Below, piece after piece: positions 1 through 32,673 of a DNA stretch of 32,673 bases. Source of the stretch: a virus; the IMG/VR virus record IMGVR_UViG_3300021389_000087, positions 1-32,673 of that record, one strand, 5' to 3'. A program made the translations under genes and the position numbers. The notes beneath the pieces were generated by a model. The model saw only the letters and a list, made by a program, of their open reading frames with translations. It had not been told where the DNA came from and did no database searches. Each line of letters starts with the position of its first letter. The first letter of the stretch is position 1.

Positions 1-122
1 TAGGTATTTATACTGGTTTGTATAATGTGGCTAAAGAGTTAAAGCAAGAAGACAATATTAGATTCTATGCTGAAAGTGTAGGGAAGTTAAATAAGGTGCT
101 TGAAATTTTAATTGCACCATAA
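1..122 (+). CDS. 3' end of an unknown gene (cut by window edge)
   Basis: An open frame enters from the left edge (first whole codon at 3) and ends in TAA at 120-122, giving 39 C-terminal residues with a mixed charged/hydrophobic pattern that looks like a helical tail (ending K-V-L-E-I-L-I-A-P). It has the same strand and spacing as the genes that follow, so it is probably the previous member of the same + strand module. There is too little sequence to name a family, and it could be a chance frame of 40 codons. Confidence 0.5.
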   Translation, partial: GIYTGLYNVAKELKQEDNIRFYAESVGKLNKVLEILIAP

Positions 123-188
123 CGTATTTGGCTATGTGTAGTGCCGATATTGAAGAAATTACTACACTAATTAAATAAATACAAAATT

Positions 189-404
189 ATGAGTAAAGAA
201 CAGAACTTAGAAAACACGGACAAGGCATTACATATAGGTGGTGTTATATGCCGTTTTAACACTTCTGAAAAAAGAATGGTTAGAGTTATTTCTGGTGACG
301 ATAGTTTTATTGGTGAGGTAACAAAAATAGAATGGGACTTAGACCAATGGGCATACTTTGTAAACGGAGAATGGTATTGCCAATCTGAGATAAATGGCAT
401 ATAA
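189..404 (+). CDS. 71-aa hypothetical phage protein
   Basis: Starts at the ATG at 189 after an A/T-rich leader with no Shine-Dalgarno, as for the other genes here. The first half is polar (M-S-K-E-Q-N). The rest alternates beta-like stretches (H-I-G-G-V-I-C-R-F, M-V-R-V-I-S-G) and closes with a Trp/Tyr-rich segment (W-A-Y-F-V-N-G-E-W-Y-C). This suggests a small beta-sheet protein. No catalytic motif or membrane segment is visible and I do not recognise a family. It is separated from the helicase gene by 81 bases that hold two hairpins, so it may be transcribed apart from it or the hairpins may control read-through. Confidence 0.7.
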   Translation: MSKEQNLENTDKALHIGGVICRFNTSEKRMVRVISGDDSFIGEVTKIEWDLDQWAYFVNGEWYCQSEINGI

Positions 405-410
405 CACTAA

Positions 411-466
411 GATAAAATGCGTTTTAATGCAATTTATCGACTGTTGACCAACGTTTTAATGTTGGT
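411..466 (+). promoter_or_regulatory. Tandem hairpins with identical loops upstream of helicase
   Basis: Hairpin 1 pairs 411-420 with 429-438 (9 pairs, one A-A mismatch). Hairpin 2 pairs 447-452 with 461-466 (6 perfect pairs). Both display the same 8-nt loop GTTTTAAT closed by the same C-G pair, so the 10-mer CGTTTTAATG occurs at 420-429 and 452-461. Hairpin 2 is followed by GTTTT and could end transcription of the 71-aa gene. The matching loops over differing stems instead suggest a recognised RNA or DNA structure in the leader of the helicase gene. Confidence 0.55.
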
Positions 467-485
467 GTTTTAAAAATTAAATTAA

Positions 486-1727
486 ATGATTGAATTTAGA
501 GACTATCAAAAGAATATTATCAGTCAAGGAACTGAGATTCTAAAAGACAATGGATTCTTATATCTTGCAATGGAAGTCCGAACTGGAAAGACTTTAACAA
601 GTTTAGGTATTGCCGAAGAGATGGGTGTGGAACACGTATTGTTTCTTACTAAAAAGAAAGCTATATCATCTATTGTAGGTGATTATGACCTTATGTGTCC
701 TGCATCTTTTATATTGTTTACTATAAACTACGAGAGCATGCACAAGCTACCACAAAATATTAAGTGGGACATAGTTGTTATTGACGAGGCTCATAGTTTA
801 GGTGCTATACCTAAGCCTAACAAACGTGCTAAGGATGTCAAGGCACTAATAAAAAAGAACAAGAGTAAAGTAATTCTGATGTCAGGAACACCAACACCTG
901 AGTCGTACAGTCAAATGTATCACCAGGTGTATGGTATTCCAAACAACCCATTTAGAGAGTACGTAAGCTTCTATAAGTTTGCAAAGGACTATGTGAATGT
1001 AAAGCAGAGAATGATAAACTCTATGATGATTAATGACTACTCTAGAGGACTTGAAACGATTGTTGATAAGATGAACCCTTACACGATTAGATTTACCCAG
1101 AAAGAAGCAGGCTTTGAGAATGATATAGTTGAAGAAGTTTTAGAGGTCGAGATGGATGAGTTAACCTATAGCTTAAGTTCTAAACTAAAAAAAGATTTAG
1201 TTATTGAGGGCAGGGATGATGTTATACTTGCAGATACTCCAGTAAAACTTATGATGAAGCTTCATCAAATGTATAGTGGCACAGTGAAGTTTGAGAGTGG
1301 CAACTCCATGATACTTGACCTCAGTAAGGCTAAGTTTATTTATGACAACTTTTGTGTATCAAAGGTTGGAATATTCTACAAGTTTAAGGAGGAGCTGAAC
1401 GCACTAAAAGAAGTTTATGGGGATCAGTTGTGTACAGAGCTTGAAGAGTTTAATTCCACAGATAAAACCATAGCACTTCAGATTGTTAGTGGTCGTGAGG
1501 GGATTAGCTTACGTAATGCTGAGTTCCTGGTGTACTACAACATAGACTTCAGTGCTACAAGCTATTGGCAGAGTCGTGACCGAATGACAACCAAAAATAG
1601 CAAATTAAGTAAAGTTTTCTGGGTGTTTGCTAAGGATGGGATAGAGAAACAAATATACAAGGCAGTAATTCAAAAAAAGGATTACACACTTAAACACTTT
1701 AAAAAAGATTTATTAACTTTAAATTAA
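486..1727 (+). CDS. SNF2/DEAH-type superfamily 2 helicase
   Basis: A 413-aa ATP-dependent DNA helicase/translocase of superfamily 2, likely acting in phage replication or recombination. The N-terminal F-R-D-Y-Q is a Q-motif-like entry. Walker A is V-R-T-G-K-T (residues 31-36), Walker B is V-V-I-D-E-A-H (about 97-103), and motif III is M-S-G-T-P-T (about 132-137). The second lobe has motif V in G-R-E-G-I-S-L (about 336-342) and a motif VI-like Q-S-R-D-R (362-366). The usual second arginine of motif VI (R-x-x-R) is a threonine at 369. The length fits compact phage SNF2-like helicases without accessory domains. A VRR-NUC nuclease two genes downstream repeats a common phage pairing. The ATG at 486 follows an A/T-rich leader. 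Confidence 0.9.
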   Translation: MIEFRDYQKNIISQGTEILKDNGFLYLAMEVRTGKTLTSLGIAEEMGVEHVLFLTKKKAISSIVGDYDLMCPASFILFTINYESMHKLPQNIKWDIVVIDEAHSLGAIPKPNKRAKDVKALIKKNKSKVILMSGTPTPESYSQMYHQVYGIPNNPFREYVSFYKFAKDYVNVKQRMINSMMINDYSRGLETIVDKMNPYTIRFTQKEAGFENDIVEEVLEVEMDELTYSLSSKLKKDLVIEGRDDVILADTPVKLMMKLHQMYSGTVKFESGNSMILDLSKAKFIYDNFCVSKVGIFYKFKEELNALKEVYGDQLCTELEEFNSTDKTIALQIVSGREGISLRNAEFLVYYNIDFSATSYWQSRDRMTTKNSKLSKVFWVFAKDGIEKQIYKAVIQKKDYTLKHFKKDLLTLN

Positions 1728-1732
1728 ATATA

Positions 1733-1960
1733 ATGACATTAACAACTTTAGACAAAAATTTCCTCTATTCAATAGCAATAGAAAAAGCACAATGGCACAA
1801 TCGAGATGAAGGCAAACTCGAAGATTGTATTTCTTTTGAACTTAATAACATTGATGATGATGTGCCAGATCATGCAAAAATACCTGTTGAAACAACATTT
1901 ATTATGAGTATTGAAGACGCTAAATATCTTAAATCTTTTTTAGAAGTTGCTTTAAATTAA
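1733..1960 (+). CDS. 75-aa acidic hypothetical protein
   Basis: Begins 5 bases after the helicase stop and ends 6 bases before the next start, so it is clearly part of the same operon. It is acidic (D-D-D-V-P-D, E-D-C), with a first helix (F-L-Y-S-I-A-I-E-K-A) and a C-terminal helix (I-E-D-A-K-Y-L-K-S-F-L-E-V-A-L). No cysteine cluster, nuclease or membrane motif is visible. Position suggests an accessory to the helicase or nucleases, but that is only inference from neighbours. Confidence 0.75.
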   Translation: MTLTTLDKNFLYSIAIEKAQWHNRDEGKLEDCISFELNNIDDDVPDHAKIPVETTFIMSIEDAKYLKSFLEVALN

Positions 1961-1966
1961 ATTTTA

Positions 1967-2413
1967 ATGAGAACAAAAGTTGGTGAATTTAGGCAAGATG
2001 ATTACAATAAATACAATGATGTATCAATAAAAAAAGTTTGTGATTATTTAATAAAAAAAGATTTTAGTGTGCCTGATAAAGATGAAGATTACGACATTGA
2101 TATAATTGCATACAAGAATAATATTGAATATAGAATAGAGGTTGAGGTTAGAACTAAATTAAATTGGACTTCAGAAAAAGACTACCCATTTGATACAGTA
2201 TCTTTTTTAGGTAGAAAAGAAAAGTATTCTAAACCAAATATGTTTTGGTATTTTCTTGTTTCAAATGATATAAATAATTTTTTATTCTGTAGAAGCGATT
2301 ACATATTTAACAAACAATACCAGATTAAAAAACAAGTAGATACAAATAAAAGATATGGAATTGATATAGCATATCATGTTCCAAAACAATTATGTAAGTT
2401 TAGAACGTTTTAA
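1967..2413 (+). CDS. Possible PD-(D/E)XK-like nuclease-fold protein, 148 aa
   Basis: A 148-aa protein with an early helix (V-K-K/I-K-K-V-C-D-Y-L-I), then a D-x-D strand (D43-I-D45-I-I-A-Y) and a second strand R-I-E58-V-E60-V-R-T-K. This order of helix, Asp strand and E-x-(E/K) strand is that of the restriction-endonuclease-like core, though the expected final lysine is glutamate here, with K64 nearby. An aromatic-rich stretch follows (M-F-W-Y-F-L-V-S-N-D), like a core strand. Its stop overlaps the VRR-NUC start by one base (TAATG), implying translational coupling. A non-catalytic relative, or an unrelated fold, is possible. Confidence 0.55.
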   Translation: MRTKVGEFRQDDYNKYNDVSIKKVCDYLIKKDFSVPDKDEDYDIDIIAYKNNIEYRIEVEVRTKLNWTSEKDYPFDTVSFLGRKEKYSKPNMFWYFLVSNDINNFLFCRSDYIFNKQYQIKKQVDTNKRYGIDIAYHVPKQLCKFRTF

Positions 2414-2652
2414 TGACAGAACAACGTATACAAGGGAAGAGAATTAAAGAATTAGAATTAGAGGGTTACTATGTTATTAAGTTAATCAAGACCAATAAGA
2501 ACGGTATCCCTGATCTAATTGCAGTTCACCCAGATGGGAAGATACTTTTCAGTGAGATAAAAAAAGAAGGTGGGAGGTTGTCGGAGTTACAAAAGTATAG
2601 AATAAAAGAATTAGAAAAACATGGATTTAAAACAGAGGTTTACAGAGGATAA
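2413..2652 (+). CDS. VRR-NUC domain nuclease
   Basis: A stand-alone 79-aa VRR-NUC protein, a PD-(D/E)XK-superfamily nuclease seen in phages and in FAN1, usually acting on branched or junction DNA. The N-terminal E-Q-R-I-Q-G-K-R-I helix contains the conserved Gln/Glu. The core reads G-I-P33-D34-L-I-A, then S-E48-I-K50 (E-x-K catalytic pair), then G-G-R-L-S-E-L-Q60, where the Gln after the GG-x-L-S turn is typical. Length matches the minimal phage version. Its start overlaps the preceding stop by one base. Together with the helicase it probably forms a DNA-processing unit. Confidence 0.88.
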   Translation: MTEQRIQGKRIKELELEGYYVIKLIKTNKNGIPDLIAVHPDGKILFSEIKKEGGRLSELQKYRIKELEKHGFKTEVYRG

Positions 2653-2773
2653 GAATATAAAAAAAACTATACAAAAAGCACAACAGATGCTTGACTCATT
2701 ACCAAAAGGTAAGCAGAGAAGTAAGCTATTAAGAAAAATAATTAAATTAAAATTAAATGACAGAACCAATTGA
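2621..2773 (+). CDS. 50-aa basic protein overlapping both neighbours
   Basis: An ATG at 2621 inside the end of the VRR-NUC gene opens a 50-codon frame ending in TGA at 2771-2773. It covers the otherwise empty 104 bases between the nuclease and the next gene and overlaps that gene by 17 bases. The product is strongly basic and helical: it starts M-D-L-K-Q-R-F, with a middle M-L-D-S-L-P-K-G-K-Q-R-S-K-L-L-R-K-I-I. The P-K-G-K-Q-R-S turn between amphipathic helices looks protein-like. Overlapping starts and stops are common in this operon. It may bind DNA or RNA. It may also begin at the internal Met codon 23. Confidence 0.6.
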   Translation: MDLKQRFTEDKNIKKTIQKAQQMLDSLPKGKQRSKLLRKIIKLKLNDRTN

Positions 2774-3065
2774 TTTATTAAAAGAAAGACTTGAAGAAAT
2801 AAAAAAAGTTAGACAGGAAGCTAAAAAAAACAAACTGTTAACAATGGATTTACACAAAATAAACAACATCTACAACAGATATTATGCATCTATTGAGATA
2901 CTAAATAGGTCTACAGATGTTAGTTTTGTAAATAAAGGTATTGTATATAAAGATGTTAAAGACATATTAGTTTCTCAAGAAAACGAGATTCAAAACCTTA
3001 AAAGAAAAGTTGGTAAATTAAGGTATGACTTATCTAAAATTAAAAACGCTGACACAATAATGTAA
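2757..3065 (+). CDS. 102-aa coiled-coil protein
   Basis: A highly charged, helical protein. The N-terminus shows heptad spacing (L-L-K-E-R-L-E-E-I-K-K-V) and the C-terminus a second coiled coil (N-E-I-Q-N-L-K-R-K-V-G-K-L-R-Y-D-L). Between them lies a segment with N-N-I-Y-N-R-Y-Y. No signal, membrane or enzyme motif is visible. It starts within the 50-aa frame and ends 2 bases before the next gene. It is likely a small oligomeric accessory protein; no family recognised. Confidence 0.75.
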   Translation: MTEPIDLLKERLEEIKKVRQEAKKNKLLTMDLHKINNIYNRYYASIEILNRSTDVSFVNKGIVYKDVKDILVSQENEIQNLKRKVGKLRYDLSKIKNADTIM

Positions 3066-3067
3066 AT

Positions 3068-3256
3068 ATGATCATAAGTCCGTTAGATGAACAACGAGTA
3101 AAATACATAAACCATCTAATGGATAATATACATGACCAGTCAAGTGAGATATATGAAAGCCTTATAGATAAAGATTTTAATAAGGCAGAGGACAACATCA
3201 ATCAACTTATTTCAACCTTAGAAAATATAAAATCTTCTTTTAAAGACGAGATTTAG
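3068..3256 (+). CDS. 62-aa acidic helical hypothetical protein
   Basis: Last gene of the + strand module, ending in TAG 82 bases before the terminator stem. The sequence is two amphipathic helices (Q-R-V-K-Y-I-N-H-L-M-D-N-I and A-E-D-N-I-N-Q-L-I-S-T-L-E-N-I) joined by a charged turn. It resembles small phage helical proteins in general composition only. No function can be assigned. Confidence 0.7.
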   Translation: MIISPLDEQRVKYINHLMDNIHDQSSEIYESLIDKDFNKAEDNINQLISTLENIKSSFKDEI

Positions 3257-3338
3257 AAAAATTTTAGTATATTTGTCTTAATCAATTCTGTTTGGTTTAT
3301 GTAACTTTCTAATTGTTTACAAAAACTGGTTAATAGCG

Positions 3339-3366
3339 AAAGAGCCTCTTAATTGAGGCTTTTTTT
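3339..3366 (+). terminator. Intrinsic terminator between convergent operons
   Basis: AGCCTC (3343-3348) pairs with GAGGCT (3355-3360). The stem extends outwards by a G-T wobble and three A-T pairs, and six T residues follow at 3361-3366. It is a good + strand terminator. Read on the - strand the stem is followed only by CTCTTT, so termination of the virion operon here would be weaker. The - strand 49-aa gene stops within the T tract at 3365, so the signal is probably shared by both operons. Confidence 0.85.
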
Positions 3367-3514
3367 ATTTATTTTTTCTTTTCTTTCTCCGTTTCTTAGA
3401 TAGCTTAGACTTTTTAAATCCATCTGTTGCATAGTAAAGCTTTACTTGTTTGTCAGTAAACACTCTACCACTTGGACTTACATTTCTATTTCTACCTACT
3501 TTTTTAAATGGCAT
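3365..3514 (-). CDS. 49-aa very basic small phage protein
   Basis: Start ATG at 3514, two bases after the stop of the giant gene; TAA at 3365-3367. The product begins M-P-F-K-K-V-G-R-N-R-N-V-S-P-S-G-R-V-F-T and ends in a Lys/Arg tail (S-K-K-R-R-K-K-R-K-N-K). The middle contains V-K-L-Y-Y-A-T-D-G-F. The Ser-Pro-Ser-Gly turn, tight spacing and last-in-operon position support a real gene. The basic tail suggests nucleic-acid contact, for example a minor packaged protein, but this is inference. Confidence 0.7.
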   Translation of the reverse strand: MPFKKVGRNRNVSPSGRVFTDKQVKLYYATDGFKKSKLSKKRRKKRKNK

Positions 3515-3516
3515 AC

Positions 3517-6500
3517 TTAAAATATTTTACTTGAACTCTTTGATTTTCTTCTATTTGAAGGTCCAAAAATCCTGCTATTTTTTGGTATAGACCTTTGTTC
3601 TTTAGCCTTCTTTTTATCGTACTCTTCATTTAACTCTTGTATAGTTTTTATTTTTTTAGGTCTACCTCCCTTTCCTGGACCTTCTATTTGATACTTCGAG
3701 AAGTTTAATAATCTTAAAATATCTTTACCAATATCTCCATCCTTACCTATGTTTCCATAGTTCTCTACAAACTTGGCAATAGTTGGAGCAGGAACACTTG
3801 TAAATGTAGCAAGCTCTAAATATGCTTTTTGATAAGCCTCAGCTTTTTTTGCAGGGTCTTTTAATTTTGCTGCATACGCAAACTTTTCAGTTAAAGAAGC
3901 TGCAATGGATAATAACCCTACGGTTTTTACGTTATTACCTGCCCATGGCTTACCAGTAAATAAGTCTCCTGCCATTTGAAATAAATCTCCTACAATAAAT
4001 AACGCATTTAAGTTTCCAATCATAGCTGCCCTTAACAAATCTAACTTATCATCATCCCTCTCATCTCTAAGTATTCCTGGTAGTCCCATTGATACGTATT
4101 GGAAAAACACAGGCATGATAACATGATACATAAAAAATGTTCTAAGGTTTTGAGCCACTGTGCCTTTACCTGCCTTACGATCAAACTGTGATAGTTTTCT
4201 GTTTAGGTTTCTAATAGCCACAATCTCCTTTCTTAGATACTGTTTAGGTGTAGTCAAGAACATATTAAGACCTCTATATAAAGGGTCTTTAGTCTGATAG
4301 TAATCTTTATCCTGAAGGTCACCAGACTGTTGTGTTCTTTTAGTGTCTCTTTCAAATAACTTTACGGCATAATCTATTGCCTCCTGCTCTGTTGCTCCTG
4401 GATTCTTCTTTTTAAATTGTGCCTTGTAGTACGAATAGTTTGGCATACCTCCAAGAAAAATTGCAGACTTGTCACCAAACTTAGTTGTCCACATCGCAAA
4501 GTTAACTATCCAGTCCTTTGTACCTGCAGGCACAAATTTTTTCATATTAGCATCAGAATATGTCTCAATGGCTCTCATAATACTGGTACGCTGCCTATCC
4601 TTCATGTAGACCGAGTTGTCTCTGATCTCTTTATAAACCTTCAGCATTTCAACCTTGTTCTTCGCAGCATACTTTAAGTAGTTTAAAGGACCTATGTCAT
4701 TAGCATATGTTATGAAAGACGTTAACTGCTTAATCATAATAACAGGACTTATAGCTAACCTTGATAGTATGAACACGTTATTCATTGCGTTTACAATTGT
4801 ATTATTTCTAGAGTCAGAAGTGCCTCTAGAAGCAATTTTATCAATAATTGCTAACGTATACTTATATACATCTTTACCATGAATCTTAGTTATTGCATCG
4901 GATATATATTTATTGTTAAACAACTTAGACATATCCCTAACAACCTCTCCATAGGCAGCAAAGTATTCCATCTGGTTTAGGTATGTGTTTAATACATCCA
5001 TCATATCCATACTCTTTATAGCCTTATTACTATTCTCCCTAACCTTTGTTCCTGATGCTCCTACTGCAGTAGAGTAAATGTTTCTTGCGTTTTGAAGGTC
5101 TAATATGGATGCTTCTTCCTGGTCAACACCTTCCCTATAAATTGTTCCTGCGTAGAATTCATTCCAGGGTAAGTCAGTTCTGTAAAGTTTCTTATACGCA
5201 TCGTTATAGTGATTGTATAGAAATGGATATAGTTCATTAACCTGCCAGTCAGCAGTTTCTTTTACCTTTGGGTCAAGTAAGGCAATCATCTCACTCATTA
5301 CTCTTTCGGCATTCTCTTCATTTAGAGCCTGAATAGCCTCCCTTTCTGCCTTAGTTGCATCTTTTGGAATGGTTTTTATTCCATACATTTCAGGATTAGC
5401 AAAAGACTTTCTATTTGCAGGGTCTTTATACATATTGTATAAGTAAGCAATTTGATTCTGAGACTTAGGTGATAGTGGTACACCATCTTGAATCATTATA
5501 CCTGTATCTTTTGCAAGTCTATTTTGTCTTGATTGTTTCTTCCAATTTTTACCATATAATCCTTTTAAGTGTTCTTGAATCAACTGCTCAACAAGCATCA
5601 TTCTTCCCTTAAATAACCTAGTTGCCTCGTCTACTCTTTCTGTAAACATTTCCTGAAGGTTTCCTCCATACATTTCTCCAGGCAACTTATCTAGTCGGTC
5701 CATTAAAGAAAATAAATCTTCAGCAGAACCAAAGAAGTTTCTATCTATGCCCTCTCTCAATGATCTTAAAAATCTTTTTATTACATTCTGAGTGTCTCTC
5801 TTAGCTTTTTCGTTTTCAAAAATCTTTTTTATTTTATTCAACTCATCAAAAGCATCAGGTTCATTCATGTCAATTTTATTGCCTGTAATAGCTTCGTATC
5901 CTAACTCAAATTGTTGTAAATAGTATAAGTGTTGTTCTCTAATTTGTTCTTTTAACTGAGACCTACCATCCTCAATCATTTCCTTTAATGTTTGAACAAT
6001 CTGGTCTAACTGTTCTACCTTAGTTTCGTTTGTGTCTTCAAGTTGAAGGGTATTGATATACATCATAGCCAACTCTAAGTCAACCATCTCACTTCTAGTG
6101 TCTTCAGTTTGATTAACCTCTGCAGCTAGTTCATTGAATCTATTTTGTAAATTTACTAAAGCATCACCTATCTGTGCAGGAGTTGCCTTGTCATTTAAAA
6201 TTATAGAGTTTATAAAGTCAATTCTTTTTCTAATATCGTCAGATATTTTTACTGGCTTTTTTCTTCCAGATTCTACCTTTGAATACTTTTTGTTTAGTAT
6301 TAATTTTATCTGTGCCTGAAGAGATTTTACATTTGTTTTGTTTACAAACTCAATAACCTCCTTCATTAAATTCTCAATGTTACCTGCATTAACATCATTA
6401 ACTTTATTCACTAAATCAATAGCATCCTTCTTAGTATACAATGCTTTAGGAAGCGACTGACGAATAAAGTTTCTCAGTGCAGTCTTCTGCTTCTGCAGGT

Positions 6501-9500
6501 CTCTAGCACCCTTTACTTTTTGTCTAACGGCAGCCATAGCCTTACGAATCTTAGCACCCATATTGTTAGTAGGTCTTACTCCTGCAGTCTTAGTATAGTC
6601 TGCTAACATTCTGGCTTGTTGCGTAGAGAAACCTTTTCTAACACGAGTCTCCTGTGTACCCTTCTTCTTGCTACCTACAGTATACTTGTCACCCTCGTTG
6701 ATATACTCAGGTTGTTTCTGTAGGTACTCAATAGTTTTATCTACTATCTGTGTGCTAGTTAGCTTCTTGTTACCCTTTAATTTATCATTCTTTTTTACAA
6801 GCTTTTTTCTATAGGCTTCGACTCTATTGTATAGTTTAGTCCCTGCCTTGATGCCGCCCTTAATATTTGTAAAACTCTTAGGCACTACTTCTAAGAAGTC
6901 TTTATCAAGGTTCATTAGTTCATCTACCTCTTTAGCTGATCTATTCAACACACGTACTAAAAAGTCCCTTATATTAGACTCTTTGAAGTTGGCTTGCCTG
7001 CCTTCGTTTATAATCTGCTGAGTAGACTTCTGCTCACGACCCTTTGGTCTAGATAAATTTTTCTTAATTATATTATTTTGTGTTAAAAACAACCCACCAG
7101 TAGAAGCTTTTTTAACACTATAATTTCCTGGAACAGATTCTACCTCTCTTTTAAGGTATGTAAGATCAGGTGCAGGTTTAGCATTAAAGTATCCATCATT
7201 ACCATAGTAGTAACTGTCAGCTATGTCGTAAATTGTTTTTTCTTTTTTAGGTTTAGTCTGAACCTCTTGATTTACAGCGTAATCTTTAAGCTTAAAAAAT
7301 GCATTGTCTTTAATCTCTAAATACCTACCCTCAATACTAGGAGTGGTTACGACTTTTACGTTTTGATATGGTATAGGCTTTGCTGACCTTACATAGTCAT
7401 CAGCACCAATCATAAACAGGTCCATATCCTTATCTACCTTTATAGCCATCACCACACCCTCAACACCTTCAGGTAAATAATTAAATGCAGTGCTTGCGTT
7501 TGGAGCTAAGTTGATTCCTTCTTTTTCCGAGATAGTTCCTCTAAGGTCTGTATCAATAAATCTTGTGCTTAGAATTCTATAAAAGTCAGCTTTTGACACC
7601 CCTCTAAATAGATATCCATCAGCATCCACTTCAAAAATACCTCCTAGGTCTTTGTCTTCTTTTATTTTTTTACCTTTTTTTACAGTACCTTCTCTTGGAT
7701 AAAACTCATTACCAACCTCCTTCATAAAAGGCTTGTTTAGGTCGTTTAATTTCTCAGCTAACTTTACTCTTTCATAATACACAGGAACTAAACCTTCTTT
7801 TAATAACTCAAGAGTTTTTAGTTCATCTTTTAATGCTTGGTAGTTATCAAAGAATTTTTCTGTATAAGCCTCCTTACCTGCCTTATCTTTTTCAAACTCC
7901 ATTACAGACTCGGCTTCAATCCTAACCTTTAGTTCATCTATCTGCTGATCCAAGTCAGCAGGTATAGTAACAGGAATTTTTGATTCACGACCCTTTACTT
8001 CAGGTAACTTAAGCATACTCTGCTTTGTAGTAAAGTCCTTGTTTATGCCTTTGTTTTCTACAAACCCTAATCCTTTATAGAAGCCTTTCAGTCTGTCAAT
8101 AGATGTAGCTCCATAGCTTGTACTAGGAGTCAATGCTATTGTTAGTCCCTTCTTATTAGCAAAGTCTATAACCTCCCTCATAACATTGCTTCCCACTCCA
8201 GTGTTTCTCTGGTCTTCTGTAACAATAATCTTATCTAACTCCAAAAAGTCTTTGTTCTGGTATAGGTCTAGTGTAACATCATACTTATTTTCTAAGTTAG
8301 ATTCTAATTCTGATACACTTTTCTGCTCACGAGACTGAGGAGGTGCTACTATATTACCACTAGCTTTTGATAACTTAGCAGTTCTACCATACTGACTTAA
8401 AGCCATTTCTGTTGATGGGTGTTTTTCAGAATATTCCTTCCATGAAAAAACTTTTCCTGATGATTGAGTTAGTTCAGGATACGTTGTGTCTATATTATAT
8501 GCTCCATCTAAAAAGAAAACTTCTATTTCTTGGTCTGAAAATATTTCTGCAGGATATGACTTATGGTAAAATTCATCTGACTTAGGAGTAACCTTTGTTG
8601 ATAAAGTTCCCTTTGTTCTCATTAGCATTACTATATCCCAAAGCTTAGTTGCCTTCTTAGTTTTTTCTTCTTCAAACTTAGATGCTACTTCTGATATAGA
8701 ACCTGCCGTTGGAAACTTTCTGTCTTCAGTAACTTTAGGGTCTCCTAATATAGCCTTTATAATTGCCTTTCTTTTCTCAAACGAAAGTGTTGTATCATCT
8801 CCTAATAACACTTTGTTTAACTTGGTAATCATAGTCTCTATGTTGTCAGACTTTTTTATATTTAAGTCCGACTCAGTTAATCTTACAGATTTTAATGAAA
8901 GAGCTTTAGTCAGGTATTCACTAAATAACTTCTTAGTAACCTTACTAGACTTTGATCTTAAATCAAACTTCATAAACTCCCACACAGTCTCAAACATGTC
9001 TTGGTTACTCATGTGAGAGTTCGGCTTCATTATGATTGGTGTTGCATAAATATAACCATCCTTGTCTCTATTAGCATTCATATTTTCAGCTATACTAGTA
9101 GCTTTAGAGATAGTTCTAGATGCCCACCACTTACCTGTTATTTGAGGGAAGTATATCCCACCAAAGAATTTAAATACAGGATTATTTTTAGCGTCAGCTA
9201 TAAAAGCTCCTGTCATTCTATCGGACTCAAGTAGATTGGATTTTTTTTGATTGAAGTTACTTAAAGGAGTATCTTCAGACAACTTTATATTTGGATTAGT
9301 AGGAAACCTTTTTAAAGTAAAGCTTGTTAAAACAGACTTTGATTCCCTTGGTGACGCATTAATAACCCCACTAACACTACCATTTAATATAGCAACATCC
9401 TGTTTTGCTTGGGCATCAAAGTCTGTTCTTAAGGCTAACCCACTTCCTGAGTATAATTTTGTATTGTAACCATACCAGTCAGACCTTTTTAGTTTTCCGT

Positions 9501-12500
9501 TTTTACCAGAAGGTTTTGCCGTAACAGATCCTGCATCATAAAAACCAATGGTTATATTATCTTGACTTACTCCAGTTACATTAGAGAAATCTTTTAAACC
9601 ATCAATCATGTTGTTAACACTACCTGAAAAATCTTTTACAAAAACTTCACCGTTAGATGTTTCAGCTATAAAAATTCCTGCAGCTCCTGAAAATTTAGAA
9701 TATTTTTTTCTCGTGGTGTATATAACGCTATTTATAATATCACCTGATTTTGTGACTAAAGTTTTAGACTTACCTGCACCTCTAATTCTTTTATACTGAC
9801 TAGCCTTTAAGTCTATATTTTTTTCTTTATTCCATGCAATTTCAGATGACTTATATTGAACTAAGTTTTGTATAACTGCATCATTGTTATTAATATCACC
9901 TTTCTTTTTGTAAACAACATTTACCTGTCCGTTATCTAACTTAGTAAATACAGGGAAGTAAGTTTCATTAGACGCATTTTTCCAACTCCCTCTTGATTTA
10001 AACCATTTTGACTGCCTAAGCAGCTCCGTTTGGTCGGCATCATAAATATCTTTAAAATCTTTTGGTCTATTGTCTAGTATAAAGAAATGTGCAACCGCTG
10101 ATCCGTCAATAATTTTAGGTGCACTTTGGTTTCCTTTCGTTGGGATAGGCTCATAGTTTTGCCCAACATCATTGTTGTGGTAACTTGAATGTACTGACAG
10201 TGTGCCTTTATTGTCTCTACTTTCTTTTTCAGTGGAATGTATTTCTGACTCTGGTAGTGTTACCACTTCCTGTACAGGAGCTACTGTTTCTATAACAATT
10301 TCAGCAACATCGTTTTCCACAACATCAATCAAACCATACTTATGTAATCCTTTTTCTAAGTAAGATGGAAATGCTTTTACATTGTCTTCTAAATACGAAA
10401 TAGCTTGATTAGAAATATTAGCGTCAATATTAAAAGAAGATATTAAAACCAATGCTACAAGTGTTGCTTTTTTAAAGTCTCTAACAAACTTAGTTATCTT
10501 GTCTTTTAGCAGCCTACTCTTCTCTACTATTTTGTTTGTTTTGCCTTCTATATAGCTATTAATTGCTGTAGAAACAAATAAACTAATATCATTTAATGTG
10601 TCTCCAACCTCAGCTATTACAGTCTTATATTTTTCTTTGTTTTTTAAAATTTCTAAAGCAATTCTGTTAGCCTCTTTTTTAATATTTGTAACCTCTTCAA
10701 CTTCTTCTACTGCATTTTCTTGTTCAGCCTTTGATTCAATTAAAACTATTTCCTCTGCTTCTTGTTCAGCCTTTTTTATTTGGCTTAGTATTTCAACATC
10801 CTCCTCAGTTATCTCCTCGCCTGTTACAGTCTTAGTGGCTAGTACATTTATAAGGTCAATAACACTCTGGTCATCCTTACCAAACTCACTACCTAATTTA
10901 ATACCAAACTTCTTAGCTATCTTTTTTAAGAACTCAACAATGGCATACTTAGCAGGAGCTTTTAGTTGCTTATATTTTTTAAACTCTTGGCTTGACATCA
11001 ATCCTATAAGCTCTGCAATAAACTCCTCTTCTCGAAACTGTTCCTGGTCACCAGTATACAACTTAGTGAAGGCATCAATTTCCTTGTAAAGCTTACTGTT
11101 TTTAGATAAGGTCTTTTTAACAGACTCAACCATTTTTATAGCCATCGCCCTTGCCTTAGCATCAGTCTTTAATTTATTTAAAAACACTGCATGAAATACC
11201 TCGTGTGGCACAGTACTTAACCTAGCGTTGGTTAAGTCGATATGTATGGTGTCTGTCGTAGTATCATAATAACCACTACTTGTTTTACCAGTATACTTAA
11301 AGTACTCTGACTTGCTTTCGTGTAAAACAATTTTTGTTTCATCAAGCAACTTAGCAATAGACCTAGCACTAGCCTTTGCTATCTTAATTATTCTTGGCTT
11401 TAATTTATTTACTTTTTCAGGCTTGCCCTCTTTGTTTATGGTTAAGTTAGGAGAAATACTCTCACCCAACTCATCTTTAAAAAACTCTTTAATATCTTCT
11501 TGTTCTTCTTGAGTTTCCTTATCTGTTTTCTTCTCAGAAATTTTTCTTTTTCTAACTAAGAGGGATTTTTCTACTTTAACTAATTCTTTTAATAATTTAA
11601 ACTGTTCTTCAATTTCATCTTTGACTTTTTGTTTTGGTTTTCCTCTTAAAGACTCTTGTTTTTTCTCAAGAGCTTCAATTTTTCTTACTATAACAAGTTC
11701 TTCTTTTTTATTTTTTTCTATCTCAGCATCTATCTCGGCTTCAGTCATTGTTTCCTCTTCCTCTACAACAGGACTCTCAAGTTCTTCCTCTACCTCAGCT
11801 TCAGGATCTGCTTTTACTTCTGCTTTTGGAGCAGTTTTTACAGGAATTTTATCAAACTTTTTATAGCTCTCTATCTTTTGTTTTGCCTCTTCAATTTGAT
11901 TATCTATATCAGTGGTATCTACTTCAGAACTATTGGTGTTTAAATTATTAGCATAGTCACTAAATTCTTTAAAAGACATGTCCATTACATCCTTGATCTT
12001 AACAGTAGAACCATTTACTAATTCTAAATCTGCATTTAAAAGATTTTTGTAATTTTCAGGAAGTGATGACTTTTTAAAGATATTTAATCTGTTTAATATT
12101 CTTTTTTGTCCTGATATATTTGCAATAGTTTTTATTCTTTGCTCAATTTTTTGAACTACATTTAATGAGGTTTCATCTTTTACTTTTATGTTCCCTGGTT
12201 TCTTCCTATTATTTAATTCAAATTGTTTTTTATCTTCTAAAGCTTCTATTTTATTGTACTCTTCTAAAACCTCTTCAAGAATTTTTATTCGTTCTTTAAT
12301 AAATTTGAAACCTGAAAAAGGGTCTTTTTTTAATTCTTCTATTTTTTTCTCTACAGCATCTTTGCTATATAAATCGTTTTTTATTGATAGTCTATTTTTA
12401 GTTTTCTCGTCAAGCAAAGAGGATAGATATTTTTCTCTTTCAACTTGCCTTTTTACTTCACCCTCATCACCCTTTTTTTCTGCTTTATTTCTAGCTACAT

Positions 12501-15500
12501 TCGATTCAAAAATTGCCTTTTCTATTTCTTGAGGTGTCATTAACACTTTATCATCAACCTCAGCTTCAACCTCAGCTTCAGGAGCAGGAGTAACAAGCAT
12601 ATTAGCCTCTACCTTTGTTCCATCACCAAACGCTTCTGCATACGCAGGAGCATTTGCAATAACATCTTTAGCCATTGCTTTTGTATCTACCTCAATTATT
12701 TGTCCTGTAACCTTATTAACAATCCACCATTTATCACTTGTCTTATTTCCTTCTTCATCAAATAAAGCTTGCTCTTGTCCTTGACGATTATCTAGTATTT
12801 CAAAATCTTTAGACCATATTTTCTTATTGGTCTTGTTCATTTCGTAAACCACTTCTTCAACCTCTACCTCTGTATCTGTTTGTTGGTCTTTTTTAAACAA
12901 CTCAACTGCTCTTTGTAAAGACTGTGCCTCAGTTATTTCAATTTCTGTTTCGCCTCTTGCCTCAGCCTCCTCTAATAACTCTTTACCTGCCTGATCTAAA
13001 AATTTTATTTGCTCGTCTTGTTCTAAACTTCTAAACTCATCTATATCTGCTACTGCTTCTTCTACTATTTTTCCACCCTCTTCTAAAGTTGAATCAAACT
13101 GAGTAATTCCTTCAGACTCAATTTCAGCTTCTTCTTGAGTGTCAATACTTTCACCTGTTAACTTCTCTAGCCTTTTATTAACCCTGTCTAAAAGTTCTTG
13201 CTTTGGCTTAGACAAAACCTTATCTGCCTCTTTAATTTCGTTTTCTAGAGTCTCTTTTTGTAGAAGCAACTGAAGTGCCTCCTTCCTTTGGTTAGTATTA
13301 AATTCATCAAATGGAATACGATTAGCTACCAATATACCTTCTAATTTATTTACAAGGTCTAACTCCTTCTGAGCTTCTTTTTTATCTAATTCATTAGATG
13401 GGTCAGCTATTCTGTTTTTTAATTTTGATATGTATGCACTTTTTAATGTAGGTTCTTGTATTGTTTTCTCAAATATTTCAAAAACTTCAGGTTGTAAATT
13501 TTGAACATCAAGACCACTTACGGCAGTCGTTACGGCAGGAATACTACCCATAACTAAACCACCAACCATTTCAGCTAAACCTGCTTCAACAACCTGTCCC
13601 ATATAGGCTGCAAAAGTTTCTGGAGTCTCAAACATCTTAGCCTCCTTAGTAGCATTGTATACATCCTTTATTTCAATAGCTGCAATCTCTTGAGCAAGCC
13701 CAGTCTCAAACTCTGCTAAACCTGCTCCTGTTACAACTAAAGCACCTCTTGCAATCATACTCTCAATATCCTGACGAATAAACTCCTGGAATGTCTTAGC
13801 ATTTGTGTTCTTGTTTGACTTACGTAAAGCCTTTGACACTAAAGAGTTTAGTAGTCCCTTTTGTGATATAATATTTCTAAGACCTATGTTTTCTAACACT
13901 GCCGTAGCAATACCAATCGGCATTTTTACTTGTGTCTTTTCTGCCTCAGATATCTTATCAAACATAGGATTCTTTTCCATCTCCTGGTCTACATAATCCG
14001 TAGACATGTTGTACATCTGAGCAGTACGTTGTGCCCAACCTAAAGGACTTGATGTTCCTAACATTGCAAACAATGAGCCTCCTAAACCTAAAAAACCTTT
14101 CTTTAAAAAATTGCCTTGTTTTTGAACCTCTGCCCACTGCTCAGTGGTGCTCTTGTCTTTTAAAAAATTATAAGCATCACGCCCTGCAGAAACCATACCC
14201 TCGTTACCAAAGTTATCTTTTTGTGCTCCAACAACTGAGAATGGATTTCTAAACTTAGGGTCATCACTCAAGGCATCAGCAAAAGCACGTTCTCTTGCAC
14301 TTATTAATCTCTTCCCTTCAGGATCACTAGGGTCAACTTTTGGCTCGTAATATTTTTTAGTTTTTCTTTCAATGTCAAGTAGTGCATCCTGAACTATATC
14401 AAAGTTTGTTTTTTCTTTCTCCTGAATTCCTCCTTTTGTAGACCCTGTTTTCATAGCTCTAGCTCTTGCCATGCTAGGTGTATTTAAGAACCCTTTGGTG
14501 ACAATAGAATCAAAAAACAGTTTAACATCATTTGTGTCCCCACCAAGAGCTTTAACCACCTCATCAAGAGACATGTCTTCATTTAATCCTTCAGGAGCTA
14601 AACCTTTCTTTTTAGCTATTTTAATTATGTCCTTCTTATATTCTTCTCCTCTGGTAGTATCACCTTCTATCACCTTTTCATCCAGGTATGTTGTTAAGTC
14701 TATAAGTGAAGACATTGGTGTAAACGTAGGTCCTGCACTAGCCATCATTTCATTCCAAAAACCTGACCACCATGTACCTTGTTGTGCTTTCATTGCAGTA
14801 TACTCTCCTGCAGTTTTATCTAACTTTGCACCTCTATATTTAAAATCTTCATACTTGCCCTCTATATCTTTAAGTTTTAAATCTAATTCATTAGATTGTT
14901 TCAACCATTCATCGTAGTTTGCTTTTAATACAGGATTGTTTTTCCTAAGCTCTTTGCTAACATTAGAGAAATTAGAGTTGTATATACTGTCTAGTTTTGC
15001 TCTAGCTTTAGCATACTCATTAACTTCATATTGAAATCTTTCAGACTGTTGATTAAATAGTTTTATAGTGGCATTTAATTCTTCTTCAGTTTGAACAGTT
15101 CTCTGGTTTTGTACTATAGCCTGACTTTGTTTTAGTATCTCGCTTTCCTTTCTTTTATTTTCTCTAAGAAATTTTTCTAATTCTTTTGAAGTTCCTTCTT
15201 TACCCCACCATCTATCAAGCTTTACCTTTAACTTCTTGTCTGTACCACGAACTTTAACAAGCATAGCATCAGTACCTAAAAGATTAGTAGTTGATTCCTC
15301 AAAGTCAAAGCCATACTTACCAAACTTGTATTGCATTTCTGGAACTACAAATTCTTCTGGTTCAGATATCATTTCTGGTGTAACAGAAGTCTTTAAAGAT
15401 GCTTCAAATTCTGCATCCTCGCTTTCTATAGGCTCAAGTATATTCTGTGGTTGGTACTCTGTAGTTTCAGGAGTTTCTTGTGTATCCAAGGAAGTGTCTT

Positions 15501-15765
15501 CCGTAACCAATTCCCCATCTTGTTTTGGAGCAACAAAAGTAGATTCGTCTTTTTTTTTTACTTCGTATTGTTCACCAAAAAATTCTGGAAATTTAGGATT
15601 TATAACGTCATAATCATAATTGTATTTTATTGCAGTCTCTGTGTAATCTTTTAGTAACTGTAAATCTATGCCTTCTAATTCTGGAAACTTAGGCATTATA
15701 ACATCCCAATTATATTGGTTTTGTTTTGCCGTTTCTAAAAAATCTTTTAATAATTGCTCATCCAT
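3517..15765 (-). CDS. 4082-aa giant polyvalent internal virion (ejection) protein
   Basis: Occupies the T7 gp16 position after gp14- and gp15-like genes, so it is probably packaged and injected with DNA. Visible segments in order: a tandem 32-residue repeat (5-64); Ser/Glu-rich linker; hydrophobic stretches near 554-577 and 725-750; long coiled coils with Glu-rich linkers (about 830-1400); zinc-peptidase-like P-H1521-E-V-F-H1525-A with acidic E-E-F-I-A-E near 1584; a membrane-prone helix near 1764; an unassigned domain about 1885-2135; a second unassigned module 2145-2475; GNAT-like fold (Q2519-R-N-T-G-V-G); ART-like fold (F-R2721-G-V, S2758-T); then Large-polyvalent-protein-like coils and hydrophobic segments near 3666-3688, 3876-3898 and 3914-3936; basic Ser-rich tail. 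R-E-(Q/S)-K motifs separate the middle domains. No RNA-polymerase D-x-D-G-D motif was seen. Far longer than T7 gp16 (about 1,300 aa). Starts 2 bases after the 595-aa gene. Confidence 0.85.
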   Translation of the reverse strand: MDEQLLKDFLETAKQNQYNWDVIMPKFPELEGIDLQLLKDYTETAIKYNYDYDVINPKFPEFFGEQYEVKKKDESTFVAPKQDGELVTEDTSLDTQETPETTEYQPQNILEPIESEDAEFEASLKTSVTPEMISEPEEFVVPEMQYKFGKYGFDFEESTTNLLGTDAMLVKVRGTDKKLKVKLDRWWGKEGTSKELEKFLRENKRKESEILKQSQAIVQNQRTVQTEEELNATIKLFNQQSERFQYEVNEYAKARAKLDSIYNSNFSNVSKELRKNNPVLKANYDEWLKQSNELDLKLKDIEGKYEDFKYRGAKLDKTAGEYTAMKAQQGTWWSGFWNEMMASAGPTFTPMSSLIDLTTYLDEKVIEGDTTRGEEYKKDIIKIAKKKGLAPEGLNEDMSLDEVVKALGGDTNDVKLFFDSIVTKGFLNTPSMARARAMKTGSTKGGIQEKEKTNFDIVQDALLDIERKTKKYYEPKVDPSDPEGKRLISARERAFADALSDDPKFRNPFSVVGAQKDNFGNEGMVSAGRDAYNFLKDKSTTEQWAEVQKQGNFLKKGFLGLGGSLFAMLGTSSPLGWAQRTAQMYNMSTDYVDQEMEKNPMFDKISEAEKTQVKMPIGIATAVLENIGLRNIISQKGLLNSLVSKALRKSNKNTNAKTFQEFIRQDIESMIARGALVVTGAGLAEFETGLAQEIAAIEIKDVYNATKEAKMFETPETFAAYMGQVVEAGLAEMVGGLVMGSIPAVTTAVSGLDVQNLQPEVFEIFEKTIQEPTLKSAYISKLKNRIADPSNELDKKEAQKELDLVNKLEGILVANRIPFDEFNTNQRKEALQLLLQKETLENEIKEADKVLSKPKQELLDRVNKRLEKLTGESIDTQEEAEIESEGITQFDSTLEEGGKIVEEAVADIDEFRSLEQDEQIKFLDQAGKELLEEAEARGETEIEITEAQSLQRAVELFKKDQQTDTEVEVEEVVYEMNKTNKKIWSKDFEILDNRQGQEQALFDEEGNKTSDKWWIVNKVTGQIIEVDTKAMAKDVIANAPAYAEAFGDGTKVEANMLVTPAPEAEVEAEVDDKVLMTPQEIEKAIFESNVARNKAEKKGDEGEVKRQVEREKYLSSLLDEKTKNRLSIKNDLYSKDAVEKKIEELKKDPFSGFKFIKERIKILEEVLEEYNKIEALEDKKQFELNNRKKPGNIKVKDETSLNVVQKIEQRIKTIANISGQKRILNRLNIFKKSSLPENYKNLLNADLELVNGSTVKIKDVMDMSFKEFSDYANNLNTNSSEVDTTDIDNQIEEAKQKIESYKKFDKIPVKTAPKAEVKADPEAEVEEELESPVVEEEETMTEAEIDAEIEKNKKEELVIVRKIEALEKKQESLRGKPKQKVKDEIEEQFKLLKELVKVEKSLLVRKRKISEKKTDKETQEEQEDIKEFFKDELGESISPNLTINKEGKPEKVNKLKPRIIKIAKASARSIAKLLDETKIVLHESKSEYFKYTGKTSSGYYDTTTDTIHIDLTNARLSTVPHEVFHAVFLNKLKTDAKARAMAIKMVESVKKTLSKNSKLYKEIDAFTKLYTGDQEQFREEEFIAELIGLMSSQEFKKYKQLKAPAKYAIVEFLKKIAKKFGIKLGSEFGKDDQSVIDLINVLATKTVTGEEITEEDVEILSQIKKAEQEAEEIVLIESKAEQENAVEEVEEVTNIKKEANRIALEILKNKEKYKTVIAEVGDTLNDISLFVSTAINSYIEGKTNKIVEKSRLLKDKITKFVRDFKKATLVALVLISSFNIDANISNQAISYLEDNVKAFPSYLEKGLHKYGLIDVVENDVAEIVIETVAPVQEVVTLPESEIHSTEKESRDNKGTLSVHSSYHNNDVGQNYEPIPTKGNQSAPKIIDGSAVAHFFILDNRPKDFKDIYDADQTELLRQSKWFKSRGSWKNASNETYFPVFTKLDNGQVNVVYKKKGDINNNDAVIQNLVQYKSSEIAWNKEKNIDLKASQYKRIRGAGKSKTLVTKSGDIINSVIYTTRKKYSKFSGAAGIFIAETSNGEVFVKDFSGSVNNMIDGLKDFSNVTGVSQDNITIGFYDAGSVTAKPSGKNGKLKRSDWYGYNTKLYSGSGLALRTDFDAQAKQDVAILNGSVSGVINASPRESKSVLTSFTLKRFPTNPNIKLSEDTPLSNFNQKKSNLLESDRMTGAFIADAKNNPVFKFFGGIYFPQITGKWWASRTISKATSIAENMNANRDKDGYIYATPIIMKPNSHMSNQDMFETVWEFMKFDLRSKSSKVTKKLFSEYLTKALSLKSVRLTESDLNIKKSDNIETMITKLNKVLLGDDTTLSFEKRKAIIKAILGDPKVTEDRKFPTAGSISEVASKFEEEKTKKATKLWDIVMLMRTKGTLSTKVTPKSDEFYHKSYPAEIFSDQEIEVFFLDGAYNIDTTYPELTQSSGKVFSWKEYSEKHPSTEMALSQYGRTAKLSKASGNIVAPPQSREQKSVSELESNLENKYDVTLDLYQNKDFLELDKIIVTEDQRNTGVGSNVMREVIDFANKKGLTIALTPSTSYGATSIDRLKGFYKGLGFVENKGINKDFTTKQSMLKLPEVKGRESKIPVTIPADLDQQIDELKVRIEAESVMEFEKDKAGKEAYTEKFFDNYQALKDELKTLELLKEGLVPVYYERVKLAEKLNDLNKPFMKEVGNEFYPREGTVKKGKKIKEDKDLGGIFEVDADGYLFRGVSKADFYRILSTRFIDTDLRGTISEKEGINLAPNASTAFNYLPEGVEGVVMAIKVDKDMDLFMIGADDYVRSAKPIPYQNVKVVTTPSIEGRYLEIKDNAFFKLKDYAVNQEVQTKPKKEKTIYDIADSYYYGNDGYFNAKPAPDLTYLKREVESVPGNYSVKKASTGGLFLTQNNIIKKNLSRPKGREQKSTQQIINEGRQANFKESNIRDFLVRVLNRSAKEVDELMNLDKDFLEVVPKSFTNIKGGIKAGTKLYNRVEAYRKKLVKKNDKLKGNKKLTSTQIVDKTIEYLQKQPEYINEGDKYTVGSKKKGTQETRVRKGFSTQQARMLADYTKTAGVRPTNNMGAKIRKAMAAVRQKVKGARDLQKQKTALRNFIRQSLPKALYTKKDAIDLVNKVNDVNAGNIENLMKEVIEFVNKTNVKSLQAQIKLILNKKYSKVESGRKKPVKISDDIRKRIDFINSIILNDKATPAQIGDALVNLQNRFNELAAEVNQTEDTRSEMVDLELAMMYINTLQLEDTNETKVEQLDQIVQTLKEMIEDGRSQLKEQIREQHLYYLQQFELGYEAITGNKIDMNEPDAFDELNKIKKIFENEKAKRDTQNVIKRFLRSLREGIDRNFFGSAEDLFSLMDRLDKLPGEMYGGNLQEMFTERVDEATRLFKGRMMLVEQLIQEHLKGLYGKNWKKQSRQNRLAKDTGIMIQDGVPLSPKSQNQIAYLYNMYKDPANRKSFANPEMYGIKTIPKDATKAEREAIQALNEENAERVMSEMIALLDPKVKETADWQVNELYPFLYNHYNDAYKKLYRTDLPWNEFYAGTIYREGVDQEEASILDLQNARNIYSTAVGASGTKVRENSNKAIKSMDMMDVLNTYLNQMEYFAAYGEVVRDMSKLFNNKYISDAITKIHGKDVYKYTLAIIDKIASRGTSDSRNNTIVNAMNNVFILSRLAISPVIMIKQLTSFITYANDIGPLNYLKYAAKNKVEMLKVYKEIRDNSVYMKDRQRTSIMRAIETYSDANMKKFVPAGTKDWIVNFAMWTTKFGDKSAIFLGGMPNYSYYKAQFKKKNPGATEQEAIDYAVKLFERDTKRTQQSGDLQDKDYYQTKDPLYRGLNMFLTTPKQYLRKEIVAIRNLNRKLSQFDRKAGKGTVAQNLRTFFMYHVIMPVFFQYVSMGLPGILRDERDDDKLDLLRAAMIGNLNALFIVGDLFQMAGDLFTGKPWAGNNVKTVGLLSIAASLTEKFAYAAKLKDPAKKAEAYQKAYLELATFTSVPAPTIAKFVENYGNIGKDGDIGKDILRLLNFSKYQIEGPGKGGRPKKIKTIQELNEEYDKKKAKEQRSIPKNSRIFGPSNRRKSKSSSKIF
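7027..9351 (-). repeat. Four dispersed R-E-(Q/S)-K junction motifs in the giant gene
   Basis: Near-identical short motifs recur at R2140 (S-P-R-E-S-K-S; bases 9337-9351), R2479 (Q-S-R-E-Q-K-S; 8320-8334), R2593 (K-G-R-E-S-K-I; 7978-7992) and R2910 (K-G-R-E-Q-K-S; 7027-7041). The copies at R2479 and R2910 share the + strand string TTCTGCTCACGA except one base at its 5' side. They cut the protein into pieces of 339, 114 and 317 residues. The 114-residue piece is the GNAT-like domain and the 317-residue piece holds the ART-like domain. A weaker form, A-K-E-Q-R-S, is near residue 4058. Confidence 0.7.
15574..15753 (-). repeat. Tandem 32-residue repeat at N-terminus of the giant protein
   Basis: Residues 5-32 and 37-64 align without gaps: L-L-K-D-F-L-E-T-A-K against L-L-K-D-Y-T-E-T-A-I, then Y-N-W-D-V-I-M-P-K-F-P-E-L and Y-D-Y-D-V-I-N-P-K-F-P-E-F. 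The period is 32 residues (96 bases). Each unit looks like a helix, a Tyr/Trp-Asp turn and a K-F-P-E cap. It is likely a docking module, because it sits at the extreme N-terminus ahead of a disordered Glu/Ser/Thr linker. Confidence 0.85.
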
Positions 15766-15767
15766 AC

Positions 15768-17555
15768 TTATCTTGCTGTTCCTCCTGTTTCTGTATCTTT
15801 TGATTCTCCTATTATACCTTCAGATATATCTAAACCTGACTCTATAAATACATCTGCTGCTTCGTTTGTAATCTTTGGCAATAACCATTTTAAAAGATCC
15901 TCACTATTATCATTATCACTTCCGACAACAAAATCAAAAGTTTTTTCATCTGGAGCTGTTACCGTTACCTCATCAGATCCATCCCAAGCTGTCTCAAATG
16001 TAAATCCTAAAGAAGATAAAGCCCCCTTTAGTTTAGTCATTACTTTATCCTCATCTGCATTTACAAAAGATTTTTTAGAGTTTCCAAAAAATTGTCTAAC
16101 CTGCTGCCTAACTTTTGATATATTAGGTAAACTATCATCACCTCTTCCTGCACTTGTTCCTTTAAATGAATTATCTTTTCCTCCAAATATTGATTGCTTA
16201 CTTAATCCTTCTTCTCTCTTAGCTTTGTCTTGAACATCATGAATCTCTATTCCTGCTGCTGCCCAATCTACATAACTGTCAGTTATAGGAATAGCATTAT
16301 CTCCAGTTCTATTACCTGCAGGGTTTTCATAACGCACTTCCATAAAGTCTTTACCATCTCTTGAAACAAAGGTTATGTTTTTTAACATATTTTTAGCTTG
16401 TTTATTGTATGGACTAGAAATAATAGAACTAACAATACTACTTCTTCTATCAGGGTCTGTTTCACTATATAAAGAGTTCCACAAGTCAACAACATTTCCT
16501 TGTTGCTCTTCAAGTATTTTAGCTGCACTTTTTTCTCTTGGTGGTCTAGGTTCTTTTTGAGTTTCCTTACGACCTAGTTGTTTATCTATGTGTCTTCTTA
16601 AAAACTCTTCAGCTTTTGCTTTTTGTTTTTTACCCATTTCACTTGTAACATCCATAATCATTTTACCTGATCCTGGTTGTTGTGGGTCTTCTACCATTAA
16701 TATGGCGTTTTCTTTATGTTCATCTTTATTAAAAACAGTGTTAAAACCACCAACATAATCTTTAAGAATACTAGCGACATCATTTGGCATTTGTACTTGA
16801 CTCTGAACCATATCATTTACCATAAGGTCAAAATCTTTCATCTGCCTAACGTCATCGATAGTTTTGTATAATCCATCTGTTGTTAAATAGGTGTCTGCAA
16901 ATTTAGCAACCTCAGCATCTAAATTATCTAATTGATACTTTAGTATTTCTTGAGACAAAGAAAAATTTAACTGTTGAACTGTAGTAAAACTACCAGGAGT
17001 TTTATCCATAGTAACAACCTTTTTTCCATCAACATTTTTCTCTACTAATTTACCAACACTTACTTGCCCATTTGTAGGGTTAATATAAGCCTCATGATTA
17101 GAAAAATTTGCAAATCCTTCAAGTCTAGCTAACATATCAGCATCTAGTTGAGATGTAGTGCCATCTTGAAACTTCTTCATTCTATCAGAGTATATGGCTT
17201 GGTATTTTTTTCCTAGATTAAAAAGTTGTGTAGTCCCTTGGGTAAGATTAGCACGACCAATGTTATAGTCTTTTAATTTTAACTGACCTGATTTTAATAG
17301 TTGGTCTTGCATTAAACGCATCTGTTGTGCGTTGTTTGCATATGTCATAGCAAACTCATTTAAGCCTCTGTGGTCTCCTTGTGGAGCTTCTGAAAGGGTT
17401 GCACCTAATTCTGTAGTAGCATCATTAATAGCCTGTCTCTTAGACTCTCTAATAGCCTCAGCCTCTTTGAGAGAGTTTACCATATTAGAGGTAATCTCTG
17501 CCCAGTTTACCTGATTACTAGCATCCCTTTCTGCGTACTTATAATATGTTGCCAT
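15768..17555 (-). CDS. 595-aa internal virion protein (T7 gp15-like position)
   Basis: A mostly helical, soluble protein placed between the gp14-like Ala-rich protein and the giant protein, the same order as T7 genes 14-15-16, whose products build the DNA-ejection channel. The N-terminus (M-A-T-Y-Y-K-Y-A-E-R) leads into long helices (about 25-130) rich in Gln/Leu. A mixed central part (about 150-330) follows, with a charged R-R-H-I-D-K-Q stretch near 319. Then come Lys/Glu-rich and Pro-Arg-rich linkers (E-P-R-P-P-R-E-K) and an acidic C-terminus (D-N-D-N-S-E-D). No transmembrane segment is evident. Its stop is 2 bases before the giant gene's start, suggesting coupled translation. The functional call rests on order and architecture. 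Confidence 0.65.
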   Translation of the reverse strand: MATYYKYAERDASNQVNWAEITSNMVNSLKEAEAIRESKRQAINDATTELGATLSEAPQGDHRGLNEFAMTYANNAQQMRLMQDQLLKSGQLKLKDYNIGRANLTQGTTQLFNLGKKYQAIYSDRMKKFQDGTTSQLDADMLARLEGFANFSNHEAYINPTNGQVSVGKLVEKNVDGKKVVTMDKTPGSFTTVQQLNFSLSQEILKYQLDNLDAEVAKFADTYLTTDGLYKTIDDVRQMKDFDLMVNDMVQSQVQMPNDVASILKDYVGGFNTVFNKDEHKENAILMVEDPQQPGSGKMIMDVTSEMGKKQKAKAEEFLRRHIDKQLGRKETQKEPRPPREKSAAKILEEQQGNVVDLWNSLYSETDPDRRSSIVSSIISSPYNKQAKNMLKNITFVSRDGKDFMEVRYENPAGNRTGDNAIPITDSYVDWAAAGIEIHDVQDKAKREEGLSKQSIFGGKDNSFKGTSAGRGDDSLPNISKVRQQVRQFFGNSKKSFVNADEDKVMTKLKGALSSLGFTFETAWDGSDEVTVTAPDEKTFDFVVGSDNDNSEDLLKWLLPKITNEAADVFIESGLDISEGIIGESKDTETGGTAR

Positions 17556-17569
17556 TTACATTTTAATTT

Positions 17570-18556
17570 TTAATATAATCCTATGCCTTGATTTATGAGA
17601 TTTATTTGACCAGGAGTCATACCTTTCAAGTATGTTTGTAATTCTTCAGGTGTCATCATTGAAATATCTTGCATACTAAATTCTTGACCCATCAATTCTC
17701 CATCTGTACTAAAACCTGCCTTGTTTATTCTGTTTATCATACCCTCATCAAAAGATGAAAGTTGTTTTTTCTGAAGGTTAGCTAATGCTAAGTCTTTTCT
17801 ATTTACATTTGTAGTTTCAATATCAAATGGTAAAAAACTTGTAGGATTACTAGAATCACTAAGACCTGTTATGGTTGGTGCAGTAGCATTTCTATATCCT
17901 GTCCCTATTCCTAAGAAACCTTTTCCTTTTCCTGCACCTTGCATATAACTAGCTTTATCAGTTCTTACTGCCTGCCTCTGTGCTTTTGCTTGTGCTCTCG
18001 CTGCAGGACTCTTTGAAAACAATGGTGCTGCCTCTGCTGCTTGTGCTCCAAAAGCTGCTAACTGTTGAAATCCTTGTGTCTGTGCTGCTGCTGCTGCTTG
18101 TCCTGCATCTGATGCTGCCATCTGTGCTCCTGCAACCTCGCCTAAATCTAATTGAATACCAACATCACGAAGCCTTGATTCCTCTGCTGCTGCTGCCCTA
18201 TCTAATGCAGTCATCTCTCTACCCATTGCAGTACGAATGCCTTGCTGCCCTTTTTGTTGTGCTAGTTGTATTCTACCAACACCTGCTGCTGCTCCACGTT
18301 CAGACTCTCTTGCTGCCTCAACACCTTGTGCTCCTGCAACCAGTAAAGCCTCACGTTCAAGTTCGTAAGGTTCTTTCTGTATGCCTAATGCATCCAAGTA
18401 GTTTACCTCAAGTTTTTTTCTAGCTGCTGCCATTGCCCTAGCTGCCTCACGTTCTGCTTTTTCCTGAGCCTTACGTTGTTGACCTGCCTGAGCAAATGAC
18501 ATACCTGTTCCTATTGCCGATAATCCTAAACCAATTGCCGTAGCTATTCCTGCCAT
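17570..18556 (-). CDS. Ala-rich internal virion protein (T7 gp14-like)
   Basis: A 328-aa protein starting with a glycine/alanine-rich hydrophobic segment (residues 2-22, G-I-A-T-A-I-G-L-G-L-S-A-I-G). A long Ala/Gln/Glu/Arg-rich coiled helix follows to about residue 200, then a Gly/Ser-rich region and a compact C-terminus ending in M-T-P-E-E-L-Q. This N-terminal hydrophobic plus Ala-rich helix plan is that of T7 gp14-like internal virion protein B, which inserts in the outer membrane during ejection. Its start overlaps the cupin stop by 13 bases. The direct link to the two larger internal-protein genes supports an ejectosome role. Confidence 0.75.
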   Translation of the reverse strand: MAGIATAIGLGLSAIGTGMSFAQAGQQRKAQEKAEREAARAMAAARKKLEVNYLDALGIQKEPYELEREALLVAGAQGVEAARESERGAAAGVGRIQLAQQKGQQGIRTAMGREMTALDRAAAAEESRLRDVGIQLDLGEVAGAQMAASDAGQAAAAAQTQGFQQLAAFGAQAAEAAPLFSKSPAARAQAKAQRQAVRTDKASYMQGAGKGKGFLGIGTGYRNATAPTITGLSDSSNPTSFLPFDIETTNVNRKDLALANLQKKQLSSFDEGMINRINKAGFSTDGELMGQEFSMQDISMMTPEELQTYLKGMTPGQINLINQGIGLY

Positions 18557-19008
18557 AATTTTTCTTTTTTATTATATTCTTCCATTGTCATTGAAAAAAA
18601 ATTATCTTCTATTGCTTTCATATCTTTAGTGTCAGATGGATTAGCTATTACATTTATCCAAACACAATCCTCTAGACATTTAATTAATCTTTTAGTTCCC
18701 TTCAAAGAGTATGACCAACAAGGAGCTATATGTTCTACAATTTCATTTTCATTTTCTACTACAACTTTTCCAGACAATAAGAACCAAAAATGATTTGTAT
18801 GGTGTATGGCACTTATTACTATAGTACCTGCTTTCATTTTCATCTGACGCATATATAATCCATCAGTAAAGTTGTTTGTTATTGGAAACTCTTCATTGTT
18901 AACTAAATTTTTACCATCTCCATATGTCCCTTCTGCATTACTTTCTATAATTACATTTTGTAATCCTTCTAATTTTTTTATAAAATTAACTGATAACTCA
19001 CTATTCAT
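18544..19008 (-). CDS. Cupin-fold protein in the tail module
   Basis: A 154-aa single-domain cupin. The core motif is K-A-G-T-I-V-I-S-A-I-H-H-T-N-H-F-W-F-L-L, then S-G-K-V, matching the H-x(3)-H, then aromatic, then G pattern of cupin motif 1 (residues about 66-88). Motif 2 is degenerate, around P-C-W-S-Y and T-K-R-L-I-K. The canonical motif-1 glutamate is absent, so metal binding by the usual 3-His/1-Glu set is uncertain. It lies between a receptor-type tail protein and the internal proteins, where other marine podophages also carry small cupins. It may be structural or modify a sugar or small molecule. Its stop overlaps the 328-aa start by 13 bases. Confidence 0.7.
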   Translation of the reverse strand: MNSELSVNFIKKLEGLQNVIIESNAEGTYGDGKNLVNNEEFPITNNFTDGLYMRQMKMKAGTIVISAIHHTNHFWFLLSGKVVVENENEIVEHIAPCWSYSLKGTKRLIKCLEDCVWINVIANPSDTKDMKAIEDNFFSMTMEEYNKKEKLWQE

Positions 19009-19014
19009 TTACTT

Positions 19015-19022
19015 CAAAGATA
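19015..19022 (-). promoter_or_regulatory. Weak candidate -7 box before the cupin gene
   Basis: TATCTTTG on the - strand matches the Bacteroidota -7 element TAnnTTTG, but ends only 6 bases before the cupin ATG. No TTTG at the -33 distance is visible. A transcript from here would be nearly leaderless. It may well be a chance match in AT-rich DNA. Confidence 0.15.
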
Positions 19023-19028
19023 CTAATT

Positions 19029-20963
19029 TTAAGGAAATGATTTCATCACCTCCGATTCGACTGCAAACAACTCAACTGCACCTGTATTGTTATTGGTTAA
19101 GGTAAACACTGCATAGTGACCTAATATACCATGAGACTCTGCAGTACCGTTCTTTATAAAGAAATAATATACTGGTGTTGTTGGTGGAATGCTACCTAAA
19201 GGATTTCCTGCACCATCAGTAATAGTGGTGTCAACGATTAAATAATTTTCTCCGTTAACTATATCTTCAACCTTATTAATTACTTTACCTATTAATGTAA
19301 TTACACCACTAACATTGGTATACAACAAGTCACCTATACTTATAATTGTACCTATACTAACAAGTGGGTTTACACTAAAATAAACAAGGACCTGTGCAGG
19401 ATTGCTTATGTTAGCAAAAATGTTGTTACCAATTCCATTGGCAGACCTTAAAGGGTACTGTGTTACACTTGCAGGCTCTGAACTTGATGCCCTAAGATAT
19501 CCAAAGTATCCACCCTCTTTTAAAACAAACTCATCAGCTTGAATAAAATTACCCAACTGTTGGTCACTATCTACAGTAGCACTCCAAGAATCATCAGACT
19601 CTAGTGCTAGTGTTTTAAATATTTTATTTGCTAAAGGCTCTTCATTAAATACAGAAGTCATTATTGATGCGTAGTCTATTCCATAATAGTTATTTCTTCT
19701 TTCATTGGTATTATGTCTATACAGATTACCCTCTTTAAAGGTGTAGAAATAATTGTTCATACCAATCATCCAATCAGGGAAAAACGTGTAAAAAGATGGA
19801 AAACCTTTAACGCCATCGTCATATGTAAGTGTGTAAATAGATGTTTCATTAACTTGAACCCCACCTGTTCTGTCAAATTGCTCCTCGTAACATCCATTCT
19901 TTGTAACGTATATTTTATCGCCAACAATTAATGGCTGAAAGTAATCGTAAGGAGCAGTAGAAACAGGTTCTGCAAAAGAATAAAACACAGACCCATCTAA
20001 GTTTAAAACAATATTTTGATAAGAATCTACTCCGTTATAAGAGGTAAAATCTCCCTGTATATATATTTTATTATCCCATATTATTGTAGATAAATAAGTA
20101 TTAGCATTAAAGCCTGTTCCAAAATTAGCAGAAGTATCTATAGAACCATCTTCATTTAATTTTATAATATAATTTGCTGAAATACCATTATAGGAAGTGA
20201 AATGACCTGTTACATAAAAAGATGTTTCATTTGAATATCTAATAAAGTAATTAGGATTACTGGCAAGGTATGGATTAAACCCAGTGCCACCGTTAAACGA
20301 AGGGTCTAATGATCCTGTAGACGTAAGTTTAGTTATTCCAGGAGAGACAGGTGTTCCATTAAATGTATTCCAATACCCTAAACAAAACATTGAGTTGTCA
20401 GGGTTTATTAAGACATCAGTACCTGTATTGCTTCCACCTGAAAACCCTGAACCAATTACAAAGCTAGGGTCTATTGTTCCATCAGACAACAATCTAGCAA
20501 TACGACTAGATGGTGTGCCATTAAAATTATCAAACAATCCTGTAATAACTATTGACCCATTAGAGTCTACTTTAGAGCCTTGAGTAAAATTATTAAATCC
20601 TGTTCCAATATTTTGAGAAAAAGCCAAGTCTATAGAACCATCAGCGTTTAATCTTGTTACTCTATTTTGAGAAACTCCATCAAAGGAAGTAAAAAATCCT
20701 GTACATATTATTTTACCATCATCCTGTTTTGTGATACTCTCTCCTACATATAGAATTTGATTAAACCCAGTCCCAATATTAAAATCAGTATCAACACTTA
20801 AATCTTCATTTAATTTTATTAATCCAGAATATGGATAATCAGTTTCTCCATCTGTGAAAGTATTAAAAGCTCCATAATAATATGTGGTATTATTTTCATA
20901 TATGATATCTAACATGTAGAAATCTACTGGTAACCATCCGTAACATAAATTTTCTGTTGCCAT
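19029..20963 (-). CDS. Delta-60-repeat beta-propeller tail protein
   Basis: A 644-aa virion protein, likely a tail fibre or receptor-contact component. Residues about 30-335 hold six Delta-60 (DUF5122-type) repeats of roughly 50 residues, each carrying L-N-x-D-G-S-I-D-x-S-F, then G-T-G-F-N, then a strand ending G-x-F-x-S/T-Y/F-N-G. They should fold as a beta-propeller. After a link (about 335-375) comes a distinct C-terminal domain with F-F-P-D-W-M-I-G-M-N-N, R-H-N-T-N-E-R-R-N-N-Y-Y and a Phe-Lys-Thr-Leu core. In my recollection that domain type occurs in tail-hub proteins of Bacteroidota phages. It is placed between a Cys-rich tail protein and a cupin. It ends 20 bases before the cupin start. 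Confidence 0.8.
   Translation of the reverse strand: MATENLCYGWLPVDFYMLDIIYENNTTYYYGAFNTFTDGETDYPYSGLIKLNEDLSVDTDFNIGTGFNQILYVGESITKQDDGKIICTGFFTSFDGVSQNRVTRLNADGSIDLAFSQNIGTGFNNFTQGSKVDSNGSIVITGLFDNFNGTPSSRIARLLSDGTIDPSFVIGSGFSGGSNTGTDVLINPDNSMFCLGYWNTFNGTPVSPGITKLTSTGSLDPSFNGGTGFNPYLASNPNYFIRYSNETSFYVTGHFTSYNGISANYIIKLNEDGSIDTSANFGTGFNANTYLSTIIWDNKIYIQGDFTSYNGVDSYQNIVLNLDGSVFYSFAEPVSTAPYDYFQPLIVGDKIYVTKNGCYEEQFDRTGGVQVNETSIYTLTYDDGVKGFPSFYTFFPDWMIGMNNYFYTFKEGNLYRHNTNERRNNYYGIDYASIMTSVFNEEPLANKIFKTLALESDDSWSATVDSDQQLGNFIQADEFVLKEGGYFGYLRASSSEPASVTQYPLRSANGIGNNIFANISNPAQVLVYFSVNPLVSIGTIISIGDLLYTNVSGVITLIGKVINKVEDIVNGENYLIVDTTITDGAGNPLGSIPPTTPVYYFFIKNGTAESHGILGHYAVFTLTNNNTGAVELFAVESEVMKSFP
19961..20876 (-). 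repeat. Six Delta-60 protein repeats
   Basis: Units are marked by L-N-E-D-L-S-V-D-T-D-F-N, L-N-A-D-G-S-I-D-L-A-F, L-L-S-D-G-T-I-D-P-S-F, L-T-S-T-G-S-L-D-P-S-F, L-N-E-D-G-S-I-D-T-S-A and the decayed L-N-L-D-G-S-V-F-Y-S-F. The G-(T/S)-G-F that follows is kept in the first five and lost in the sixth. Confidence 0.85.
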
Positions 20964-20971
20964 ATTCTATT

Positions 20972-21673
20972 TTATTGTGGTTGACACGTTCCTGCTATAC
21001 ACTGTGAAATATCAACTATTTGTCCACTTAATATTTCAAATACTCTAAACGTTCCTGTGCCTGTATTTGTACTTGTTTCTGCATAAGCATAAAAACCATC
21101 ACTTAGCCCAACGCCACCAACCTGAACTACGTCACCTATTGTTAATGTGAAATAATCATTACCACTTACTGCAGTTGCACTTATATTTATATCATAATTA
21201 TTGTTACAGTAAACATTACAAGTTGTTCTATTCGCTGAAATAAAGAAATCTCCTGAACACACTGGACCTGTTGTTAATGCACCTAAAACACTTAAAGCCT
21301 GTTCCCTGTAATCAGAATCAAAAGGCTCTCTGTAAAACCCATCAACTGCAGGAACACTTAATAACATGTCTTGATATATTGCAGTTCCTGTGCTAAAAAC
21401 TTCTCCAAGTGCCATATAAACTGAAACACTTGACCCACCAATACAGAATAAATCTGAGGCAGAGTTGCTATTAAACTGTAGACTAACTAAATTTTCATCA
21501 CAATTACCACATGTTTGTGGAGCTTCTAATTTACAATTTGTTAATTTTCTTGAAACTACTCCATCAGAATACCATCCATCAGGTGCACAAATTGTTTGAT
21601 TAAAATCAGTAAAGACTTTTGTTGCAGTTGATAAATTCGATCCATTCAAATAATAATTTCCTAAAGTAGCCAT
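20972..21673 (-). CDS. Cys-rich 233-aa tail-associated protein
   Basis: A beta-rich protein without coiled coil or membrane segment. It carries about ten cysteines in close groups (T-C-G-N-C, T-C-N-V-Y-C, Q-C-I-A-G-T-C at the C-terminus), which suggests disulphide or metal cross-links in an extracellular structure. N-terminal G-N-Y-Y-L-N-G-S, then A-P-D-G-W-Y-S-D-G and a later D-G-F-Y-A-Y look like repeated D-G-x-Y beta turns. It follows the gp10-like tail protein, which is also Cys-rich at its end, and precedes the propeller protein by 8 bases. It is probably a tail tip or fibre component; the family is not recognised. Confidence 0.65.
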   Translation of the reverse strand: MATLGNYYLNGSNLSTATKVFTDFNQTICAPDGWYSDGVVSRKLTNCKLEAPQTCGNCDENLVSLQFNSNSASDLFCIGGSSVSVYMALGEVFSTGTAIYQDMLLSVPAVDGFYREPFDSDYREQALSVLGALTTGPVCSGDFFISANRTTCNVYCNNNYDINISATAVSGNDYFTLTIGDVVQVGGVGLSDGFYAYAETSTNTGTGTFRVFEILSGQIVDISQCIAGTCQPQ

Positions 21674-21674
21674 A

Positions 21675-21830
21675 TTAATTCTTTACTGTAAAATTTAATA
21701 ACGTTAATATAAATTTCTTTTTTAAAATATCAATATGAATTTTAATAAAACTTATTTTTCCTAACCTTAAATTAAGATCAATTATATCCCACTTTTTTGC
21801 GTTTGATTTCCAACTATTTATATATTTCAT
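21675..21830 (-). CDS. 51-aa small basic protein in the tail operon
   Basis: Fills the 167-base gap between two tail genes: ATG at 21830, 10 bases after the upstream stop, and TAA at 21675-21677, one base before the next ATG. The product starts M-K-Y-I-N-S-W-K-S-N-A-K-K-W-D-I-I-D-L-N-L and ends with alternating hydrophobic/basic residues (I-L-T-L-L-N-F-T-V-K-N). The helix-then-beta pattern and exact fit between neighbours support a real gene. Function unknown. Below 60 codons, it is easily missed. Confidence 0.65.
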   Translation of the reverse strand: MKYINSWKSNAKKWDIIDLNLRLGKISFIKIHIDILKKKFILTLLNFTVKN

Positions 21831-21840
21831 AATTACTTAT

Positions 21841-22956
21841 TTAACAGTTACACGTTTGACTATATATTGTTATTTCAGGGTCTCTGCTTACGATTGATTT
21901 AATACAACTTGAATAGGCTGAGAATGGAAGCATAAGTTGTGTAACAGTTGTTCCTGTACAATTAACTACGGTTACTGAACCATTTACGCTTGTGTTGTTT
22001 TCAAATTGTATAAAATTACATTCATTATCGCAACTGTCTCCACTTATAGATGAGATAATTATGTCTGGTGTTGCGAAAGTATAACCTGTAACTTTCCATA
22101 AACATCCTACGCCTGAAACATTAACAGTTGTGTTTAAAGCCAATTGAGTCGGATAACTTCCCACTAAAGTTTCTCCTGTGACACAGTCTTCAATAACATG
22201 ATTTTGCACTGGACAATCGCATGACTGCCAAACTATGCTAAAATTAGCAGACTGGTCTATCGCCTGAGCCGTACATACTTGTATTGTTTCTAGTTCACCT
22301 ATTACTACATTAGTGTCTTTAATCCCACCGCAGTCTCTATAAGTAAAAGTTTGTGGTCCAGGACCTGCTCCTGTAACATTATAATAATTACAAACATCAC
22401 TGCAGTCTGCTACAGGATTTAAAGATGTTACATTTGTTGTCACGCTTCCTGAAACAAATGCTACTACTTCGTATACACATGAGTCTGTGTTTACACTTAC
22501 TAAATCACCTATTGTATAGCCTGCATTTGTTGCGTATTCTGTATTACCACTTAACACACTCCAATCTAAAACACATCTTTCTAATTGAACTAAATTTGCT
22601 ATGTTACATTCACAATTACTCAAGGTAATGGTAACATTTGCAGGAATAGGATCAATTGATCTTGCACATATTGCTTGATTTGTGTCTTGTAATAAACTTA
22701 CGGTTTGAGGTAAGAAATCACAATCAACATAATCAATGTCTGTAGTGCCTGGGTTTGTGCTAATTAAATTATATTCTTGACAGAAATTATCACAATCTGT
22801 TCCTAAAGTAAGAGCTGAAACTGTGTCAGTAACCTCATCAGTAGACGAGTCAGTTATTTCAAAGTAACAATCAGGTAGTCCTGCTAATTGTACAAATTGA
22901 CCTACGGTATAAGGACCTTGAATTACTTCGGTATTTACAACGCCATCTAGTCTACA
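21841..22956 (-). repeat. Three Cys-rich A-B modules at the C-terminus of the tail hub protein
   Basis: Modules begin at C1576 (C-R-L-D-G), C1703 (C-V-L-D-W) and C1833 (C-V-T-G-E), so spacing is 127 and 130 residues. Each has an A half ending in a D-x-C-D-x-(E/F)-C-type pair (D-C-D-N-F-C, D-C-S-D-V-C, S-C-D-N-E-C). A B half follows with V-D-C or R-D-C or V-N-C, a single Cys near A-I-C-A/V-C-T-A/S-C-I-K, and a final N-C-E-C, S-C-D-C or T-C-N-C. The alternation is clear by eye although identity is modest. Confidence 0.75.
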
Positions 22957-25900
22957 CTGTGTTGCAATAAATTTAGCTGCATCAGCACATCCACAACACG
23001 CATCAAAAGCACTTAGGGTTGAATAACACAACTCTGCTAACACAGGCTCTCTGTAATCATATATTAAATAAAGCTTATCAAAATCATTACCAGAAGGCAT
23101 TATAAATTGCGACAAGTAGGTTGAGGTTGCTCCTGAAGCATCCAAAATACCTTGTGTTGATGCATTGATTAAATCTTGTATCGATGCAGGAGTATCAACA
23201 TATAGTGTGCTGCTTCTTAAATACTTAAAGTTCATTGGTGGATTTGCAAAAACAAAGTCATCAGTTGGTAGTATCTTTTTTGAAATTATTGATACAATTG
23301 CACCATCTGCAGGAATAATCCCTGCTCCCTGTGGTCCTGAAACTGAACTGTATTGAGATATCAGTGGTGATGTGTTAGAAGATTTTAACTTCACCTGTTC
23401 TTGGTGTAATGGAGAAACAAATACTCCATCAATCCATCGGTATTGATTATGTATAGATTGTCCTGCATCTACTTTATCTGACACACATACTTGTATTATC
23501 TCAATAGTATCAGGTATAGGACAGTTTACAATAAATTCTACATCAGCATTTAATGTGCCTGAAAAAGTTAACTCAACAGTATCTGTTAATACCTTGTCTT
23601 TATCAAAAGTTAATGTGTTTAAACCTGTGTTTAAATTAATCAAAGACGTATTGCCATCATAAATAGAAGTTAGTGTAAAAGGTCCATTTGATAAATTACT
23701 AACAGTAACATCAATATTTACATCTCCTACTAGCTGCCCTAAGTTGAAACAAAAAACTCTAGAAACCTGACTATATACAAATACTTTTGTAACACCACAA
23801 TCTATACATGGGTCTTCAATAGGCAATAAATCATCATTAGTGCTAAAAACATATTCATCCATGTAAGGGTCATATCCACCAAGTTTTTGTGTGTTAGGAG
23901 CTGCAATAAATCTATCTCTAAACCATGAACGCATTCCTGCTTCAGATATAACTGTAAGTTGCTCATTACTGTAAGCACTACCTTTTAATTGAATTAATAC
24001 GCCACGTTTTTGATCAGAAAAGTATTTATCGTATCCATACACTGCAAAACTTTCTGGATTAAAACTTATACCAAACTCTTCAAGTCTTGCTATCTGAGTT
24101 CCAAGAACTTCAGGCACAGAGGTTATAGCTCCTCCAACTGCTGAGTCAGATAATAAATTTTTACCTGCCAATACGTATGATATCTTATCTTCTTGAAGAG
24201 TAAGTATGTCGGTGCTTCTAGCAAATAATTTTTGTATAGGACCAAATGATTCTTCTAATTTTTTAAAGTTTAGTAATCCTAAATTAAATTCATTTAGCTT
24301 ATTTACATTACTCTCATCGTTGTATATTCCACTATAACTAATGTCTGCAAACCTGTCTGCTTGTCTGTAGTCTTCTGCAGATGTAGTTGTAAATCTATTA
24401 CCTAAAACTAATGGCTTACCAACTAAAGAGTCTCTTATCTTATAACTTTCTACACCATTACCAAATGCAAAACAATTAAAGAACGATGTGTTTATAATTG
24501 CAGACTGATTTAATGTTTGAGATTGTACGTTTCCTAAATGAACATTTTCAACCGATGTTGTAAGAATTGTTATGTTTGCAGGGTCATCAGGTGGCGTAGA
24601 TGATGATGTAGCCATAGAGTTACAATCACCGTTTATATTTGACATTGATTCTCCTGGCTCTAAAATAATTTGTTCTTGAAACCCATTTAGCGTATACTCA
24701 AATGCTATTGGATTTGTTTCTGAAGAAGAAACACTTAAATCAAACAAACAACCTTCTTTTACAATGTCAAAAGTTTCCGAACCTTCATACCATACGTCAG
24801 GTTGTGCATCTGTTGGAAATGTTTCAAATACAATAGTGCTCTCTGCTCTAAATATTTGAAAAGTAATATTTACTGTAGACCTTCTTTTTTTCGTTGATCC
24901 ACAGGTTTTAGTTCCTGAGACAATGAATTGTATTTCATTTGAGCCAGGGTCTTTAAACCATCTGTAATAGTTTGTGCACACACTTGGTGTAATTCCCCAA
25001 GGTGCAGATACACTACCAAAAGAAGTAGCAGTGCTATTAATGTATTCATTATCAACATCACAACCAGTACCACCAACTTCCTGTTGTCCTGTGTTTAATA
25101 TTGCCTGTACATTATCACCATTAAACCAATCTATAATATCGTCATAATCTTGAGACGAAGTTAATGCAACATTTAATCTATATTTTCTACGTTCACATCT
25201 ATTGTTACCCTTTTGAGGACCTCTTCTGACAAACTCAAAATCTAATTTAATCCTACTTCCTGCAGGAATTGTATAATTTATAAAATTACCTGTACCATCG
25301 TTTTCACCAAAACCTTGGTAATTAACAAACGGATACTCTAAATACGGAATATTTGACGAGGTATTCGTTGCAGTATCAGATTGTCTCCCTGGCAAAATAA
25401 ATGGATTATCACCTAACGCAACAGAAAAATCTTGAGCTTTCATTTTCATGTAAGTACCTGCAGGAACAATAATCTCTTCACCTTCAGCATCAGTTGGAGG
25501 TGGTTGTATAAACTCAGACTCTTTAGCTTCTTTTTCTAAAACAGTAGCATAAGCACATCTAAGTAATGATCCTTGGGTATCAAGCTTTACAATATACCTA
25601 TCCCCTACCTCTACTTTCCTTTGGTTTTCACCCTCTAATAAAAAATAAGTTTCAGCCGTAGAAGGGTCTTGAAAAAATATATTTGTATAGATTGTTTCAT
25701 ATCCTTCAGCACTAGGCTTTATTGCAAACTTATATTTTGTTGCCCAGTATGGAGGTCTTTGTTGTGTAGGTATAGTTACTCGAATAGAATTTTTTTGGTC
25801 TGAAAAACCACAAGGTACATGTTCAGAATTTAATGGACTTACTAAAGCAGTAGATGCCCTATTATATTCATCCATGTAAATTATACCTATCTCATAATCT

Positions 25901-27681
25901 CTATTACTATGAAGACTTTTAGTGTCAGATATTTTTTGGTAAGTAACTTCAGCAAAATTCCATCCATAGTATTCGTAAGCATTTTGAGTTGGAGCAGCAA
26001 CATCGTCTACTCTACGCATGGCTATTAATTCAAATCCAATAGTGTTTGACCCTACAGAAGTAACAATACCTACTGGTTGATTAGCTGAAGATATTCCACT
26101 TTCAAATTTTGTCCAACTTGTTGGTTGTGAAGCATCCAATATATTAGGAATGTTACAGTTTATTATATCTGTTAAGCTTTGTCCTTCACAAGAGGTTTCT
26201 ATTAATGGGTCTGAGTCATATACTGGTTTTAAAGTACCAACACCTACTTTTTCTTGAAAGTCTAAACTTGTGGCTAAATCATATACACTGTTAAAATCTT
26301 GTGGTAATACATAACTCCACTCAATATTTGTTTGTGGAGTTGTTTCTGTAGGAGTGTTACCTTGAAAATCTCTATGAATAAAAGAAGCATCAATAGATAT
26401 TAATGAACCTGCTACTAACTCTACGTCTTCTAGGTCTATAACAAGACCACCATCTACTATGTTTACGGTTGCACCAAAAGTATAAGATGCGTTATCTGTA
26501 GAATCTTCAATTGACTCTAAACCTATAAGTTCAGAAATTAGTTCTGTTTCAAACTCAAACCTTACAGGTGAGTCATTAATATCAACTAAGTTATAGTTTT
26601 CAATGTAGTTTCCATACATCAACCTATTACCCATTAAAGTTTGAGATTTTGCAAACAAAGGAACATTGTCATATAATCTTAACAACTCAGACTCTGGAAG
26701 TATTGTAAATATTTTACTATTCCTAAACGTAAAAGTATAATCAGTGTTGTCTGCTAATCCTAAATCAGATTTTTTAATTTTTTCTATAACCTTAATTATA
26801 GTACCATCGCTATCTTTAAACAACAGATCTATAGCAGTAACTAAAGGTCCTCCTGAATTATATGTAATAATAGCAGTATTAAACCTATTTACTACACCTT
26901 CATTTAAATAAGACTCTGAACTAAAATTAAAAGGACTTGTATTAAAAGCTGCGTCTGAAAACTGAGATGTTGCTGAATATTCATCGTCTTGATATTCGTA
27001 TCTATAAGCAAATGAAATAAATCTTTCATCTAAATAATTTTCATCTCCACCAGTTGTTGAGTTTAGTTCTATTGTTGGTGCACTATGAGGTGGCTTTTTA
27101 ATGACTAGAAACGACTCTTCAAGCAAGGCTGCATTACCATTTCCATCTACTCTTGGAGAACCACTGGGAATTGGGTAACTACGATTTGTGTTTATAAATC
27201 TTGGTGCATTATAATTATCTGTCCAAAATAATAAGCCATCAATTAAATCAATCCCTGTAATAAGATATTTTTCATTTAGGTTTAAAACAGTCTCTGTAGG
27301 ATTAATTCCACCTTTAGAAACACTAATAACATGGTATATTGTATCGTTGGTTACTGTATTAAAAGAAATAATTAAATCTATTTTTCCTGTAGGACTGTTC
27401 CCTAAAAACGTAGGGTCATGAACCCACCAATAAATAGTTTCATTTGCTCCATCATCATATGCTCCAATGCACTTAGCGTTTCCACTTAGGCTTTCCCCTT
27501 CATAAGATAATGCTGCAATTAAAGTATTACCTTTAGAATTTTCAACTGCACCAACTTCTGTTGACTCAGATGATCCTAATCTAACATTTACTGCATCAAT
27601 ATATTGTCCGTTAGGAACGAGTCTCTCGTCAACGGATTTATTCATTTTACCTGCTATAAAGTTTCTTTGGAATGTAGCCAT
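21841..27681 (-). CDS. 1946-aa P22 gp10-like tail hub/stabilization protein
   Basis: The N-terminus (F-I-A-G-K-M-N-K-S-V-D-E-R-L-V-P-N-G-Q-Y, then I-D-A-V-N-V-R) is the signature start of the gp10-like 'stabilization' proteins of Bacteroidota and crAss-like phages, which plug and extend the tail. The body (about 50-1570) is beta-rich with long fibre-like stretches. It includes R-S-W-F-R-D-R-F, then K-L-G-G-Y-D-P-Y-M-D-E-Y-V near residue 1268, another mark of this family. Residues 1576-1946 are three Cys-rich modules. Much longer than P22 gp10 (about 470 aa), so it has probably gained adhesive domains. It starts just after the neck gene with a 1-base gap. Confidence 0.78.
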   Translation of the reverse strand: MATFQRNFIAGKMNKSVDERLVPNGQYIDAVNVRLGSSESTEVGAVENSKGNTLIAALSYEGESLSGNAKCIGAYDDGANETIYWWVHDPTFLGNSPTGKIDLIISFNTVTNDTIYHVISVSKGGINPTETVLNLNEKYLITGIDLIDGLLFWTDNYNAPRFINTNRSYPIPSGSPRVDGNGNAALLEESFLVIKKPPHSAPTIELNSTTGGDENYLDERFISFAYRYEYQDDEYSATSQFSDAAFNTSPFNFSSESYLNEGVVNRFNTAIITYNSGGPLVTAIDLLFKDSDGTIIKVIEKIKKSDLGLADNTDYTFTFRNSKIFTILPESELLRLYDNVPLFAKSQTLMGNRLMYGNYIENYNLVDINDSPVRFEFETELISELIGLESIEDSTDNASYTFGATVNIVDGGLVIDLEDVELVAGSLISIDASFIHRDFQGNTPTETTPQTNIEWSYVLPQDFNSVYDLATSLDFQEKVGVGTLKPVYDSDPLIETSCEGQSLTDIINCNIPNILDASQPTSWTKFESGISSANQPVGIVTSVGSNTIGFELIAMRRVDDVAAPTQNAYEYYGWNFAEVTYQKISDTKSLHSNRDYEIGIIYMDEYNRASTALVSPLNSEHVPCGFSDQKNSIRVTIPTQQRPPYWATKYKFAIKPSAEGYETIYTNIFFQDPSTAETYFLLEGENQRKVEVGDRYIVKLDTQGSLLRCAYATVLEKEAKESEFIQPPPTDAEGEEIIVPAGTYMKMKAQDFSVALGDNPFILPGRQSDTATNTSSNIPYLEYPFVNYQGFGENDGTGNFINYTIPAGSRIKLDFEFVRRGPQKGNNRCERRKYRLNVALTSSQDYDDIIDWFNGDNVQAILNTGQQEVGGTGCDVDNEYINSTATSFGSVSAPWGITPSVCTNYYRWFKDPGSNEIQFIVSGTKTCGSTKKRRSTVNITFQIFRAESTIVFETFPTDAQPDVWYEGSETFDIVKEGCLFDLSVSSSETNPIAFEYTLNGFQEQIILEPGESMSNINGDCNSMATSSSTPPDDPANITILTTSVENVHLGNVQSQTLNQSAIINTSFFNCFAFGNGVESYKIRDSLVGKPLVLGNRFTTTSAEDYRQADRFADISYSGIYNDESNVNKLNEFNLGLLNFKKLEESFGPIQKLFARSTDILTLQEDKISYVLAGKNLLSDSAVGGAITSVPEVLGTQIARLEEFGISFNPESFAVYGYDKYFSDQKRGVLIQLKGSAYSNEQLTVISEAGMRSWFRDRFIAAPNTQKLGGYDPYMDEYVFSTNDDLLPIEDPCIDCGVTKVFVYSQVSRVFCFNLGQLVGDVNIDVTVSNLSNGPFTLTSIYDGNTSLINLNTGLNTLTFDKDKVLTDTVELTFSGTLNADVEFIVNCPIPDTIEIIQVCVSDKVDAGQSIHNQYRWIDGVFVSPLHQEQVKLKSSNTSPLISQYSSVSGPQGAGIIPADGAIVSIISKKILPTDDFVFANPPMNFKYLRSSTLYVDTPASIQDLINASTQGILDASGATSTYLSQFIMPSGNDFDKLYLIYDYREPVLAELCYSTLSAFDACCGCADAAKFIATQCRLDGVVNTEVIQGPYTVGQFVQLAGLPDCYFEITDSSTDEVTDTVSALTLGTDCDNFCQEYNLISTNPGTTDIDYVDCDFLPQTVSLLQDTNQAICARSIDPIPANVTITLSNCECNIANLVQLERCVLDWSVLSGNTEYATNAGYTIGDLVSVNTDSCVYEVVAFVSGSVTTNVTSLNPVADCSDVCNYYNVTGAGPGPQTFTYRDCGGIKDTNVVIGELETIQVCTAQAIDQSANFSIVWQSCDCPVQNHVIEDCVTGETLVGSYPTQLALNTTVNVSGVGCLWKVTGYTFATPDIIISSISGDSCDNECNFIQFENNTSVNGSVTVVNCTGTTVTQLMLPFSAYSSCIKSIVSRDPEITIYSQTCNC

Positions 27682-27682
27682 A

Positions 27683-28606
27683 TTATTTTATCCACTTGTC
27701 TCGACCTCTCAGATTCATTAATAATCTTCCTGGGTGTATATTGCTTAATCTTATTTTTGCGTTTCTAAGAAGTGCTGATTTAGCTTTTCTAGCTCTATTA
27801 ACAACATACTCTTGGACACCTAATTTACTATTTAATATTTGATAACTAATATATGCATAAACATAATCTTCAAATAATTTGTTTACGGTTACTTGTGTAT
27901 CGTCTCCATTTTCCATTCCATCAGAAATATATTCTAATATGCAACTATTGTCTGCCATAGTTGAATCAAAGTTTATAACGCCTGATTTTTTATCTATCCT
28001 AAAAGTAGGATTAGCATTTGCAGTTTCTGTGTTAAGACCATATCTAGCACCTACTGCAAAATCAAAATACCAACACCCCTCATATTCGTAGCCTAATAAT
28101 CCATCATAAGGACTTAATCTGTTTAAATATATACTTGGCTTTTGACCTGTTATCCTGTCAAAGTCTAATGGAGAATACTCAGGTTGTAAGGCTTTACCAT
28201 CTTGATCAAAAAGTATTCTTGCGTCATTAGCCTGTAAATAAGCTTTAGCAGAATTTACTTGAACATTTTCTACCATAGGTCTTATGACACCATCCTGGTA
28301 GTAAGATATTCTTACCCAATTTACATAATCTGAAGGTAAAACAAATCTTAACTCTTCAGAAACAGTTAACTGTAAAACCTTAACTTCTTTAAAAGCATCG
28401 TAGTTTAATTCTTGAATTGCTCTTTTAGCATGAAAAAGTATCTTATATCTTTCCTCATTGTTTATTAAAGAGTGGTTACCAGAATACATTAACTGATAGT
28501 TTACAACTATATCTTTTAATGACACGTATTGGTACGAACCCCAATTAGCATCTTCAGGAGCATTACCTCCATTTTCGTAATATTCGTATTGGCTGATGTA
28601 TGACAT
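27683..28606 (-). CDS. 307-aa neck/connector-like virion protein
   Basis: Mixed alpha/beta protein. A helical N-terminal third contains L-F-H-A-K-R-A-I-Q-E-L-N-Y-D-A-F, followed by F-V-L-P-S-D-Y-V-N-W-V-R-I-S. I recall that pattern from a structural protein conserved in marine Bacteroidota phages, placed between capsid and gp10-like genes. The C-terminal part has a helix (Y-A-Y-I-S-Y-Q-I-L) and a basic R-K-A-K-S-A-L-L-R-N-A-K-I-R end. Position just upstream of the gp10-like tail gene and downstream of the capsid gene fits a tail ring or adaptor. Separated by 2 bases from the 240-aa gene and 1 base from the tail gene. Confidence 0.6.
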   Translation of the reverse strand: MSYISQYEYYENGGNAPEDANWGSYQYVSLKDIVVNYQLMYSGNHSLINNEERYKILFHAKRAIQELNYDAFKEVKVLQLTVSEELRFVLPSDYVNWVRISYYQDGVIRPMVENVQVNSAKAYLQANDARILFDQDGKALQPEYSPLDFDRITGQKPSIYLNRLSPYDGLLGYEYEGCWYFDFAVGARYGLNTETANANPTFRIDKKSGVINFDSTMADNSCILEYISDGMENGDDTQVTVNKLFEDYVYAYISYQILNSKLGVQEYVVNRARKAKSALLRNAKIRLSNIHPGRLLMNLRGRDKWIK

Positions 28607-28608
28607 AA

Positions 28609-29331
28609 TTATTTTTCACTATTAATTTCAGTAGCTTCTTCAGCTCCTGCATATTGAACAACTGATGCCTCTCTAATTGAAACTCCTGCGTATTGTAATA
28701 TTTTCATTGTTAAATCCGTTGCATCGTCTGGAAACAGTTCAAAGTCTTGATAGTCAGGTTGTGTTTGGTCAAATACAGGTTCATTGTTTGTTCCTAAATC
28801 TACATAAGTCCATTTTGGAGCTTTAGGATAACGTATGTACTGACAATTAACAGTTGGTAATGTGGCAGGTGCTGGATAAATTGTAGCAACACTACCCTCT
28901 GTTGTGTATACAGGAAACATTGTAGATGGTGCAGTTAAAGGAGAAGAATTAAGTAATAGTATTTTACTTTGTTCAATTCTTTCCAACTCTGTACTACCTG
29001 TAAATATTTTATTAATTAAATAATAATCACTACCTGTTGTGGAAATTGATGGCAGAAAAAATTTATCTAAATTTGCTGCAACCTGAGATAGAGCAGTCGT
29101 TACAGAAAAAAAGTCAATAACTTCTACGTATCCTTTTTTTATGTCAGCATAACCTGTTCCAGATGTTCTTTGGTTTTCTTTGTTTACTTGATAGTTATAT
29201 GCGTAAAAATAATCCTCAAACAAATCCATTTGAGCTTGTTGTGCATATAGATTAAAATCTTGTGGAGAGATGTATCCGTAGTTGTTTTTATTTAATACGG
29301 CTAAAACCGTATTTCTAATATCGTTTATCAT
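28609..29331 (-). CDS. 240-aa head-tail adaptor-like protein
   Basis: N-terminal M-I-N-D-I-R-N-T-V-L-A-V-L-N-K-N-N-Y-G-Y-I-S-P has the helix-turn-'G-Y-I-S-P' form often seen in phage neck proteins. F-N-L-Y-A-Q-Q-A-Q-M-D-L-F-E follows, then beta strands (V-A-T-I-Y-P-A-P, C-Q-Y-I-R-Y-P-K-A-P-K-W) and a C-terminal acidic helix. The pair of this and the next gene sits where podoviruses encode head-completion or tail-tube proteins. It is the first gene after a strong terminator, with a possible promoter box just upstream. No enzyme motif seen. Confidence 0.6.
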   Translation of the reverse strand: MINDIRNTVLAVLNKNNYGYISPQDFNLYAQQAQMDLFEDYFYAYNYQVNKENQRTSGTGYADIKKGYVEVIDFFSVTTALSQVAANLDKFFLPSISTTGSDYYLINKIFTGSTELERIEQSKILLLNSSPLTAPSTMFPVYTTEGSVATIYPAPATLPTVNCQYIRYPKAPKWTYVDLGTNNEPVFDQTQPDYQDFELFPDDATDLTMKILQYAGVSIREASVVQYAGAEEATEINSEK

Positions 29332-29348
29332 CCTGACTATTATTTACA

Positions 29349-29356
29349 CAAAGATA
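29349..29356 (-). promoter_or_regulatory. Candidate Bacteroidota-type -7 box after the terminator
   Basis: TATCTTTG on the - strand matches TAnnTTTG. It lies just past the T tract of the terminator at 29360-29389 and 17 bases before the ATG at 29331. No clear -33 TTTG is present, because that space is taken by the terminator stem. Placement after a stop signal makes a restart of transcription plausible. Confidence 0.3.
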
Positions 29357-29359
29357 ATC

Positions 29360-29389
29360 AAAAAAAAAAGAGGTCTTAAAATAGACCTC
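29360..29389 (-). terminator. Intrinsic terminator after the 248-aa gene
   Basis: Reading the - strand, GAGGTCT (29389-29383) pairs perfectly with AGACCTC (29376-29370) over a 6-nt loop, followed by ten T residues (29369-29360). It lies 16 bases past the stop of the 248-aa gene and before the neck genes. Canonical in form and one-directional. Confidence 0.88.
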
Positions 29390-29404
29390 CCTCCAAATAT
29401 TTTT

Positions 29405-30151
29405 TTAATCCAATAGTTGTTCTAGATGTTTTAATGCATCTATTCCATCATCAGATTGGAAATAGGATGATACTATGTAAATTGGGTCTTCTCCAAAAGG
29501 AATAGTACAAAGTCTTGTTTTGTTTGCTTTGGTGTTGAACCAAACTTCTTTGTTTTTATTTCTGTATTTAATAAGACCTTCTTCAAAGCATTTATGCACC
29601 GTTGCTTGTAACTTTAATACTGGATCATTTACAATAGACATAAACTCTTGAGGCTCTCTTTTAGCATAAACTAAAATATCTCTCTTCATTTCATCTGTAC
29701 TTATCCTTGATGGGTCTTTTGAAAACAATACTCTTGTTAAGGTTTCTAGTTGTGCTATTGATAAAGAACGTGCCTCTATCATTGCATCAAGCTCTATGTT
29801 AATAGTTTCAACAATTTCTTGAGCATCTTTCGCTTTGTCTAATTCTTTAAACTTAACGCCATTATGTGGGTGTACATCTAAAAACTTTTGTAATACCTGG
29901 TTAGATTTTGGTACTCTTAAAAAACCATCTTCAAAAACAATAGGCTCAATAATTGCATTTTTATCTTGTTCATCTACGAATGGTGATTTTTGATTTCGAG
30001 CATAACGTAGTTCTCTGTTTACTCCTGTCTCTGGGTCTACCCAAAGTAATGGAAATCTTCTAGTGTGTCTTGTTGCAAGCATGAAAGATAAAGGTGCTGC
30101 ATTCCTTGTTAACTTGTAGACTTTGTCTACTCTTTGTGCTGTAGTTTTCAT
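29405..30151 (-). CDS. 248-aa conserved capsid-adjacent protein, function unknown
   Basis: A soluble protein with a basic N-terminus (T-A-Q-R-V-D-K-V-Y-K-L-T-R-N-A-A-P-L) and T-R-H-T-R-R-F-P-L-L-W-V-D. The middle is F-L-R-V-P-K-S-N-Q-V-L-Q-K-F-L, and a helical region with a D-A-Q-E-I-V-E-T-I-N-I-E-L-D-A-M-I coiled part follows. The C-terminal part carries I-P-F-G-E-D-P-I-Y-I-V-S-S-Y-F. I recognise this pattern as a family found directly after the capsid gene in marine Bacteroidota phages, without a known role. It sits between two terminators, so its level can differ from both neighbours. It could be a minor capsid or assembly factor. Confidence 0.7.
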   Translation of the reverse strand: MKTTAQRVDKVYKLTRNAAPLSFMLATRHTRRFPLLWVDPETGVNRELRYARNQKSPFVDEQDKNAIIEPIVFEDGFLRVPKSNQVLQKFLDVHPHNGVKFKELDKAKDAQEIVETINIELDAMIEARSLSIAQLETLTRVLFSKDPSRISTDEMKRDILVYAKREPQEFMSIVNDPVLKLQATVHKCFEEGLIKYRNKNKEVWFNTKANKTRLCTIPFGEDPIYIVSSYFQSDDGIDALKHLEQLLD

Positions 30152-30175
30152 TTGATATAATTTAATTTAATTTAT

Positions 30176-30207
30176 AAAAAAGGAGTCTCTTTGAGGAGAC
30201 TCCTTTT
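30176..30207 (-). terminator. Strong intrinsic terminator after the capsid gene
   Basis: AGGAGTCTC (30181-30189) pairs perfectly with GAGACTCCT (30196-30204) around a 6-nt loop, and three A-T pairs extend the stem to 12 bp. On the - strand the stem runs into a T tract (30181-30176). It starts 15 bases after the capsid stop. The next gene's ATG is only 24 bases beyond, too near for an obvious separate promoter, so partial read-through is likely. Confidence 0.88.
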
Positions 30208-30222
30208 CTTTGATTAGTGTTC

Positions 30223-31680
30223 TTAGTCTTGGAAGATAAAGAAGTTGTTTGCACCTAAAGTACAAACTGCTCTTTCACTCAAGAAGTTTACTTCCATCGC
30301 ATCTAAGTCAGATGTTTTTGCACCACCTGCTGAACCAGTGATCCAAGTTTTGTAACGTCTGTCTTCAGTTTCTGAAGCTCTGTATCGAACATGTAAGAAT
30401 GGTCTCTTAGCGTTCTTTCCAAGGATTTGGTCATAAACAGTTGTAGACCCTGCAGGTACTAACAATCCGTTAATGCTTCCAGTCCCATCAACTCCACCAC
30501 GCATTGTTGGGTCGTTTAGGTATTTCCAATCAGACTTGTAAAAGTCATAACCTCTACGGAATCCTGTGAATCCTAGGTTAAGTGCCATCTCTTCATCATT
30601 GTCAAAAAGACCATAAGAAGTTCCACCTGCTCCGTAAGAATTTTGAGCAGCTAACATATCATCGATGTCAAATCCAAAGTCTCTGTTTAAGAAAATTACA
30701 TTTTCTTCAATAGAACCTTGCTTATCTAAACGTGAAATGATCGCATCAAAATCTGCTAAAGCATTAGGGTTTCCACCTGCCCATACATTTCCTCTTTGTT
30801 GTACTACATAGAATACACCTTCAGACCCCTTGTTTCCAACTTGGTCAGATGTAGTTTGTGTTACAACACCAGAACCTGCTTCAGCAGGAACTGCTTCAAT
30901 CATTGCAGTTTCTAAATAGTCATCGTAACGTAAACGAGTTTCGTGCTCAGACTTCAAGTACCATAAGTAACCTGAAGCTCCGTTCTCAGTAGTAACCTCA
31001 ATCCATCCAATTTGAGCCATATCAGAACCTGATACTGCGTACTTATCTTTGATGATAATTGGAGAGTTCTCGAAAATGAAATCGTCAGATTCTAATGAAC
31101 CTTGCATTCCATTTGTTCCTTTCTTAAATTCAGAACCATAAATGAAAATACTTGCATCAGCATTTCCTAATCCTGAACCACCTGTGTAACCTGCAGCATC
31201 ATAGAATGCAACAGTGAATTGGTTGTTTGCAAGGTCAACTGCTATAACAATAGCTTTGAACTCACCTGAACCATCGTTGTTTACAACAACAACTGTCTGA
31301 CCAACTCTAATTGCAATCTGAACTGTTGCACCAGAACCTGGTTGAACAGTTGAGCCTGCAGGGTTAAGTACGTCATTCACTTGAAAAATTGCTTCTCCAC
31401 CTGCTACTACTGCAGCAGTACCACAATCAACATACTTGGTGTGAAGTCTTCCTTGCTCTGCCCATTTGATAAGGTCTGAGTTAGAAGGCATCTCTGCTCC
31501 TACCATTCTAATGAATGAGGAGATTGTTCGGTTACCATATCTTTCGAATTCTTTTTCGTAAGTGTCTGGTAAATACTGATTCAAAAAGTTGAAGTCAGTA
31601 ATATAATTTGAAGCCAAAGGCGTTTGATGCGAGCTAGGCTGCAAATCAAAACCTGGCGTAGCTTGGACTGATCCTGCCAT
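30223..31680 (-). CDS. Major capsid protein (HK97-fold, crAss-like type)
   Basis: A 485-aa protein placed after a scaffold-like gene and followed by a strong terminator. The N-terminal arm has T-D-F-N-F-L-N-Q-Y-L-P-D-T-Y-E-K-E-F-E-R-Y-G-N-R-T-I-S-S. A beta-rich insertion (about 95-190, with V-Q-I-A-I-R-V-G-Q-T-V-V-V-V) precedes the alpha/beta core (S-E-H-E-T-R-L-R-Y-D-D-Y-L-E-T-A-M). A later helix is A-D-F-D-A-I-I-S-R-L-D-K-Q, with V-I-F-L-N-R-D near. The C-terminus is R-A-V-C-T-L-G-A-N-N-F. Codons are visibly biased to AAC, TTC and GAC, unlike neighbours, as expected for the most highly made virion protein. Fold assignment is by recognition, not alignment. Confidence 0.82.
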   Translation of the reverse strand: MAGSVQATPGFDLQPSSHQTPLASNYITDFNFLNQYLPDTYEKEFERYGNRTISSFIRMVGAEMPSNSDLIKWAEQGRLHTKYVDCGTAAVVAGGEAIFQVNDVLNPAGSTVQPGSGATVQIAIRVGQTVVVVNNDGSGEFKAIVIAVDLANNQFTVAFYDAAGYTGGSGLGNADASIFIYGSEFKKGTNGMQGSLESDDFIFENSPIIIKDKYAVSGSDMAQIGWIEVTTENGASGYLWYLKSEHETRLRYDDYLETAMIEAVPAEAGSGVVTQTTSDQVGNKGSEGVFYVVQQRGNVWAGGNPNALADFDAIISRLDKQGSIEENVIFLNRDFGFDIDDMLAAQNSYGAGGTSYGLFDNDEEMALNLGFTGFRRGYDFYKSDWKYLNDPTMRGGVDGTGSINGLLVPAGSTTVYDQILGKNAKRPFLHVRYRASETEDRRYKTWITGSAGGAKTSDLDAMEVNFLSERAVCTLGANNFFIFQD

Positions 31681-31704
31681 AATTTTATTAGTTTTTTAAA
31701 TTAA

Positions 31705-32673
31705 TTATTTTTTTTTAATACTTCTAATTTTAAGTCCCTTACCACTATCTGTGCTTAGAGACTTAAACTGTGTTCCTCCTTTACTTGTTACTTCAGGTGT
31801 TCTACGTTCCGACATATTAATATTCTTTGTCTTACGCATTACATCCTCAGTGGCATTAGCCTTACCTTGCTCATAAAAGAACTTAGCAAACTTTTCAGGA
31901 TTCTGTGCAATTGCTACACTCCTATGAAAACCTTTAGAATCTTTTAAAAGACCACTATCATCTAAATACTTGGTTGCCCAACTACCTGGATTTAATGCAC
32001 TCTTTTTTAAATCTTCTAAACTACCTGGAGAATACGTTATGGTTTCTTCACCTATATTGAACTCAAAACCTTTGAACTCAGGCGTAAACACTTCTAACGT
32101 CTTAGAGTCATACAACTCTTTCTTTCTAGCAGTCTCTTCTTCATAAGACTTCGCATCTGCGATGTATTGCTTATAGCCTTCCATTTCTTTGTCAGAAACA
32201 TTTGAAGCTTGCGTTCCCCTTGACTCAAGTGGTTGCTTATACTTCTCTTGCATTCCTTTAAAGTAATCTTTTGCTTTAGCAATAGCTTTTTTCTTCTTTA
32301 ACTTAATTTTCTTTATGTCACCCTCATCATCTAAATCTTCATCAAAAGAATAATCATCCATTAAGGTTTCAATATCCTCTTCATCAAGACCATCTTCAGT
32401 AGCACGTAAATAATCTTTAAGTAAAGAATCAGGATTAGATTCATCAAAGTCTTTTTGTAACTCCACAAAATCTTTAATACCTCTACCTGTATCTTTTTTA
32501 TATTTAAAGTAAGCAGCGACATCTTCAGGTAATTCTTCCTGAGTTTCTCGCTGACTCATTAACTCATCAAATGAATTAATTTCTTTATTATATCTTTTTC
32601 CAATATATGAAAGAACGTCTTTCTCGTTTAATTCAGCTTTAGGCTCTTCAGCTTTAGGCTCTTCAGCTTTAGG
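31705..32673 (-). CDS. Scaffold-like acidic protein upstream of capsid (5' end outside window)
   Basis: The frame stays open to the right edge, giving at least 322 residues. The ATG at 32559 is internal, not the start. The visible N-terminal part is three P-K-A-E-E-type units, then L-N-E-K-D-V-L-S-Y-I-G-K-R-Y. The protein is highly charged, with an acidic middle (D-D-Y-S-F-D-E-D-L-D-D-E-G-D), Lys-rich helices, and a C-terminus ending basic (K-G-L-K-I-R-S-I-K-K-K). An acidic, coiled, low-complexity protein encoded 24 bases before the capsid gene fits an assembly scaffold. A minor capsid role is the alternative. Confidence 0.65.
   Translation of the reverse strand, partial: PKAEEPKAEEPKAELNEKDVLSYIGKRYNKEINSFDELMSQRETQEELPEDVAAYFKYKKDTGRGIKDFVELQKDFDESNPDSLLKDYLRATEDGLDEEDIETLMDDYSFDEDLDDEGDIKKIKLKKKKAIAKAKDYFKGMQEKYKQPLESRGTQASNVSDKEMEGYKQYIADAKSYEEETARKKELYDSKTLEVFTPEFKGFEFNIGEETITYSPGSLEDLKKSALNPGSWATKYLDDSGLLKDSKGFHRSVAIAQNPEKFAKFFYEQGKANATEDVMRKTKNINMSERRTPEVTSKGGTQFKSLSTDSGKGLKIRSIKKK
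32632..32673 (-). repeat. 15-bp tandem repeat coding P-K-A-E-E
   Basis: Nearly three perfect copies of CCTAAAGCTGAAGAG (- strand) run to the window edge; the last visible copy lacks its final codon. The units stay in frame with the scaffold-like gene, and the array probably continues beyond the window. Confidence 0.9.

What the first reader, a model, noticed from the sequence alone, without database searches (positions are those of the whole stretch)
3517..15765. 4082-aa ejection protein that bundles several enzyme-like domains
The sequence shows one uninterrupted gene in the T7 gp16 position that carries peptidase-like, acetyltransferase-like and ADP-ribosyltransferase-like segments plus membrane-prone helices. 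Known polyvalent proteins of other phages and plasmids deliver such domains into cells. Inference: this phage may inject a multi-effector protein with its genome to reset host machinery at once.
Basis: partly seen in the sequence, partly recalled or inferred. Interest (0 to 1): 0.8.

Follow-up and report, generated by a model that had tools for sequence, protein, structure and literature searches.

The report
Phage's giant protein with swappable cargo
This flavobacterial phage encodes a 4,082-residue protein, probably injected into the host, in which a built-in metallopeptidase is followed by a run of exchangeable enzyme modules separated by a short repeated sequence word that looks like the site where the protein is cut apart.

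Summary
The ORF is real: 4082 aa, minus strand, last gene of the structural operon. It lies directly after an internal-virion-protein homologue and a 595-aa protein, the position of T7 gp16. It is a giant 'polyvalent' protein, a kind described in 2017. The ADP-ribosyltransferase is unconfirmed in this protein, although a relative carries a Pfam-confirmed ART-PolyVal in the same place. Membrane helices are barely supported.

New here: about 50 relatives share N-terminal blocks, the peptidase and a 1,170-aa C-terminal core, but the stretch between peptidase and core is a variable cargo slot (GNAT, ART-PolyVal, DNA methyltransferase, unknowns). A short word, R-[EQ]-[QS]-[KR], sits at module borders. 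It occurs 57 times in slots against 2 expected, and is not clearly enriched elsewhere. Modules 51-79% identical between phages begin and end near these words. The word varies from phage to phage but agrees within a protein. The best reading is a protease recognition site matched to each protein's own peptidase. Cleavage and injection are inferred, not shown.

The parts
3517..15765 (-). 4082-aa giant polyvalent/ejection-type protein
   Evidence: ORF list and translation; homologues in same place
14707..15408 (-). Conserved N-terminal block, aa 120-353
   Evidence: BLAST to relatives
13033..14049 (-). Conserved, mildly hydrophobic block, aa 573-911
   Evidence: 26-33% identity to relatives; no strong TM segment in this protein
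10750..11484 (-). Zincin-type metallopeptidase domain, aa 1428-1672
   Evidence: 25-41% identity in BLAST segments to relatives; invariant HExxH + E; model pLDDT above 90 over the core; weak Foldseek matches to IrrE, selecase and jannalysin
11191..11205 (-). HEVFH zinc-binding motif, aa 1521-1525
9346..10128 (-). Beta-rich segment of unknown function, aa 1880-2140; no homologue found
9337..9351 (-). Junction word 1, PRESK (aa 2139-2143)
8332..9333 (-). Cargo module of unknown function, aa 2145-2478; follows the peptidase directly in many relatives; 72-79% identical in L104 and L106
   Evidence: distant match to other slots' first module, hhalign Prob 87
8320..8334 (-). Junction word 2, SREQK (aa 2478-2482)
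7990..8319 (-). GNAT acetyltransferase module, aa 2483-2592
   Evidence: Pfam; 51% identity to L067; Foldseek AcrVA5/RimI/Ard1
7978..7992 (-). Junction word 3, GRESK (aa 2592-2596)
7156..7788 (-). ART-like module, aa 2660-2870, assignment unconfirmed; homologous to L038
   Evidence: (E 3e-68); negative profile and fold searches; same place as ART-PolyVal in L104
7027..7041 (-). Junction word 4, GREQK (aa 2909-2913), at the start of the core
3520..7026 (-). Conserved C-terminal core, aa 2914-4082
   Evidence: alignment A1; core HMM; loci
15768..17555 (-). 595-aa protein in the position of T7 gp15
   Evidence: phrog_35506; gene order
17570..18556 (-). 328-aa internal virion protein (position of T7 gp14)
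   Evidence: phrog_13764 and phrog_805 'internal virion protein'

Best explanation
The gene encodes a giant polyvalent ejection polyprotein. Conserved N-terminal blocks and a conserved C-terminal core (inferred virion packaging and delivery parts) frame an embedded zincin metallopeptidase and, behind it, a cargo slot of exchangeable modules: here a beta-rich segment, an unknown module, a GNAT acetyltransferase and an ART-like module. Modules are bordered by a short word, (G)R[EQ][QS]K. The word is most likely the recognition site at which the protein's own peptidase, in the maturing head or after ejection, separates the modules so that each can act on its own target in the host early in infection. 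Shown: architecture, module exchange, word enrichment confined to the slot, agreement of the word within a protein, GNAT and peptidase assignment. Inferred: packaging, injection, cleavage, which protease cuts, and the targets.
For: Slot versus rest: R[QE][QS][KR] 57 observed against 2.0 in local shuffles (max 8 of 300) in slots, 9 v 4.4 N-terminal, 7 v 7.8 in the core; 17 diverged representatives: 9 v 0.5. Within-protein agreement of junction words: 24.3 v permuted 21.2 +/- 0.43, none of 2000 as high; 8 diverged proteins p=0.011, three control windows in the core null. Codons differ, so the identity is at protein level. Modules move at the words: 72-79% in L104/L106 against a core of 36-53% in L104; GNAT 51% in L067 v core 35%; alignment ends near a word 829 v 239 expected. 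Peptidase HExxH in nearly all full-length relatives; two proteins without it (L010/L079, L051) have no cargo slot. The word is absent from the other virion proteins of the window except one RESK. Cargo in relatives: ART-PolyVal, N6_N4_Mtase, GNAT. Precedent: processing of phage P1 DdrB and DarA before packaging (PMC5512222).
Against: No cleavage has been observed and no proteomics of this phage exists. N4 virion RNA polymerase, which also has a zincin domain, is packaged uncut (PMC5512222). Several relatives have no recognisable word. Gammaproteobacterial relatives with the same GNAT lack it. The peptidase fold match in PDB is not significant. One extra site (RQSK, aa 1917) is not at a known border. 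The border between the ART-like module and the small domain behind it lacks a clear word in this protein. A control window upstream of the junction gave p=0.04. Relatedness is only partly controlled for, and the pattern was chosen after seeing the data.
Confidence: 0.6

Rival explanations
1. An uncut polyvalent ejection protein: the whole chain is injected and its domains act while still joined. The words are only flexible linkers carried along with modules during recombination, and the zincin domain acts on host proteins.
For: N4 virion RNA polymerase and ArdC/TraC1 are delivered full length although they contain zincin domains (PMC5512222).
Against: Linkers carried with modules should keep the donor's word. 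The L104/L106/window module is 72-79% identical, yet its flanking words match each host protein's other junctions: RE[SQ]K, RE[DQ][RKL], RKQ. Self-versus-swap test.
Confidence: 0.2
2. The words are cut by another protease, a prohead-type or host protease, as head proteases do to ejection proteins of giant phages such as SPN3US, rather than by the embedded zincin.
For: Head-protease processing of packaged proteins is known (abstract of PMC10052503). Only part of this genome is held, so a separate protease cannot be excluded.
Against: The word is virtually absent from the other virion proteins of the window and is confined to the slot behind the in-cis peptidase.
Confidence: 0.15
3. The word is not a protease site but a signal used during ejection or packaging (for example a translocation pause or binding site), or a short recombination landmark.
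For: It recurs at module borders, where module exchange happens.
Against: Synonymous codon differences argue against a DNA landmark. I know of no ejection signal of this kind.
Confidence: 0.05

Closest known systems
Polyvalent proteins of phages and conjugative elements (Iyer et al. 2017, PMC5512222)
   Same: Giant multidomain protein encoded among virion genes; zincin MPTase, GNAT and (in relatives) ART-PolyVal and DNA methyltransferase; processing by the MPTase was already proposed there.
   Different: That paper, as searched here, reports no recurrent junction word and no fixed slot between peptidase and a conserved core. The window's ART-like, beta-rich and unknown cargo modules match no Pfam family.
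DarB-like / PLxRFG giant proteins of podoviruses (Pseudomonas phage Skulduggery, Serratia phage Parlo)
   Same: 3.7k-aa protein in the same place, containing the same GNAT family (34-42% identity).
   Different: No R-x-Q-K junction words found; apart from the GNAT segment, no BLAST match to the window protein.
Last structural gene of Elemovirus, Pachyviridae and Pervagoviridae phages (elemoF gp18, Gundel_1 gp74, phi38:1 gp101)
   Same: Same operon place; homologous peptidase (elemo) or C-terminal core (Gundel, and Manatee Spring phage MW202828); annotated 'structural protein'.
   Different: Shorter (1691-3859 aa), different cargo and different or no junction words.
T7 gp16
   Same: Operon position: third internal virion protein, last structural gene.
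   Different: No lytic transglycosylase domain found; no sequence similarity found; three times the size.
AcrVA5 / RimI GNATs
   Same: Fold of the acetyltransferase module.
   Different: Target unknown. AcrVA5 was only the top fold match of a low-confidence model.

Membership tests
Polyvalent proteins (Iyer 2017) | Several unrelated enzymatic domains in one polypeptide | tested here: met
   Zincin peptidase and GNAT in one ORF; a third, ART-like, unconfirmed
Polyvalent proteins (Iyer 2017) | Encoded in a phage next to late/virion genes | tested here: met
   Gene order and PHROG hits
Polyvalent proteins (Iyer 2017) | Delivered into the host with the DNA | not testable with these tools
   Only annotation of homologues as 'structural protein'; no proteomics found
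Zincin-like MPTase of polyvalent proteins | N-terminal helix, three-stranded sheet, HExxH helix, second helix with Glu | tested here: met
   Invariant columns H102 E103 H106 E161 E162, near-invariant E166; predicted order H37-51, E59-63, E79-82, E87-91, H99-113, H156-172
Zincin-like MPTase of polyvalent proteins | Significant match to a solved zincin | tested here: inconclusive
   Top PDB Foldseek hit IrrE E=0.53; selecase and jannalysin also listed; no hmmsearch hit
Polyvalent GNAT (family with ART neighbour) | Sequence relation to gammaproteobacterial phage polyvalent GNATs | tested here: met
   34-42% identity, E 1e-18 to 1e-28, including Pseudomonas, Serratia and Vibrio phages
Polyvalent GNAT (family with ART neighbour) | GNAT fold with acetyl-CoA loop (R/Q-x-x-G-x-G) | tested here: met
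   QRNTGVG in alignment A4; Foldseek hits to GNATs, prob up to 1.0
ART-PolyVal / ADP-ribosyltransferase | Match to an ART family profile or fold | tested here: not met
   No Pfam, PDB, hhalign or fold match (shallow alignment and low-confidence model, so limited power)
T7 gp16 | Lytic transglycosylase domain | tested here: not met
   No such Pfam match in the protein or its pieces
T7 gp16 | Position as last internal virion protein gene | tested here: met

The most novel reading that the evidence does not exclude
Phages carry a self-processing, plug-in delivery polyprotein: a zincin peptidase and a private recognition word that have evolved together in each lineage allow any effector module to be inserted between word copies and released as a free enzyme, so the cargo can be read off any such genome by splitting at the words.
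Probability: 0.45. Interest if true: 0.8.

Novelty: new variant of a known kind. Interest (0 to 1): 0.62.

Why it matters
The proposal that zincin domains cut polyvalent proteins apart came, as far as I could find, without a site. A word that marks module borders and is private to each protein gives a direct test of it. It also gives a simple rule for cutting giant phage proteins into their unknown cargo (candidate anti-defence or host-takeover enzymes). If cleavable, it would be a natural modular delivery chassis.

Tried and rejected
ART confirmation by Pfam, PDB sequence search, hhalign against the relatives' ART-PolyVal and Foldseek: all negative; a first hhalign run in the wrong mode was invalid and repeated. 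AlphaFold of the cargo (6-row alignment) gave low confidence (pLDDT 40); only the GNAT could be used. Homologues of the beta-rich segment and of the ART-like segment by direct scan: none, although the ART-like one was later found in L038. DNA-level identity of the words: rejected. Junction words in the gammaproteobacterial giant proteins: none found. Literature: no paper found that describes such a word; no virion proteomics text naming this protein found. Genome collection scan gave one bacterial MAG contig. A nucleotide search found no near phage.

Full report
OBSERVATION. Window 3517-15765 holds one uninterrupted ORF of 4082 aa on the minus strand. Its start is supported by similar N-termini in relatives. 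It is the last gene of a leftward operon that includes the major virion protein (68% identical to a Manatee Spring phage, 48% to Flavobacterium elemo phages), other virion proteins, a 328-aa internal virion protein and a 595-aa protein. The genes beyond its 3' end run the other way. Named relatives (MW202828, elemoF, Gundel_1, Panino, phi38:1) carry a large or giant protein in the same place, 1691-3859 aa. The window's protein is the longest member collected.

WHICH ENZYME SEGMENTS ARE REAL. The peptidase: HEVFH at aa 1521; in 40 aligned sequences HExxH and a downstream Glu pair are invariant, and the model of its core has pLDDT above 90 with the helix / three strands / HExxH helix / Glu helix order described for polyvalent zincins. 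Solved-structure matches name zincins (IrrE, selecase, jannalysin) but are not significant. The GNAT: Pfam E about 1e-4, 34-42% identity to the GNAT in giant proteins of other phages, fold hits overwhelmingly GNATs with AcrVA5 first (E 4.5e-3, probability 1.0). The ART: the segment aa 2660-2870 has an R-G / S-T / D pattern that to my eye reads like an ART, and a relative (L038) conserves it, but every profile and fold test failed. In locus L104 the same place holds a Pfam-confirmed ART-PolyVal, E 6.9e-22, which is suggestive only. Membrane helices: one marginal stretch.

ARCHITECTURE. A scan with the C-terminal part found 12 relatives; the core alignment (A1) then kept 80 loci in viral contigs and one in a bacterial MAG contig. 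In 53 non-redundant proteins most share the N-terminal blocks, the peptidase and a core of about 1,170 aa, while the stretch between peptidase and core is variable, 0 to about 1,700 aa. Slots hold ART-PolyVal, N6_N4 DNA methyltransferase or GNAT in different relatives and often a first module of unknown function, of which the window's is a distant member (hhalign probability 87).

JUNCTION WORD. R-[EQ]-[QS]-[KR], usually preceded by G, recurs at module borders: in the window at aa 2139 (PRESK), 2478 (SREQK), 2592 (GRESK) and 2909 (GREQK). The core HMM begins at the word. In slots it is found 57 times against 2.0 in composition-preserving local shuffles (max 8 of 300); N-terminal region 9 v 4.4, core 7 v 7.8; with 17 representatives of clusters at 45% core identity, 9 v 0.5. 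The pattern was chosen after seeing the data, so the absolute enrichment is biased upward; the equal treatment of slot and core is the fair comparison. A test that uses no pattern (best six-residue match between the core junction and the same protein's slot, against other proteins' slots) gives 24.3 v 21.2 +/- 0.43, never reached in 2000 permutations; in 8 strongly diverged proteins p=0.011, with three control windows inside the core null and one upstream at p=0.04.

WHY IT IS NOT JUST A LINKER OR A DNA SITE. Codons of the words differ within and between proteins. Private variants exist: RQK[KR] in L092, RFQ[KR] in L060, RKQ in L106, RRSN in L018, RRRQRR in L042. The unknown cargo module is 72-79% identical between the window, L104 and L106, while the core of L104 is only 36-53% identical to the window's; yet the words that flank it follow each host protein, not the module. 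Alignment ends of modules fall within 12 residues of a word 829 times against 239 expected (the counts are not independent). GNAT 51% in L067 against a core of 35% is a second case of exchange.

MECHANISM. Best reading (0.6): the embedded zincin, in cis or between copies, recognises the word and separates the modules during head maturation or after ejection. P1 DdrB and DarA are processed before packaging, and Iyer et al. 2017 proposed zincin autoprocessing; my search of that paper found no site named (PMC5512222). Against: N4 virion RNA polymerase is packaged uncut; no cleavage data exist here. The word is all but absent from the other virion proteins of the window, which speaks against a general head protease.

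NOVELTY. The giant multi-domain ejection protein is a known kind. The fixed slot, module exchange at words and protein-private words were not found in the papers I could search; subscription literature was not available. Hence 'new variant of a known kind'.

Noticed in passing
window 21841-27681 (-): 1946-aa virion protein (phrog_14478); the elemo (1493 aa) and Manatee Spring (1551 aa) proteins in the same place are about 400-450 aa shorter, and the window's C-terminal part is Cys-rich with repeats.
   Followed up: no
window 19029-20963 (-): 644-aa protein with repeated F-x-G...DGS-x-D..F units, like delta-60 repeats, probably a tail fibre or receptor-binding protein.
   Followed up: no
L099 (JAAGZR010000163.1): Contig labelled Aliivibrio MAG carries a close family member (56% core identity); probably a mis-binned flavobacterial phage contig.
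   Followed up: no
L092: 3796-aa relative with a roughly 1,700-aa slot that includes an apparent GNAT and a long repeat region without a Pfam match, flanked by RQK[KR] words.
   Followed up: partly
L017, L018: DNA methyltransferase (N6_N4_Mtase) with an apparent HTH sits in the slot of these relatives: a possible anti-restriction cargo.
   Followed up: partly
window aa 2145-2478 (8332-9333): A module of unknown function directly follows the peptidase in many relatives; its frequent presence there suggests a role tied to the peptidase rather than cargo.
   Followed up: partly

Follow-up and report, generated by a model that had tools for sequence, protein, structure and literature searches.

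The window analysed here is a 32,673-base virus record, from a marine phage, in which the open frame of a giant protein sits downstream of the structural genes (Table 1). Related giant proteins are labelled 'structural protein' in the Flavobacterium elemo phages and in Tenacibaculum phage Gundel_1. Polyvalent proteins are recognised by at least two domains of a known repertoire within one phage protein, and two such domains, a GNAT and a zincin-like domain, were found in the giant protein of the window. Within the explanation that we favour, it is a multi-part ('polyvalent') virion protein, which is probably packaged and ejected into the host together with the DNA. A small gene amid the structural genes (18544-19008, minus strand) matches the PHROGs short tail fibre and tail fibre adhesin families at 1.5e-19.

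Table 1. Features of the giant protein and its neighbour in the window. Relatives are given by their L numbers.
Feature	Position	Strand	Remarks
Giant protein, 4082 residues	3517..15765	-	open frame; putative polyvalent-type ejection protein
Zincin-type metallopeptidase domain, residues 1424-1660	10786..11496	-	HEVFH at 11191-11205
Residues 1661-2120	9406..10785	-	free of R-E-(Q/S)-K sites; Pfam, no family above cut-off
Tag 1, RESK at R2140	9337..9348	-	homologous border in L094 is ERKQ
Cassette between tags 1 and 2, residues 2144-2478	8332..9336	-	72% identity in L094; best segment in L099 78%
Tag 2, REQK at R2479	8320..8331	-	cassette-end border is TRKQ in L094, TREQR in L099
GNAT acetyltransferase module, residues 2483-2592	7990..8319	-	Pfam match; 74% identity in L013/L014; AlphaFold2 core pLDDT ~90
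Tag 3, RESK at R2593	7978..7989	-	corresponding border in L233 is GREQS
Module after tag 3, residues 2597-2823	7297..7977	-	61% identity over 219 residues to an L164 unit with APRQQ tags on both sides; no Pfam family
Small module before tag 4, residues 2827-2909	7039..7287	-	BLAST match of window 2827-4041 to L233 1717-3026
Tag 4, REQK at R2910	7027..7038	-	adjoins start of C-terminal module
Conserved C-terminal module, residues 2914-4082	3520..7026	-	scan of viral contigs with profile A6: 110 relatives, of which 80 kept
Neighbouring internal virion protein (T7 gp14-like, weak)	17570..18556	-	PHROG 805, 6.1e-5; Pfam T7_gp14, 0.0072, below cut-off

Pfam does not recognise the zincin domain in the window. 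On alignment of 39 zincin sequences (A7), H98, E99, H102 and the later E157, E158 and E162 were observed to be invariant; the HExxH motif and the downstream glutamate that mark a zincin are both present, and the fold is middling but consistent. The AlphaFold2 model (pLDDT 75.8) consists of a helix, three strands and the HExxH helix. When this model was compared using VIA-align, the first 40 rows were zinc metallopeptidases (Pro-Pro endopeptidases, collagenases and a toxin catalytic domain), the best being the Pro-Pro endopeptidase PPEP-2 with a Z of 7.2, a value below 8 being no proof, over 150 residues at an rmsd of 4.2 A. Foldseek against the PDB gave a best E of 0.27, with IrrE as the first match, and against viral models its best matches were other phage giant proteins (E 3.5e-14).

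The original prediction was that four near-copies of R-E-(Q/S)-K separate the middle of the giant protein into one-domain pieces, including a GNAT-like unit of 114 residues. RESK, REQK, RESK and REQK were indeed found at residues 2140, 2479, 2593 and 2910, against an expectation of 0.17 such sites; shuffled sequences carried 0.18 on average, and none of 2000 shuffles reached four. Since this pattern was picked post hoc, after the data had been seen, and since other repeated patterns outscored it in an exact and gapped k-mer scan of the protein, the window by itself is suggestive, and it is the relatives that supply the proof. The 114-residue unit is a GNAT domain, as seen from a match to Pfam Acetyltransf_7 (3.7e-4, below the curated cut-off), from homologues in other phage giant proteins, from the family alignment and from a confident model core. 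The division into one-domain pieces is roughly true, except that the third piece (2593-2910) contains two units. A Pfam scan of the window's own middle units placed no family above cut-off on residues 1661-2120 or 2597-2823. In an AlphaFold2 model of residues 2125-2960, whose overall confidence is low (58.5), all four tags lie in coil and not inside folded domains, within or bordering stretches with a pLDDT below 50. That the motif might be part of the GNAT family was also considered and rejected, as the GNAT homologues of other phages diverge beyond an ending '...REPK'.

Relatives were collected with pieces of the protein. Searches of a phage collection matched the zincin region in the Flavobacterium elemo phages and the GNAT domain in proteobacterial and other phages; for the C-terminus, an environmental podovirus was matched besides Tenacibaculum phage Gundel_1. 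The window pieces 2130-2490, 2580-2915 and 1880-2139 gave no match in this collection. Profile scans of viral contigs returned 227 relatives of the GNAT domain, 186 of the zincin and 110 of the C-terminal module (C-module), 80 being kept in each case, and three loci for the cassette 2145-2475. When the C-terminal part was used by itself in an exact-peptide scan of viral contigs, no relative was found. The 171 giant ORFs obtained were reduced to 101 non-redundant proteins, window included, by dropping any ORF that was covered over more than 60% of its length at 88% identity or above by a longer one, or that had 500 residues or fewer; the GNAT set was set aside as a control. A C-module search of genome contigs gave two MAG contigs only (L262 and L263), binned as Aliivibrio and Pseudomonadales. 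Since cultured relatives infect Flavobacteriia, these two may be mis-binned phage contigs.

Recurrence at domain borders, with differing domains between the copies, had been put forward as the check on the original prediction, and its outcome among related giant proteins was positive. Using a single clean definition, we observed 221 sites in 85 of the 101 non-redundant proteins; L161 has 10 listed sites, L164 has 8 and L239 has 7. Among cultured phages, protein P0004 of a Flavobacterium elemo phage has one tag, NTRQQK at residue 2079. In the relatives RQQK occurs 35 times against 1.1 expected and GREQ 25 times against 1.7, and among 74 proteins of the HE.FH type the middle region holds 83 R[EQK]Q[KR] tags, with 2.3 expected. 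The motif as first described was too narrow, the core being [RK]-x-Q, mostly R-(Q/E)-Q-K. From 118 de-duplicated junction sites we derived the consensus (G/P)-R-(Q/E)-Q-(K/R), in which positions 0 to +2, and partly +3, are fixed by the search pattern itself; the flanks show P or R at -3 and G or P at -1. False positives in the site list comprise 13 hits in an N-terminal helix '..LLRQQEL..' (upstream cluster 3), which were omitted from the codon and consensus analyses, and basic C-terminal tails such as KRQQKERR.

The tags are concentrated between the zincin and the C-module. Of 242 hits, a figure that includes double counts and falls to 221 after cleaning, 67 were unplaced; the remainder, in 59 proteins, divide into 132 tags over 38,798 residues between the two modules, 25 over 54,741 residues upstream of the zincin, a further 4 just before it, and 14 over 68,584 residues of the C-module. 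The sites are most numerous in the middle, even though both other large regions are longer. Clustering of flanks of about 70 residues gave 64 upstream and 62 downstream clusters, which combine into 100 distinct pairs: the zincin tail (38 sites) precedes 12 downstream kinds. The largest downstream cluster, with 51 sites, is the start of the C-module and comes after 13 upstream kinds. The tag belongs to no single unit. Ends of local homology lie within 8 residues of a tag in 51 of 178 cases, compared with 16.5 expected and a maximum of 29 over 200 random placements. The strict motif is absent from 45 of 82 zincin tails, and many show variants such as KQQK, GKEQK or RQRK. Elsewhere in these proteins, a conserved N-terminal 'YDPREQG' is present at residues 99-145 of L137, L142, L230, L233, L239, L243 and L251, far from the zincin; it could be a further tag, releasing an N-terminal piece. 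In L230 (1136), L239 (1076) and L251 (1062), R-(K/Q)-Q-K stands directly before the zincin domain (NLSINRKQK), and therefore the zincin itself may have tags on both sides.

Units of the middle have been exchanged between phages. In L094 the stretch 2123-2481 shows 72% identity to the window, as against 36% for the zincin. After this cassette, L094 has TRKQ and then a different helical-looking unit, and L099 (78% in the best segment) has TREQR and yet another unit; around the shared cassette, identity of the L094 and L099 proteins is 25-38%. The GNAT domain of the window is 74% identical in L013/L014 and 73% in L015; L233, on the contig of L015, has 23-35% identity outside the GNAT, and GREQL precedes its GNAT as the counterpart of tag 2. 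L164 has a counterpart of the unit that follows R2593, with 61% identity over 219 residues, whereas its N-terminal part is 28-29% identical to the window. From these identities, three units of the window have their closest relatives, among those found, in three different phages, each beside a tag. The counterpart of the small module in L233 is flanked by its own tags (GREQS 1734 and GRQQA 1808). The stretch shared with L094 begins about 20 residues ahead of the tag, in the zincin tail, so that exchange does not occur exactly at the tag in every case.

Between tags, the relatives carry ART-PolyVal (46.5 bits; cut-off 31.2) and Methyltransf_23 (39.1 bits; cut-off 27). A Pfam search of 20 of their units gave any match at E of 0.01 or below for 6, several of these being below the curated cut-offs. 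Residues 1548-1754 of L184, between two RQQK tags, are a methyltransferase (Pfam Methyltransf_23, 8.2e-10), and a search with this region found matches in Roseobacter, Pelagibacter and Mycobacterium phages. Residues 1633-1833 of L223, between EKAQ tags, match the Mycobacterium phage L5 gene 82 protein (Pfam 4.1e-9).

A domain resembling a protease and a repeated border motif are found in one chain, the activity of the former being presumed, and the two were observed to occur together. In 65 proteins with zincin and C-module we counted 114 tags against 10.3 expected, and in 14 with zincin, scored as lacking the C-module, 18 against 1.9, while 17 other GNAT-bearing giant proteins without this zincin were at chance level (9 against 9.6). 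Since enrichment is seen under both classes of C-terminus and chance level without this zincin, the zincin is favoured as the partner of the tag. Counting against this link, 3 tags against 0.3 expected were observed in three members of the C-module family in which this zincin was scored as absent. In seven proteins that do have the zincin (L172, L174, L175, L179, L181, L097 and L098) no border tag of the R type was found, EKxQ sites number one at most, and no other tag is clear.

In one clade the tag has changed as a set. The middle of L220, L221, L223, L227, L228, L229 and L232 is devoid of the R-tag and carries E-K-x-Q 29 times against 0.63 expected, and these seven proteins form one clade of the zincin tree with a support of 100 (L228 is shown as 'none' on the tree because the length limit excluded three of its four sites). 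At the starts of shared modules the tag is E-type in 25 of 25 cases within the clade; outside it, 96 of 128 are R-type, none is E-type and 32 are of other kinds. The Fisher value for this comparison ignores kinship, there being one switch observed at many borders. Shared units bear the tag type of the lineage in which they reside. The feature common to the R and E forms is [RK]-x-Q-[KR]. A third form was found in L252, with R-K-N-K-x-Q at three of four RKNK sites and RKNKVSN at the fourth. L229 has E-tags but HEIFH in place of HEVMH. As the switch is a single event on the tree, zincin and lineage are inseparable by it.

We propose that the tags are cleavage sites for self-processing by the embedded zincin, and we put the probability of this at roughly 0.55, the cutting itself being what we infer. 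The middle of the protein would then be a string of interchangeable effector-like units joined by short unstructured connectors, the units of the window being one of unassigned role, a GNAT acetyltransferase and two more, to which the relatives would add a methyltransferase and an ADP-ribosyltransferase. The connector, with a core of [RK]-x-Q that takes the form (G/P)-R-(Q/E)-Q-(K/R) in the lineage of the window, would most likely be the site at which the zincin upstream in the same chain binds and cuts, and the chain would be divided into separate units either in the maturing head or after injection. Since all units carry the same tag, those from other phages could be plugged in and still be released. 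The original prediction offered the sites either as processing sites or as seams of swapped cassettes; the former is the better account of a tag that is kept at the protein level and switches as a set. The observation behind that prediction is confirmed in part, and its interpretation partly supported. Against self-processing, the next tag downstream of the zincin in the window is only at R2140, the fold matches of the domain to zincins are middling, and Pfam fails to identify it; the zincin-bearing proteins that lack a clear tag speak in the same direction.

The main caution is that the zincin-bearing protein of phage N4 is reported to be packaged uncut (Iyer 2017, PMC5512222). This agrees with another reading, that the tags stay uncut and act as docking or unfolding signals in linkers, serving, for instance, a chaperone, a scaffold or the passage through the tail. 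A crassvirus study proposes that partly unfolded cargo proteins are ejected, and a motif bound by a lineage-specific partner would likewise switch as a set. Such signals fail to explain why the series of tags ends at the C-module, why so few occur upstream of the zincin, and why they track the zincin family; we regard this reading as unlikely, and as a serious rival to self-processing all the same. Equally serious, though a little more doubtful, is cutting of the tags by some other protease, of the host or of phage head maturation. Cutting of internal head proteins at a short motif by a separate head protease is well known, as with gp245 of SPN3US (PMC10052503), and the 32.7-kb record is perhaps a fragment, so that a gene of this kind could lie outside it. 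The tags, however, track the zincin family and are at chance level in the 17 giant proteins without it, and 13 of the 14 sites mapped in SPN3US remove N-terminal propeptides, whereas the tags described here lie at internal borders.

The tags might also be seams and nothing else, short stretches of homology where cassettes recombine, with descent rather than a function in the protein as the reason for their retention. Units are clearly exchanged with tags at their ends, and the idea of conserved seams is right as to where exchange occurs. As a DNA seam it fails, since the codons of the tags are ordinary: at 184 junction sites they follow the usage of each gene (AGA 112 against 114.1 expected, AAA 65 against 65.7), although CGT (40 against 23 expected) and CAG are mildly over-represented. 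Within genes, codon identity between copies is slightly high over 40 genes (238 of 391 against 208 expected, reached in 14 of 1000 draws). Without L161 and L164, whose tags look recently copied, it is 189 of 321 against 178.5 expected, reached in 173 of 1000 draws. A similarity of two copies at the DNA level beyond codon use had also been noted and was not confirmed: when synonymous codons were drawn at random, 11.5% and 9.5% of draws matched the longest common runs, of 12 and 11 bases. Nucleotide conservation beyond the need of the protein was not seen, and we rejected a DNA seam as the main cause of conservation; the ordinary codons point to selection on the peptide. With the L094 cassette starting ahead of the tag and shared units carrying the tag of the resident lineage, we consider seams alone highly improbable. 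Chance, by which four look-alike tetrapeptides would arise in a long lysine- and glutamate-rich protein, agrees with the degenerate motif not being the top repeated pattern of the window, but is already refuted by the relatives through the RQQK and GREQ counts, the placement, the flanks and the switch.

There is also a wider and more tentative idea, which we consider possible rather than probable. Tailed phages would have a true polyprotein system, in which the built-in site-specific metallopeptidase of a giant ejection protein frees injected effector units at lineage-specific tags; the tag would be a connector code for trading units, protease and tags would co-evolve (RQQK-type, EKAQK-type and perhaps the RKNKxQ-type of L252), and other polyvalent families would carry codes of their own (DIPTFS, LFSSAS, RFMxE, KFSKG, LGTPA). 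Every polyvalent family may have its own border tag. GNAT-bearing giants of other families contain repeats at ORF residues 1092-1748 of L034, 1267-3684 of L068, 2035-2538 of L051, 2378-3295 of L047 and 458-773 of L050; the repeated patterns are DxPTF(S) and LFSSAS (five times each), RFMxE (four) and KFSKG and LGTPA (three each), several of which flank a GNAT.

How phages use polyvalent giant proteins, whole or in many parts, has been a matter of proposal since 2017. With a border tag come exact testable sites and a prediction of the released products, and cutting giant proteins at their tags would give a rule for finding new injected effector units. A peptidase with a target sequence readable from its own gene would in addition be useful for protease-specificity studies.

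The polyproteins of RNA viruses are single chains with the protease inside and repeated short border sites. The system proposed here differs in belonging to a DNA phage, in its metallopeptidase, in the exchange of its units between phages, and in that its cleavage is presumed. Iyer 2017 (PMC5512222) likens polyvalent proteins to viral polyproteins, and proposed that peptidase domains release domains of these proteins by self-processing. The proteins treated there share with ours the very large multi-domain build, the embedded zincin and the GNAT-, ADP-ribosyltransferase- and methyltransferase-like units, but the passages on them describe no border tag, consensus or clade switch. In SPN3US (PMC10052503), likewise, a short motif is present and is cut in internal head and ejection proteins; there the protease is encoded by a separate gene, whereas here mid-chain tags and peptidase are in the same chain. 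The N4 virion RNA polymerase (PMC12633501) resembles the giant protein in its length of about 3500 residues, in being ejected and in the HExxH of its C1 domain (2124-2375), but differs in being reported as packaged unprocessed (PMC5512222). We found no description of such a border tag in the open-licence literature, as judged by titles and the beginnings of abstracts. Relative to the passages of Iyer 2017 (PMC5512222) on that proposal, what is added is a specific border site, its maintenance by selection on the peptide, and its concerted change in a clade.
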